This document shows, piece after piece, positions 1 through 64,000 of a stretch of 64,000 bases of DNA (positions are counted from its first letter, which is position 1; each line of letters opens with the position of its first letter). Origin of the DNA: Prostheceraeus crozeri (lineage: Eukaryota > Platyhelminthes > Polycladida > Euryleptidae); assembly GCA_907163375.1 (NCBI GenBank), contig CAJQUW010011279.1:104501-168500 (forward strand), read 5' to 3'. The notes below the pieces were generated by a model. It worked only from the letters and a program-made list of their open reading frames with translations, searched no databases and had not been told where the DNA came from. The position numbers and the translations under genes are program-made.

Positions 1-2860
1 CATAACTCGTGGAACAAGGCTTCAGTTCCGTTGATTATATTTTGTCGAAACCGAGAAAAGAGGCTCAACTTTTTTGACGGAGGTGGCTTGCGATTAAAAC
101 TGTCCAATATCAAGCCGAACATCAAGGGCCTTGTGTCACAGCACCAACCTCAGGGAAGCCTTTAATATCACACAAACAGACTATGCTGTAGGCAAGTGAG
201 TGATCACCTCTATGCTTGTAAGTAGGCCTGCAGCAAGCTTACATACAGTATTTGATATGCTTACATAAGTGATTATATCAGTAATTCTGTAAGCTTTTCA
301 CTGTCGTATTTTATCAAATCATTATTCATTTTCAAGTAAATCATGATAAAGTTAGGCATTTGTTCAAGCACTTCCGATAGGAATAGTCACTGTTACGGGA
401 AATGTCACAGTGAACATACAAGACCGAAAAAAGGTTGAGAAACCCTGCTTTAAAGTAAAATGTATCCGTAATGATGATACGCATAAAAAGTAAAAAGCGG
501 AAAAGTTTGAAATCAAAAATATAAACAACGATGAACATATCGATTGGAGAGAGTTAGAGACATCAAGACTGTCTAAATCACATTTACAAAGATATCACGT
601 CTTTCAATTCATTCCGATAATTCCTTTATACTTATAATGAGGAACAGGCTGACGGCTAGGACACGAAATACAACCAAACTACCGTTAATAAAAGGTGAGA
701 AGGGACAATAGTGACCGGGAGCAACACTGACTTATAAGCAGACATTGTCAGACAGGAATCGTATGATCTAATGCAAGTCAATTAAGAATATAAATAAGCA
801 TGATTCGAAAGCCCATTAAAAGTCTTATGAAATCCATGCAGAAAAGCCAAATTTAGTATCAAAGTTGTGCAAAATATCTTTCCTGCAGTTATCAATAGTC
901 AAAAGAACGTAAAACCGCGAGAAAGTTCACATCATGGTAAGTGGGTGAGAAGCGCTGGCTTTTGGAACACGAAAACATTTAATTGTTGATTGACCGTTGT
1001 GGATCATCCTCACAGCAACCTCCGAGTCAAAATGGTCCTTGCACAAAGTCGTCTCAAAATGGCGTTGATAAAACTGCCCCAGGGTAAGCCTCGAAATAAA
1101 GCTTCAATGACAGATGCGTTCTCAGCATCATCTGAAGCCTATTTTTTCACTAAAATTTCAGTTGGAAGAATAATGGTCTCCGACAATTTGTGGAGATAGA
1201 CCTTCTTTCAAACGGTCGAGGCTATCGATCTTTCGGCTAAATTTTTGACTTAAACTTGTTGTTTAGATGTTGCTGAGAACGTTTCCGTCTTTTAATGTAC
1301 ATCTCCAGATTTTTCCTAGGACAGTTTTGTCAACACCAATTTGACTTGACATTGACATTCTGAGAATTTTATAAGCGGTAATTAAGATTTATTTATCTTG
1401 AAAAGTGGAGATCTGAGACTAAATTGATACTGAGGAGATTTTGAAATTGATTACTTTTGATCTGGAAAATTGAGACTAGTAGAATTGAGCAGTTACAGGG
1501 AAATTGTGGACAATTTTGGAATCTGATGTAAAAACGCACATTAACCACATCATGTCTAGCGAATAGCCATTTATCATCAAATGTAAGATAATCTTCGCAA
1601 TTTCAAAAATTTTCCAGATTGTAGGGACATCATCATTCCATCGTACATTTATCTTATAACAATGTGTTTCTAAGCGGATGAATTTTCCTAATCCGACTTA
1701 CTCAGTCACACAATTTAGCACAGCTACAAAATCTTTCATTGGTTGTTTTATTCCTTCCTCACTGTAAACCTTAGACAACAGTTACCAAGTACATCTCAAC
1801 CTTATAATCCACGTAGACATTTGGGGGACTTCGTATCTAACGTGAGGACAGTTGCTATTTATCAAGCACAACAGTTGCAGTCATAGAGTAAGTACTCTAT
1901 GGTTGCACTTGCAAAATAATTCTAAATTGATTAAAGCAACTAGTCAATATGACCCTGACAGAAGTTCTGGCAGCGATGGCATTGATTTCTTAACACGTGA
2001 TCAGCCTTGAATTACATGAATTTTCATAACGATCTAATCCTCCTGGAAGGACATTCTGTAAGTTCACTCGCTGCTTATTGTGCACCCGATGTGACTACTG
2101 AGTGAGAATGTCCTGAACGTTCTCTCTGCTGCTCTCACTTTCTCATTCATTCTTCGTGAAGACATTGCGTGTTTTTAGAAAGACAATGAAAATGAAGCTG
2201 CATAGAAAGACAATCATCAAAGAATGCGCAGCAAAGTCGTCTTCACATTCTTCTTGTTGTGATACAATTCCGCTGATAAGTAAAGTAATTGAATTTCTAT
2301 TTACATTGCGGAATTTACAATGGAAAATCAAAAATAATAAAAACTGCAGTAGACAAGTGATTTTTAAGGTTTTTGACGGCCTTTTTGCACATTCCAACCG
2401 ACGCCAAAAATTATGCTATTTGTCAATGAAAAATTGCTTTGCTGTGAGAATTTCTGATTTGCATAACTAGATTTTAGATTAATCTTAAGGATTTACAGGT
2501 GCAAGTGATCGCATCATCGAATTATTTGCAGGATTGCGCGTATTCAGTAATCACCGAAGTTTTACAATTAAATTTGAATTCATATTCAAGTAGATGTACA
2601 GCAATTTTGTGATAAACATGTTGCTAGAATTGTATGAAGCAGGATGAAGTGCATCTTGGATGGTACACAAATATGTGGTAGATGGATGCCTACATTGACA
2701 TTGAAACACGAAAACATAATTCCCTGTAAAAGCTCGAACTGATTACCGTTTTCATTCAAACACAATTCGTGAAATTGTCGATTCCTAGGCAGTTTTGTTC
2801 CAAAAATGGATACTTGTCCATTTTTCTACTCCTCGCATTATGTGAGAAAACTGGACGTTC
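1..2860. other. AT-rich non-coding stretch
   Basis: I see no gene, RNA gene or repeat that I can support here. All open frames are short, lack recognisable domains and overlap on both strands. The sequence looks like ordinary AT-rich intergenic or intronic invertebrate DNA. Confidence 0.5.
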
Positions 2861-2864
2861 TAGC

Positions 2865-5084
2865 GTGTGTATCACCAAAAGTTCACTTCTGATGAAAACA
2901 TGGATTTAGCAGCTGCTGCTTATGTAAATAGCCCAAGAAAATCACAGCGGAGAGTCTCGCCTCAATTGCAAATATCTCGTCGATCTGTTGGCCGCATCAT
3001 GATGGAAGTTGCTTAGAGCCATGCATTTCGTCCACGATTATTGCAAGCTCTTAATGAGGACAACCCAAGTAGACGACAACAATTTTGGAAAGAATCTCCA
3101 CAATTTCTTCGAAATTGTAGATAGCGCATTTTGAACTGATGAACATAAGCGACTTGCAATCTGAATGTGCTTATAAATCGGTACAGTTCTTTTTCACGGT
3201 CTATGGAGCAATTGCCTAAATTCACGCACGAGCTTCTTATTAATTTTGATTTGTAGATTATCACACAATATCAGTAAAACGACGATTCTTAAGCTGTAGT
3301 TAAAGTCGTCTTGCAAGTACGGAGCGTCAAACGTCGCAAAATACCATTTGTTTATGTAGATCCAGGTGCTTCCTAGTTTGGTGCGGAGCAATGTAATGAA
3401 TGATCTAACATTCACTTAATAACTCAAAATGGGATTTGTCTTATTTATGATTATAATTGTACTGTTATGGCTGATTTCTCCCACAGCAGATAAAAACTGC
3501 GATATTTCTGGCAGTAGGCCTATGTCGCTTGACTGACTTTATTTTATGGTTAATGAAAGCATCATGATAATGGACTTTATTTCTGTGGTTCAAGAAATAT
3601 GCTTCTCAGCCAAAAAATGATATTCACAGAATTTCTTGCAGGTACCACACGGCAACACGGCTTCTAATTTGATTCTTCTCGCAACATTGACTTAGCTGTT
3701 GAAATAGTTGTCAACAAACAGCTATTGTCTATTCTAGTCCTTATCCAAAGAGAAAAGTTAGATTTCCATGGATATGCCTATCAGTTGAAACATTTAAATG
3801 CTGAAAGATAGGACTTTCGTTGAATTTTCATTATTTTATATTGAATCGATTCATAGCAGATCATAATAAGCGCTGATCTGACGAGATGAAATGGCGTGCT
3901 AGATACTAAAACGATCGGCAAGACTGACCGAAATGAAGAAGTCCATGAAAAACATACCATACTCGTAAGTGGTATGGATGCCGTTTTTACTTTTCGGAAT
4001 ACAATTGTAAGCAAGAGGTCTATTAAAGTAAAGCTCAAGAATTGTATATCACTATGACAATCTACTGCTCAAATTCTTTGCTAAAAAACTTGTTGTGCCT
4101 GGAAGAAATTCTGTGAATATCATTTTTTAAGCTGAAAAGCATGTTTCTTGAACTATAGCAATAAAGCTCGTTGTCATGATGCTTTCATTAACTTTAAAAT
4201 TAAATCAGTCAAGCGACGTAAAACTACTGCCAGAAATATCGCATTTTTTATCTGCTGTGGGAGAAATCAGCCATAACAGTGCAATTATAATCATAAAAAA
4301 GACAAATCCCATTTTGAGTTATTAAATGAATGCTAGATCATTACATTGCTCCGCACCAAACTCGAAGTTTGACGCTCCGTACTTGCAAGACGACTTTAAC
4401 TACAGCTTAAGAATCGTCGTTTACTGATATTGTGTGACAATCTACAAGTTATAAATAATAAGAAGCCAGTGCGCGAAATTAGGTAGGAAGCGCCACTAGC
4501 TCTCGCCCTAATGGTCTAATCAAGTCTTTCTTTTTTTAATTGAACGATGAATTTCCGAAATAATGAGAATTTGTTCATGACGAGACTATGGTCTCCATTG
4601 CGCGATCGCCAAGATGTCAATGAATTGTCACTTCAACAAGATAGAGAGAGCACTGTCCTATCATGGCTATAGCGTCCACCAAGTGACACGCAGATCACCG
4701 AGTGACCACTTTCCTTTCTCGATGGATTGGATCAGGAAACGGCCACCCAGATCTCCTGATTTGATTAGGTCCCTCAAATTTCTTCCTTTGGCAATGCTTG
4801 AAGGCAAGAATTTCGGCGCAAGCCAAGAACTATTGCAGATTTAAAAGCTGTCACTGAGGCAGAATGAACAGCTATTTTCCTGATTTTTGCAACAAAGTTG
4901 CCTGCCCTTAGTCGACAGCATCACGAATTGCGTTTCAATTAATACGGCAGGCACTTCGATCAATTACACTGATTTATGTTTCCGTGCTTCAAGGCAAGGT
5001 CTTGGAGCCATGGTCCAGCTACCACGGTTCCGACCCAAAACCTTTCGACAACACGAGACCGAAAATGAGACTTTCACAGAATGA
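2865..5084 (+). pseudogene. Degenerate IS630/Tc1-mariner-like transposase, split
   Basis: Two separated pieces read like one DDE transposase. The N-terminal piece (about 2,865-3,150) encodes a helix-turn-helix region with residues such as SPRKSQRRVSPQLQISRRSV, followed by an in-frame stop at 3,015. The C-terminal piece (about 4,700-4,860) keeps the PPRSPDL motif that follows the second catalytic Asp region in this group, and a KPRTIADLKA-like segment in a shifted frame. The central catalytic part is missing or unrecognisable. A large inverted repeat (3,215-4,487) lies between the pieces. It cannot make an active enzyme. Family assignment rests on remembered motif patterns in IS630-type transposases of arthropods and other invertebrates. 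Confidence 0.5.
3215..4487. mobile_element. Fold-back element with ~420-bp inverted arms
   Basis: The segment 3,215-3,650 reappears as its reverse complement at about 4,085-4,487, with a roughly 430-bp spacer. Matching landmarks include GTCGTCTTGCAAGTACGGAG (3,307) and its complement near 4,376-4,395, and CTGATTTCTCCCACAGCAGA (3,471) and its complement near 4,251-4,270. The arms differ by scattered substitutions and small indels. It sits inside the transposase relic, so it probably inserted there. No coding capacity is seen. The terminal sequences are similar (CCTAAATTCACGCAC and the complement of GTGCGCGAAATTAGG), but I could not define a target duplication. Confidence 0.65.
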
Positions 5085-6086
5085 TGTACATCCGATGGCT
5101 AGTGAGCTGCACATCTGTCGAGGTGTGTCCGGCACCCATTCTTGACAAATAAGGTCGAATAAAGCGCATATATATCCAATGGGAAGCAGACTGAGGTTTT
5201 CGGTAAAGTGACATTTGTCTGTTCTTTCCGTATTTAAGTGAATGTTAATATTAGTAAGAAGTAAATGTTAATTAATATCAAGTGTGAAGTTTAAGAAAGA
5301 ATCAGTGTAGAACCATTTCTAGGTCATACAGTTTATGTACCTTTATTAAAGAAACCAGTAAACGCATTTAGATTTATCAAATCGTCATTTTTCTTCATCA
5401 AGCACGACGTTTCAATTTAATTTTAGCTGAAACTCATTGTCTTTAAATACATTTTCGTATAGGCCTGCATTACCGATCGGAGGCACAAACACATGCAGGA
5501 TAGAAGATGGGCTGAAGATATTCCATGCTGAAAATTGAGACTTGTGACTTATCTGGTGCTTCCCACTTAAGACTTCCCACTAAGATAGAGCCATGAAAAT
5601 TTCCTCTATTTCCATGGGACTGATTGAAGTCTCTGATTTAGTCACCACCGCCACCGCGCCTAGCATTTAAACAGAGGCGAGAACAAATATTTTAGTCTTC
5701 AAGAGTGATGCATTATCAATTAAAAAGACGTATTTTAGTCAGACACATCGGCCACAGTGAAAGGGTTTTCAAAAATAACTTCAATCAGCATCTACTTGGA
5801 TTTACATGTGTATTTTTTGATTTTGTCTGAAAGGAATAGGAACCAGGTAGAACTTGGCAGACGTGCAGATTCGTAGCAGCCATGAAAAGGGTGTACTGCA
5901 TTCTCAGAAAGTTCATCTCATCCTCGCTCCCTGCAGAAGCACGTGCTGTCGGTCGGACAAGATGATGCAACCACCTAGCCGTCCTACGCCTTTAATACTC
6001 ATCAATCAAGTGAAGCAATTGGATATTATCAAATGGAACCAAAGTTCTTTTTGTATCGAAATCATTTCTTCAAAAGTATTTTACTT
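5085..6086. other. Non-coding stretch
   Basis: No supportable gene. An AATAAA lies near 5,158 just after the transposase relic and may be its old polyadenylation signal. The rest is AT-rich with short frames only. Confidence 0.4.
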
Positions 6087-6094
6087 CTTCTAAG
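6087..6094. repeat. 8-bp target site duplication, left
   Basis: CTTCTAAG, identical to 12,313-12,320 on the other side of the hAT-like element. Confidence 0.85.
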
Positions 6095-7602
6095 CAGGGC
6101 TGTGGAGCCGGAGCCTTAAGGAGCCGATGGTTTTGGTCGGAGCCGGAGCCGGAGCCGATTTATCACAAAGGCTCCGGCTCCGGCTCCGATAGTTTGAGCT
6201 TTGGTATAAATCTAGAATTTTGAAAGTTATTAATTGGCATCATAAAAAAAATAAATCATTTGAAATCTAAAGATATGTCTTTTAAGTATACCAATGATCT
6301 GTCCTCCACGATATCTTTCTTTGCAGTTGCCGCCTTCTTTTGTATTATATTTATTATATATTTACACACATGTGTAATATTTTTTATTGCATATGTTTCG
6401 TAAGACTAATTTCCATATTGACAACGTATTCTCCAAAATCCATTAATTTGAAGACTTGTTATATGCATGCTAACTAGATGATTGTAGATTCCTAGAGACA
6501 AGTCGCCAGTCATTTATGTACACATTTCCAGTTCAGTCAGCAAAGATAATATAGCTACATTTCTTGCGCAATGTCTTAAATCTAATACGGTTACTATGTA
6601 GGCTATCATCTATCGGTATGGCTACTGGCAGAAGCTACTGGCATCTGTGACAATGCCAATTTCCTTAGATTGTATTATAGGCTCTTGTGTAGTCCCCCCA
6701 CCTACATTTTTCAAAACAATCGATTATTCAATTTGATCAATTTTGATTGGAGGGATTCCCTTTCTCACTCAACCTGCGGCCTCAAAGCGGTGAAAGGGTG
6801 AAAACGGAGTCGCAATAAGGCTTTGTCGTCTGAAGCTCATGCTTCTTTGGGTTCTACCTTGTCGGAAAGGTTTATTGTCGGCGGTTTGTGACCGTGCTCC
6901 GGCTAACTAGCAGGCTCTGGAATATTATTTTTATTTTACTGGTCATTGAATTTATTTATGTTTGATTAATTTTTCATTCTTTTTCTCCACGTTTGTTTAT
7001 TTTAAATGTGTGGTAGGCTTCGGCCGTCCCAATTAACACCACTCCCTGGTTTGCGAGATATGAACAGTCATCAGATGTTTCATGTTGTTGAATCAGGTTT
7101 TTGGGCATGGCACTTATTTGGCTCATTTGTGATCGAACTTCCTTCCACTGCTCTCTTTTGCACTTCCCCATTTGTTGCAGGTTAAGGTGTGACAGATCCA
7201 ACGTATTCACGGCATACGGGCGTCAGGTAGTTCGAGGGTCCCGAACCCACTGGTAATGCTTTGGGAGGCAGGCCCGGTCAACTGCTCGAAAAAAGGCGGT
7301 ACAGTTCCACTGCCACGGACATGCGTGGGTAGCTTTACTGAGGGGTTTAGCCCGTGTAGCTGTATCCGGTTCCTCTGTGGCCTACCTGACTTGTACCCAT
7401 TGTTACGGCAAAGGGGTTCTCATTTGGGTTTCTTCAAGCTTTTGCGACATGAACTGTGCCTATAAGTTTCTTTTTTTTGCGTATTATTTATTGCAGCTTT
7501 GTTGCTATTATTTACGTTTTTCTGATGCCTTCCAAAGTTTCTTGTATCACTTTGTTGTACAGTATAATTTTCGTTTATTTGATTGATATTCCATGAGAAA
7601 TT

Positions 7603-10497
7603 ATGAAAATGAGAAAGACACACAAGAAACGTAGTCAAGCCGTCAAGCTCAAAACCCCTCTCAGGATCAGCTTCAGCAACGTAAGAGGACTGAGGTCCAA
7701 TTACGACGACATCAACATCTTCCTGCAAGGTAAGTCACCAGATCTTCTAGCCCTGTCGGAAACCAGGTTAGATCCCAGTGTGTCATCAAGCGACGTTACT
7801 CCTGATGGATACATATTTCAACGGATGGATAAAGCACCTTGTCATGGTCTTGGAGTCTATGCCAAGACAAGCCTTCCCTTGAGAAGGCTTTGTAGCTCAG
7901 AGGATCCAAGGCATGAGTATCTTGCCTTCATTGCGCCGCTGCAGAAGACCACTCTTCTTCTATTTTTCCTATACCGCTCTCCATCAACAAATGCGGATAT
8001 TTTCAATGTTCTTTCTGACAAGATCGATTCTCTTCTACAAGAGTATCCCAGCGCTGAAGTTGCCGTTTTTGGTGACTTCAACGTGCACAATGTTGACTGG
8101 CTTGTGCACTCACGCACCACCGATCTCTCCGGTCAGGCAGCCCAGGATTTCGCTGTCTCTCACAACCTTAGTCAAATTGTCACTTGTCCTACCAGAGTGC
8201 CTGACCGAGCTGGGGATACTGGATATCTCCTTGACCTGTTTCTCACCTCAAATCCAACTTGTTTTTCACACAAGGTTACTTCTCCCCTCGGCACGTCTGA
8301 TCACTGTGTTATCACAGTTTCTGGCAAACAAGTTTGCTCCACACCGTCTGCACCCTTCCATAGAACAGTTTATCAATTCTCCAAAGCAGACTGGTGTGGC
8401 TTCCGCACTTTTCATAGTCAAGTTCAAGCTGAGAATTTGATTCTGAGCGAGAACGTCCACAAGTCGGCGCAAGAACTGACAGAGTGGCTTCAGATAGGGA
8501 TGTTGGCCTACATCCCTCACCGTACTTTCCAAATGAAGCCTCACTCACAACCTTGGTTTACACCAGAATGTGCAGCTGCAAGTTGCCAGCGTGACCACTT
8601 TTTCCATAAGTATAAGCGTGACAGTAGCGCTGGCAATCTTGAATTGTACAAAACCGCACGTAGACATTGCAAGGAAACCATACATCAGGCCAAAAGCCAT
8701 TACGCTTTGTATGTACGGAAATCCATTGCTACCCAAAAGCTTGGCTCTAAGGACTTCTGGAGGATTTACAACAGTGTCACCAATAGGAACAAATCCTCCA
8801 TCCCAGCACTCCGTCATGCCGAAGTCAGTACTTCTATGGCGACAACCTCAGCAGACAAAGCCGAGCTTCTTTGCAAAGAGTTTGCGAAGAATTCGTCATT
8901 AGACGATGGAGGTAGAATTCCACCTCCAATTCCCATGCGCACTGATGAGACAGTTAGTCCTCCTTCAGTCACAGTCCGAAACGTCAAAAAGATCATCGCC
9001 GGTCTCGATAGCTCTAAGTCTAGTGGACCAGACGGCATCCCGGTTTCGGTCTTCAAGCATCTCTCACCTGAGCTTTCTCCACTTTTATCTAAACTGTTCA
9101 GTAGATGTGTATCCACCGGTGAGTTTCCCTCTTGTTGGAAAGTAGCTTCCGCGGTTCCAGTTCCAAAGAAAGGTTCTGTCTCATCTCTTCCATCTAGTTA
9201 CCGTCCTATCAGCCTGCTTCCAATTGCTGGCAAGATTTTTGAAGCAGTGATTAACCAACACATTGTTAACTTCCTTGAAACTCAGAACCTTCTATCAGAA
9301 GAACAGTATGGCTTCAGGCACTCTCGATCAACTGCAGATCTTCTTTCATATGTCACTGAACATGTGAGTCGTGTCCTTGACAGACAAGGTGAGACGAGAT
9401 CAGTTGCCCTGGATATTTCCAAGGCATTCGATAAAGTCTGGCATCAGGGACTCCTTATGAAGCTAAAGTCCTATGGAGTTGCTGATCAACTCCACAAACT
9501 TCTTGCTTCTTTCCTTAGTGACCGGCAGATATCTGTCGTCTTAGATGGCCAAAAGTCTTCCACCAAGTTTGTCAATGCAGGAGTTCCTCAAGGGTCAATT
9601 TTGGGACCCACTCTTTTTCTGCTGTACATCAACGACCTCCCAGACTGCCTAGTGAGTAAATTGGTGATGTATGCAGATGACACAACACTCTTCAATTCCA
9701 ATGAGCGACTCGCTAAAAACACTCAGCAACGTCAGCAGTTATGCGACGTTCTTAATGAAGACTTACGCAGGGTCTCAGAATGGGGCGCCAATTGGCTTGT
9801 TTCCTTCAATCCTTCAAAAACTCAGAGTATTCTGCACTCACGACTTAAAGGAGATGATGATCATAGCATTAAGATGTCAGATAATAGGATCAGAGAACAA
9901 GATTCCATCTCCTTCCTTGGATTGGCGGTTACGAAAGACTTGTCATGGAAACCGTACATCCAATCCATTAGCAAGCAGGCAGCTCAACGCATTGGTAGTC
10001 TCTATCGTGCCAGCAGCTATCTTCCACCACAGACTGTCTGCTATCTTTACAAGTCCACTATTCGTCCTCTGATGGAGTATTGTTGTCATCTGTGGGCAGG
10101 CGCCCCACAAACGCATCTTAACCTCCTTGAACGGGTTGAGAAACGTGTCAAGAATCTCATGGGTGAAAAACTTGCTAGCAAGTTGCAGCCGCTCTCCGTC
10201 AGACGGGATGTTGCTTCACTCAGTCTCTTTTACAGGTACTATTTCGGTAGAAGCAGCTCTGCAGTAAATGAGTGCGTACCCAAACCTAAGATCTTCTCCA
10301 GAAGCACACGCAGAGCTAATGCACTCACATGCTATGATGTGAGCTTAGAACGCGCACGTACTGTGAGTCGCTCGAAAAGCTTTTTTGTTCGCTCGGCACA
10401 GCTTTGGAATCAGCTTCCCCAGACCACTTTCCCTGACCAATACAATCTTGATACTTTCAAGAGGCGTGCGAATAGGTTTCTGATGGGGACAGCTTAA
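7603..10497 (+). CDS. Endonuclease-reverse transcriptase (non-LTR ORF2)
   Basis: This 964-residue protein would nick target DNA and prime reverse transcription of its own RNA. An apurinic-type endonuclease fills about residues 20-240: SNVRGL at the start, LSETRL with the catalytic Glu, GDFNVHNVDW and a terminal SDH motif (TSDHCVI). The reverse transcriptase follows from about residue 460, with SGPDGIP, SYRPISLLP, LDISKAFDKVW (motif A Asp), GVPQGSILGP (motif B) and YADD (motif C, codons at 9,669-9,680). A C-terminal region with LYKSTIRPLMEY is typical of CR1/Jockey-type elements. The frame is uninterrupted, which suggests recent activity. No Gag-like ORF1 is seen upstream. The first ATG at 7,603 is followed by a second two codons later. 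Confidence 0.92.
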   Translation: MKMRKTHKKRSQAVKLKTPLRISFSNVRGLRSNYDDINIFLQGKSPDLLALSETRLDPSVSSSDVTPDGYIFQRMDKAPCHGLGVYAKTSLPLRRLCSSEDPRHEYLAFIAPLQKTTLLLFFLYRSPSTNADIFNVLSDKIDSLLQEYPSAEVAVFGDFNVHNVDWLVHSRTTDLSGQAAQDFAVSHNLSQIVTCPTRVPDRAGDTGYLLDLFLTSNPTCFSHKVTSPLGTSDHCVITVSGKQVCSTPSAPFHRTVYQFSKADWCGFRTFHSQVQAENLILSENVHKSAQELTEWLQIGMLAYIPHRTFQMKPHSQPWFTPECAAASCQRDHFFHKYKRDSSAGNLELYKTARRHCKETIHQAKSHYALYVRKSIATQKLGSKDFWRIYNSVTNRNKSSIPALRHAEVSTSMATTSADKAELLCKEFAKNSSLDDGGRIPPPIPMRTDETVSPPSVTVRNVKKIIAGLDSSKSSGPDGIPVSVFKHLSPELSPLLSKLFSRCVSTGEFPSCWKVASAVPVPKKGSVSSLPSSYRPISLLPIAGKIFEAVINQHIVNFLETQNLLSEEQYGFRHSRSTADLLSYVTEHVSRVLDRQGETRSVALDISKAFDKVWHQGLLMKLKSYGVADQLHKLLASFLSDRQISVVLDGQKSSTKFVNAGVPQGSILGPTLFLLYINDLPDCLVSKLVMYADDTTLFNSNERLAKNTQQRQQLCDVLNEDLRRVSEWGANWLVSFNPSKTQSILHSRLKGDDDHSIKMSDNRIREQDSISFLGLAVTKDLSWKPYIQSISKQAAQRIGSLYRASSYLPPQTVCYLYKSTIRPLMEYCCHLWAGAPQTHLNLLERVEKRVKNLMGEKLASKLQPLSVRRDVASLSLFYRYYFGRSSSAVNECVPKPKIFSRSTRRANALTCYDVSLERARTVSRSKSFFVRSAQLWNQLPQTTFPDQYNLDTFKRRANRFLMGTA

Positions 10498-10569
10498 TCA
10501 GATTAGAAGATCTGTTTTTTTTCTTTTATTTATTTAAAGTAATACAATTTATTAGTTTTTCATTGAGTA

Positions 10570-10609
10570 ACCCCTAGCTTCGTTCATGGCTCATAGCTGT
10601 GCTAGGGGT
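10570..10609 (+). other. 3' UTR stem-loop of the LINE
   Basis: ACCCCTAGC (10,570-10,578) pairs perfectly with GCTAGGGGT (10,601-10,609) across a 22-nt loop, 12 nt before the terminal A-run. Conserved 3' stem-loops are used by some non-LTR clades for template recognition; that role is inferred here. Confidence 0.6.
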
Positions 10610-10631
10610 GAAAATTCAGTTAAAAAAAAAA

Positions 10632-11540
10632 TCTTCACACTCACACGAATGACCTGACTGGCTATAGCAGTCCCTATAGAAGTCCTCACATGGCTATAGC
10701 AATAAGCGACCCAGCCACTTCTAGTAGCGCCCTATTATTTTAAAGGTATCTCATTCACAATGAATTTCCTTTGACTTCAAAATTCAAAGGGTATATTTCA
10801 ATGCGAAAAACCCGAAGTCAAATTACAATGTTGACTTGCTGACAAAGTTTGCGACCATGACATCGCAATTACCCGCGTAGATTTTTACAACAGCACGGAA
10901 TGCTTCACTCAAACCGGTGATGCTGAAACGGACATCCAATGGTGCTGCATCTTTTGACCAGAGAAAAAATGGGGGGGGGAGGACTGCACAAGAGCCGTAT
11001 CGTGTAATGATATTTCCCCAAATGTCATAGACCTGTGGATTTCAAGAATTTTCATTATTATTTTTTCCGTCTGTCAACACTTTATGCTGATATCATGCTG
11101 ACTTATATGTAAACAATAAAAAAAAGACTGAGACGCTCTCAATGAAGGCGCCTTTTGACCTCCCTTTTCTATTGTCTGTGACATTAAACCGCACGCGCAT
11201 TTGAAAGCTAGCAAAGTAGATGGGATTTCTGCTCGGTGCTCGCAGTCAAATTTTTATTATGCATAGTAGCACCCTGCAACATACTGTGTGATACTCCGAG
11301 TTCAGTTTCATCAGCCTAACCATCATCAGAGGAATAGTGGTAATGTGTTATACATAAATTGAATATAATAATATACATGAATCATTGATGAATTATTTAG
11401 TGCAACTTTACGCCATAATGAAAAATACGAAATTAATATAATGTAAGTTAGGCCTTAACTTATTAAGTATGCTGCATAGATTTACAAAACTTGTCCTAAA
11501 TTAGATATTTTTAATTTTTTTAAGTATAATTTTCAATTGT
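10632..11540. other. hAT interior, no gene
   Basis: Non-coding interior of the hAT-like element downstream of the nested LINE. It contains a G-run near 10,972-10,980. No ORF or known motif. Confidence 0.4.
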
Positions 11541-11559
11541 ACATTTCTAGCCTACACTG

Positions 11560-11680
11560 CAATGAGGCTATCTAAATTACAATTTCTACAGATGATGAGT
11601 CGTGGGCTACCCACCGATCATATTATTCATGGACCAACAGACTATTGAATAAAGGCAATAACAAATAACAATAACAACCT
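11560..11680 (+). mobile_element. 5'-truncated LINE 3' tail
   Basis: The segment ends in GAATAAAGGCAATAACAAAT followed by more AATAAC units (about 11,646-11,677). Short tandem tails of this type are characteristic of the 3' ends of some non-LTR elements. Only the tail region is present. Confidence 0.45.
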
Positions 11681-12312
11681 AAGCTAGCCTATATACACTT
11701 TAATATTCAATAAAGCAATTGATATCTTTACTGATACGGTATATTTGGCTATATAGCCGATACCCTTTCCATGTTCGAGTAGATACAGGCCCTATAAGCT
11801 ATTTAGAGGCATACGCTATCCAGTTTCATATTCAAGCTTTGTTAAAAAGCTTATACTACTATTCGGCCCCTGTGACGGCTAATTAGGTATATCATCATCA
11901 CTCATGTGGTCTTATTTAATGTAGCCTCGTAGTAGACTGGTTGCAGGCTAGGCCAACTTATATTTAGCCAGTGCGGGAGATCTTTATCTAATTTAACCAA
12001 TCCTGGCTATAACTTTATTTTATCTTTCAGAGATAGTCAATTCATGCAAAAATATATGACAAGTATGTTATTTGTCATTATATTAGGCTATTATCATTTT
12101 TATTATTAACTTAAGTCGTTGCTTGTTAATGAAAACTAATTTGATGATTGTAGCAAGCCTCTAAAGGCCACACCGTTATCCAAAAAACCCGTTCAACGGA
12201 TCCAGGATAACCAGCATAGATAGAACCTGAATTTGAAGTCGGAGCCGGAGCCTTTCACATCAGTGTCGTGGAGCCGGAGCCGATGAGATAACGCATCGGC
12301 TCCACAGCCCTG

Positions 12313-12320
12313 CTTCTAAG
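12313..12320. repeat. 8-bp target site duplication, right
   Basis: CTTCTAAG, identical to 6,087-6,094. Confidence 0.85.
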
Positions 12321-12639
12321 TATTTTATTGAAAGTAAGGCACTTATAGAAAAAATAACCATACTTTTCAAGGGAAGAATTATTGATAATCAATATTGTGC
12401 TTGAAAAAATTGCACTAAATTTGCATGTTGTTTTCGATTGAAACACAGTCCTAAGGAAGTCACCGATCTCCTTTAAAATCCGTGTTTCTTGTCCGGTAGG
12501 TTGTGTCATCAGAGGAGATGAAGGCCGGTAGATTTTGGGAAGTCTATAACGACAACGCACTTGCATTCGTTTCAGTTACACTCTCAAATATCACTTTTTC
12601 TCACGGAAGTGAGTGAATTCAAATACATGTAAAACTTCA

Positions 12640-12695
12640 ATTCGGAGTAGGAGTCGCGGTATTTTCTGTCGGCTCCGGCTTCGAAACCCTGCTTC
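12640..12695. mobile_element. hAT-terminus-like remnant
   Basis: GGCTCCGGCTTCGAAACCCTG (about 12,671-12,691) resembles the right end of the neighbouring hAT-like element (GGCTCC...CCCTG), preceded by GGAGTAGGAGTCG. There is no matching left end and no target duplication, so this is probably an old fragment. Confidence 0.35.
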
Positions 12696-13108
12696 AAAGT
12701 CAGGGTCGGCATCTATTTGCCATATATTTGAGCACATCAAAACACGCATTTCATCGTATTTCATACGACACTTGCAACCTTTTTGTCGCAATGATACATT
12801 ACATCTACTTGAAAATATTTTCAAGTTTAATTGCAAAAATGCTACATGTGTTTCAATTTTAATTGATAATTTTGGAAAACGGAAGGGCATAACTACATAA
12901 TGCGCCACGCCGTATATTAAAATGACTGCATCATTTTCTGTATATTTGCTAGCTTAAAAAAATGACAGTTGAGGCAGGTCGATCATAATCTGAATTTTGA
13001 CAGATAAATTATACTCGACTAATTTGAGGATAGGACTTTTGGATTTATTTTCTGTCGGCTGAATGAAGGGCAATATAAGCAGTTTAACTGAACATTTATT
13101 CATTTCAG

Positions 13109-13464
13109 TACTTCTGCCATTGGTGCCTATTGCGGATTTGCAATACTTGGTGTTGGATTTATAGCGGGTATCATCGTATTGGTGATTTGGTTAAAGAAAA
13201 AGAAGATAGCTAAGCCTGCGCCCGAGAATAACACAGTGTCCTTCAACTCTCAACCAGCCAATCAGAGTATGTGCGAATTTTTACAATATTTTTTTCATAA
13301 CTTATATTATTGCATTTTTAGAATCTCCAGATTCGGGTACGGTCACTCCTCCGCCAGCATATTCGTACAGCAATCCCGGCTTAGAGAACACTGGATTTGA
13401 AAAAAATCAGTATGGTTTTGGTCAACCAACGGAATACGAGAAGACTGGTGGTGCTCCTGCCTAA
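13109..13464 (+). CDS. Last two coding exons of a host membrane protein
   Basis: Exon 13,109-13,266 follows a TTTCAG acceptor and ends at a GTATGT donor. A 55-bp intron (13,267-13,321, ending TTTTTAG) leads to exon 13,322-13,464, which ends in TAA. The first exon encodes a hydrophobic span (AYCGFAILGVGFIAGIIVLV), then a basic stop-transfer (WLKKKKIAK), so a type I single-pass membrane protein is likely. The second exon encodes a roughly 47-residue cytoplasmic tail with PPPAYSY, which contains a PPxY motif known in general to bind WW domains. The extracellular exons must lie upstream but I could not recognise them. Gene identity is unknown. Codon phase across the intron is continuous. Confidence 0.7.
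13267..13321 (+). other. Short host intron
   Basis: GTATGT donor and TTTTTAG acceptor; 55 bp, T-rich, keeps the reading frame of the flanking exons. Confidence 0.7.
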
Positions 13465-15050
13465 ATCAAACATGGTCAAATTATTTTCTGTTCATCGATC
13501 ACATTCCTCATACATTTTAAAGTAACAACTGAGCCCGAATGATCACAGACATACGGTAATTCTATCACTACCTACTTCAGCAAAAACGTCGACTGTCATT
13601 CAGCTGAAATACTGAAAAGAAACCACGATGTTATCTCAGGAGAAGCAGCTAAATTTGGTTACACTGCAATCCTTAATGATTTTTTATTGGTTGAAGCGCA
13701 AAGTGGTGACATTCAAAATTGCATCTCCATTAAATGATATTCAACCTCGAGCATATATTCATAAGTCTGACCATATATTACTCACTGAGTGATGTCCACA
13801 AACGTAGCCTACCCAATTTAATCGATTTTGTTCCGTGACTTTGTGTTATGAAAGAGCCCTGAGCAAGTTTCAAGAATGTGCCTTAATTTGTATGTGTAGA
13901 AATTATGATACAGCTGCCAATGCCACATCATCAAAGATTCCGAATTTTTATCATTTCCTAATGTTTTTAACTTATTGTTCTTCATTTATTGTGTGCATGA
14001 TGTGTCAAAATGACAAATGAGTGAAACGATCACATTGTGTGTGTCTCTTTCTGTTTTTTAAGAAAATTTAACACCTTGAGTTAACCACGGTACTCATGGG
14101 TTATCTTCCCAAGTTTTCAAATTTCTCTAAAATCTGTAAAAATAAATCAAGCGTCACAAAAACTCAGGTATACGTACGCAGTTGATATTTTTTACACACA
14201 TATGAATGTCACAAGAAAGTTGATTCTGATCATGTAGATCACGTCACGTCACCTAACATATTCATTTCGGATTCAATACAATAGCCTAGTGAAGTGATAG
14301 AGACCTAGGCCTATGGCCACACGTGCCACAAAAAATGCCCAAATCAAATGAACTTCATGTGCAGCGGAACACACAGGAAAATTTATTTGATAATAGCAGC
14401 CGAGAGAGGACTGAGAGAGAGAGAAGAGAAGAGAGCAGCATTGATGCGACTAAATGCGCGCGACCAAAAAACTACACTTCAAGTTGCGCCTAAAAAAAAA
14501 CGCCAGGCTCAAAACCGGATCGGATAAAGTTTTACGGATTAATTGAAAACGTGAAAACCTGGGGTTTTCCGGATATGTAAGAGATCGGTTGGTTTCAGTG
14601 GATCTAACTATCTTTGACTATCTGACTAGTAAGTATGAAGACATCTCAAAGAATTTCATTATTACTTCATCTATATTTTTTATATAGTCTTTCAGTCAGA
14701 TAGTAAATGTGGAAGTTTCTTCTCTATAAGCAATAAAAATAAAAAAAAAAAATTTGTCGGAATAATAAACAAACGGGTTTACAGGTAGTTATTGGATTTA
14801 GGATTTTGATTTTTTATTGGAGAAGAATAGGCTCTACTGAAAGAAATCAGAGTAGGAAGCTGAGAAGTTGGTCAACAACACTGTTTGAGAAAGAACGATG
14901 ATAAATAAAATACAAATGAAAAAAAACAAAATCCAATCAACATTGCTCCTTTTCGAAGAGAGCAGCAAATAAATGTAATAGACTGTAGGCCATCCCACGA
15001 GAGGAATATCTCACACAACACAGGTTGCTATGCATTGATCTCATCGTGAA
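13465..15050. other. 3' UTR and intergenic DNA
   Basis: This probably begins with the 3' UTR of the membrane protein gene; an AATAAA near 14,143 could end it. A GA-rich simple stretch lies at about 14,402-14,441. No other gene is seen. Confidence 0.45.
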
Positions 15051-16390
15051 AAGGAATGAAAAAGATACGGACAGGAGAAAGAAGAATAAAAGAATGGAAG
15101 TTCAATGACATGCAATTAACGACGAAATTCGCAGAGAAAGGTCAACACGAACACGAAATGAATAATCGTGGGTATGAAGAGCTGAGGGAAAATGTGCTTG
15201 AGGTATCAGAAGAAATATGTGGGATAACAAATGGAGCTAGAAAGGAGGAAGGAGAAGCTTGGTGGTGAAATGAGCCCGTACAGGCACAAATTAAGAGAAA
15301 GAAAGCGGCGTTTTAAAGATGTCAGAAAACAAGATTTGCAGAAAGCTGCTCAGCGTACAAAGAAATGGAAAAGACAGCGAAAAGAGAAGTTGTCATAGCA
15401 AAGAAGGAAGCCTGGGAATGCTGGAGTAGGGACCTAGGCAACGGAGAAAAGCAAAGGATAATGTTTAAGAATACAAAACAAATGAAGAAAGAAGGAATCG
15501 AATCGAGTCCTGAAGATGGCCATCAAACTTGGTGTTGTGCACACAGTGCAATTGGTGTCATTTCCGATGCTCAGGATTCAGAAGAATGACGATGCTGGAC
15601 AATTTCATGTGTCCCAGATCAGCCAGATGTGCGAGAGGAAGTGAGCAAACAAATTATGATGATTTAATTAGGTGATGTGTTGGTGCTGTGTTGGCAACCA
15701 CAGAATTAAATATTTTGTTTATCTGCCTTGTTTGTCGAAGACGCGATGAATCATTCTGTGGTGGCAACAGCCTGGAATAGATGGAGAGAGATCGCCAGTT
15801 TGTTGGTAAATAAGTGTATTGATATAGCCAGTAGGGTGAAAGTGTATTAAGCGTGCGTAAGAGATCGGTTTTGTTTTGTATGGTTCGAAGACGTGGCACT
15901 AACAGACAGGATGGTGAATATTGAAACGAAGATGCGACAGAAGAATGTTGAGAGATGTCGCAGGAGTGATAGGATGGAGAGACAATTGTCTCTCGACGAA
16001 ATTGTCACTCATCGAAATAAAAACAAATTGTCTGTGCGTCGAAAGATAAATTAATTTCATTTCCTTTTACCAAAATGAAATTGTCACTACTCACTAGTCA
16101 GACATAAGCGCGGAGGTAGCAGAGAGGTGTCGTGCAGTGGACCTAGCTGAGAAGATCAGGCAGAGAAGATTCGATGGTTCGGCCATGTTAATAGAATGGA
16201 AAAAGGTTGCCTTGTGAAGGAACAAGGAAGTGGATGGAAGGAGACAGAGAGGAAGACCGAGCAAGACGTGGAGAAGGTGCGTGGAAGAATATATGGCAAA
16301 GCTGGAAATCAGGGAAGAGCTAGCTTAAAACAGAAGCAGTTGGAGAAGAGCCTTTGTCGCACGTCCAACCCCAAGATAATGAGAAAATAA
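15050..16390 (+). pseudogene. Decayed LINE reverse transcriptase C-terminus
   Basis: Frame-shifting fragments on the plus strand read like the middle and C-terminal end of an endonuclease/RT of the type common in invertebrates. A lysine/arginine-rich linker with a WWN-like segment lies near 15,255-15,360. A later segment near 16,165-16,300 contains RWFGHVNRME and a GR..RPSKTW-like basic stretch, typical of the extreme C-terminus of these proteins. The catalytic YADD region is not present. In-frame stops and frameshifts are frequent. It is a dead 5'- and internally truncated copy. Confidence 0.5.
15977..15994. repeat. Perfect 18-bp palindrome
   Basis: GAGAGACAATTGTCTCTC is its own reverse complement. 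It may mark the end of a small insertion in the decayed LINE, since nearby sequence repeats AAATTGTC three times. Confidence 0.45.
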
Positions 16391-17750
16391 GGACTCTAAA
16401 CGATGATGATGAGCACCCTGAAATTTCTAATGTCTCGTGTAATCAGCAGACAATCTTTCATCTCACATACCATGCGCACCGATCGCACTGAGGTGTTCTA
16501 TCTAATCCGTAGCTTTTCTGGGTTTTTGCAGTTTTTCTCTGCACAGTTTTTGTGACAAAATCGATACTCAACAAAACTACATTAATGGCATACGCATACG
16601 TACATATATTTCTCCTTTACGATAACAACCTCATCCAGTCTCTGATTCAGTGACTACTGATTGATTGTTAAGCAGTAACAAGCTAGTTAAAGCAAAACAA
16701 GATTAAATGCATGAAATCCATCCTATACTCGCTTCTATTAACACCTTGAGCGAAATTTCTTCGGGCCATAGTATGAACACTACAAACAAGAACTGCGCGT
16801 TGTTCACCTTGCAAAATATCGAATCGTACATCTAGCAATTTATAGCCGAGCAATAATGACACACGATTGTTTCTTGATCATGATATCAATTGAGGTGTGC
16901 GCTTGAAGTGCAGGATTCGATTCCAAGCCTAAACCGCTTGAGATCAATTTCGTGGTCATGGGACATTGCGAGAATGGAGTCAAGCATCAATGCAAAGTGG
17001 CAGTTTGGTCAGTTCGAATGCCAAGTTCTTATGATAATCTCAGTCACCAATTGCCTGCTAGTGTAGGCAAATGGCACGCGCGTCTCGTTTAGATTATCGA
17101 AAACGTATGCACAGAATATGTTGATACAAAATGGTGTTCACTAATATAAGGATTCATTCGGCATGAATGCATCAGAGAATTTTGTATATATGTCCATCTT
17201 ATGAACGAGTCCGTAAAAGAGCAGACGCCTCAACACCGATCTTGAATTATTCAATTAGAAGATTGTGTATTCATTTGTAAGTGCAAATTAATTATAATTT
17301 AATTATAGCTTTCCCACATTCCAGGGAAATGCATAAAAATTATGGTACAGGCAATAAAACGCGTTTGGTGCGTTATTAATGCGCTGCTATATATTTCGGG
17401 AGCGTTTCTGGCAGCGACACCGCGGGATCATGATTCGTAGATGCCAAAATGGATGGCATGAGATTCTGGCACACCAACAGCTTCGATCGACGATGAGATT
17501 TTTAGGTACCTAAGGGCAGTCAGAACGCTTTCCTTTATACGCAGGAAATTGAGTGTGCGCACTGTCCCGGCCAGGGATTCTCGTCTACACGCGCCGATGA
17601 AATTTACGCGATGATCAATGAATTTTTATCCCCTCTAGTTTCCCGATTTCACATGACAATGTCAATAAACGTTTGTCAATGAAAATATAGGGCTACCCTA
17701 GTCGCCCGTCCATGGATATTTATGGATGATTTCATGCATGTATCATAAAT
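16391..17750. other. Non-coding stretch
   Basis: Nothing supportable. AT-rich, short frames only. Confidence 0.4.
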
Positions 17751-17754
17751 CAAT

Positions 17755-17793
17755 CATGCATGGGAATGCATGATTCATGCATTCCCATGCATG
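17755..17793. repeat. Perfect 39-nt hairpin
   Basis: CATGCATGGGAATGCATGA (17,755-17,773), a single T, then its exact reverse complement (17,775-17,793). Several further ATGCATG words lie within 120 bp on both sides. Confidence 0.7.
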
Positions 17794-17799
17794 AATATT

Positions 17800-20190
17800 A
17801 TCCATGATCTAATGATTTATCAATGTGACATTTGATGTTGCTCAAAAAATCATGCATGATTTTACGATGCACTTGATGAAGTTGACCATGGTCCCCAGGA
17901 AGGTGGAGTGCGCTTTTAAACAGCACGATCGATACAGAATTGAATTCTCCAACTGAGTGTGGAATAGACCATTTCGTGTTAGAAATATGCAATTATTCAT
18001 TGCACTTGCCGACTGGGGTGCTCGTAATCACAAATGGGTTCTTCACATATATTTCTATTCAATTCATTTCTGGATCGATCATGCGGTTCAAAAAATGAAT
18101 TTCACCAACCTGACGCGCCATTACGTTTTCATCAATTGCATGGTAAATCATATCTGATTTGCATGCTAGAACTACCTGAAATTCACATATTAAGGAAATA
18201 ATATATAGCTCATTATGGTATGAATAGATTTTATCTATAACAAAAAACAATTAATCAGTGTAAACATATATGGAGGCTAAAAAACATAACGAAAAAAGTT
18301 CACTTCATATAACAAACTTGTTCGCTAGTCTTTCTCTTTACAAACATTGAGATTCTTCTGAAATTGGATAATAAAAGCTAAATTAAGTTGCATAAAAGAA
18401 AAACAGAACAAACCTTCAAAAGAGTCAATTCAAAAAATTAAAATTGAATTGTTTTACATACTTTTATCCCAGGCACAACTGCAGCAGCCAATTCAAAGTT
18501 CTGGGGTTTACTCTAACAAAATTTATAACTTAATTAAAAACAGAATTAAATTCAGCATCCAACAGAAAAATTACATCTAATTCGCCTTTAAGAGACCTGT
18601 TAGCTGGCCTCTAGGATTCTATGAACTGGAATTACAGACGGAAATGATAGATACGCTAAGACACATGCGTGTATTATGAAGTTGATATAATCTCACTGTA
18701 TAATCCATGCTATACTGGGTTGAAATGCAATACATTCATAGACTACAAATTCACGAAGCATTCACGATAATCATGGTGACATAACGTTAGGACATTGCAA
18801 GACTTGAAAAATGCATATACACGATTGATGTAATGATTATCAGTAAGTCATCGGTATAATTTGGCATCATAAACAGCCATTGACACTTCAAGGGGCCATA
18901 TATGTATAGTAATAAAACGATAACCACGTTTGATGTCGAAGATTCTGACACACAAGTATGACATGCATAAATTCAATGGATTCCAAAAACAAAAAGATTA
19001 TTTCACAGTATTCATCCCATACAATTCGCACGAAATATTGAAAGATCAACCATAGATAATCAATCCAATTGCACACATTGACGCAGTGATCAGCAGCGAG
19101 TACCGAAAGTTATAGAGGACAAAGGAAGTAAAGCATCAAATGTGGAGATCACCACGAGCATTAACCACCTGCAAAGAAACAAAAATTATATGTTATTTTA
19201 AAACCATTGTAGGGGCTGTTTGCAATTGACGTCAAATAGGAGGGGGAGGGGCTTACTCAAAATTGACATTTGATGGCTGACTTTTACTGATTAAGTCACC
19301 TTTTATGAATACATCATAGCAACTGTATACCAAGTTTTCCAAAAATTCACACTTGTCTCTTTCAAATTTCGGGACACGCGCGGATCATTAGACAGATTCT
19401 TTATGAATTTAAGATGACCAAATTGTAGCTGAATAGAATCTCATTTTCAAATAATCATTTAATTGTTCCGCATAAACAGGGCAATTCCACGGTAAAAACG
19501 ACACGGAGGGCAAATTTTAAAACGCATTATTTTCTCTCAGTGACTTGTGTTTTCTTGAAAGGATATCCGAAGCCATTAGGAATCACAAAATTTATCGCTT
19601 AGACACACTTCTTCTACTAATAAATTCAATTTTGGAATATCTTGCTATTTTTAAGTCCCTTTGAATTTTTGAAACAATGTAGGCAGTGTTAGAAATGGAA
19701 TTACAAGTAGTCTATGCTGCGTTATATTATTATTGATACTCCTTTGTCGAAGCTCAAACAATATTTTTTGTCAAGGACATAATTTCTTCCGATTTTTTGA
19801 CACGAGTTTGAATCTTAGTATAAATGTTCGTTCGTGACCAGATATCTACTATTTTTCTATCTTCTACTAGATCAATTTTATCTAGCACGAATTTATGCAT
19901 ATGTAAATGATGCCCTAGGCTACCGTGACCTTCGACTGAAATTTGATTATGAGGGGTTAATATTTACGACCGTCGGAAGAAAAGAGATGAGTGCTCGTTC
20001 GTGACTATGGTATTATTTTCGTTCGCGACATGACCACAACTTCACAATTATCCCATCCCGCAAACTTGAACTATGAAAAAGCTATGAAAACACCTTTCAG
20101 GTAACAAAGAGGACACTATATCAATTCAGGAGAGCTTAAAAAATATTGAATAGGCCTATATGCAACAGGAAAATATAAACTGTTTCATGG
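17800..20190. other. Non-coding stretch
   Basis: No gene that I can support. AT-rich sequence with occasional TAGGCCTA words and no long open frame. Confidence 0.4.
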
Positions 20191-21042
20191 TCACTTCGGA
20201 GGAGATGAAAAAATATACCGATCACGACTGTCTATTGTGTAATCTACTTCCACTGGTCGAATGTCAGATTTCTGTACCCATGCAACATCACTTGTATCAG
20301 AAATCATGTAGATTGCTTGCGAGCATTCCTTGAGAAACTGCACCTCATAATCATTATCAGCTAGAGATTGGATGATTCCGATGAAGTTCTTGGTGGTGCC
20401 ACGACTTGTGCTGACACTAGCGATGATCATATCACCGACACGAACCTCGTTGATAATGGATGGAGGATCACAATCTGCGTAGACGATTGAGAATGGCCGT
20501 CGAATTAGTTGCTGATTGTCTTTGGCTATCCACTGATGATCCGTCTGAACACCGGTCATCTTTGGCGCGTTCTCAATAATATTCTGTAACTGGTGATAAG
20601 AACAATCAATGTCACCGGACGACACGACCGTGCCTACAATTTTACTGTTGCACTCGTTGAGGCAGGTAACGAACTGTTGAGCACTCTGCACTTGGCAACG
20701 TCTCGAGCGAACACAGTCCCAAACCATCCGTTTTGCAGAACCTCCGACTCCGTCAACACACCCTTTACCATGAGCCGTCGCAAAGAAGTTCCAGCTAATC
20801 TGCAGCCCATACTTCCTCGTAAAATGATTCAGCAGCATGGCAGTGTACCGGTTCTTGAATTGGGATGCAGGTCCGTCACTCCAGAAGATCAGTTCTTGCA
20901 CTTCCGATGTGACAGTTGATTCAATGACTGTCTGCAGATAATGAGACACTGATCGTTTTGAGTGATGCAGATGGTCACTGACCATCACACGGCAGCTAGG
21001 GCAGTCGTTGAACTTGAATACGCAGACAACAAACGAAGACAA
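20191..21042 (-). CDS. Transposase-derived protein fragment (SDG/HGKG family)
   Basis: A 283-residue open frame. It contains FWSDGPASQFKNRY (about residues 53-66), WNFFATAHGKGCVDGVGG (about 83-100) and AKRMVWDCV. This combination is typical of a large invertebrate protein family of DDE-transposase origin that I remember as longer (500 residues or more). The visible part covers the central and C-terminal regions; the N-terminal part and any zinc-binding region are missing upstream. The SDG and HGKG..D motifs are plausible metal-binding residues by analogy. No terminal inverted repeats were found around it. It may be a truncated transposon copy or one exon of a longer gene. Confidence 0.55.
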   Translation of the reverse strand: MSSFVVCVFKFNDCPSCRVMVSDHLHHSKRSVSHYLQTVIESTVTSEVQELIFWSDGPASQFKNRYTAMLLNHFTRKYGLQISWNFFATAHGKGCVDGVGGSAKRMVWDCVRSRRCQVQSAQQFVTCLNECNSKIVGTVVSSGDIDCSYHQLQNIIENAPKMTGVQTDHQWIAKDNQQLIRRPFSIVYADCDPPSIINEVRVGDMIIASVSTSRGTTKNFIGIIQSLADNDYEVQFLKECSQAIYMISDTSDVAWVQKSDIRPVEVDYTIDSRDRYIFSSPPK

Positions 21043-21763
21043 CTGCTTCTGCTACCAGTGGGCGCTCTGAACCTCATCCTATTATGTTATCAGTTTATAA
21101 AAGGTACATTTGGCTTAATCGCTAGTATAATGCGGGGGGGGGAGATGGGATACTACGTTGGAGTGCTGATGGTATACCCGTTGCATTTTTTATCAGCAAA
21201 CGCGGCTCGATCAAGACCCAGATTATCATGGAAGCAGCGCCGGTTTCCCCTCAATATTGTGAAGCTCAGTCACAAATCTGTTAAAGAGGAAACATGAAGG
21301 CCTTTAGACGACCCCTGAAGAATCTTATTGCTATAGCTTGGGGGGGAAAGAGGATAAAAATTTGAGTCTGACAGGAAGCGCCATTTAAAAGGCGATTTGA
21401 TTCGCGAGGTTAGGCAAGCAAAGTGAATTTTGTTGGGCACATACTTCAAAGTAACGTTTCAGGCACACAGACGCATTCGGGTGGGTGGGTGTCGGTGAGT
21501 TGGTTGTTGGATAGTGGTTGGTTGAGCAGAGTTGTAGAGGAGGTTAGAAAGCGTGTTCGTCACACATTGTTAAAAGTGGCCCCAAAAGGCTTGCTGAGAA
21601 GACTTCCAAAGAAACTTGATTATTTCATTGTATCACCCGGCCACCCATGCTTCACCTCGATTTCTCGCATCTTGCGCAACCTTTTGTTATAAACACGTCT
21701 TGTTGTCATCTTTATTTATCGTTGTTGTAGCTGATGACATGCACGGACAGTGTTCGAGCGTAC
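21043..21763. other. Flank between transposase relic and viral element
   Basis: No gene seen. The viral element's left end begins at about 21,764. Confidence 0.4.
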
Positions 21764-22760
21764 AGTAATGCAAAAACTCCAACTTCTGAGCACCGCGCAA
21801 GATGGGCCGGCCATCGCTGCACGTCCCCCCCCCTCTGGCACGGCAGCTCAGAGTAACGGCCAAGGGTGTCGTGGGGCGGACCGCCGTGGTGCTTCGGGTA
21901 TGACGTCACCCCCTCTGGAACGGCAGAGTGTCGTGGTGTGCCGGCCACGTGCGTCCGTCAGGTTCGCTGACGTCCCCCCCCCTCTGACCGACCGTCGTAT
22001 AGCGCCGCCGGTGATGTGGTGTCTAGGTTGGCGTGGTGGTTGCCGGCCAGGTTGGGAGGGTGGTGTCTGTCGTATGTCACCTGAAAAAATCCTAAGTGTC
22101 AGAGTGGCTTTGTATGGGTAAAATTTTGAAAATTTTCCAAAGTGTGGAATTTCGACCTGGGACCGTCACCAAAACATTTTTCATCAAATTTCCATGACCC
22201 CCCCCCCCGACAGCAATCTTCTAACTTTGGTTCTAGTGAACGGATTTTGTCTTAAGGCTACTCGTTTGAAAGAGGAGAAAAAACTGCTCGACGACATTTT
22301 TTGTTGCGAGTCAATCGGACCAGCCGTTCAAAAGTTAGAGCTGTTACAAGATTTTAGGTCGGAGCTCGCTCACCTGAAAAAATCCTAAGTGTCAGAGTGG
22401 CTTTGTATGGGTAAAATTTTGAAAATTTTCCAAAGTGTGGAATTTCGACCTGGGACCGTCACCAAAACATTTTTCATCAAATTTCACTGACCTCCCCCCC
22501 CTCTGGACAGCTAGCTTCGATCTTGGCTTCTAGTGGACGGATTTTGTCGTGCGATAGCTCGTTTGAAAGCTAAGAGTGAGACAAATTCAGTGAAAGAATC
22601 GGCTTGTTCCTATCTGTCTTCGTTTAGATGTGAGACGCCATTTAAGATTTTGGGACATTGGCGAAAAACGACAGAGTTAGAATTTGGGACGTTTTGGGCT
22701 GTAGCTTCAAAACGAAGCATCGGATTGGTAAACGGAGGCCAGATTTGGAATCAGCTTGAT
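21764..22760. repeat. Left terminal inverted repeat of Polinton-like element
   Basis: The left end (AGTAATGCAAAAACTCC..., 21,764) matches, as reverse complement, the right end at 62,272-62,368 and then 48,440-48,516. Shared landmarks are CGCAAGATGG, CCCCCTCTGGCACGGCAG and GTCGTGGTGTGCCGGCC. Inside it are two tandem units of about 294 bp (from 22,078 and 22,372), and then a module (GTTAGAATTTGGGACGTTTTG, about 22,676) also found on the right near 48,130. Polintons usually begin with AG and carry 6-bp target duplications; AG is present but I find no duplication (GCGTAC on the left, TTAGTG on the right). Confidence 0.75.
22078..22675 (+). repeat. Two tandem ~294-bp terminal-repeat units
   Basis: Each unit starts CACCTGAAAAAATCCTAAGT, runs through GGAATTTCGACCTGGGACCG and ends with a C-run of 8-10 bases followed by a segment about the TTTTGTCNTNNGGCTA type. 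The second half differs between the two units. Inverted copies lie at 45,730-47,060. Confidence 0.75.
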
Positions 22761-22808
22761 GTTATTGTCCAATGAGGATCATCATCCAATGAGAATCAAG
22801 CATTTCTT

Positions 22809-22843
22809 TATAAATAGCGAGCCTTCCACAGTGAGAATCATTC
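22809..22843 (+). promoter_or_regulatory. TATA box and TCA initiator of the first viral gene
   Basis: TATAAATAG at 22,809-22,817 and TCATTC at 22,838-22,843 place the initiator A (22,840) 31 bp from the TATA start. That is the usual RNA polymerase II core promoter geometry. The 37 nt from the initiator match the leader of the minus-strand polymerase gene at 30 of 37 positions, including GTGACGGACGCAC. Confidence 0.75.
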
Positions 22844-22916
22844 CATCGTTGAATCACACGAGTGACGGACGCACATTTTCTCTCTCTCTAGTTCCCTGTT
22901 CTATTATCCAACTAAA

Positions 22917-23692
22917 ATGGTAAGTCGCTACTTCCCTCCCTCTCCTCCCTTGAACGTAAACTTAATACAATCTTTTTTCATTTTCAGGCATCTACTCCAT
23001 CTGCTGCACTAGTAGGACAAAATGGCGGTCAAACGTTACAAGGTTCGCTACGGTCAGATCATCTACAACTGAGGCCAGTGGAAGAAACATCCAAGGTACA
23101 TAATCCTACACCGCTACAGCGTAAATTTAAACAAGCCTTGCGTTATGATGATCATAGCGTAGTACTCCAAACGGGAATGCTCCCTTCCACGGATGTCAAG
23201 ATAATGCACAATCAGTATGGGGACTACATACTGATCCCCGTGAGTCCGTACATTCGCCACCAACTTGATATTATTGAGGAGTACGTGACATTAAATATGG
23301 ACATTCCTACTCCTCTTGCTCAAGAGTGGAAGGCGAGAGATGACAAGGATACTCCCTATAGAAAGATTTGGGATGGTAATCACATTTGCCTACCGGTATC
23401 ACATTGGTGTACTTACTATAAGAAGGATGGAGATCATTCAATACCCATCAGATGTGATGAGCTCGGAGAAGGTACTTGGGATATCCTTTTCAAAGTGAAT
23501 GGGCTATATTATGGTCGACACAAGGATAATAAAATAGCCTCTCTCTCCATGCATATGGAATCCATCCTATATATTCCGAAACCACCCAACGTGGACGACA
23601 TAATTGATCAAATCCTTAACAGCAGTGGTACGAAGCGCAAGTCGGAGAAGAATGCTACATCAAAACGCAAATCAAAGAAGGAGAATTGCTAG
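22917..23692 (+). CDS. Spliced early-type viral protein, unknown function
   Basis: The ATG at 22,917-22,919 is immediately followed by a GTAAGT donor (22,920). A 68-bp intron ends TTTTCAG at 22,987, and exon 2 (22,988-23,692) continues in frame to give about 235 residues. Without splicing the ATG reads into a stop, and the first downstream ATG would lose the N-terminus. I do not recognise the protein. Its N-terminus is ASTPSAALVGQNG, the middle is rich in aromatic residues (WGTYYKK-like segments), and the C-terminus ends in a lysine-rich tail (KRKSEKN...KRKSKKE) resembling a bipartite nuclear localisation signal. The TATA/initiator promoter just upstream, shared in design with the polymerase gene, suggests early expression and a nuclear role. 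Confidence 0.65.
22920..22987 (+). other. 68-bp viral intron after the start codon
   Basis: ATG|GTAAGT donor and TTTTCAG|GCATC acceptor. Its twin in the polymerase gene is 67 bp and the second exons begin alike (GCATCTACTCCATC and GCATCAACTTCATC). Confidence 0.75.
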
Positions 23693-23726
23693 TCCTTTCC
23701 TAACTCTACCCTATGACAATTCGCTT

Positions 23727-23852
23727 ATGTGCTTTGAGTGTCGTAGACGTGGTCTTATTAGATACATTTTACTTCTTCGTTGCCATCATATCATTTGTGT
23801 ATTTTGTCGTGAAAAGCATCGATGTAATTCTTCATTTTGTAATATGTTATAG
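23727..23852 (+). CDS. Small RING-like zinc-finger protein
   Basis: A 41-residue frame starting MCFEC and containing RCHHIICVFC and CNSSFC. The spacing C-x2-C, then C-H-H-x2-C-x2-C, then C-x4-C is close to a RING finger, although the last pair is wider than the usual C-x2-C. RING fingers usually recruit E2 enzymes for ubiquitin transfer. It lies between two acceptor-led ORFs, so its own start is uncertain; an upstream ATG at 23,713 is in another frame. It resembles, in layout, the second RING-like gene at 24,936. It could be a fragment or a C-terminal extension made by alternative splicing. Confidence 0.4.
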   Translation: MCFECRRRGLIRYILLLRCHHIICVFCREKHRCNSSFCNML

Positions 23853-23886
23853 AACGTTTCCTTAGATGTGTAAATTTCCGTTTTAG

Positions 23887-24435
23887 GCTTCTATCATCAT
23901 TTTTATGGATTGTGAGGGTGAACCTGTACAGGAGCTCAGTGCTATTGCTATGAACAATTGGACATATCAGATTGTTAGTGTCTATCATCAACATGCCAAC
24001 TGCGATCCCAATGTTGATCAATGGGCGAGAAAACACATTCATGGACTTAATCTGAAATATTTGCAAGACTATGGCTTTTCTTGTGAGAGTGCTCTTCTTA
24101 TTGACTTTAAACGATGGTTAGCTGCTTTCAATGTTATACGCATCTTTTGTAATAATCCTGGTAAGGAGAGGAAAGTATTTCCCAATCTAATCATTGATGA
24201 TATTTTGCTCCCGCCTTGGGATAGTAGAGTGAATCAACATTATCATGAAGTCACGAAACGTTTTAAGGATTTGTGTGTTCCTATTTTGTCTGTTCGTTGT
24301 AGTAGCTACGTTCATAACCAATGCTTCTTTCCTCCTTACCTCAACACTGCCAAAGTCCTGTATGGTTATCATTGCTCGCTGTATGATAGTTATCAGCTGT
24401 ATCTATTTTATCTCTTTCAAACCATTGATTTATAA
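23887..24435 (+). CDS. DEDDh-type exonuclease-like protein
   Basis: From ATG at 23,905 the frame gives 176 residues. A TTTTAG acceptor ends at 23,886, and joining the ATG leader exon at 22,919 would add six residues in frame. Motif I is DCEG (the D-x-E of DnaQ-like exonucleases, near the N-terminus). RKHIHGLN fits the region before motif II. The C-terminal HCSLYD has the H-x4-D of a DEDDh motif III. The motif II Asp is less clear (FCNNPGKER). Such enzymes remove nucleotides from 3' ends; a proofreading, RNA-trimming or host-shutoff role are all possible. Many invertebrate Polinton-like elements carry a similar gene as I remember it. An AATAAA at 24,459 follows. Confidence 0.55.
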   Translation, partial: ASIIIFMDCEGEPVQELSAIAMNNWTYQIVSVYHQHANCDPNVDQWARKHIHGLNLKYLQDYGFSCESALLIDFKRWLAAFNVIRIFCNNPGKERKVFPNLIIDDILLPPWDSRVNQHYHEVTKRFKDLCVPILSVRCSSYVHNQCFFPPYLNTAKVLYGYHCSLYDSYQLYLFYLFQTIDL

Positions 24436-24458
24436 TGCATGCTTGTTACCGTTATTCA

Positions 24459-24464
24459 ATAAAT
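24459..24464 (+). terminator. Polyadenylation signal AATAAA
   Basis: Lies 24 nt after the stop of the exonuclease-like gene and before the first ATGCAA-headed unit, so it probably ends the early-type transcripts that start near 22,840. Confidence 0.5.
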
Positions 24465-24491
24465 GTTACTATGAGAAGAGTTGTTGTTTTC

Positions 24492-24498
24492 ATGCAAT
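24492..24498 (+). promoter_or_regulatory. Octamer-like motif, ATGCAAT variant
   Basis: The weakest member of the ATGCAAA series (last A replaced by T), 31 nt before the ATG at 24,523. Confidence 0.4.
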
Positions 24499-24522
24499 GG
24501 ATGGGTTAGATAAAGGGCGATC

Positions 24523-24933
24523 ATGTCTTTCTCAAACGACTGCGGAACATTACGTTTTCATAGGCAAAGTTTAAAAGGAGCTGTTCAAGATTATGTGATA
24601 AAATTTCATAAAGATGAGACCGACATCGAAGCAGTGGTCGATGATGCTAGCACTCTATTTCTAGAGTTAATGAATACATTCTCTGATAGCATTATCATGG
24701 CGCGATTAGTTGCGAAAATTAAGTTTAGTCATTTTGGAAAGGAAGAGGTGGAAAGTCGCTCTTTCCATTTTGCTTCTTATTCAATGGAAGTGGTAGATCA
24801 CCCCGAAGAATTTTTTAAAAGACATATGATAAAAATTGCTGAACGTCTTAACGCATTTAACCATCATGGTAGCAGTCTAGTGATTGAAGCGATTTCAGAT
24901 ATTCACATTCAACTTTCCATAAAGAAAAATTGA
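24523..24933 (+). CDS. Viral protein of unknown function
   Basis: 136 residues from ATG at 24,523. The sequence is mixed alpha/beta in character, with no cysteines beyond one and no membrane span. The segment from about residue 60 (ARLVAKIKFSHFG...EEFFKRHMIKIAERLN) recalls a domain that I remember being fused at the N-terminus of polymerases in some animal Polinton-like elements, but this is a weak impression. It begins a short two-gene unit: its stop overlaps the next gene's context (TGAAAATG), with only 2 bases between stop and the next ATG. Confidence 0.55.
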   Translation: MSFSNDCGTLRFHRQSLKGAVQDYVIKFHKDETDIEAVVDDASTLFLELMNTFSDSIIMARLVAKIKFSHFGKEEVESRSFHFASYSMEVVDHPEEFFKRHMIKIAERLNAFNHHGSSLVIEAISDIHIQLSIKKN

Positions 24934-24935
24934 AA

Positions 24936-25259
24936 ATGCAGTGGTACTTGATTGTAGCACAACTGGTTTTCGAGCTATGTCTGCTCACTCTCGAAGTATA
25001 TTCCTTCTGTACATGCGTCTATTATTTAGAAAAGGCTAGCAAATTCATATCTTCAAAAAGACTTGCTATAGACATCAGTAACGGTGAAACTATGTGTTGC
25101 GATGTATGTAAGCGAAAGGATGGAAATGAAAAGCGCATCTTCAAGAGATGTAAGCATGCTTTTTGTCAACGCTGTTTCATACGTAATTGCATTCAACTTT
25201 GCCAATGTAACCACTGTGATATTGCTCATTTCGAGTGTCACTTATGTCGCAATAGTTAG
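24936..25259 (+). CDS. Membrane-anchored RING-finger protein
   Basis: 107 residues. The N-terminal 30 residues are hydrophobic (WYLIVAQLVFELCLLTLEVY) and likely form a signal anchor. The C-terminal half is a clear RING-type finger: MCCDVCKRKDG, then RCKHAFCQRC, then CQCNHC and ECHLC. In order this gives C-x2-C, C-x-H-x2-C-x2-C and C-x2-C pairs. A membrane-tethered E3 ubiquitin ligase acting on host or viral membrane proteins is a plausible role. The start ATG at 24,936 lies two bases after the stop of the upstream gene, so the two are probably read from one transcript. There is no promoter motif directly upstream. Confidence 0.65.
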   Translation: MQWYLIVAQLVFELCLLTLEVYSFCTCVYYLEKASKFISSKRLAIDISNGETMCCDVCKRKDGNEKRIFKRCKHAFCQRCFIRNCIQLCQCNHCDIAHFECHLCRNS

Positions 25260-25264
25260 TACCT

Positions 25265-25271
25265 ATGCAAA
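25265..25271 (+). promoter_or_regulatory. Octamer-like promoter motif ATGCAAA
   Basis: 46 nt upstream of the ATG at 25,311 and just after the stop of the RING gene. One of the recurrent ATGCAAA words that head viral gene units. Confidence 0.5.
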
Positions 25272-25310
25272 TGTGGTAAAGATAGGTTTTAGCAAAGACT
25301 AACACGGAAA

Positions 25311-25667
25311 ATGGCGAAACGTAAAATGACGAAACGTAAAAGTCAAAAGTTTTCTTCAGCCATTCAAGCTCTCCGACGAATGAAAGCAAATCAGCGATAC
25401 AATGCTATACGACATGCTAACGATAAATTCATTTGTGAAATTATTTCTCATGTGAGGAAGTTGAGGACGAAGAAATTAGCGCCAAAACAACGAAAGTTAC
25501 TTAAGCGATATGCTACGAAATTGCGTTTCATCTCCAATCCTAAAGTCGCCCTTCAAAGAAAGAGGAAAACTCTAACACAAAAGGGCGGTTTCCTTTCAGC
25601 AATACTTCCAATGATAGCTCCTGCCGTGGGCAACCTATTGGGAAATATCTTTGGCTCTAAGCGTTAA
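25311..25667 (+). CDS. Basic protein with hydrophobic C-terminal helix (minor virion protein)
   Basis: 118 residues. The first 95 are strongly basic (KRKMTKRKSQK, KKLAPKQRKLLKRY). The last 25 form a glycine-led hydrophobic segment (GGFLSAILPMIAPAVGNLL), followed by a short basic end. The same layout occurs repeatedly next to the packaging ATPase in Polinton and adintovirus-type elements in my memory of the family. The hydrophobic tail looks like a membrane-active amphipathic helix, by analogy with adenovirus protein VI-type functions; that is inference. An ATGCAAA motif sits 46 nt upstream, and the next unit's motif begins 3 nt after the stop. Confidence 0.6.
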   Translation: MAKRKMTKRKSQKFSSAIQALRRMKANQRYNAIRHANDKFICEIISHVRKLRTKKLAPKQRKLLKRYATKLRFISNPKVALQRKRKTLTQKGGFLSAILPMIAPAVGNLLGNIFGSKR

Positions 25668-25669
25668 TT

Positions 25670-25677
25670 ATGCAAAT
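25670..25677 (+). promoter_or_regulatory. Octamer-like promoter motif ATGCAAAT
   Basis: A full octamer (ATGCAAAT), 29 nt before the ATPase ATG at 25,699. It heads a tightly packed set of four genes (25,699-28,273). Confidence 0.55.
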
Positions 25678-25698
25678 GTTGAGTCTCAAAGTAATAAA

Positions 25699-26316
25699 AT
25701 GGATTTCAGACTTCAATGTGATAAAGTTCTGACTGTATCAGGTCCATCTCATGCAGGTAAAACTGTTTTCACGCTGAATTTATTGGATAAAAGAAGGGAG
25801 TTGTTTAAGGAACCTATCAATCGAGTGATTTGGTGTTATGGTATTTATCAACCGTCGCTGTTTCAGGAATTGCAAAGTCGCAACTTTATTCGACATGAAG
25901 GAATTATTCCAGTGGATAAACTTCAGTCTAATGATGTTGTTGTATTGGATGATTTATTAAAAGAAAGTAAGAATTCAAAAGATGTTACAGATATGTTCAC
26001 TCGCGCAGCACACCATAAAAGGTGTTTTATCATCTATATTACACAAAATTTGTTTCCTGATGGAAAAGAAGCTCGTACACGAAACCTGAATACACACTAT
26101 TATGCTATTTTCAAGAATCCGCGAGATAAAAGTCAATTTGAAATTTTAGCGCGACAAGTTGCACCCAGAGGATCAAAAGCCTTAATTGAAATTTTTCAAG
26201 CAGCTACTGAAAAACCATACGGTTACTTATTCATTGACTTTACGCAAGAGTGTCCGGAAGAATTTAGATTTCGAAGTGATATTTTGAAAACTCCCATGAT
26301 TATCTACAAACTATGA
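25699..26316 (+). CDS. Genome-packaging ATPase (A32/FtsK-HerA type)
   Basis: 205 residues from ATG at 25,699. Walker A is GPSHAGKT (residues 15-22) and Walker B is VVVLDD (about 80-85); IYITQN near residue 117 fits the sensor position of this family. Length and motif order match the small packaging ATPases of Polintons, adintoviruses and virophages. It would pump the viral genome into preformed capsids. In-frame codons continue upstream without an ATG, so the first ATG is chosen, 29 nt after an ATGCAAAT motif. Its TGA overlaps the next gene's ATG (ATGA at 26,313). Confidence 0.88.
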   Translation: MDFRLQCDKVLTVSGPSHAGKTVFTLNLLDKRRELFKEPINRVIWCYGIYQPSLFQELQSRNFIRHEGIIPVDKLQSNDVVVLDDLLKESKNSKDVTDMFTRAAHHKRCFIIYITQNLFPDGKEARTRNLNTHYYAIFKNPRDKSQFEILARQVAPRGSKALIEIFQAATEKPYGYLFIDFTQECPEEFRFRSDILKTPMIIYKL

Positions 26317-27005
26317 GTTCTTATTCTCGCATGATTGTTATTCCTCAGGATGAATATGTACAATTGACTGCCATGCAGCAAGTAAAGCAACCTCTTGCAA
26401 ATCAAATGTATAGGAAAGAAATAGATTATCAGCAAAATGTTCACATCAAAGATCCACATCGTGCTGTATTATTACAATCGGAAACTGTTGAGCAATTGAA
26501 AAACTTGAAGAATAAGATGCGTGACTCTGTATCGACTGCTACACCTTTAGCATCTCGCGCACATGCCATATCTCTTTTCAACAGTATTGAACCCCATCTC
26601 AATGTAAATGATAGAGGAGAAATCATTACAGATGAAAATAAAGTGATTGATGCTTCACGTTATGAAGACTTGATTCAGTATGCGACACGTAGAAAGCGCC
26701 GTCAGGGCTATGTTCCACCTGGTTGGTCATACTTTCTTAAACTATTGAAAAAGCATAATGTGCCAAAATTTGCTTTAAATAATGAGACATTGAAAGAACT
26801 TGATTCAACAGTGGCTACTACTCCAATGCTTCAGGCGATGAAAATGCCAACAAATTGGTTTAAGACGTCACCTGCTACATCCCCTCCCACACTCACTAAG
26901 CAAACAAGAGGAAGAACTCGACGTAGATCTACATCGCCACTAAAACTGGTAAAAGGAAAACGTAAAACAGCTCCTCCTAGGAAATACATGTTCTCAGACT
27001 ATTAA
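26313..27005 (+). CDS. Polinton-type structural/accessory protein, coiled-coil rich
   Basis: 230 residues, with its ATG overlapping the ATPase stop by four bases. The N-terminus is SYSRMIVIPQDEY, the middle is predicted helical (EQLKNLKNKMRDSV), and there is a RYEDLIQYATRRKRR segment that reappears in a protein placed next to the ATPase in many Polinton-like elements as I recall them. The C-terminal 45 residues are arginine/lysine/serine-rich (TRGRTRRRSTSPLK), suggesting nucleic acid contact. Function is not established; a minor virion or packaging partner is a reasonable inference from position. Confidence 0.55.
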   Translation: MSSYSRMIVIPQDEYVQLTAMQQVKQPLANQMYRKEIDYQQNVHIKDPHRAVLLQSETVEQLKNLKNKMRDSVSTATPLASRAHAISLFNSIEPHLNVNDRGEIITDENKVIDASRYEDLIQYATRRKRRQGYVPPGWSYFLKLLKKHNVPKFALNNETLKELDSTVATTPMLQAMKMPTNWFKTSPATSPPTLTKQTRGRTRRRSTSPLKLVKGKRKTAPPRKYMFSDY

Positions 27006-27006
27006 T

Positions 27007-27222
27007 ATGAAGCAGATGTGTTGCTTGCCATGTAATGAGCCGCCAGAGGTGAATGTCGTTGTCACTTGCACTTGCTGCGCCAGCTCTCATAATGAAACCC
27101 CTAAGCAATGTGAACACGATCGCAAAACCGCTAAAGCTAAATGCTGCAGTTGTTGTAAATGTAGAAAGGCAAGAAAACAAAAAGATGAGAAGGAGGAAAA
27201 AGAGTCAGCCGTCATCGACTGA
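27007..27222 (+). CDS. Small cysteine-rich protein overlapping the integrase
   Basis: 71 residues from an ATG placed one base after the previous stop. Sixteen or so cysteines occur in clusters: MCCLPC, CTCCASS, CEHD and CCSCCKC, followed by a charged tail (KEEKES). The pattern would bind metal ions or be oxidised, but I know no named family. It overlaps the start of the integrase gene by 38 bases in another frame. Its position in a gapless gene string supports reality; the alternative is that it is only a shadow of an extended integrase N-terminus. Confidence 0.4.
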   Translation: MKQMCCLPCNEPPEVNVVVTCTCCASSHNETPKQCEHDRKTAKAKCCSCCKCRKARKQKDEKEEKESAVID

Positions 27223-28273
27223 ACGTTTGAAGTCAATCTATTATGATGTAAAACATCCGGCAGGATTTGCATCTATCAAGAAATTATCAAAAGCGAGTGG
27301 TCTTCCACAATCACAAGTGAAACGATGGTTAAAGGGTCAGGCTACCTATACACTCCACAAACAAGCGAAAAAGAAGTACCGCACCCGCCATTATATTGTT
27401 CATGACATCGATGAACAGTGGCAAGCAGATTTGTGCGATGTTGCCTCCATTTCAAAACATAACTCGGGCAATAATTTTATTTTAACCGTCATTGATATTT
27501 TCTCGCGTTATGCGTGGGCTCAACCTTTAAAAACTAAAGAAGGGAAAGGAGTAGCAAAAGCATTCCAAACAATTTTTCGAGAAGGTCGCATTCCAAAAAG
27601 AATTCAGAGTGATCAAGGAAAAGAGTTTGAAAATCAGCATGTGACAAGATTATTTGAGAGGCATGACATTGAGTTGTTTAGTGTAAAGAGCGCTTATAAA
27701 GCTGCACTCGTTGAACGTTTTAATCGCACATTAAAAAATCGCTTGTGGCGACATTTTACTGCCAACTTGACACAAAATTGGACAAAGGTTCTACAAGATA
27801 CACTCCATGCCTACAATCACTCTATCCATCGTTCTATTGGACTCAGACCAGTAGATGTAAATGCTGACAATGTAGATAAAGTGCGCGAATCATTCCAACG
27901 TAAACGCACTCATGTGAAAAGTGATGTGAAAATTGGCGATAAAGTTCGTATCTCAAAAGTGAAAAGTGTTTTTGCTAAAGGGTACCTTCCGAATTGGACA
28001 GAGGAGGTATTTACAGTATCAAGGATTAATCAAAAAGACTCTCCGACCACCTACAAGTTGAAAGATTACGATAATGAAGAAATTGAGGGTAGCTTTTACC
28101 GCGATGAGATTGAGGTAGTCACTGAAAGTGAAACATATTTGGTAGAGAAAATCATTCGATGTAAAAAACGGCAAGGTGAAGAATGGTGTCTTGTTAAATG
28201 GACTGGTTATCCTTCAAGTATGAACTCTTGGATGCGTCGTGCCGACATCTTTCATCTAAGTGATCGACAGTGA
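27185..28273 (+). CDS. Retroviral-type integrase with chromodomain
   Basis: 362 residues from ATG at 27,185; longer in-frame openings without ATG or from 27,092 are possible. The catalytic core has D82 (WQADLCD), D143 (QSDQGKEF) and E177 (LVERFNR), a DDE triad with 33 residues between the last two. A helical N-terminal segment (YDVKHPAGFASIKKLSKA) precedes the core, as in other Polinton integrases. The last 45 residues read as a chromodomain (TYLVEKII...EWCLVKWTGYPSSMNSW), which generally steers integration towards marked chromatin. The enzyme would insert the linear viral genome using its terminal repeats. All triad residues are present, so it looks functional. Confidence 0.92.
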   Translation: MRRRKKSQPSSTERLKSIYYDVKHPAGFASIKKLSKASGLPQSQVKRWLKGQATYTLHKQAKKKYRTRHYIVHDIDEQWQADLCDVASISKHNSGNNFILTVIDIFSRYAWAQPLKTKEGKGVAKAFQTIFREGRIPKRIQSDQGKEFENQHVTRLFERHDIELFSVKSAYKAALVERFNRTLKNRLWRHFTANLTQNWTKVLQDTLHAYNHSIHRSIGLRPVDVNADNVDKVRESFQRKRTHVKSDVKIGDKVRISKVKSVFAKGYLPNWTEEVFTVSRINQKDSPTTYKLKDYDNEEIEGSFYRDEIEVVTESETYLVEKIIRCKKRQGEEWCLVKWTGYPSSMNSWMRRADIFHLSDRQ

Positions 28274-28276
28274 TTC

Positions 28277-28283
28277 ATGCAAA
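28277..28283 (+). promoter_or_regulatory. Octamer-like promoter motif ATGCAAA
   Basis: 38 nt before the ATG at 28,315, in the only gap between the integrase stop and the capsid gene unit. Confidence 0.55.
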
Positions 28284-28314
28284 GTTGTAACTAACAATGT
28301 TTAGGGTTTGAGCT

Positions 28315-28770
28315 ATGAATCCAACTGCCTCATTTTATTCACGACCCTCCTATGTAAGTGGTGGAGGACAAATTTACATCGGTGCTCGCCGCCAACGTGG
28401 AGGTAGCATACTTGGTGCACTGAAATCTGTTGTAGCACCTCTCATATCCAATGTCGGTAGATCTTTAAAACGAAATGTTTTAAGTAATGCCGTTGGCTTT
28501 GCTGGTGATGTTGCTAGTGATCTTTCCAGAGGTAGAAGTTTTAAGAGCAGTTTGTTGAATCGTGGGAAGGAACGCGGTTTAAAAACATTGAAGCAGACCA
28601 TTGCTGGTGTTACTCAAGGAAAGAAATCACCTAAACGAATGAATAAAGGAAGGAGGAAACATCGCGGAGCTGGTAAGGTGCGATCTTCAGTCAAAAGGCA
28701 TTCACGCAAACGTCGCAGAGGCTCTAATCATTCATCAGGCGCTAAACGACGACGCTGCTATAACTTCTAA
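28315..28770 (+). CDS. Basic core-like minor virion protein
   Basis: 151 residues. The N-terminus carries a glycine-rich GGSILGALKSVVAPLI segment and an amphipathic stretch (SLKRNVLSNAVGFAGDVASD). The C-terminal third is extremely basic (KRMNKGRRKHRGAGK, KRHSRKRRRG, AKRRRCYNF), resembling DNA-condensing core proteins of adenovirus-like viruses. It is located directly before the capsid gene with a 2-base gap. Equivalent genes sit next to the capsid in related elements as I remember them. Packaging of viral DNA is inferred from charge and position. Confidence 0.6.
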   Translation: MNPTASFYSRPSYVSGGGQIYIGARRQRGGSILGALKSVVAPLISNVGRSLKRNVLSNAVGFAGDVASDLSRGRSFKSSLLNRGKERGLKTLKQTIAGVTQGKKSPKRMNKGRRKHRGAGKVRSSVKRHSRKRRRGSNHSSGAKRRRCYNF

Positions 28771-28772
28771 TC

Positions 28773-30050
28773 ATGGAGTGTAAAACTTCCGGTTTTTGTT
28801 TGTTCGATCAACAAGCCATACAGACAGATATTCTTAGTTCAAGTATTGTAGATTATCATCCTCGAACAGCTGAGAATGCTGGCCCCATTGAATTTGTTAT
28901 TCCTGGTGGTAGTGATGACTACATAGATTTGAGTTATGCGATGCTTGATTTGAGGTTTAGAATTCAGCAAGCAGATGGAACTGCTATTGACGATGCACAT
29001 AAAGTTGGACTGAACAATTTACCATTGACTACATTACTTCGCGATGTTTCTCTAACGATTGGAGAGCAGCAGGTGGAAGGTGGTCAAAGCGATTATCCCT
29101 ATAAATCATATTTCAATCATGTATCACAGTTTCATCCAGCAGCACAAAAAAGTCATATGGAAGCCATGGGATGGTACAGAGATGAAGCAGGAAAATTTGA
29201 TGTTGAAACAAACAGTGGCTTTGTAAAGCGATCTGCTATGATTAAAGATAGTAGAGTATGTCAGCTATATGGTCCGCTGAATTTAGACTTCTTTAGACAG
29301 TCAAAGTTTTTACTCTGTAATACCAGCATGCGACTCAAGCTGACATTGAATAAGCCTGAATTTGCGCTGAATGCATTTGCTAAAGTTGACAATTTTAGAA
29401 TTCATGTGGAAGATATTGCACTTTACATTCGTCGAGTAGTACCGAATCCAAGTGTCATTAGAGGGCATGCTGAAGGTCTTAACCGCCAAAATGCCATTTA
29501 CCCCGTTCAGCATACAAAGCTTCTCACCTTTACAATTCCGAAAGATCAAAAGAGTTTCATGAAAGATGGCCTCTTTCCATCGGAAGCACCGAAGCTCCTC
29601 ATGGTGGCAATGGTTGAAAATGATGCATTTAATGGTAATATAAAGAAGAATCCTTTCAATTTTAAACACAATCAGTTAAGTGAAATTGCTTTACGTGTTA
29701 ATGGTGTGAGTCATCCTGGTCCACCCTACAAACCAGATTTTGCTTCGGATCAATTTATGCGCAGTTATGTTGATTTTATGGATGTCTTTGGCTTTTACAA
29801 TACGGATGACACCAACGGACTGACTATGAAAGAGTTTAAGAGTGGATATACTATTTATGCATTTGATTTGACTGCTGACAGCGATATTAGTGCACCCTAT
29901 CGTCAAGCGAACGTGCCTCATAATATTCGTTTGGATTTGACGTTCAAAAGAACACTACCTGAGACGATCAATGTATTAATTTATGCAGTCTTCGATTCAA
30001 ATATTGAAATTACAAAGTATCGTGACGTGATTCTTCAGTATAATCGTTAA
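28773..30050 (+). CDS. Major capsid protein candidate (F54H12.2-like family)
   Basis: 425 residues. The N-terminal part has PIEFVIPGGSDDYIDLSYAM and LRFRIQQADGT, characteristic of the family annotated in invertebrate genomes as 'uncharacterized protein F54H12.2-like', which in these elements I take to be the jelly-roll capsid protein. The C-terminus NVLIYAVFDSNIEITKYRDV also fits. No signal peptide or membrane span. A double jelly-roll hexon role is inferred from family and from the adjacent protease and core genes; structure prediction would decide between major and minor capsid. The stop overlaps the protease ATG by one base (TAATG), so both are probably on one transcript. Confidence 0.75.
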   Translation: MECKTSGFCLFDQQAIQTDILSSSIVDYHPRTAENAGPIEFVIPGGSDDYIDLSYAMLDLRFRIQQADGTAIDDAHKVGLNNLPLTTLLRDVSLTIGEQQVEGGQSDYPYKSYFNHVSQFHPAAQKSHMEAMGWYRDEAGKFDVETNSGFVKRSAMIKDSRVCQLYGPLNLDFFRQSKFLLCNTSMRLKLTLNKPEFALNAFAKVDNFRIHVEDIALYIRRVVPNPSVIRGHAEGLNRQNAIYPVQHTKLLTFTIPKDQKSFMKDGLFPSEAPKLLMVAMVENDAFNGNIKKNPFNFKHNQLSEIALRVNGVSHPGPPYKPDFASDQFMRSYVDFMDVFGFYNTDDTNGLTMKEFKSGYTIYAFDLTADSDISAPYRQANVPHNIRLDLTFKRTLPETINVLIYAVFDSNIEITKYRDVILQYNR

Positions 30051-30511
30051 TGAGTTGGTTGACTGCTGACGATATTAAGACTAAAGTGCAGCGTAATGCA
30101 GACGAAGCGACGTTGAAAGCTTTCGATAATGTCTATTCACTCGATACCTTACCACCTGCAGTAAATCACTATCCCATCTTTATTGTGCTAAACACTCATT
30201 CACAGAATTTAGGCGGTGAGCATTGGAAAGCGATCTTTATTGGAGAAGACCGACGTGGTGAACTATTTGACTCTCTTGCTCAACCTCCAAATATACCAAC
30301 ACAGCAGTGGTTGAGAAAACATACGCGTCAATATCAGCGAAATGAACGCATACTACAACATCCACTTTCATCAACGTGTGGTGCTTTTGTACTGTACTTC
30401 ATCTTAAAACGTTTACATGTATCTCGATTTGCATCTGTTATTCAAAACTTTTCATGTAATCCATCCTCTAATGAAAAAATGATTTGTAAGTTCTATCATG
30501 ATTTGAAATAA
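30050..30511 (+). CDS. Adenain-like maturation protease (C5/Ulp1 type)
   Basis: 153 residues. The catalytic set is in order: H58 (GGEHWKAIF), D74 (ELFDSL), Q103 (ILQHPLSST) and C110 (STCGAFVLY). Spacing and length match small adenovirus-type cysteine proteases of Polintons and adintoviruses. Such enzymes cleave capsid and core precursors during virion maturation. The ATG overlaps the capsid gene stop. The stop TAA lies inside an AATAAA (30,507-30,512 region) that probably also ends the transcript. Confidence 0.88.
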   Translation: MSWLTADDIKTKVQRNADEATLKAFDNVYSLDTLPPAVNHYPIFIVLNTHSQNLGGEHWKAIFIGEDRRGELFDSLAQPPNIPTQQWLRKHTRQYQRNERILQHPLSSTCGAFVLYFILKRLHVSRFASVIQNFSCNPSSNEKMICKFYHDLK

Positions 30512-30545
30512 AAACATCATGTTGGAAAAAATTGTTTTTTATTTT
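30506..30545. terminator. Convergent polyadenylation signals
   Basis: GAAATAAAAAC on the plus strand overlaps the protease stop, and TTTTTTATTTTAC (AATAAA on the minus strand) lies at the end of the TBP-like gene 30 bp away. Two converging transcription units therefore share about 40 bp for 3' end formation. Confidence 0.6.
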
Positions 30546-31084
30546 ACAATCCGCTGGGTACGTACATACTCAATGAGATAGTCTAGGATCATATTTGCTT
30601 GTTCATGAGATTTTAGTCCAGTAATGATCACTTTACTATTATGAAAGATTGCCACATGCACAGGTAACCAACAACTAATGAGAGCTGCAGGAAAAAGTTC
30701 GGGTTCATAACACAAACTGTAACTGCTGGTACGAATCTTCAAAAATGATAGACTGTCACTCAATTGAGTAGAGATCACCATATTGTCCACAGTCAGATTC
30801 GACATCACACACCTCTCCCTCTTCCATATCCGACGTAGTAGTCTTTGTAGCTCTAAGCGCATTGACTGCGCCGATGAATGAGAAAGGGCGCCGAGAATCT
30901 GTACAGTCCCATTTGGGAAGAGTTGAAGATTCCGTGAATTGTTCATCTTCACCACTAACATTTGAGGACGGCCCGGGTAATACTTGCTGTTTGGAAGCTG
31001 TTGGTGTAATGTTGTGAGATCGATTTTGGTGTAGAGTCTGAAGCGACGGAGAATGTTGACGATGGTGTAGCGATGGCGCTTCAT
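30539..31084 (-). CDS. TATA-binding-protein-like viral protein
   Basis: 181 residues from ATG at 31,084 (minus). Two repeats read like the halves of a TBP saddle. The first, about residues 33-85, has KYYPGRPQMLVVKM followed by LFPNGTVQILGALS. The second, about 118-170, has LCYEPELFPAALI, close to the YEPELFP stretch of cellular TBPs, followed by AIFHNSKVIITGLKS. The pattern Y-x-P, then F-x-x-G-x-V-x-x-T/L-G, occurs in both. It would bind promoter DNA or replace host TBP on viral promoters. The N-terminal 110 codons are overprinted by the tail of the upstream PC4-like gene. I recall similar proteins in other invertebrate Polinton-like elements, unnamed. Confidence 0.7.
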   Translation of the reverse strand: MKRHRYTIVNILRRFRLYTKIDLTTLHQQLPNSKYYPGRPQMLVVKMNNSRNLQLFPNGTVQILGALSHSSAQSMRLELQRLLRRIWKRERCVMSNLTVDNMVISTQLSDSLSFLKIRTSSYSLCYEPELFPAALISCWLPVHVAIFHNSKVIITGLKSHEQANMILDYLIEYVRTQRIVK

Positions 31085-31406
31085 GATGAAAGAATGAGTA
31101 AATTGAGCGATGTACCTTCCTTTTATACTTTTCCCAACTACCTTGATGAAATGTGAAGTTAGTATGAAGTTGGGAATGATAGAGTTGAATTCGCCGATTG
31201 TTGACGCGCAGCCAGATGCGATTTCCAATACGTGAATGTCTTTTCATATAGAAGTATTTCAAGTCCTTCATGATATGATGTAGAGATTGAAAATGACGAT
31301 AAGATAAAGCAAACTCTCTTCTCACATTTCCAGTTGAATCTTTGAAATAGACGTTTCGATCATGATCCGTTTCAATACGTTGTAGGGAATCTAATTTCCA
31401 ACTCAT
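30756..31406 (-). CDS. PC4-like protein with overprinted acidic tail
   Basis: 216 residues. The first 105 are paralogous to the neighbour at 31,429-31,785: both start M-x-W-x-LDSLQ, share FK(D/N)S, (F/T)L-x-(Y/W)R, DL(K/E)YF, IQ(L/I)YHS and WEKY(K/R)R(K/Y)(V/I)HRSI. The GITLTWRQF-type segment recalls the single-stranded DNA binding coactivator PC4, but this is a weak match. The last 110 residues are low complexity, serine/histidine-rich and then acidic (DMEEGEVCDVESD), and lie in a different frame of the TBP-like gene. An ATGCAAAT on the minus strand (31,434-31,441) is 35 nt before the start. Confidence 0.5.
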   Translation of the reverse strand: MSWKLDSLQRIETDHDRNVYFKDSTGNVRREFALSYRHFQSLHHIMKDLKYFYMKRHSRIGNRIWLRVNNRRIQLYHSQLHTNFTFHQGSWEKYKRKVHRSIYSFFHHEAPSLHHRQHSPSLQTLHQNRSHNITPTASKQQVLPGPSSNVSGEDEQFTESSTLPKWDCTDSRRPFSFIGAVNALRATKTTTSDMEEGEVCDVESDCGQYGDLYSIE

Positions 31407-31428
31407 GGTGCGTGGTAGTCATGTCTGA

Positions 31429-31785
31429 TTAAGATTTGCATAGTAGGGCGATGAACTCACGACGAATAAATGTCATGATGGAGCGATGTATGTATCTTCT
31501 ATACTTCTCCCAATTGTATTTGCGAAATGAGAAACAGTTTGCGGAATGAGAATGGTAGATTTGAATTTCATTTCTGTAATGTTGAAGCCAAACTTGATCA
31601 CCCAAGGAGATGAATCTTAATGTTTCAAAATATTCCAAATCCCTCATGATATCATTGAGGTTGACAAATTGTCGCCATGTTAATGTAATTCCTCTTGATG
31701 TATGACCATGAGAATTTTTGAAATGTACGTTTCCATCACGATCAACTCTGATATATTGTAGAGAGTCCAAAATCCAAGTCTTCAT
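31429..31785 (-). CDS. PC4-like protein, second tandem copy
   Basis: 118 residues from ATG at 31,785 (chosen because MKTWILDSLQ aligns with MSWKLDSLQ of the paralog; an ATG four codons upstream also exists). It matches only the N-terminal 105 residues of the neighbour, showing that the long acidic tail there is an addition. The GITLTWRQFVNLNDIM segment is the part that resembles the PC4 fold. A transcription cofactor acting with the TBP-like protein is inferred from position, not shown. Confidence 0.5.
   Translation of the reverse strand: MKTWILDSLQYIRVDRDGNVHFKNSHGHTSRGITLTWRQFVNLNDIMRDLEYFETLRFISLGDQVWLQHYRNEIQIYHSHSANCFSFRKYNWEKYRRYIHRSIMTFIRREFIALLCKS
31434..31441 (-). promoter_or_regulatory. 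Octamer-like promoter motif ATGCAAAT, minus strand
   Basis: 35 nt before the ATG at 31,406 and within the last codons of the upstream minus-strand gene. Shows that the motif keeps its orientation relative to the gene it serves. Confidence 0.5.
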
Positions 31786-31791
31786 GATGTT

Positions 31792-31798
31792 ATGCAAA
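31792..31798 (+). promoter_or_regulatory. Octamer-like motif between divergent genes
   Basis: ATGCAAA in the 35-bp space between the minus-strand PC4-like start (31,785) and the plus-strand start (31,821); 29 nt before the latter. For the minus gene it is in reverse orientation. Confidence 0.5.
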
Positions 31799-31820
31799 GT
31801 TGCAGATTAGCAATATAAAA

Positions 31821-33218
31821 ATGTCGTTTTATCATATTTTGCTTAGCAATGCGGCTACAAAGAGATTTACTAGTAATCGAGCCGCACTCTTTTCTACTCC
31901 CATTGATCATGCACAACAGCTAAATGGGAATTGGGAAGTGGGTGTCACTCAACTTGTTTATAGCAACTGTGTCTATACTTTTGATCATGAGGTGATGACT
32001 ATTAATATGAGGCGTACAGCTGCTTATCAATGTGAAAAGGGGTGCCGAGTATACATTCCACAGTGGCCAAAGAAAGATCTCTTATCATGTAAAAAGTTTA
32101 TATATGATTTCTTGAATAAAGCGTGTAAACATATTGTCCAATTTACTCCGCACAATGATGATTATAATTATGTACATCATGTAGTTGAGAAAGATTGGAT
32201 TGTTGGTTTAAGTCCAAGTTTAAGAAATGATTTAGGCTACCTCGCTAGCGCCTTAACAAGCTATGATAATTTTAACGTTAATTACCACATAAGTGGTCAT
32301 AAACAGTTAATATATCGAGAGGAAGCTTATTATGTAGATCTTATTCCAAGAAATGAGAAGACGTTGGTGAAGAAGATTGTGATTAAGCCAAGAAAGACAA
32401 ACATGACTCCTGAAACATTATTGAAGAAATTTAATTATCTCCTTCGAGTTGATGGCAAACAAGTGGCAACATTGACTTATATTAAATCATCTAATCATAT
32501 TGCAATAAGCAAATTAAATGATGATGATCTAGTATTAGTTTGTTCAAAAGATTTTCATCAGTTCTTACGACATCGTTCTGCAGCTGTTCATGGAAAATCT
32601 GATATGCAACATTTACCATGTGAAAGGTCAAATCAATTTGATACAGAATGGGCCGTATCTTTATACAGAAAGTGTGTAGAGCCTTTTGGTGGTTTCTTAC
32701 ATGAAACAAGAGTGTTGATGCCTCGCATTATTACTTCGGTTAAATTGGTTGTAGATTATTTAAATGAAGTGATTAATGAGCAACATATTTCATTTTCTGA
32801 AAAAGAAGGTACTTTGTCTCTCACTATAAGTGGAAAAGGTATTGAACTAATTATGGATAAAACTCTAATGGACATTTTGGGTTTTGATCAAAATATCTTT
32901 AAAAGTGGTACTGTAACCAAAGCTAGCGCAGACATGTCGCTATCGCGTCGTATTAACTATTTTCAGATATATTCCAATATTGGTGAAGATGTACGTGTGG
33001 GAGATGTTGAAGCTCCATTGCTAGCAATGATACCATACCAGCCAAAAAGCTGCAGTATTTTATCTGAGCATACTTTCAAGAAAGTGCATTATACAAAGCT
33101 GAAATCAAACTACATCCCACAAATTGATATTGCCATTTATGACGATGCTGGTGCGTTGATTCCTTTTCATAAAGATGCTGTGACAAGTATCACACTCCAT
33201 TTCCGAATGAAGAGTTAA
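31821..33218 (+). CDS. Large virion-type protein, paralog 1
   Basis: 465 residues from ATG at 31,821. The N-terminus pairs a short LLSNAATKRF motif with GNWEVGVTQLVY about 30 residues later; the same two-part pattern opens the following gene. Later, a conserved ITLHF-like strand ends the protein. No signal peptide, membrane span or enzyme motif. I recall proteins with a 'LPSN...W-EVG' opening in invertebrate Polinton-like elements next to capsid genes, never with a firm function; penton, fibre or another surface role is possible. It is a late-type gene by its ATGCAAA motif. Confidence 0.55.
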   Translation: MSFYHILLSNAATKRFTSNRAALFSTPIDHAQQLNGNWEVGVTQLVYSNCVYTFDHEVMTINMRRTAAYQCEKGCRVYIPQWPKKDLLSCKKFIYDFLNKACKHIVQFTPHNDDYNYVHHVVEKDWIVGLSPSLRNDLGYLASALTSYDNFNVNYHISGHKQLIYREEAYYVDLIPRNEKTLVKKIVIKPRKTNMTPETLLKKFNYLLRVDGKQVATLTYIKSSNHIAISKLNDDDLVLVCSKDFHQFLRHRSAAVHGKSDMQHLPCERSNQFDTEWAVSLYRKCVEPFGGFLHETRVLMPRIITSVKLVVDYLNEVINEQHISFSEKEGTLSLTISGKGIELIMDKTLMDILGFDQNIFKSGTVTKASADMSLSRRINYFQIYSNIGEDVRVGDVEAPLLAMIPYQPKSCSILSEHTFKKVHYTKLKSNYIPQIDIAIYDDAGALIPFHKDAVTSITLHFRMKS

Positions 33219-33224
33219 TGCAAA
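33218..33224 (+). promoter_or_regulatory. Octamer-like promoter motif ATGCAAA
   Basis: Starts at the last base of the previous stop and lies 40 nt before the ATG at 33,258. This distance favours that ATG over the one at 33,228. Confidence 0.5.
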
Positions 33225-33257
33225 AGTATGCTAATATATTTTTCCAATGTGAATAAT

Positions 33258-34856
33258 ATGGAAAGTGAAAATAAGGACTCGTTTCTAATCTACTTGCCCA
33301 GTAATGCTTCTATGAATAAATTTCCCAAAAATAAACCATCAGACTATCGAGTAGAATTAAATCGGCCACTGCATTTAGAAGGTGAATGGGAGGTTGGCGT
33401 TTCTAGTATTTGCTATGATAGCAATATTCAGAATGTGAATGATTTGGAAGAAATGATATTGACTCCTCGCACCCATGATGGAATAACGATGAATAATGCA
33501 TTTCAGTTCCCATACAATTTAACATCAGATGGAAAGTGGAACTATGAATGGATTCAGATAAAATCAGATTCTTATGAGCCATTTGGGAATGAGAAAATTA
33601 TTAAGGCATTCAACAGTGGTAATACTTCCATCATGAAGAATAAAAATCAGAAAGCTTATGAGTTTACTATCTATCATTGGAGTGGGAGACAGTTCCTCCG
33701 CTTTCATTCTTTTACTAAAGGTCTTACGCTGAGGTTGGATAGTGAATTCTATCCACATCTTGGTTTTGGTCATGGACTACATCTAACGTCAATTGCTACT
33801 GCAAATGTTAAAAAAGTTTATTCAAATCGAATCAACAAATTTCATTATAGATTTAAAATATTTGATGAAGATGTTGTAGAATGCGAAGAACGCATCATTT
33901 TGAAAAAGCGTGGTGTTCAACCTTTATCACTTATTGAGTTAGTAAAACGATGGAATGAGACTGTGGGTAAGAAGTATGGAGAGAAAATTATGGCGGACAA
34001 AAATAAGTTGGTTATTCAGAAATATAATGACAAACTTACAGTTTATTTCTCTCCAACCTTGCGTCATTTTGTAAGACATTATACACCTATTATTGGAAGC
34101 GGTGTGGTGTATGCTTCTCATGAATATCACACTAAAGCTGATTCAGTTAATGATGAATGGTGGGTGGACATCTATGGCGATCGCATCAAGAAAATTTACC
34201 AGTCTTATGAAGAATCTAAAGTTGCTATCAATATAATGCCGCGTCTATATCATACAGTTGAAAGCTTCATTCATGTAGTAAATCCTTATATACAACAGAA
34301 GTTGAAGCATGTGATGAAAAGTAAATATGATGTAAAGACACACCACATTTCGTTTTCAATTGAAAATCAACGCGTTGTTCTGAAACTGGGTGATGACATT
34401 CAATGTCAATTGAGTAAAAATTTGAAAAAACTCTTTGGTTTTTCAATGCTACAAACTGTGTTTGCTGCTGCGCATACGATTGGTATAGAAACACCAATGA
34501 CACTTGATAAACATGAACAGCACCTTTACATTCAAAGTGATTTGATTTTACCTATTTCTGTTGGTGAGAAAAAAGAATACATTTTACGTGATTTCATTCA
34601 TGATAAAGACGCTTCATATGGAATAGTCGAGAAGATGTTTGAATCTATTTTCTATCATCCCGTCGTCAAACAAACTATACCCTCTATTGCTATCAAAATT
34701 ACCAATGGTTTACAAGAGTGCATCCATGTGAAAGATACTAAATCCCTCGTAACTTTAGTGCTGTTCGCATGTACCGCGCATATAGGGCCGCGGTACGCTA
34801 TCTCACCCGCCATCGCTTTCAATAATTGTTTTTACGGAGGGGGATTGGGATCATAG
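33258..34856 (+). CDS. Large virion-type protein, paralog 2
   Basis: Up to 532 residues from ATG at 33,258. The opening FLIYLPSNASMNKFPKNK and GEWEVGVSSICY match paralog 1 (LLSNAATKRF, GNWEVGVTQLVY). Similarity continues through mid-protein blocks such as (F/Y)SPTLRHF versus FHQFLRH. From about 34,740 the predicted C-terminus no longer resembles the paralog's ending, and the DNA changes character, so a frameshift there is likely and the last 40 residues are doubtful. It is the last intact gene before the broken right half. Confidence 0.5.
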   Translation: MESENKDSFLIYLPSNASMNKFPKNKPSDYRVELNRPLHLEGEWEVGVSSICYDSNIQNVNDLEEMILTPRTHDGITMNNAFQFPYNLTSDGKWNYEWIQIKSDSYEPFGNEKIIKAFNSGNTSIMKNKNQKAYEFTIYHWSGRQFLRFHSFTKGLTLRLDSEFYPHLGFGHGLHLTSIATANVKKVYSNRINKFHYRFKIFDEDVVECEERIILKKRGVQPLSLIELVKRWNETVGKKYGEKIMADKNKLVIQKYNDKLTVYFSPTLRHFVRHYTPIIGSGVVYASHEYHTKADSVNDEWWVDIYGDRIKKIYQSYEESKVAINIMPRLYHTVESFIHVVNPYIQQKLKHVMKSKYDVKTHHISFSIENQRVVLKLGDDIQCQLSKNLKKLFGFSMLQTVFAAAHTIGIETPMTLDKHEQHLYIQSDLILPISVGEKKEYILRDFIHDKDASYGIVEKMFESIFYHPVVKQTIPSIAIKITNGLQECIHVKDTKSLVTLVLFACTAHIGPRYAISPAIAFNNCFYGGGLGS

Positions 34857-35240
34857 TTGGGGGTTCCGCCGTAGTATAGTCACCGGTCTCGGGTTGTTTG
34901 TAGTTGTTTTGCACCACATTGCATTCCTTCAGATTGCAATGTCCGGTCGCTGGTAGTAGTCGTTATTGGTCGGTCATATCGGTTAGAATAAGTGGGGTTT
35001 GGAAAGGTGCTTGCCAGGAGCCGCAGTAAAGAGAGATTATTACCGTGTTGGTGGGGTGTCCACGTGTCTATGGAGGGTCGAGTTTAGGGAAGTCGGGGAC
35101 TTGTTTGTAGATGGCCGTATTGGCGAATAGGTTCCGTCAGAATATGTCTTGGCGTTCTCCTTTGTGATAGGCGTGGTCGTTGGTTTCGGGGATTTGTGTG
35201 TGTGGGATGTGGCTTTTCCGGGCGCCTAAGACGAGTGGAT
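34857..35240. other. Broken or unreadable stretch
   Basis: GC-richer than its neighbours, without a convincing frame. Probably the frameshifted continuation of the preceding gene and of a small basic protein. Confidence 0.3.
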
Positions 35241-35339
35241 GTGCGTAGATCGGTTATGGGAGATGTGTAGGGGTCGTTTAGGAACGAGGGTTTCGGAAAA
35301 ACAAAGTTAGCAAGAGGTCTGTGCGTAGCGCGTTTTGTT

Positions 35340-36325
35340 TCGGAACCAGAAGTCATTGTGATATTGTTTAGTGAAATAAAAATATTGTTATGAAAAAGTC
35401 TTTTTCACAGATATAGGGGAAATGGCTGACTGTATGCATATTTCACAAGGCAAGACAACGATCTCATGCGATACATAAAACAACCATGTATATCTACAAA
35501 AAAGCAACATGCACAAATACTGAGTTTAAAGTTGATTATGTCAATACATCTCCTGATGTGGTAGCGTGAGTTTATATTCTTTTGGGTGAGGTATGTTTGT
35601 TGTCAGGATGTCCATGTGGAAGAGATGTGTTATTCTATCCAACACCCCTCTTATCCCTCCCATGCTGAAAGTGCTCGTGTCTTGTCTTGTGACGTGTACG
35701 TGTTTCACAGCTGGGGGGTTTTGATTTCTGATTAGAGTAGCGGATACCTTGCGGCCCCCCCCCCTCCCCCAAGACTGCGCCCTCCCTCACCCCCCCCCGC
35801 CCCTCCCCCCCTCCCCCCCCCACGCCCCCGCGACTTTATTGATTACCCAAGAGGTTGAGTGGTGTCACTTAGCGGGACTCCATGTAAGTTGTGTAGAATG
35901 TTGGGGGGATCGGAGGGGTGTTGTTACGGAAAAAACTCAAAGTGAGAGTCATTGTGATAGTTTATTGAAATAAAATATGTATATGAAAAAAGTGCTTTTC
36001 ACTATATAGGGGGGAATGGGGGCATGTAAGGGGGGCGGGGCAATATTATTCACAAGGAAGAGATCGATCTCATGCGATACACTATTAAAACAGAAACCAT
36101 GTTTATCTACCAAAAAGCAACATCAAAATATCTGAGTTAAAGTTGATTTATGTCTCTACCATCTCAACTGAAATGTCGGTGGTAGCGGTGCGGTTTTATT
36201 ATTTGGGAGGAGGACTGTTAGTGTCAGGATGTCCATGGGAAGAGATGTGTTTATGTCTATCCCACACCTCTATATCCTCATGTGAACGAAGTCGATTCTT
36301 GAACGTGTACGTTTTCACAGTATGA
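35340..36325. repeat. Direct duplication with many indels
   Basis: 35,350-35,711 and 35,950-36,320 are the same sequence: both contain CATTGTGATA, ATCTCATGCGATACA, TTTATCTAC/TATATCTAC, GTCAGGATGTCCATG and end with a GTGTACGT(G)TTTCACAG segment. They differ mainly by one- to three-base insertions and deletions. The copies span the 3' end of the minus-strand polymerase and an AATAAA for plus-strand transcripts (about 35,376). Between them is a C-rich tract (35,750-35,830) of nearly pure C. This looks like an unresolved assembly duplication as much as a biological repeat. Confidence 0.6.
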
Positions 36326-39300
36326 ACTTGAGAGTTTTAAGATTGTCATACTTGGACAACGTATTAGTTTTATTTTTATAGGCCTTTATATGAGGCCCGA
36401 TGTTTCATTTAGACGGAACAATGGATTTTGATATACCTTTAGCACGTTAATACTATCAGCCCATTTCTTTTTCGTTTCATGGATACATTTTGCGGCGAGC
36501 ATCCTTTCATATAGTTTCCTTTCATGCTGTTTCATCCTTTGTAAAAACACTCAAGTTTGGGCTGTTATTCTGTCTCGGAATGAGTGGGATGAGTGGGAGA
36601 TTGTAGTTCGATGTTCGAATATTTTTTAATGACTATCTCCACCTTCGATTAAACTTTACTCTTTTTGAGTGGTAATTCCTAAAACGAAAACCTATCTGTA
36701 TCACCACCCAGCGCAAGCGACCCTCCATTTACGCGGGGCCTGGTTTTCATATTTTGTAGAAGGACGTTGAATACATTTCACGCTGGCAATAACTCTAGAA
36801 CGCTTCGCCCAATATCGATGGGTTTGCACAATCTCAACACCTACACCTCATATACCACCTTTTAACACTAATACAGCCTTCACGATGATGTCTCTATCCA
36901 ATGAAACGAGGGGATGAGGATCAATTTGTGATATTTGTGTTCATACAACGATAGTTTGGTAATTCATACGTTTTCTAACAATCCTACGCATGGTCTTTTT
37001 TTTTCCGAATAGACTATTATTCTTATATTTATAAAAATCCTTTTCAAAATTATTTTGGGCGAGTGCACGTTTTTGACTGTTACTATCTATGTAGGGTTTG
37101 AGGAAGGCTTTCTGTCTATATTTGATAATGCGGTGAACTGACTTTAGAAGCATGCCCATTTCTAAATAGAATTTTAATATGCAGAAGTGTACGAGATAAT
37201 TTTTCTTATCATATTGGGTGAGTAAAAGTTTGCGGCATGGTTTGTACCTTGGCTGTCCTCACTCTGTTAAGTTATTATGAAATTGTGACATGAATGGTGA
37301 AAACATATCTTCAGTCACTTCGCCAGATTCAGGTTGCGTGTGGGACAATCAGCTGTTTGATTTTTAATTGCTATTTGGATTTTTTAAAAAAAAAAAAAAT
37401 CAAATCCACTTTCAAATTAATATTCACCTATCACCTTCATTGGAAATCTTCAGTATGTTTGATGGTTTGGAGTAATACTCAAGCTCATCTTGATTTATAC
37501 AACTAACTCGGAATGAGGTTGAGAGTAGTGGTTTAGACAGTGAAAACTGGCCATTGTAACTTATTTTGGTCATAGTACTTTAGGTTTGGATATGTTCTAT
37601 CACCTTACTGTTTTAGGACTTTATATGATGGTTTATTTACAAATGTGCAGCCACCGCGTATTCCTGCGCTCAAATATTTTATACATCTCGGGGTCTTGTA
37701 AGAGATGGATGGTCTCAACAGTCATTTTAAATGGCTGATTTTAAATGGACATGGCTGGTTAGGACTGACAAAGTGGACAGGAATCTAATTGGCTTCTTCT
37801 AATGGCCACTCGTCGAAACTTCTGAAAGGACATTCAGCCAGCAAAATGACATCTAATTTCTAAGCTAAGCGATCATATACTCGCCACCAAACGTTTTACA
37901 ATCATAATTTAAACCATGCCTACCTTGTAGCATTGATTCATAGTCCTCTACTGGGACAATCTGGTTCACCCGTCAAATCGTTTTTGAAATTTGTCATGAA
38001 TGGAGTAAGGGTTGTTTCTTTTTGTTTTAGACATTGTGCTTAAATACGCATAAGGAAAGACTCTTTGCGAGTGATTATTTACATCCGTTAAGATTTGGAA
38101 ATAGGGGTGTGTTTCTTCAAAGTTTGACTATGGGGGAAGAAACTTGAGATTTCGAACGAGAGACGCTAGTGACCGCTGACCTGAATTGAATATGAATCTA
38201 AAATTTTATTTCGAAGAAGACTGTCTTTATTTTCCTTTAGGTTTTATCTAATGGTACTTTTGCTGTCATTGCCATGAATTTTTCTCTCGTTTGTGCTATT
38301 ACATTAAACTGCCACGATTTCATCTGGCTCAACCCTCCTTTTATGTCAGCATATGACTGTCATAGCCCTTAAAGTTATGAAAACATGAAGGGTAGTACAC
38401 GACGTACATCAAACCTCAACGTGAAAAGTTACATTTGGTAGGGAGCAGAGTGTTAGTGTTTGTTGCTTTTGAGCCGTTCTAAATTTTCCAGTGATGTGAT
38501 CATGATCACGCACTTTCTTAATTTTATCGTCTTCAAACGTTTTATGGACATTTAGGACAGGATGTGCAACTTTCAAAATTTTTGTTTGTCTTCATCTGAC
38601 ATTTCGTAGTGACTTACGCTGCAATTGGGAATCATATGATTGTTGAAATTTAGGAGCTTTATCGAGAAATTCTAGAAATTTTGAAATGCAACTCTTCACC
38701 TTGCCAAGTATGCATTTTGTTTTGTCTATTCCTTAAAGTGGTCATGCCAATACTTCATAGCAGGATATGGCTGCTGGTTGTGGATGATATCATCATTGTA
38801 GCATTCTATGTCTGCGTAAATGACACGCAGGGGGACTTTAATTCGTCACCACTATTCCCTATGTGAAAATATTTTTATCTTTGGGCATGCGTTCCATTTG
38901 TTAATTTACCTCGCTTGCACCATTCATAAGTGAGTTTCAAATTTATCTTTACTCCAAAAGGAGCGGATTGCAGCGGTCGCATACAAAATGTTCACTCTTT
39001 TAGAGTGCCCCAAGTGAGTGTACAAGCGAGAGATTTTTGGGAATACCACAGTAGTGCCATTCCTCGCTATCATCTTGTGTTTTACTAATAAGAGGTTGAC
39101 TACACGTTCATAACAAGTTGAACGTGAATTATAGCAGGGCACCCCTTTCAAACCCCTTTCTATCCACACCGTGAACGACATTTTTATCTTATTATGTTTT
39201 TCGATCGTTTCTACATCTCTTGATTTTCATGTTGTTTTTTAAACTATCACAACCTTCATAAGTCTAGTTCATCCTCACCACTGTCTATAGCTTTTAGGTG

Positions 39301-40117
39301 CGAATCTCGTTGGCGTATGATATCATTATAGTGTGAAGGAATGGATAGGACTGCATATTTGGATACACTGTGGATTTACAATCAACATTGATGACAGCTT
39401 TCTTATTATACAACGTTTTTGGTAGTTTAAATGTGCCTCGAGCTGCATGACTTTCTAATAGGGAAATTTTGAATATGGCTGAGTCCACACCATCAAAAAT
39501 GAGAGCGCTGTCGCGTTGATTGAATTTATCTACATTTGATTTTAAACATTGAATGTGAAAATTTAGCCAAGACTCGCAGTCTACAACTTCGGGTGCGGAA
39601 GAGGAAGGAACATGAAACTGTATTCTCTCCGTCACTTGACCCGTTTGAAAATCTATCTTAATATATTTTAGTTTAAGGTAGATGAGCGCCTTCATTCTAA
39701 AATTGTCTAAACTATTGAAGAGCGCTTCGATAATGTTAGAATTTTGAAGGAGCCACTCAGGAAAATCTACAATTTGAGTATTGGACTCCATGCAGTAGTC
39801 GCGTACTAAATTATTATGTGAAACATTAATGAGGGAGATGGTAGAGGTACCGTTGGTGTAGTGATCATTTGAATGCGTGTGTTGAAGTCTGTGCGAAGAT
39901 CGCTGAAAGTGACTATCAAAAGAAAGAGGGCACAAATCGCAAGGAAAGGAGATGTCATCGTCGAAGATTTCCAACTTCACTCCGGAGATTTGACGCCGCT
40001 TTTGCGTTGACACACACGTTTTGTTTGGATGTGTCGAAGGTGACTGTGCTTCACTTGTAAACATTATGTCCGCAGTCGGCACATTCCACTAGTTGCCTTG
40101 CCGCGAGAGTCCTGGAG

Positions 40118-40198
40118 CTGGAAACTCACATCACATGAAAAAGAGAAATCATTTCTTTCATCTCTGTTCAAGCTCCGTGTAGTTGCTTACATACCTAC
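40118..40198 (-). other. Candidate intron 2 of the polymerase gene
   Basis: Minus-strand GTAGGT donor (40,198) and TTTCCAG acceptor (40,118); 81 bp. The downstream frame meets a stop soon unless an indel is assumed, so this is tentative. Confidence 0.45.
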
Positions 40199-40259
40199 CT
40201 TGACTCAAGAACTCTAAACTTTCCTCGAGAAATGAGGGCGTTGGTGATGAAGTTGATGC

Positions 40260-40326
40260 CTGAAATTGAGGAAGATGCTATTAGCCACACGTTTGAGGGA
40301 GATGAGTGAAGAAATTTTCAACTTAC
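40260..40326 (-). other. Intron 1 of the polymerase gene
   Basis: Minus-strand AAAT|GTAAGT donor and TTTCAG|GCATC acceptor, 67 bp. It mirrors the 68-bp intron of the first left gene, where the donor is ATG|GTAAGT. Here one G is missing next to the start codon. Confidence 0.65.
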
Positions 40327-40407
40327 ATTTAATGAAATATGATCAGACAGAATATAGTCAAAGAGAGAGATTCGTGCGTTCGTCACTTGTATGATTCACA
40401 GATGAAT

Positions 40408-40439
40408 TGAAATGATATGAATGTAACTTTGCTTATATA
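40408..40439 (-). promoter_or_regulatory. TATA/initiator promoter of the polymerase gene
   Basis: TATATAAG (40,439 down to 40,432) and TCAATTC with its A at 40,408 give a 31-bp spacing, identical to that at 22,809-22,840. The leader that follows shares GTGACGAACGCAC and most of 37 bases with the left leader. Confidence 0.7.
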
Positions 40440-40474
40440 CTTTCTTTCTCTTCATTCATTGGATGTTCTTCTGA

Positions 40475-40926
40475 TTGGATGTTGTGTTTACTTTAGAATT
40501 AGAAAACTTGTTAAAAGTTATCATTATTCAAGTCAGCATTTCAAAGACAACATGGACAAGTCCTCCAACAACACCATTACGCTTTGGAGTTCTCCTCTCC
40601 ATTGTATTCAGCAAAGGTGCCTCGTTACCAACAAATGCACCAAGAAAGGCGAAGGTGGAGAAGGACATACCATCTCGAATATACGAAAGTTTATCATTAT
40701 TGGTGGACGATGAAGGAGGAGTTGCCCGACCTAGCAGGCATACGTGGAAAATTTTAAATTTGATGCCGAAGGGGTGATGGAGATGACCAGCAAGTCGCTA
40801 CTTACATCAATATGGAGAGTGGTACACCCTAACTCCCAAACGGCGGACCGTGGCGGAGTGGGCGTACATTGGAAAGTGAGGGACGCTGCAGTAGAACGTT
40901 TATTAGCAGCTCAACTGTTTTTGTGA
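40475..40926 (+). pseudogene. Frameshifted unknown ORF
   Basis: Two overlapping plus-strand frames (to 40,777, then from about 40,744) read as one broken protein: KAKVEKDIPSRIYESLSLLV, then FDAEGVMEMTSKSL and ADRGGVGVHWKVRDAAVERL. Composition looks protein-like, but I recognise no family. It faces away from the polymerase promoter, so a divergent gene is possible. Confidence 0.25.
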
Positions 40927-41054
40927 TCTATGTGAAGTCTGACTCTGGACGATATTGACGATGACGACCTTTTGAAATACATGCCATAATAATTGTTTAT
41001 TTCGTAGTATCTTTGCTTTCTTTCTGAGTTTCTTGAATGGGGTTTTTGTGAATA

Positions 41055-41460
41055 ATTTAACCATGTATACTTTTTCATTTGGAAATAGTAGCACGCTTAG
41101 TTTAACCATGTAAATCTTATAAACATTTCATAGTGGGCGATAATGGTAGGTGAAACAGTGTCAAATAAATTAAGATAGCTTACCCTTCTGATACAGGGAG
41201 AGCAATCGACTGCGATCCATGTGTAAAGAGCTTGTTAGACTACGGATGGGCTTAGTGGAGATTTAACCTGTATACTTTTTCCATTGAAAATAGTAGCACG
41301 CTTAGTCTTATTGTAAATCTTAAACCATTTCATATTGGGCGATGATGATGATAGATGAAAATAGTGTCAAATAAATTATGATCGCTTACACTTCTGATAC
41401 TGGGGGATAGCAATCGACTGCGATCCATGGTTGTAATAAAGAGCTTGTTGAACTACGGGA
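41055..41460. repeat. Tandem duplication (~200 bp) with indels
   Basis: 41,055-41,245 and 41,268-41,460 share ATAGTAGCACGCTTAGT, GTGTCAAATAAATTA, CTTCTGATAC and AGCAATCGACTGCGATCCAT. Differences are mostly small indels. The second part of this word (AGCAATCGACTGC) occurs again at 42,381. Confidence 0.6.
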
Positions 41461-42199
41461 AGAGAGAAGTGTGTTATGTTGGCGTTTGTGGGCGCTTTGT
41501 TTTGAGTGTCCTCCCATTTCATTCCATTCATCAATTCGTCTCATTGATAGAGACAGGTAGAACTCATGGTTCTCATTACGTATGCAATGGAAAGTTTTAG
41601 GCAACCTTCGACAGTTGGCTAAATGTCGCCCTGGCGCGAATGCATACTACGTTGAGACAGAGGCAATCACTTGCAAACATGACGCAGAGAGGTTTAACAA
41701 GATTGACCATTGCCGAATGTCCTTGCGGTATACATAGCTACGGGTTTCACCGCCGGCCTCCTTTACAGGAACGCCGTCGAGACAGTAAGGAAGGTATCGA
41801 CACCGAACTGGAATCATTTGCAACGTTCAAAGTTGACTGATAGTGCAGATTCAACTTAATGATAGTATTCGCCAGTCCGAAGGACCTGCCCAGGGCAATA
41901 ACCGCGAGCCGACCTAACTCACGGTTCTATCCCCATGCTCTTTGCCCCCATGGTGGCCTTAAGAGACGCCGATTGGTTCGATTCTCGGGGACGTTGGAAT
42001 TTGGACTATTGACTGGAATAGTCAATGGGTAGACAGTTAGGTTGTCATACAACCCTCGTGCCGCCTAAAGCCCGTGGTGGTGCATCTGGCACTCCTTTCG
42101 GATGCCGAGTGGTATTTGGGAGGTCACACTCCTCATCCTCCCAAACGATCCTCTCCTTCTTTTTCGATCTATCCCCTTCTTCTCATCCTCTCATTCCAC
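41461..42199. other. Broken viral stretch
   Basis: Holds the first copy of a three-copy repeat (41,827-41,992). Otherwise I see only short, uncertain frames. Confidence 0.3.
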
Positions 42200-42281
42200 T
42201 CGTCTGAGGATGACGAACTCGGGAATTGCGTTGTCTTCATCGGTGAAGACGGGAATGTTGCTGGGTAGATGTCGCTTCCAT
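42080..42281 (-). pseudogene. Short serine-rich ORF behind a TATA/initiator
   Basis: ATG at 42,281 gives MEATSTQQHSRLHR and stops; shifting frame once yields a serine/acid-rich continuation (QFPSSSSSDEW). No family is recognised. The clear promoter upstream implies a real gene damaged by indels. Confidence 0.35.
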
Positions 42282-42298
42282 CGTGACTTCAAATTGAA

Positions 42299-42331
42299 TG
42301 AGAAGCGCTACAATTCTTCTTGGCTTATATA
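42299..42331 (-). promoter_or_regulatory. TATA/initiator promoter
   Basis: TATATAAG starting at 42,331 and TCATTC with its A at 42,299: 32-bp spacing. ATG follows 18 nt downstream. Confidence 0.6.
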
Positions 42332-42724
42332 GGGTTTTCAACAATGAATTGCTCAACAGCGAATTCAGAATGCTTCAGGGATAGCAATCGACTGCATAAT
42401 GTTCAAGTTGACTGATAGCAGATTCAACTTAATGATAGTATTCGCCAGTCCGAAGACTGCCCAGGGCAAACCGCGAGGAGGTTCTATCATGTCTTGCCCC
42501 ATGGTGGCCCTTAAGAGAGCCGATGGTTCGTTATCGGGCGAGTAACGTCATCATACACCCAACCATTATGCTGAGAGTGTCTTTTGACTCTCTCTTTGGT
42601 TGCACTGTCGACTTCCACAATTAGCTGGGAACATGGCTAAAAAGTGGAATGTAGCGCCATCCGTTGGATTGCGCAGTTGCTGTCATCGGATTGCCATCCG
42701 AGCAAGATTATTAAAAACTCTGTC

Positions 42725-42819
42725 CTTGCTCCTCTAGCCTGACAAACTCATCAAAAATTTCGCGGCCCTTATACTGCGGTCCGCGAGGAGAGCTGACTTG
42801 ACTGTTCGGCGTCTGCCAT
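42725..42819 (-). pseudogene. Short ORF behind a TATA/initiator
   Basis: ATG at 42,819 gives MADAEQSSQLSSR and then a stop; in the adjacent frame the peptide continues as YKGREIFDEFVRLEEQGQSF. One indel would join them into a protein of about 45 residues. No family recognised. Confidence 0.35.
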
Positions 42820-42827
42820 GATTGAAA

Positions 42828-42858
42828 TGAAATGAAATGAGAGGCAGTGGTTTATATA
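42828..42858 (-). promoter_or_regulatory. TATA/initiator promoter
   Basis: TATATAAA starting at 42,858 and TCATTTC with its A at 42,828: 30-bp spacing, 9 nt before an ATG. Confidence 0.55.
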
Positions 42859-43214
42859 CCCCCCTCTAACGCGACGCAACGTTCACCGTTGACCTGATAG
42901 CAGATTTCAACTTTAATGATAGTATTCGACCCAGTCCGAAGACCTGCCCAGGGCAAACCGCGTGGAGGTTCTATCATGTCTTGCCCCATGGTGGCCCTTA
43001 AGAGAGCCGATGGTTCGTTCTCGGGAGTAAATTGATGGGGTGGGTGAAGGCAGGCAAAGATCTGCAAAATGAAAAGATATGTATTAGAATAGTGATATAC
43101 TAATCTTATTTGCTTTTCACTTACCAAGTTAGTCATCCTTAGGCAGTCTCGCGGCTTCCTGATTGAAAATTTGTGCAGATGCCCGCGCATTCTTAGTGTG
43201 GCGGGGTGGAGCAT
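42852..43214 (-). CDS. Spliced small viral protein, unknown
   Basis: The minus-strand frame is open through a canonical 63-bp intron (43,062-43,124). Splicing joins MTNL directly to IFACLHPPHQFTPENEPS in frame and removes a low-complexity stretch. The second exon continues MGQDMIEPPRGLPWAGL and ends near 42,852. This exon is the third copy of the 135-bp repeat, so the family exists in three versions. The true start is unclear; the first ATG is at 43,214. I recognise no domain. Confidence 0.4.
   Translation of the reverse strand: MLHPATLRMRGHLHKFSIRKPRDCLRMTNLVSEKQIRLVYHYSNTYLFILQIFACLHPPHQFTPENEPSALLRATMGQDMIEPPRGLPWAGLRTGSNTIIKVEICYQVNGERCVALEGGI
43062..43124 (-). other. 63-bp viral intron
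   Basis: Minus-strand TTG|GTAAGT donor (43,124) and TTTTGCAG|ATC acceptor (43,062). Size matches the other short introns of the element. Confidence 0.6.
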
Positions 43215-43779
43215 TTCTTACTCGGATGTCCATGAAGCATACAATACTTTCGTCCAGACTTTTATTGACGAGGACTTCGCCGGCCAGATGGTTATCTCCC
43301 GAATAGGGATGTGGAACTCAAGCAAACGATCCTCATTCACAATCGTTCCCACATACATCCCTCATGCGCTCCAACTTCTCACACGCCTGCCTCTCATCCA
43401 ACCCCGCCGAGCCACAGGTCCTCTCCAACTCAACATTCCTCTCGCTCTCAACACACGATCATCCCATCCTTCATCATCCTCCTCAAAACTTCGCTTCTGC
43501 CTCTCCCATTCTCCTCTCTACCGCAGCACTCGCCCTCTATCTCACACTCATCATATCTCTTGTCTTCCAACACTCGCACATTCTCCTTCACTCTTTTCAC
43601 ACACACGCCTCATACGGATATTCTCATCTGCCACCTCCTTACATTTCACCTCACTTTCCATTTTCCAGCTCACACAACTACACTCAACGTTCTCTCAATT
43701 CATCACCTTCTTCAAACTTTTCGTAGTGCGATCTACCAACAAAGCATGTGCCGCTTGCTGCGAACACATGCTTCTTTCC

Positions 43780-44055
43780 ATGTCCTCATCCCACCGCGCG
43801 CCGACTGCTTCCGTACCCCACCACCCTTCACTATTGGGGAAGATGAGCTCTTCGGGGGGGTCGCTAATAACAATATTGGATACCTCCGACGATGACGTAG
43901 AAGCTCAACTTCCTCACTACACTTCCTCACTCGCTCCCTATCCAAATCCACATCATCCTCATCATCAACTCTCAAACACTCTCTTCCGCCACTTGTCAGC
44001 CTTCAAACCGGCCACAGCATTCTCTACCCGTCATTCTCCACAGCATTCCCACTAG
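43780..44055 (+). CDS. Possible small protein with SUMO-interaction-like motif
   Basis: 91 residues from ATG at 43,780. SLITILDTSDDDVE has the hydrophobic core plus acidic run typical of a SUMO-interacting motif; the rest is histidine/proline/serine-rich. The surrounding plus strand is C/T-rich, so the open frame could be due to composition alone. It belongs to the damaged right half of the virus. Confidence 0.28.
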   Translation: MSSSHRAPTASVPHHPSLLGKMSSSGGSLITILDTSDDDVEAQLPHYTSSLAPYPNPHHPHHQLSNTLFRHLSAFKPATAFSTRHSPQHSH

Positions 44056-44109
44056 CATTCTCCACAGCATTCCCACTAGCATTCTCAACAACATTCCCAC
44101 TAGCATTCA
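44038..44109 (+). repeat. Short tandem repeat, 24-bp period
   Basis: Three units of (CC)ACAGCATTCCCACTAGCATT(CT), the third with ACAACATT, then a partial fourth to 44,126. Confidence 0.65.
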
Positions 44110-44214
44110 TCAACAACATTCTTGGCCTCTTTCTCACAACATTCGCTCCTTCTCAGCATTCATCAACTCCAACAAATCTCAAATCGGTCACACAACCCTC
44201 CTGTACACTTCACC

Positions 44215-44469
44215 ATGCCTCCGATAAAACTCGGCTCCTGCCCAACAACCAACAGCACCCCTGCACTTCACACAGGCAACCCTATTCAGGATAACCATGT
44301 GGTCGGCCCCTGCCTTCCTTATGTGGTCCCTGATACCGTCTCGGCGGTTGATTCGACCGCATACACACATTTTAATGTGAAACTCTTCTTATTTCTATCA
44401 TTGTTCACCATTTTTTTGCTGTCGGTACTCAGATTTCTCGTTAACTGTAAGATAATGAAATTAGTATAA
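44215..44469 (+). CDS. Small tail-anchored membrane protein
   Basis: 84 residues from an ATG in good context (TTCACCATG). The first 55 residues are polar; the C-terminal segment VKLFLFLSLFTIFLLSVLRF is a clear membrane span followed by a short basic end. A tail-anchored or type II protein is expected. No relative is recognised. It is one of the few clean frames in the broken region. Longer in-frame opening upstream (from 44,122) exists but is C/A-rich and less likely coding. Confidence 0.45.
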   Translation: MPPIKLGSCPTTNSTPALHTGNPIQDNHVVGPCLPYVVPDTVSAVDSTAYTHFNVKLFLFLSLFTIFLLSVLRFLVNCKIMKLV

Positions 44470-44509
44470 GTTTTGAATCATGTAGTACAGTCATATTCCT
44501 AAAGCATTA

Positions 44510-45090
44510 CAACTTAGTCAGGAATGATAGATTTGAGTGTAGTGAGTGGCACTCGATCCCGTCGACAGCCCGAAGGCCTTGTACCGATCACTAGGGAAGT
44601 GAGAGATACTTCCCCGATACCCGCTCTTTACAGCTAAAGACATCATTGACACTGCCCCGAAGTGTAACAGCAACCGCCGAGTCAAAGGTAGTGATCAGTA
44701 GCTGGATCCTAACCCCCTCAAAAGCTGCCTTAGTTAAATTTCTGATAGCAGATTTGAATGTAGTATACAGCCCTAGAACATAATATCATCATTCAACATT
44801 CAACTTAGTCAACATTCAACATAATATCAACACTTAGTGAGGAATGATAGATGTGAGTGTAGTGAGTGGCACTCGATCCCGTCGACAGCCCGAAGGCCTT
44901 GTACTGATCACTAGGGAAGTGAGAGATCTTCCCCGATACCCGCTCTTTACAGCTGAAGACATCATTGTCACTGCCGCGAAGTGGTAACAGGAACGCCGAG
45001 TCAAAGGTAGTGATCAGTAGCTGGGATCTAACCCCTCAAAGCTGCCTTAGACTTAGTTAAATTTCAAATCTGATAGCAGATTTGAACTCA
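44510..45090 (-). repeat. Two ~250-bp tandem copies with a partial minus-strand ORF
   Basis: 44,514-44,755 and 44,834-45,085 are near copies, differing by indels. On the minus strand, each copy holds a different intact part of the same frame: copy one reads KAAFEGVRIQLLITTFDSAV onwards, copy two reads on to GLSTGSSATHYTHIYHSSL. A protein of about 75-90 residues seems to be encoded, broken once in each copy. The plus strand also contains nested inverted repeats: GATCCC/GGGATC, TACTGATCACTA/TAGTGATCAGTA and GGGAAG/CTTCCC in the second copy. Confidence 0.5.
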
Positions 45091-45354
45091 GGATACTTGA
45101 AAACCTTAGTCTATATGTTAAAAACTTTGAAAAAAGTGAAAATTAAGAATTTTTAAAAAATTCCGCATTTTACTACTCATACTACTTTTAAAAAATTTTA
45201 TCAGTAGTAAAGACACTATCAAACTCTATCATACAAACTTTGAAGTAGCTAGATAGCTTGCCTACTTCAAAAGATATAGTCCTTTGGAAAACACCGATAT
45301 CGTGAGAGCTCAGAGCGAGAACGACACGACGCTTTACCTCGACTTTCGATGAAG
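45091..45354. other. Leader region, no clear frame
   Basis: Lies between the TATA/initiator pair at 45,355-45,387 and the duplicated ORF. AT-rich; no convincing coding frame. Confidence 0.3.
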
Positions 45355-45387
45355 TGATCCAGACTTACGTGTCGGGGGGTTTATATA
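45355..45387 (-). promoter_or_regulatory. TATA/initiator promoter
   Basis: TATATAAA starting at 45,387 and TCACTTC with its A at 45,355: 32-bp spacing. Directed leftward into the duplicated 44.5-45.1 kb genes. Confidence 0.5.
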
Positions 45388-45602
45388 ATGTTCGGAAGAA
45401 AACTTAAAATGGCTCTATCCCTCCGAAAGTATTCATCGCTAGCGACATGCGGTTTTGTTTGGCAAACGATTCGTCTCATCATTCTTTAGCAATATGACAC
45501 CTGAACCATTTCTCATATGACCACGGGAAGTTGGTCCCGCCAGCATACATGTCCATGTAACATGCCACAAGTGAAAAAAATTCCTAGAGTGGTGAGAGCT
45601 CC

Positions 45603-45800
45603 AGTGTGGTGAAAATTTTGAAAAATTTAAAACATTCCGAAATTTCGACCTGGGAAACCTTTAAACCAAAACATTTTTCAATCAAATTTTCACTGACCTC
45701 ACCCCCCCCCACATCATTCACAGAAAATTTTGATGAAAAATGTTTTGGTGAAGGTCCCAGGTCGAAATTCCACACTTTGGAAAATTTTCAAAATTTTACC
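45603..45800. repeat. Inverted junction at the inner edge of the right repeat
   Basis: 45,603-45,700 carries the terminal-repeat unit in plus orientation (ATTTCGACCTGGGA..., CAAAACATTTTTCA), and 45,727-45,800 carries it inverted (TGAAAAATGTTTTGG, TCCCAGGTCGAAAT). The arms, about 80 bp each, are separated by a C-run and about 20 bp, so the region can fold into a long hairpin. Confidence 0.65.
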
Positions 45801-48516
45801 CATACAAAGCCACTCTGACACTTAGGATTTTTTTCAGGTGAGCGAGCTCCGACCTAAAATCTTGTAACCGCTCTAACTTTTGAACGAAGACAGATAGGAA
45901 CAAGCCGATTCTTTCACTGAATTTGTCTCACTCTTAGCTTTCAAACGAGCTATTGCACGACAAAATCCGTCCACTAGAAGCCAAGATCGAAGCAAGCTGT
46001 CCAGAGGGGGGGGGAAGTCAGTGAAATTTGATGAAAAATTTTTTTGTGACGGTCCCAGGTCGAAATTCCACACTTTGGAAAATTTTCAAAATTTTACCCA
46101 TACAAAGTCACTCTGACACTTAGGATTTTTTCAGGTGAGCGAGCTCCGACCTAAAATCTTGTAACCGCTCTAACTTTTGAACGAAGACAGATAGGAACAA
46201 GCCGATTCTTTCACTGAATTTTTCTCACTCTTAGCTTTCAAACGAGCTATGGCACGACAAAATCCGTCCACTGGAAGCCAAAATCGAAGCAAGCTGTCCA
46301 GAGGGGGGGGGAGGTCAGTGAAATTTGATGAAAAATGTTTTGGTGACGGTCCCAGGTCGAAATTCCACACTTTGGAAAATTTTCAAAATTTTACCCATAC
46401 AAAGCCACTCTGACACTTAGGATTTTTTCAGGTGAGCGAGCTCCGACCATAAAATCATCAATGTACACTCGCTCTAAAACCGCTCTAAAACTTTTTAACG
46501 GCTGGTCCCGATTGACTCGCAACAAAAATGTATGTCGAGCAGTTTTTTTCCCTCCTCTTTTCAAACGAGTAGCGGTAAGACAAAATAAAATTTCCGTCCC
46601 ACTAGAACCAAAGTTAGAAGATTGCTTGTCGTCGGTGGGGGGGGGGAGGTCCAGGGTGAAAGAAAAAGAAAGGTGATGAAATATTTGATATTGAAAAAAA
46701 AGACAAATTTATTTTTTGGTGACGGTCCCAGGACCCAGGTCGAAATTCCACAACTTTGAAAAAAATTTTTCAAAATATTTAAAATATTATTATAACCCAT
46801 ACAAAGCACAGCGGAGCAATTTTTATAACCCATACAAAGTCACCTCTGGACACTGTAGGATTTTTTTCAGAGTAAGCGAGCTCCGACCTAAAATCTTGTA
46901 ACCGATCTTAACTTTTGAACGAAGACAGATAGGAACAAGCCGATTCTTTCACTGAATTTGTCTCACTCTTAGCTTTCAAACGAGCTATCGCACGACAAAA
47001 TCCGTCCACTGGAAGCCAAAATCGAAGCAAGCTGTCCAGGGGGGGGGACGTCAGCCGAAAATTTTTTCTCTCGCTACTAAATCTAAACACACACATTACA
47101 GTCGTAGGATACAAACCAACCACGCACCCCTAGCACCGCCAAACTCACCCTACGCAACAAGACCAACACACCATCCCTCACACACGACGCCCACTAACAA
47201 TATCAAAATACAATTCAACCACACCCCGTCCACCCAGCACAAACACCCACAATAAACCATTCCCATACCCATCACCTTAATAAATCAAATACTCAAAAAA
47301 TACATTCACATCAAACCATACCCAGCATCATCCTCGCAACCGAAAAACACACAAACTCCAGCAAAACCCAATCACACCAAAACCAGCAGATATCCACCAT
47401 CCCCCAAAACCACCACCTCCACCAACCATCAAACCAACCCCCCAAACCCGCCCCCAACAATAACCAACAACACGACCTGACATTCACCTCCAAACAAAAA
47501 GACATCACACACAACAACTACAAAACAACACACCGCACCACACGCCCAAAATCCCCCCCAACCATCACCATATAACAATCCAATCTGAACCACATCATCC
47601 AATCACTAAAACACAAATACCCACACTCACTAAGCCACCCCCATCAAACCACACCCCAAACAACCAACTACAACCCAATACCCCAACCAACCCCTCCATA
47701 TCCCGACACCCAGCCTACCCCCTACATATCCCAAAAGACCACCCCATAATAACACCACTACCTCCCCCCAACCCACCAAAAACTCCACCCCACCAATTAC
47801 ATCACCATATGCTCAAACCCCAAAACCCGACCCAACAAAACCCCAAACCAAACTTCCCCCATCCCTAAACCCAACCTCCAAACGGGAAAACAAAAAACAA
47901 TATTCCAACACCAAGTACCCGCAACGACACTATCCCAAAAACCAAACAACACACCAACCCCACAAAAACCCTCACAAACCTCTGTGTCACCCACACCCCC
48001 CCGATTACACACGAGCGTACGCTAGACTTTGCAACTCCACCCCCCTACCGATGAAAGAATTTTCACGCTGAATCCGAATCTGACCTCAGTATTCTCATCC
48101 GATGCTTCGTTTTGACGCCTACACACAAAACGTCCCAAATTCTAACTCGTCGTTTTTCGAAAAAAGATGTTGAAACTTTTTCTCACCGCTTGACTTGAAC
48201 CTCACCGATGCAAATTTCACGCTGAATCCCGACCTCCGTTTTCCTCATCCGGACCGACCACTCCTCCACTCGAAACAACCTCAACATTCAGCAGATTGCA
48301 CGAAAAAACATCACACACTATAAGCCTCAAGACCTAATCCTAGGCGTCGCCCACTCATACCAGCGTCGACCAACTCAACCCGAGCTCACACTCAAATCGT
48401 TGCAGAGGGGGGGGAGTCAGCGAAACATGTTGTGAACGGGACCCACCTGCCGGCCACCACGACAGACCACAACCTCTGTCGTTCCAGAGGGGGGGGGCTC
48501 AGACCCGAGCACTCAC
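45730..48516. repeat. Right terminal inverted repeat, inner portion
   Basis: About four inverted copies of the ~297-bp unit (unit landmark CCAGGTCGAAATTCCACA at about 45,757, 46,055, 46,352 and, altered, 46,735). Each has a G-run of 7-10 bases preceded by CAGA or similar (46,002, 46,299, 46,632, 47,037). After an A/C-rich segment, a module near 48,065-48,170 and the GC-rich outer part (48,400-48,516) follow. Module order differs from the left repeat, so the right end is expanded and rearranged. Confidence 0.7.
47090..48005. repeat. A/C-rich, G-depleted block
   Basis: About 900 bp in which G is very rare on the plus strand and A plus C make up most bases. No coding frame is credible. The left terminal repeat has only a short counterpart near 22,010-22,075 (as reverse complement). 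Confidence 0.7.
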
Positions 48517-48559
48517 CCCGTGGAAAAAATAATGCTCTGCATTGCTAGCATATGTGCAA

Positions 48560-51500
48560 AGGCATTTACATGCCAGGAAATTACTAGAACTTTGCCCAGG
48601 TCAATGCTAGCATTTCCTTTATGCTATCATAGTGGCTAGCATCTTTTATGAGAATTTTGCTAGCACAATGCACTATTGCGATTGCTAAACATAATGCTAG
48701 GTATTTCTATAATTCTTCAATTATCCACACATGTGAAAACGCATTAAGTTGAAACATGCAGTAAATATTCATATCACATTAGCAATTTACAAATCATGAC
48801 GTGTTACAAACTCAAACACACCCATTCATATCTACATTTTCCGAACAACGTGTTTTGGCAGTTTCCAATCGACAAATGCACTTCTACAGAGAAACGAAAT
48901 GATCAAAAAATTTTTCAGCTACAATTACACGCATGAAGTGCTTCAAACTCCACACACCATACATATCCACAAATTTTCGAAAAACGTGTTGTAGGTGATG
49001 CTCCAGCCGACAGCCGACAAGTTCATTTGAGAATATACGTCCACGGATGATCAATTTTTTTAGCCATACACAGCATTCAAATATAGGCTACACACACCGA
49101 TTACCGACATTACATCGTGGAAAAAGAATCATGATCCATAATCTCATCATGAATCCATAATGCTGCAAATCTATGCGTAGGGAAAAACCAAAATCTCAAA
49201 CCATGATGAGGGAAAGCCGATTGCCTTGGTTTAGTAGGCCCTTACTCTGAATTATCTTCCTAGAAACAGCATAAGTGCCCAATGCCAAGCACGCGCGACC
49301 GATAAGGATATTCAAAAACATCTTTTCATGAAAATTAGGCAATCTACCACTGACAAATCCATTTGGAAAAAAAGTTCATCAACAAGCACAGGACTTTGAT
49401 TTATCATTGCAATATTAGTTAGGCAGTGACATGTTGAAAAAAGCTCAGCTCATGAGTTGACTTTTTGCGGCAGTTGTCGGAGCTGTTTTACTTGTTCTAG
49501 CCACATGTGGAAAAATAAAACGAGTTGCATTTCACCCGGACGCTTTAGCTTTCCGCTAAATAGCCTTTCGAAGCGTTACGCTGAGAATATTGCACAAAGG
49601 CTCCATAGCGATATGACAAATTCATGCAGATGGAGGAGCAAATGCACATTAAGGAAATGGGAATGTGATTCAAAAAATTCCCCGTATTGTCTGACCAAAA
49701 AGTTCAATTACATGCTATGAAGCGTTGAGCATAATCAGACAGAAAACACCTTTCGGAACGAGAAAAAAACGTAATACGCAAAATGCAATAACATGAAGTG
49801 CTTATAGCAAAAACGTTCACAGAGAAGTATTTTTTGAAAAGATAAGGCCCCAAAAATACAAAAGCAATGATTCTGAACTCAGTGCCCTTGTAGTGAACTA
49901 AATTCTTGTTCAGAGATCGTGGTTTTCTTTGAAATTCAGAGGGTGTAATATTTGCGGAGTATGTTCAGTTCGTCAGATAATGAAATCTACCTCTCGATTG
50001 CAGGCGAGGCAGGCGACAGCAAATTTTGAAGCTTTTCACCTTAGAAAAAGAGAAAAAAAAACACCATGCGACCGGAAAAACACGCAGAGACAAAATACAA
50101 TGAAGTTCATCCAGGGAAGTGAGTATTTTAGTTCCCAGCGATTTGTGGTAATCGGAAGAAAGTTCCCTGAGTTGTATTATTCTCTTCCATTCGTTGATAG
50201 CTATTTATCCTCCCTGGGGTTTTTCACGCGATAACTGTTGGATACACAACCCTATCATTGACAAAACATGCTTCTTCGAATCGTTTCTGGCAATAGATAC
50301 AACCTTTTCTTTGAAGCATGTCCCCAGAACCACATACTGCAAGTGCGGCCTCTCGCCAGGAGCATCGCACATCAAAAAACGACATTTCCCCAGCTTCACA
50401 AGATGTAGAGGATGTCGAAAATCCACTGTTCCGGAGTTTCACTATCTTCTTCAATAAGAGGCCTTGAACAAACTCGTCAAGATTTGGTTTGTTGTGTCCC
50501 ATTATGAAATCCCAACTGGATATGGTTGGGTGTCATCATTGAAAGTATGCTAAGAATAGGCCAAAGTGTCCAGTGGTGATGAGCTCCGATAATAGAGGGA
50601 GTCTCATCATTATTGATTTTTGCCATCTATTTTTTCAAAGTCTGCAGCAGTTGCACAACATTTGCCGAAGAAAAATTTTCAAATTTTCCCCCTCTAGCCC
50701 GATGTAAGCAAAGGATCCCGAATTTTAATGATTGGACACTGCAATGAATATTGTGAAGAGAAATTGTCCTTTTTTCAACTAATAAAGAGATTTAGGAACA
50801 TCATTTACTTGGTGCTTCCTTAGGAGATCGAGGAGAGAAACTTCATCGCAGCAACCTGATATATTGAATGTCACGTAAAACTCGTATAGTTTCAGGACGC
50901 ACCAGAGAAGATTTGCAATCGTCGTCAGTTGCTCATCTCAACTGGCTTCAGGCGAGAAGTAGTCGATATCACGTATATCATATCTCTGAAGATGTGAATT
51001 CCGCCTTATCGACAAACACCTTCACTTCCATCACCAGGCCCCTGAAACAAAAAGAACGGTTCAATAACATGCAATATTCCAGTGTATACCGCACGCTGCA
51101 TGCTGCACGTTGCATCATTAAAGGCATGACATCCAGTACACACAAGCCAAGGACTGGTGGAACGCGATTGATTTTTATTCTAACATCCGCCTTCCAATTA
51201 TTAGAGACTGGCACATCTGGCCTATAGTTTAAACTCCATCCCTTTTTATGTCCATTTTTCCACTTTCATTAGGCTGCGTGTGTTGCAACGTTTAAAACCT
51301 TTGTTAGATTTTAGAAGGGTGGCATCTGATTTCACACAGGGCCGGTTTCAAGCACCTTGTGGAAACCCTTGGTCAACAACATCATACGACTATCGGAGGG
51401 TATGGTGTGAATCATGTGCTATAGCCATGACAAAAATTCACCACTGATGGACTCCCAGGGGTTAAGCCAGGGCGTCCAAGTCACTGGTGTTGCATAGCTT

Positions 51501-53400
51501 CAATATAAAAAATTCATGCGCAATGAAGTATGCCACGATGTCACAGCGTCTTGAGGTGATTATTTCCTCCACATAGCTTTTTACAATAGTTAAAAAAGCA
51601 GATATATTAAGCAAAATAATTCTGAGCAGTTTCAAACCTAAAACTGTTAGAATTGATTAAAAATGTCCATCACACGGCACATTCACTGTTCCAGCACTAT
51701 AAAGCAACGTTATAAGTTGGCCAACTTCAAACTATTTCTCGCTCTTAGCATCAATTTCAAAGTTGTTTTGCAAAGATTTCATGTGCCATGCAGCCTTTCA
51801 TGGATTCACATCATTTTTTTCCCCAGTTACGCCTCTATATTGTGAACTTCAAGGGACCAAGGAAAAAAGACTCACTTGTGAGGAAAGATTCACTTTTATA
51901 GAGGCCTCCTAATTGCGATTGCACTATATGATTCCCTGCCAGAATTCAAGCTTGCAACGCGCTAAATTTTGCAGAAAGCAATTCATTATTTCGAAAGCAA
52001 ATCCTACCTGTAATTGCAATTCAATGAGGCCTTGCTTTTCTCTTTCAAACAAGCGGTTGCCGCAAAAAAGTAAACAAAAAAAACAAATAATGATGGATGC
52101 GAAATCAGAATATCACAATATGACATCATATAGGCCTATATACCGAAATCAACTCCTGGAGAATGATCATCAAAATGTCTCGAGAATAGATTTTCTCCTT
52201 TCTCACACAATTATCAATCGAAGTGTTCTTCAGATTCCCCTGATCCCATGACCCTTTTATAAACCTACATAATAATAATCATCGACAGCGAATGAGGGCA
52301 ACTGTCAATGCGGTCAATTCTCTCATCAATGGAGATCATGTCACAAGCACGACCCAAGGCTTGTCAGTCAGTCTTAACATTTTCTCTGAAGGAAATATCA
52401 TATGGTAGTGCTAAAAGAAAAGCATGTCAAAAAGTCATGTCTCTTGTTGAGATCATTATTCCAGCAAATACAATGAAAAATTCATTATGAAGAGGTTGAT
52501 CGGGGGGGATAAAAGAAGGGGGGGGGGGAAGGCCTCATAATACTTTCACTGTCAACGTCACGAGTTTTTCACTATGAGATTCACAAAGTACATGTAGAGA
52601 TAAATCGTCGACCTATACAGAAGTCAATGATTTTTTTGATGGGACCGGAGAACTAATTCACTACAAAGAGAGAGATTCACTTTATAAAAGTTTCACTCTA
52701 TTGATGTTCAACTGCAGTCCATTAAAAATGTCTTTTTCCAACACAATGTGAAAACTTTTAGATAGGCCAACCAAAACATTTATGGAGAATATTAGTCAAT
52801 CTTTTGTTCATAGAAATTAGCTCATGGCTACTTGCTGCTTTCAGTGATGTCACTGGAATGATGTCAAGAAATTTCCGCAGAATAGTTTCCCAGACTGGTC
52901 CCTTCTACATCATTTTGTTTGTCGCAAAATCGTTGGGCTCAACTAAGTTCGCATGCCGATGGCTCAGTTCAAAAGAAAATTTGCCAGTTTGGCTGGCAGA
53001 TTGCATTGAAAAGTCAATGGGCATTGCTCCAGCACAAGATTCTGTTGCTAAAACGCATTGAGCTTGTAGACTGTTCTAGCAGTGACTACGATGAAGAACA
53101 TGCCACGGGCTGTCAAGCGCAAATGAAAGTGACGAAAAATCAAAAAAGATGCATTCGATGCTCAAAATTCGCTTTGATAATCGAGGTAAATTCGATGTAA
53201 CTATTCATCTACTTCTACTTTCAACGACAGGACATGCTCGCAGAATGAACTATGCCGTATCAGGTAAGATTTTCAGAGCTACATTTATCATGCAAAAACA
53301 TTCAGCAAAGTACATTGTTGCTCTTTCTATTTCACGAAATACTATGGCACATACACAGCTAGCTCAAGCTGCATGCAAGTGTTCTCCGCTCAAACACGCA
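48560..53400. other. Insertion interior, no recognised gene
   Basis: AT-rich with short frames. I see no transposase motif. G-runs occur at 52,502-52,528. Possible exons are not excluded, since neighbouring genes are spliced. Confidence 0.35.
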
Positions 53401-53912
53401 TCAACATCCACTACTAGGCAAATTAATGTTCTTAACACTTGCAAATGATCTACAGGCATCTCCAAATCTTCTAGAGTCGCTGGTGCAGATTCTACATCTC
53501 CACCTCGCTCTGTCCTTGGCATTAACTTCGGCTGTCTGAAGAAATAACAGAATCGTATGGCTTTTAAAATGATTCGAACTCCTATCTCCATGTTTACAAA
53601 CACTGTTATATCTAGGAAGATAAGAAAGAATTTCCATGGCAGAGTGAAAGTCAGGATTGATGAAATAGAGCTTTGAAAATGTCCCTATGAGATTGAGATC
53701 GATGACTGACAGATCAATTGAAAGGACTGGACAGAATAATGCTGAGGCAGAAGTATGTCTCATGGAATTTGATCCACCGATTTTTCATTTCTTTCACTGT
53801 AAAGCTTCAACGTCTCTTAGAATATTAAAACAGCTAGAGCCATCAAACAGCTAATCAACAGTTACCCGGTGAGCTACTACATGTATATCACCACAATTCT
53901 TTGTGTGCTCAC

Positions 53913-54072
53913 CTTGGAACTCCTTGTCATGTGAAATGTTGAAGCTGGACTCTCCCACTTCTGAAAATTCTTGAAAATCGTAGGTAGCATAGCTGATTCC
54001 CTCATCGGTTTCAGAACCATCTAGCATGACACTTAGTTCATGCTCAGCCCGTCGCTTTAGTGTTCTTCGAGA
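53913..54072 (-). CDS. Internal exon of an unknown spliced gene
   Basis: Minus-strand exon bounded by a TTTTTCAG acceptor (exon begins at 54,072) and an AAG|GTGAGC donor (ends at 53,913). It encodes SRRTLKRRAEHELSVMLDGS, then an acidic and aromatic-rich stretch. The basic start resembles the opening of proteins of transposon origin, but I cannot name the family. The flanking exons are not recognised; it may belong to the same transcript as, or the gene after, the BEN gene. Confidence 0.45.
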
Positions 54073-54575
54073 CTGAAAAATAATGGTTCCATGTACATGA
54101 ATTTTCCAATATATATGTTTTGTACATGTCACTACTTAATGGAAGTTCATCAGCATTATGGCAACAATTTATCAGTTACATGCATCAACCATTAATGCCA
54201 CCATCAAGAATTCATAAGCATTTGTTGATTCCATTTAGTCCGAAGAACAGTAGCCTGCTAGCAGAGACACAAGCTCGAATGAGTGTCAGGCATGGTTTAT
54301 TAATTCCCACAGACGGCTATCTTGCGGATATTTTAGATGGCCTGCAGTGCTGCATTTCATAACACTCCGCTTCGGCGAAACTGAATCCGAAATTGCAAAT
54401 ATATAGTGACTATGTGCTACATGGAATCAACCTGGTACATGACGCTATATAAGATGAAGAACAAGTTTTGCAAAACAGATTATTATTGACAAGCAGAAAA
54501 TAATAGTGTTGCATGTCTATCTGACGAAAAAGCGGAAAATTGGAGTCACGCCTGTGAGGAAAATTGGCTGTCAAC

Positions 54576-55863
54576 TTATGAAATATCCTCATTTTCACTG
54601 GTACTGGATATCACTTCTATTTTGGATCGTTTCTTTCGCTTCTGTCGACTTTGTGTGGCAGCTGAAGACGACTGGTCACTCTTGCGTTGTCTTTCCTTAT
54701 TTGAGGCTACTTTCAAGACGGACGCAATTGCCGTCTCTATGTCACCCTCGCTGCAATTTTTATGGACACTGAGAAACAACTTCCTTAACCAAGTTCTCCA
54801 ACGGACCTTTAAGCTTTTTCTTTCCATCCGTGCCTGTTCTATTCATACCGGCTAGATCTGAGACACTGAAAAGCTTTTTCATGACTGCCTTCACCGATTT
54901 CCGCATTGTTTTAGCTTTCGACAACCTTCTCAATTTCGACTTTATAGAGCGCCTGAATTCTGGGTCACTTAGCTGCTTCGAAAAATCATCCATATCTCTT
55001 ATGATCGGCTCGTCATTACATATGTCTATGTCAATGTCATCTGCTCCAACGACGGCGCCAAAATCTCGTAAGCTTTTTAGCTCCTCCTCAATGTAAAATT
55101 GCTTCTTCAATATCAATGAAAGAAGGAAATACATGCTTTCCATTGTATTAGGTTGCATTCCTCGCCTTATTATCAGCTTATCCAAACTTGTATTGTTTGA
55201 GGTCTTCAATCCAGCCAGTCGTCTCGAATGCATGTCATCGATAATACATGTATCACTTTGGATCTCCTTGGCCATGTTTTCTTCACACACAGAGTGACTT
55301 TCTGAGTAGTTGGGCATTGTCAATGTACGAGAGTCAGAAACTGGAGATGACGTCAAAGTCGGAAGTGGCAAAAGGGGCTGCACACTCCTTGTCGGTGACA
55401 TCAGCTGAAATCGCGAAAGTCCACTACAAGAGGCGGTCTGAGATTCCATAATGGATGACTCACTTCCGGATTCTACTTCAGTGCCAGTTTCGGTTTCCGA
55501 GCATTGCGGATACACTGTTAACGGAGGTAAACGTAGTCTGGATGCTGTAACTATTCTCGGAGTGTCATATATAATCCTTTCGATTGGTACATGGAACTTC
55601 TTCAGCTGGATTGCCCATTTATAAATTGGTGTTAAATGCTCTTCACTTTCAGCGAAACTGATCAGCGTTCCTCGGTACTCGGTCTCATCATACGAAATTG
55701 TCACATGGACTCTTTTCCTTGGATTCTGTACAACACTGTCAAACATTTTCTGACTATAGTTGGTGTATTCCACTGGATACATCATAAAAGGTTCGAAGGA
55801 ACTTTTCTTGTCTGAGGCAAGATACAACAGACAGTATCTTACGTCATTGAAAGCCAGCGACAT
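54576..55863 (-). CDS. BEN-domain protein
   Basis: A 367-residue frame (55,863 to 54,760) with a second frame continuing to 54,576. The N-terminal part has VHVTISYDETEYRGTLISFA, a layout common ahead of BEN domains. The middle is serine/threonine-rich and acidic. The C-terminal VKAVMKKLFSVSDLAG followed by a K/G-rich loop and LENLVKEVV fits a BEN domain, a DNA-binding or protein-binding module in chromatin and viral proteins. The first frame ends just after the domain; the overlapping frame (SVHKNCSEGDIETAIASVLK, then a lysine-rich tail) suggests a splice or a one-base error there. ATG at 55,863 follows AATGTC context. Confidence 0.55.
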
Positions 55864-58800
55864 TCTCTAAAACAAACAAATGCTTTTGAAGTCGCAAACT
55901 CACTACACAAGAGATACACTTTAGACATAAGTTGACAATCATAGTAGAGCTAAAGCAGATGCATCATCGACTATATCACTCACAGAGCACGCAAACACTA
56001 CGGCGGTGCTAGGCAATTTTACATCAGTCTTATCGAGCAAGTGCATGTAGTCATTAGCACAAGATAAGCATAAAGTTATCGCTAGAATGTCCATCGATTC
56101 CTTCTCTTCGTTTTATCTATAAAACTAGATGTCTTGATGGTCTACAGTTAGCACGTGTATCTACACTAGTAGACATGCCGCGCAAAAACCTCGTGCGAAT
56201 CGCGAAATATTTCGTCGTTATTACAAGATCGCGAAATGAAGATTAAATTGTAGAAGGAAAGTTTTTTTTGCAGTACACCTAACAACAATGGTGATTTTAC
56301 ATCTTCAGATGTCCTGTACAAGCCAAAATAATACTTAATCTCATCGAAATCCGAGGATCTACTTCCCATCAAGGTCATCTGAAAGTTATGAATGAGTTGC
56401 CTGCTAGGATAGCGGCATCATAAATGTTTATTCTCGTCAATGTTTTAAAAGTCGAAACAGCTGATTGATGATTCTTGTGATCCCCTGTTATATTCTTCCT
56501 AATTAATGTCTGCAATCATTGCACAGTCTTGCCTTGACAAATCAGCACAGGACTCCCGAAGATTCATTGAAGTCGTCTTACTGTACAACTGATACAAGTG
56601 AGCACCATTTCGTCGATGTATTTTGAGAAATGTCAGCTGCAACCCTGAAGCAAGCATTTTCATAATATAGCGTTAAATCGAGGTAGTGCTACATTTTTGC
56701 TAGCTGACTGTGTATTGCAGGGGTGGGAATCTTTCGCTATAAAGCGGATTTCTGCCAGAGCCCTGCCTTAAGACTAATGTATTCCGCCCGGGCCCCAAAA
56801 CATCATTATCATACCTGTAGTTTGTGGCATAGACCCGGAGCGCATTTACTTGAGGTATAGGGATTATAGAGATGGTCAAGTGGTCTGGCAAGGGTGACTG
56901 GATCTCCTAGCCAAGTCCGAAACACCTTACAGAAAAGAGGAAGGGTATGCTGATGTTCCTTTTATCCTCACATTTCCTAATGAGAAATGTTCGTTAGGCC
57001 TAAGCTGCTAAAATCTTTCTGTCCATGGAGACAAATTCCAACAAAGCATTAAGTGATGTCCAAGAGGCATTTCTTTCGTCATTTATGTTTGCTTCAGAAT
57101 TTCTTATACAGTTGTGTTATAAGCTATTTAAGTCTGCCGCTGCTGCTATGCATGAAAATCGGCTGATTAGTCAATAAAATCAATTAGTTTACCTTTCAGA
57201 CACTGTCTATGCGATTTTGTATAGTGGAAGTAACAAAAAGGCTATTTCGTAGTGAGGTGGATAGTGAATTTCAATTATATTTGAACATTGTTTTCTATAG
57301 CATGTGACGTTGATTATCCTACAACTTTGTACAATTATGTTTGGACTTTTGGAATCTTTAGGGAAGTCATAGAAAGTTTGCAGTTGAAAAACAAGGGAAT
57401 TTTTTGCCTGTCTATTAGTTACAGAGAATTCTCAGGGAAACTGGCATTTTCCCGCAAAATAGACAGAAGAATTCAAAATTGTATCAAGCATGCAGAAACA
57501 TCATTTTGAACGCTGTTATATGACAGCTGACGAGGTCAGATCGGCGAAACATCATTTTGCTTCTGTTTCTCCTATACAATTTGTTATTTCCTTAAATTCA
57601 TTTTCAGTGGGACGTCGAATTGTTCACATATCTATTTACATGTAATTGTGATTTCAATTGAATTAGTAATTCTAAAACATTCTTTGCAAAGTATCCTCTT
57701 TAAATTTGTGAATGATCATCATTAAAACAATCTTCATTGGGTTGACTTCTCGTACTTATGCCTTCTTAAGTTGTCATTTTTATTTCATGTTTCATCATGG
57801 ACATGAACAGCATTCTGTCTAATATTTCATGAGTTTGAGCTCGATAGCAGTTTTCCAGTTAGATAGTACTATCGAGCTCGATAACAGTTTAGTAATTACC
57901 ATTACGCCTATATTCAAAACAATGCAAAATTTTGCCACATATTCCTAAATGCCCGCTGAAAAGAAAAGCAATATCTACCAACGATGTATTCAACCAATGA
58001 CATCAGCCGCCTGGAAATAACGCAACATAAAAAAAAAACAGGAAACCAATTTCGGAAGGGGGCCTGGTATAAACAGCCATTATTTCAATAACAGTAGAAC
58101 CATAAGTTTGTAATTTTCACATACTGCCTGTTATAGTTCGATTATAAGCAAAAGACGTAAGTGACAAAAAAGAAAGCAACGCGCTGATGTATGCAGCCCA
58201 TCTAGTGATAACATATGTGATTAAAACCATAGGATATATCTAAGAATAGAATTTCTGTTGGAATTGAATCCATGCTCTGACTGAAAACAGAGGCTAGTAT
58301 TATTGAAAATGAAGTGTCAAAAGAATAGGTTCACTTTTGAGAAATATAAAAGCGGATAATAACGGCAAATGAAGTCCCAACCCTCTGTAATCTATTTGCA
58401 GATTCCGTCTTGTCACAAAAATTAAAAAAATCAGGATTTCCTGATTAATCAGGAAAAATCACATATCCAACAAATGGATCGGCTATTTTGACAAATGGCG
58501 AGCCAACATGTGGCCGGGTTATGTCCACGGTTAGATTCGTGGAAATAACAGTTAGGCAATAGAATTATTATTCTAACGATTCTGGATGTGAGAATTTTCA
58601 CGGCTCGAGTCGTGGGCACAACCACTTCGAACATGGGAACTTTTCATGCGTTCTCCACCTCGACAAGTAATAGTCGTAGATGCCGAAAGTTGGTACTTGC
58701 AAATAGATGATAGTTGATATTATGAAACACAAGAATGGTCATCTCCAACAACTGATGTTTCAGAAAAATGTACAGGATCTAATGATTGGAAAGCTAAGAA

Positions 58801-59880
58801 ATGCGTACCTACATGTGCAAATAAATCGATATGCAAGTAACTTTCCTATACGTGAGAAAAGGATGGTCATTTAGCAACGGGACCACGCAAAAATTCAGAG
58901 TCCAAAATGAAATACAACAATGAATGCATGGTGCCAACTTATTGATATCCACTGATGACATTGACCGAATAATGAATTTTTATAAGAAAAAAATACGGTC
59001 AAAAATAAAATGATGTAATGAATAGCATACCATCGGACTGTTTACATTAATTTCTCAGAGTCAGTCTCATGAATGAGACCGTTCAGTCCATTATAACATC
59101 TATACACGCTGACCTCACATTTCAATTTTCTTCACTTATGTTTACTGTTTCAAAAACTAAATTTATCGAAATCAGAAATATACATATTATACATTGATGT
59201 ACCAACCATATACACCAATGGAACAAAGATATTATCTAGTATCACAGCCAATTCATGCTTTAAGACATTCTACAATTGATTCAATACATGTTCAATGCAC
59301 GTACTTCCAGATTTTCCTAATTTACTAAATTACTGTATTTGAACTGCCAACATTTCCTTGGAACTTTGTGAAAAAATACACATTAAAATTCCAAATAGTC
59401 GATTGATGGGTTGATGACAGATATGTCATTCTGTATTCTATCTTATTCGACATTTAACCTAGTGGTCTTCCTATTCATGTGTGAGACCACATTGTGTAAA
59501 AAATAACACGTATCGTTAACAAACTTCTCAACGCACAATTCTCAACGCGCCGAACATTCAAAGTGAAACAATATTTCCTCTCGATTGGTTAAATATCATC
59601 CAATTATCATCCAGTATTTTTCAATCAACATCATAAACTGCTAACATGAACCAGAATGTTTTCAAAAAAAATGCTTAAACGCAATTAGAATTTTCTCACA
59701 GCAATTATCTATCTTAGGAATCTGTCACAGGCTTTTTCATACTGCCCGAACGCTTTCAAAATTTCGATATAGTATAAATTTCATCATCCTGTAAGGTAGG
59801 GGTCTTTAAGTGAACTAATTTTATTGACTTTTACTGCACTACTTTTTAATTGCCTGTACTTTGCGCGGGAATTGTTTTTA
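55864..59880. other. Insertion interior, no recognised gene
   Basis: AT-rich. Contains a hAT-like CAGGGGTGGGAATC word at 56,719 without a partner, and a perfect 11-bp inverted repeat GAGCTCGATAG (57,837) / CTATCGAGCTC (57,869). No supportable gene. Confidence 0.35.
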
Positions 59881-59964
59881 CTACCTGCTAGCAATGTTCA
59901 GGTGAGCAGAGTTTTCTTGTTGTGATCTTGGTTGGGATTGCTTGTTCTAGCAATTCCGGTCAAC

Positions 59965-60294
59965 ATGGCAGAATGCAGTGATGATCTTATTGACGATGAT
60001 GACATCTCTCTTCTAGCGGAGGAGATTGTTTCCCGTGCACAACAGCTGCTAATTAAACCGGAGCCACGAGACTCTGAGGCCGCTGTTTCTTCACCCCGAC
60101 GACAGCCGGGAGAATTACCCCGAACCAAATCGGGAGACTCGCCTCGACGGAAGTCGAGCGTTAAGGAGATCGACCCACCGGCAAGCCCGTGGAGACACCC
60201 GCCTAGTATAGGCACCGCTTCACCTCGGCGACTGCGTGTACGCTGGGAGGACCAGGCCGACGTCAACTCGCCCGGATCGACGCCCCCGTTAATG
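59965..60294 (+). CDS. First coding exon of an unknown nuclear-type protein
   Basis: ATG at 59,965 (CAACATGGC) opens a 110-codon exon ending ATG|GTAAGT at 60,295. The N-terminus is acidic (SDDLIDDDDISLLAEEI). LLIKPEP contains a hydrophobic-K-x-E sumoylation-type site. The rest is proline/arginine/serine-rich, with SPRR repeats (phosphorylation-type sites). GC content is clearly higher than its surroundings. TTTGCGCGGGAA, an E2F-like word, lies about 100 bp upstream (59,856). The downstream exons are not identified. It lies near the right end of the insertion, in plus orientation. Confidence 0.45.
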
Positions 60295-62210
60295 GTAAGT
60301 GCTATAAAGACTACAGTAGCTCCTAGCGTAGAACCACAAGCAAGTTACAATCCAATAGAAATAAGTAGATTTTATAGAAAATTTCGATGTATTGGCAAGC
60401 ATCATTCCAAGGACGCAAGTATCATGGCAAATTTGGCAGACAATTTATTTTTGTAATGATTCAAACAACTGTCCATCCGTCCCAGGATTCAGTGCAGCAG
60501 CTGATTATGGAAATTAATATATGTACCATCAGATCATCATTGCTAAATGTATGATGCAATTTTGATGTTGCATTGATTTGCAATAAGTTGGTTGGTGTCA
60601 TGTTTTTGTTTCTCAACAAAGTACAACTTCATCGCATCACACTGAATAATGTGAAAATATGATTTCGGACAGTTTTATTTGAGCGACCAAAAGTACATTT
60701 TTGCTAGAAGCAACATGTATGTACACTGCTTCAATTTTTAACGGACCACACAATTATTTTGAGGATGTTTACAGCAAACAATTGCGCATTTCATGTGTGC
60801 ACAACGAGATGATGACCTCATGGACACTAGACAATCAGCATTATAGTGCAATGTAACTATTTTTTTCGTTTCACCAGCTTAAGCAGCAATTGTGTGACAG
60901 AGCTCAACAAATACGTCAAGTTAATCATTCTAAATGTAAAATTTTTAATCAAATATCATTGTGTAGGACAACATAATTTCTCTGTTGACTGACACACATT
61001 TTTACAGTTCTCCTCCTCTAGATCATTGAGAGCACGTGGTCGTCACATTGGTCAGAAGAGTAACGAATTTAGTCAGAAGAAAATTGAATATTGATTTTTA
61101 TATGCAATTTTAAACATATATCTAATTGCTGACACACAAACACATTAGCAAAACATGACTGCGCAGTGAATAATAAACTCCATAGAATAGGAGTGTGCTA
61201 CAGTTGATTCTCGCAAGATTGTCACAATGCAAGTCTATCATGGTCTATATTTTCCTGATAGACAATCACAAGTCATGCTCACGCTTGTTTAAATTCTTAC
61301 AGATTGAAAAACACGTGATACCTTGGAAACACTAATAACAAACCTCAGTTTTTGGAGAGTGTAATACCTTGTCTCTGCTAGTTTCATGCATATTTCATTG
61401 CATTTATGTATATGAATAATCAATCCATGCATGTCTTCAACAGAGACACTGAGCATCGTCAGGAATTTTATTCAGTAAGTTACTATTTCTATTTTGTGCT
61501 ATGTTTGGTGTCAAGTCTTCAGTTCTTCTTGCAAAATGATCTGATATAGATGTCTTAAGGAGGGCTTGAAGATAAATAGAAGTCGCGCTTTTAGCATCGC
61601 CTAAAATCTATGCCGTATAATTTTTGTGTGAAAATCAGCCCTCTCTTGCAGTTTGAAGGCAAGTATTATTTAGCCTACTTCCACTGCGGTGTGCTATAAC
61701 TTCAGACACTGCGATTTAAAATTTGACTGAAGCCGTCACAGCAATCACATGCCTTCTTTTCATGAATTGCGAAGCATTGTTTCAGAAGTATTTTGAGATG
61801 TGACTATACGAGCATTCTTCTTTTAATGAAACGCGCTGTTATATATTGAATGTTAGAATATTCTGATCACCAAATCAACCAAAAACAAAGATTTCTGAAG
61901 ACCTGGAGATGGCATTGTCATGATTTGATGAGAAAGTTGACAGATATGCCTTCATTGTGTGACAATTGAATAATGCAAGGACAATTCTGGCCTCAAAGTT
62001 ATCGTGACGCTCAATGTATGCCAATAAATGATAAAATGCTAACATTATGCCATGAGAATGTCGTGGCATCTACATGCTTGAAAAATTCTCAGAATATTCT
62101 TTAGTTGGTAATCATCTTCAAGCAGGATATAAGTAACTAAAACAAAAATGCTCTTGACATAGAACTTGTTTAAGCTTGAGCAACCTATTTATACCGGAAA
62201 TAAAAAAAAT
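60295..62210. other. Intron or non-coding insertion DNA
   Basis: AT-rich without a recognisable exon; perhaps the first intron of the gene above. Confidence 0.35.
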
Positions 62211-62271
62211 GCTAATTTTGTGACATATGCTCTGAAAATGCAAGCATAATGCTAGATTTTTTTCCACTGGG

Positions 62272-62368
62272 ACGGCGGCCGACCACGACACTCTGCCGTG
62301 CCAGAGGGGGGGGACTCAGCGACGGCGGCCATCTTGCGCTATCCAGAAGTGGAGTTTTACTTACTACT
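62272..62368. repeat. Right terminal inverted repeat, outer end
   Basis: GACACTCTGCCGTGCCAGAG, a G-run, GCCATCTTGCGC, CCAGAAGTGGAGTTTTACTT: the complement of the left end at 21,764-21,850. The element probably stops at ...ACTACT (62,368), eight bases before the assembly gap. Confidence 0.7.
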
Positions 62369-62376
62369 TTAGTGCC

Positions 62377-62399
62377 NNNNNNNNNNNNNNNNNNNNNNN
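62377..62399. other. Assembly gap
   Basis: 23 N bases directly outside the right end of the viral element. It prevents checking for a target duplication. Confidence 0.95.
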
Positions 62400-64000
62400 T
62401 TCTCGAAAGGAGGAATTCTCATGCGATGATGAAAATCATCCCAGCAGCCATTTATAATAGAATATAATGCTTACTAATTCAAATTATTAAATGAAGTAGT
62501 CTTAATGAGGACTGATGGCGTTCTACAAACCGCAAGTGTAAAGACGAAATGCTACTGTAACCATTGATTAATCAATTCTTAAAAGAACTCAATGGAGCTT
62601 TCTCGTGGCAACGAATTAAAATTGATCAGTTTTGGCCCAATATCTGGTAAAAGTGGAAATCTTAAGATTTGTAGCACTACTCATTCTTACTGTTAATATA
62701 CTAATGTCATAGATTCCAAACACTACCGCATGCATGTTCAAAACAGACGTCTAATATACCTTACCGACTACAGATGCTGGTAGTGGAAATACAATAGGAC
62801 AATGGTCATCATAGGTTGAGGAAATTAAAAATGGATGCTATAGAACAACAGGAGATCGATGGATAAAAATTGGAAAAGTGGAGGTAAGACATGGAAATAC
62901 AATAATGCTACTACACCAATTCTGACACTACACATGGTGGATAATGGTAATAGTGGATAAGTGGAAAGTGGATAATGGAGGCAAACAATAGAACTACAAT
63001 GACACTCTACTACACCGAAAGCAATGAAATTATACACACTATACCTAAGACTACACATGGAAAATACTATTTCTTCACTTGAATTTGTTATCGCCAGTTT
63101 CTTAATCCGTTTATAGTACTTCATATAATTCCACATTTCTTCATTTGAAATACCGGTACAATACGTCGATCACTACTTCAGCTACCGATTAAGGGATATA
63201 AAACATAATACTGCAGTCCGTCAGTCATCAGCAGGTACTCGTCTATTTGTGTTTCGACCCCTAACCTGAACACTCAAACCCAGACGAGCGGGATTCCACA
63301 CATAGTGGCTGACAAAATACTGAATAGGTAATGATATGTCTTGAAAGATATGCCACAAAGATAAGTCAGACATCATTCAAATGTTGCGTTTCCCACATGT
63401 AAACTCATCCTGTCATTAAATTCATACCATCAATAAATACATTTGGTTTTTTGCGATCCGCACATGCAAACAAATCCTGTACATCAATCTTTGCCTTTTC
63501 GATTCCCACAAGTAAACAGATCCTGTTCATCTTCGAATCCCATAAACATGTAATCGATGTGTGATAAATAAGTAATCCGCCTTTACACAAACTTCGCCTC
63601 ATACATCAAGGCTTAACAATGGGAGTTCTCTCATCTCCCGTAAGCCACGCTAAGCGCTCTGCATTCATTCTTCACCGCCCCCCCATGTGATGACTACAAG
63701 CCATTGTTAGTCGTTTATTCACCTATGCAGCAAGCAGGGTTCCCAGCGCTATTACCGAAGAACAATAACGGAAAAATAAAGGAATACGTTAAGTTTGCCA
63801 CACAGCGTCATTCATGTATTTTCAACCAGTTTGACGCTTTACGCTCATTATTTGAATATATGAAGCCATCCATGGTTGAAAATCTTGTTAATATTTCTAA
63901 TATTGTCTAATCCCATTGATTCACCTCATCAAATCACATTGTATTTTGTGTGTCATACAAATTGTACACAAAGTATCTAACGAAAGGGTTATGATTTGCA
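62400..64000. other. Right flank, no gene seen
   Basis: AT-rich host DNA with GTGGA-rich stretches near 62,870-63,000. No supportable gene. Confidence 0.4.

Follow-up and report, generated by a model that had tools for sequence, protein, structure and literature searches.

A short motif stands just upstream of the gapped genes in the virion gene cluster of a disrupted Polinton/adintovirus-like provirus, with an enrichment in the cluster far beyond chance, and related signals precede the same genes in divergent families of the same genome. I consider it probable that the motif is a late core promoter, namely a variant TATA box that would be read by the element's own TATA-binding protein (TBP) and served by RNA polymerase II. 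This model is built on the observed position, enrichment and recurrence of the motif, on its contrast with TATA boxes, and on the presence of a TBP homologue that has a TATA-type promoter of its own.

The element and its genes

All positions are those of the window, the whole 64-kb stretch of DNA that was analysed. The element is probably one of thousands of copies in this 2.05-Gb genome. The following genes were mapped:

22917–23692, plus strand: gA, with an ATG, a presumed intron (GTAAGT...CAG) and exon 2 at 22988–23692, open for 234 codons (read from the sequence)
24523–25259, plus strand: gC and gD, no Pfam match near the cut-off
25311–25667, plus strand: pX-like basic protein (Adeno_PX E 0.0024, below cut-off)
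25699–26316, plus strand: packaging-ATPase-like gene (Pox_A32 E 0.026, below cut-off; 462 homologues)
26313–28273, plus strand: gG, gH and integrase (rve + chromo), abutting or overlapping
28315–28770, plus strand: gK, basic protein, first gene of the gK-MCP-protease run (46% over 95 residues in family 2, see below)
28773–30050, plus strand: major capsid protein (MCP), double jelly-roll
30050–30511, plus strand: protease, C48/C5-like (Peptidase_C48 E 0.0012, just under cut-off)
30539–31084, minus strand: TBP homologue of 181 codons, starting at ATG 31084, in a frame different from that of gM, which it overlaps (Pfam PF00352)
30756–31406, minus strand: gM, paralogue of gN
31429–31785, minus strand: gN, PUR-alpha/PC4-like fold
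31821–33218, plus strand: gO, distant paralogue of gP (gO/gP cross-hits 23–35%)
33258–34760, plus strand: gP, which seems broken off near 34760 (end judged by eye)
35539–39791, minus strand: frame-disrupted remnant of a large right-arm gene (located by tblastn; query, the 1150-aa open frame in copy L047)

Like adintoviruses and Polintons (Mavericks), the element has a retrovirus-type integrase (rve E 1.3e-10, above the Pfam cut-off; a Chromo domain is also matched), a double jelly-roll MCP, and protease-like and ATPase-like genes, the matches of the last two (Peptidase_C48, Pox_A32) both lying below the Pfam cut-off. The protein-primed DNA polymerase PolB of Polintons is unconfirmed by Pfam. 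The right-arm gene, putatively PolB-like by a motif, gave only Endonuclease_7 (E 1e-6) in Pfam when the L047 frame was used, and no match to solved structures. Inverted repeats lie at 22077–22760 and 45721–48148, and nested insertions are likely; Polintons are marked by terminal inverted repeats together with a 6-bp target duplication. No relatives were found among IMG/VR contigs (by MCP alone, MCP alignment or ATPase alignment), among GTDB contigs (by MCP alignment) or in a phage collection.

A motif 29–46 nt before gapped start codons

The original prediction was that ATGCAAA heads each virion gene unit, 27–46 nt upstream of the start codon, and is missing from genes that abut the preceding stop. 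The seven sites that it listed are all present where it placed them; each distance below runs from the A of ATGCAA to the start codon, which corresponds to 30–47 nt from the first motif base to the ATG.

24491–24498, plus strand: variant CATGCAAT before gC, A at 24492, 31 nt before ATG 24523
25264–25271, plus strand: TATGCAAA before the pX-like gene (start 25311), 46 nt
25669–25676, plus strand: TATGCAAA before the packaging-ATPase-like gene (start 25699), 29 nt
28276–28283, plus strand: CATGCAAA before gK (start 28315), 38 nt
31435–31442, minus strand: TATGCAAA before gM (start 31406), 35 nt, also present in copy L033
31791–31798, plus strand: TATGCAAA between gN (minus strand) and gO (start 31821), 29 nt
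33217–33224, plus strand: AATGCAAA before gP (start 33258), overlapping the gO stop, 40 nt

The predicted upper limit of the spacing is thus exact, while the lower one is 29 rather than 27 nt. Over both strands of the window ATGCAAA occurs 18 times against 23.3 expected, a total below expectation; by this expectation each strand should carry about one per 5.5 kb, where one per 16 kb had been assumed. The cluster was analysed for matches 25–50 nt before 14 starts, 8 of which are gapped. Six of the eight matches in the cluster lie 29–46 nt before a start, and 6 of the 14 starts are preceded by one (shuffle mean 0.08, maximum 2 in 4000); the two further matches, 27272 and 30434 on the minus strand, are antisense and within genes. 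The shorter ATGCAA occurs at 7 of the 8 gapped starts, a result reached in 0/5000 random-window trials, and in 0/20000 when each upstream window was shuffled, both tests being taken over all 6-mers. As predicted, the abutting starts (24936, 26313, 27007, 27053, 28773 and 30050) have no motif at 25–50 nt. The claim that every unit head carries it holds for those seven gapped starts and fails at two genes: gapped gN (start 31785, minus strand) has no ATGCAA 25–50 nt upstream, and gB, with a 212-nt gap in front, likewise lacks it. These tests and the matrix described below placed the gN start at 31782, 3 nt off; from either position gN lacks the motif at 25–50 nt.

A related signal in divergent families

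Most of the copies fetched from the genome are 95–100% alike, carry no independent information and were dropped as evidence. What looked like an exchanged capsid gene in L021 (MCP 58%) is explained by frameshifts, the DNA being 99.2% identical, and several of the seemingly divergent genes of L023, L024 and L027 look like indel noise. The comparison was between the window, family 2 (L029; MCP 54%, ATPase 66% and gO 31% against the window) and family 3 (L030, MCP 51%, with L031 and L032 placed by gO/gP).

The expectation that sister elements share the motif holds for a related signal at the same boundaries and fails for the exact ATGCAAA, which family 2 lacks at these places. There, TAAGC stands at 5 of 7 gapped starts and at all five of the plus-strand gapped starts tested, 33–37 nt before the ATG (P 5/20000 and 13/20000, all 5-mers), in the form TTAAGC or CTAAGC; the gN-like divergent start and the gC of L046, both gapped, are without it. 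Family 3 has TAWGC[AT]A at several gene boundaries, and gO is preceded by TAAGCAA in both families. In this comparison the core of the motif is TAWGC[AT]A and not ATGCAAA. Within one family TTTTAAGCAAAG is found at gO and CTATGCAAT at gP, as would be expected of a single reader. A[AT]GCA[AG] precedes gO in 15/15 copies anchored by protein homology, which are not independent and represent three families.

A matrix trained solely on the window recovered sites in family 3 before the ATPase (p 0.0042) and gP (0.0099) of L030 and before the gO of L031 and of L032 (0.0043 each); at gP of L031 and L032 it chose a neighbouring site. It missed the ATPase (0.71), gK (0.093), gO (0.056) and gP (0.054) of L029, pX (0.41) and gK (0.20) of L030, and gK (0.77) and gM (0.96) of L033, where the gM motif sits 34 nt away from an ATG that comes earlier in the same frame. 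In L030 the starts of MCP and protease, preceded there by gaps of 31 nt, are without a motif (p 0.18 and 0.11), and L045 has lost it at gP.

An element-encoded TBP homologue and TATA-type promoters

The TBP gene was missing from the original prediction. Its product matches PF00352 (E 4.6e-21, 74.9 bits against a cut-off of 22.9) in two stretches that correspond to the two tandem TBP repeats, and solved TBPs with a best E of 7.2e-14 when the 229-aa open frame was the query. The family 2 protein (Pfam E 1.3e-23) is 43% identical to it, that of family 3 (L030) 41–46% in two pieces (E 1e-13) and that of L033 83–84%. Cellular TBP is highly conserved. At the aligned positions that I take to be those of the intercalating phenylalanines, three of four keep Phe, and the first of repeat 1 is Pro in both the window and family 2; with this conserved Phe, repeat 1 of the element TBP has lost the Thr of the ITG motif. 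Four intercalating phenylalanines are described for TBP in the part of PMC12529657 used here.

TATA boxes of a different, early type were found at the following places:

31085–31127, minus strand: promoter of the TBP gene, TATAAAAG at 31127, followed by TCATT after 30 nt and with the ATG at 43; arranged alike in family 2 and L033
22809–22817, plus strand: TATA box of gA, TCATT 29 nt downstream
40427–40439, minus strand: TATA box TATATAAGCAAAG before the large right-arm gene, followed by TCATT after 24 nt

The TBP genes of the window and family 2 have TATAAAAGG in common, with TCATT at +30 and the ATG at 43 and 46, and TATAAAA is present at the TBP gene in 22/22 anchored copies. TCA[GTC]T follows the TATA box by 24–30 nt at all five sites examined as early; by eye, no Inr-like sequence was seen at +30 of the late sites of the window. 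TATA[AT]A is absent from the stretch 8–100 nt upstream of each of the 8 gapped starts; before gO one lies at 7 nt. The early box TATATAAGCAAAG contains the late variant. The distance from TATA to ATG is 43 nt for TBP and 39 and 50 nt at two further TATA sites, and 108 nt for gA and 111 nt for the PolB-like gene, so short spacing is not general among early genes.

Activation model and alternatives

As to TBP–motif binding, start sites, timing and polycistronic mRNAs, the model proposes the following. TAWGC[AT]A (TATGCAAA in the window family, TAAGCAA in relatives) would be the core promoter of the capsid, packaging and integrase genes, a class called late from gene function only. Early genes, that of TBP included, would rely on conventional TATA+Inr promoters served by the host's RNA polymerase II; the early TBP would then bind the variant box and recruit polymerase II, and transcription would start about 25–30 nt downstream, giving leaders of about 0–22 nt. 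Genes directly behind another gene's stop would share its mRNA, and such polycistronic units are plausible and would agree with the coupled stops and starts that family 2 retains. Against the model, the ATPase gene and gO (30 nt) would get unusual leaders of 0–5 nt, the late sites of the window show no Inr-like sequence by eye, the TATA box of gA and that of the PolB-like gene stand far from the ATG, some gapped starts lack the motif and the matrix misses several sites, and a TBP gene beside the motif is an association, not proof.

The original prediction spoke of a dedicated promoter or initiator. Position, independent recurrence in divergent families and the contrast with TATA-type promoters lend good support to a dedicated promoter of the capsid-side genes; an initiator is less likely because of the TATA-box-like distance to the ATG and the element-encoded TBP homologue. 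With an initiator, transcription would start at the A of the motif, as in baculovirus TAAG, and the motif would be read by a polymerase, viral or from a helper virus, or by some other factor. The leaders would then have a normal 29–46 nt, the ATG within ATGCAAA would sit harmlessly at the cap, and the TTAAGC/CTAAGC of family 2 recalls baculovirus late RNAs, which begin at the second base of TAAG according to the part of PMC8789824 used here. However, the window family has TATG instead of TAAG, and no RNA polymerase was matched among the 20 ORFs searched in Pfam; altogether I think this reading unlikely. A LEF-9 search of the genome gave no match, and its control was equally silent.

A host factor as reader is a good deal more doubtful. 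The POU octamer, which I take to be ATGCAAAT, is known from several animals and occurs at 3 of the 7 sites, but it is broken at the remaining four, and AAGC replaces ATGC at most sites of families 2 and 3, which disfavours it; for this octamer, as for a C/EBP site, a general activator site need not lie so near the ATG. An RNA-level signal (leader element, reinitiation aid, or splice or 3' end signal after an upstream stop) is very improbable: several motifs do overlap or follow such a stop (25670, 28277, 33218), but the gO site is placed between divergently oriented genes, where no stop precedes it, both in the window and in family 2, and the gP gap has a single AG, located at the end of the motif itself and lacking a pyrimidine tract. 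Hardly credible, finally, is chance, or mere descent of near-identical intergenic DNA. The likeness of most fetched copies speaks for it, but the window and family 2 are each significant alone, with different k-mers, and the gO spacers of L039 and L033 measure 36 and 38 nt instead of 29, with the motif retained.

Comparison with known switches

The proposed variant TATA box, read by an element TBP, has its closest analogy in beta- and gammaherpesviruses, nuclear viruses with a TBP-like protein. According to PMC6541308 and PMC12529657, the only element that can be recognised in their late promoters is a short TATA-box variant some 30 bp ahead of the start, and the KSHV protein ORF24 reads TATTWAA. 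A six-protein viral initiation complex also belongs to the herpesvirus-type system. The element likewise has a variant motif, but belongs to an unrelated virus group, its box TAWGC[AT]A has a G-C step in the middle, and its protein is a compact two-repeat TBP recognised by Pfam. Baculoviruses, too, place a short late element close to the ATG, have early genes of the TATA/Inr type and make polycistronic RNAs, as proposed here (PMC8789824); there, however, a viral RNA polymerase reads the initiator, none was seen among the element ORFs scanned, and the window motif is not TAAG. The late promoter TCTA of Mavirus/EMALE elements and CroV resembles the present case in its related capsid lineage and in type-specific motifs before ORFs; it has AT-rich flanks, its recognition is ascribed to transcription factors of the giant virus, and no element TBP is mentioned for it in the part of PMC8547959 used here.

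A term search of two Polinton papers returned nothing on Polinton promoters, and the papers searched gave no account of capsid-gene timing in Polintons. The Polinton lineage is regarded as standing close to the root of many DNA viruses of eukaryotes. The chances are about even that three divergent families carry a full promoter switch of their own, in which an early TBP with altered repeat 1 is matched to a G-C-step box; such a switch would be an independent counterpart, and possibly an older one, of the TBP/TATT switch of herpesviruses. Paired with a matching variant TATA box, the TBP gene would offer a testable answer to the timing of Polinton capsid genes, and the motif a marker of late units in other Polintons; the element TBP bears on the origin of viral TBPs, and naturally occurring combinations of a changed TBP with a changed box would aid the study of DNA recognition by TBP. 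As a possible cofactor of late transcription, gN remains a candidate: it has two tandem beta-sheet-helix repeats (PUR/PC4-like, MOSUB) and in Foldseek it resembles MOSUB proteins from two adintoviruses (E 2.4e-3 and 0.13).

The late motif within the window

The original prediction, that ATGCAAA stands ahead of the virion gene units, proved correct in substance. The whole window contains 18 matches to this heptamer versus 23.3 expected, and the motif is therefore not generally enriched there. Between 24400 and 33330, however, six of the eight matches lie 25–50 nt upstream of a start codon on the correct strand; in 4000 shuffles such matches averaged 0.08 and never exceeded 2. The remaining two matches are antisense and fall within genes. 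A search for the most-shared 6-mer returned ATGCAA upstream of seven of the eight gapped starts (those set off from the preceding gene), a result not equalled in 5000 random windows, nor in 20000 trials in which each upstream window was shuffled. No 6-mer was prominent at the six ungapped starts. In the window, gN has a gapped start without the late motif. TAAGCAAAA is found on the minus strand at about 31836–31845, inside the gO start and some 60 nt before gN.

Relatives of the element

MCP searches yielded no relatives in IMG/VR or GTDB contigs, an ATPase alignment yielded none in IMG/VR, and a phage collection likewise had none; a protein collection contained 263 capsid and 462 ATPase homologues. 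The host genome yields three lineages of the element. Near copies are mostly 95–100% identical and hence carry no proof of motif conservation. Family 2 (L029) shares the gene order of the window element, with identities of 66% (ATPase), 54% (MCP) and 31% (gO). Family 3, my own grouping, consists of L030 (MCP 51%) with L031, L032, L034 and L035, joined by their gO/gP sequences. Across the whole genome, one 11-mer gave 11344 matches versus 496 for a control, and capsid candidates numbered 12880 at first look (98 scored). The element family thus appears to number in the thousands, its copies being almost identical to one another, and a recent burst of multiplication is suggested.

The motif in families 2 and 3

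All five ATGCAAA matches of family 2 lie within genes. Instead, among its plus-strand gapped starts, the five that were tested (those of pX1, ATPase, gK, gO and gP) all have TAAGC 33–37 nt upstream of the ATG, with a significance of 5/20000 and 13/20000 obtained independently of the window's motif; it is missing from two other gapped starts in this family, gC in L046 and the divergent start of the gN-like gene. Family 3 has TTTTAAGCAAAG or TTTAAGCAAAG upstream of gO, CTATGCAAT upstream of gP (GTATGCAAT in L032, CTATGCAGT in L035) and, in L030, TTATGCTAAG upstream of the ATPase gene. From the forms preceding starts in the window and in both families, the core motif is read as TAWGC[AT]A. Conservation at orthologous positions, the test attached to the original prediction, consequently holds only in modified form, for this core and not for the exact heptamer, which is found at no gene boundary of family 2.

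A position matrix trained solely on the seven window sites and then applied to relatives detected the ATPase (P = 0.0042) and gP (0.0099) sites of L030, gO of L031 and L032 (0.0043 each), pX1 of L029 (0.0099), and gO (0.0014) and gP (0.0043) of the copy L033. It failed or was weak in L029 at ATPase (0.71), gK (0.093), gO (0.056) and gP (0.054), in L030 at pX (0.41), gK (0.20), MCP (0.18) and protease (0.11), and in L033 at gK (0.77) and gM (0.96, with the gM start set at 6245); in L033, 34 nt separate the gM motif from another in-frame ATG, at 6263. At gP of L031 and L032, a neighbouring site was chosen instead. A[AT]GCA[AG] occurs at most 50 nt before gO in all 35 anchored copies, 20 fetched by motif and 15 by protein homology, and before gP in 34 of 35 (the miss being L045), counts that leave out copies whose gene start the anchors missed. 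Copies L039 and L033 keep the motif although the spacer to gO is altered in length. Although the gO-gP block of L030 has the opposite orientation to the capsid block, it still carries the gP motif.

A TBP homologue encoded by the element

31084–30542, minus strand: TATA-binding-protein (TBP) homologue, PF00352 in two stretches (E 4.6e-21)

This match scores 74.9 bits versus a cut-off of 22.9, and the best E value of the 229-aa open frame against solved TBPs is 7.2e-14. The TBP frame overlaps gM by 329 nt in a different reading frame. Family 2 carries a homologue at the equivalent place (E 1.3e-23, 43% identical), L030 of family 3 has one in two pieces (41–46% identical to that of the window, E 1e-13), and that of L033 is 83–84% identical; the L031, L032 and L046 pieces show no TBP, the TBP-bearing part lying outside them. 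Compared with a cellular TBP, repeat 1 of the window and family 2 proteins has Pro aligned to the first Phe, and the Thr of its ITG motif is replaced by Leu or Met. In TBP, these positions contact the box. Their repeat-2 counterparts are retained in both proteins. As described in PMC12529657, TBP has four intercalating phenylalanines. That the altered repeat 1 might match the altered late box is a suggestion only.

Early-type promoters

The TBP genes of the window and family 2 are preceded by TATAAAAGG, with TCATT at +30 and ATG at 43 and 46; TATAAAA precedes the TBP gene in 22 of 22 anchored copies and in L033. In gA the box reads TATAAATAG and TCATT follows 29 nt on; in the large right-arm gene it reads TATATAAGCAAAG and the distance to TCATT is 24. 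The upstream stretches of the two genes are 72% identical over 87 nt. TATATAA sites at 42331, 42858 and 45387 are followed 28–30 nt on by TCA[GTC]T, their ownership by element genes being putative. TATA[AT]A was found 8–100 nt upstream of none of the eight gapped capsid-side starts; gO has one at 7 nt. Early-type promoters thus differ from capsid-side promoters. No paper among the literature matches listed concerns promoters of animal Polintons, and the passages returned by term search from PMC8097293 and PMC4028283 hold nothing on Polinton promoters.

The gA sequence reads as having an intron immediately 3' of the ATG. gA and the right-arm gene, at opposite ends, have similar leaders (within 22915–23001 and 39780–40504) with an apparent intron at the start codon. 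Since an AG that follows pyrimidines, identified by eye, precedes the gB start in the window's family and in family 2, gB may be spliced from the early promoter.

Putative transcription units and other features

Both the window and family 2 have ATPase and gG overlapping in a shared ATGA, and in both gK/MCP and MCP/protease are at most 2 nt apart; L030 has 31-nt gaps at the latter two junctions. AATAAA stands at the ends of the protease gene (30507, plus strand) and of the TBP gene (30543, minus strand), and is also present at other sites. This close coupling and these AATAAA positions fit putative polycistronic transcription in the following units: gC-gD, pX, ATPase-gG-gH-integrase, gK-MCP-protease, gM, gO and gP.

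For the large right-arm gene of the copy L047 (374–3823, minus strand, 1150 aa), the Pfam match is to Endonuclease_7 (E 1e-6), with none to a polymerase family. gM (30756–31406) and gN (31429–31785), both on the minus strand, are paralogues, and gN is predicted to adopt a PUR-alpha/PC4-like fold, like adintovirus MOSUB. Inverted repeats at 22077–22760 and 45721–48148, partly multi-copy, are perhaps the ends of the element, with other insertions between them.
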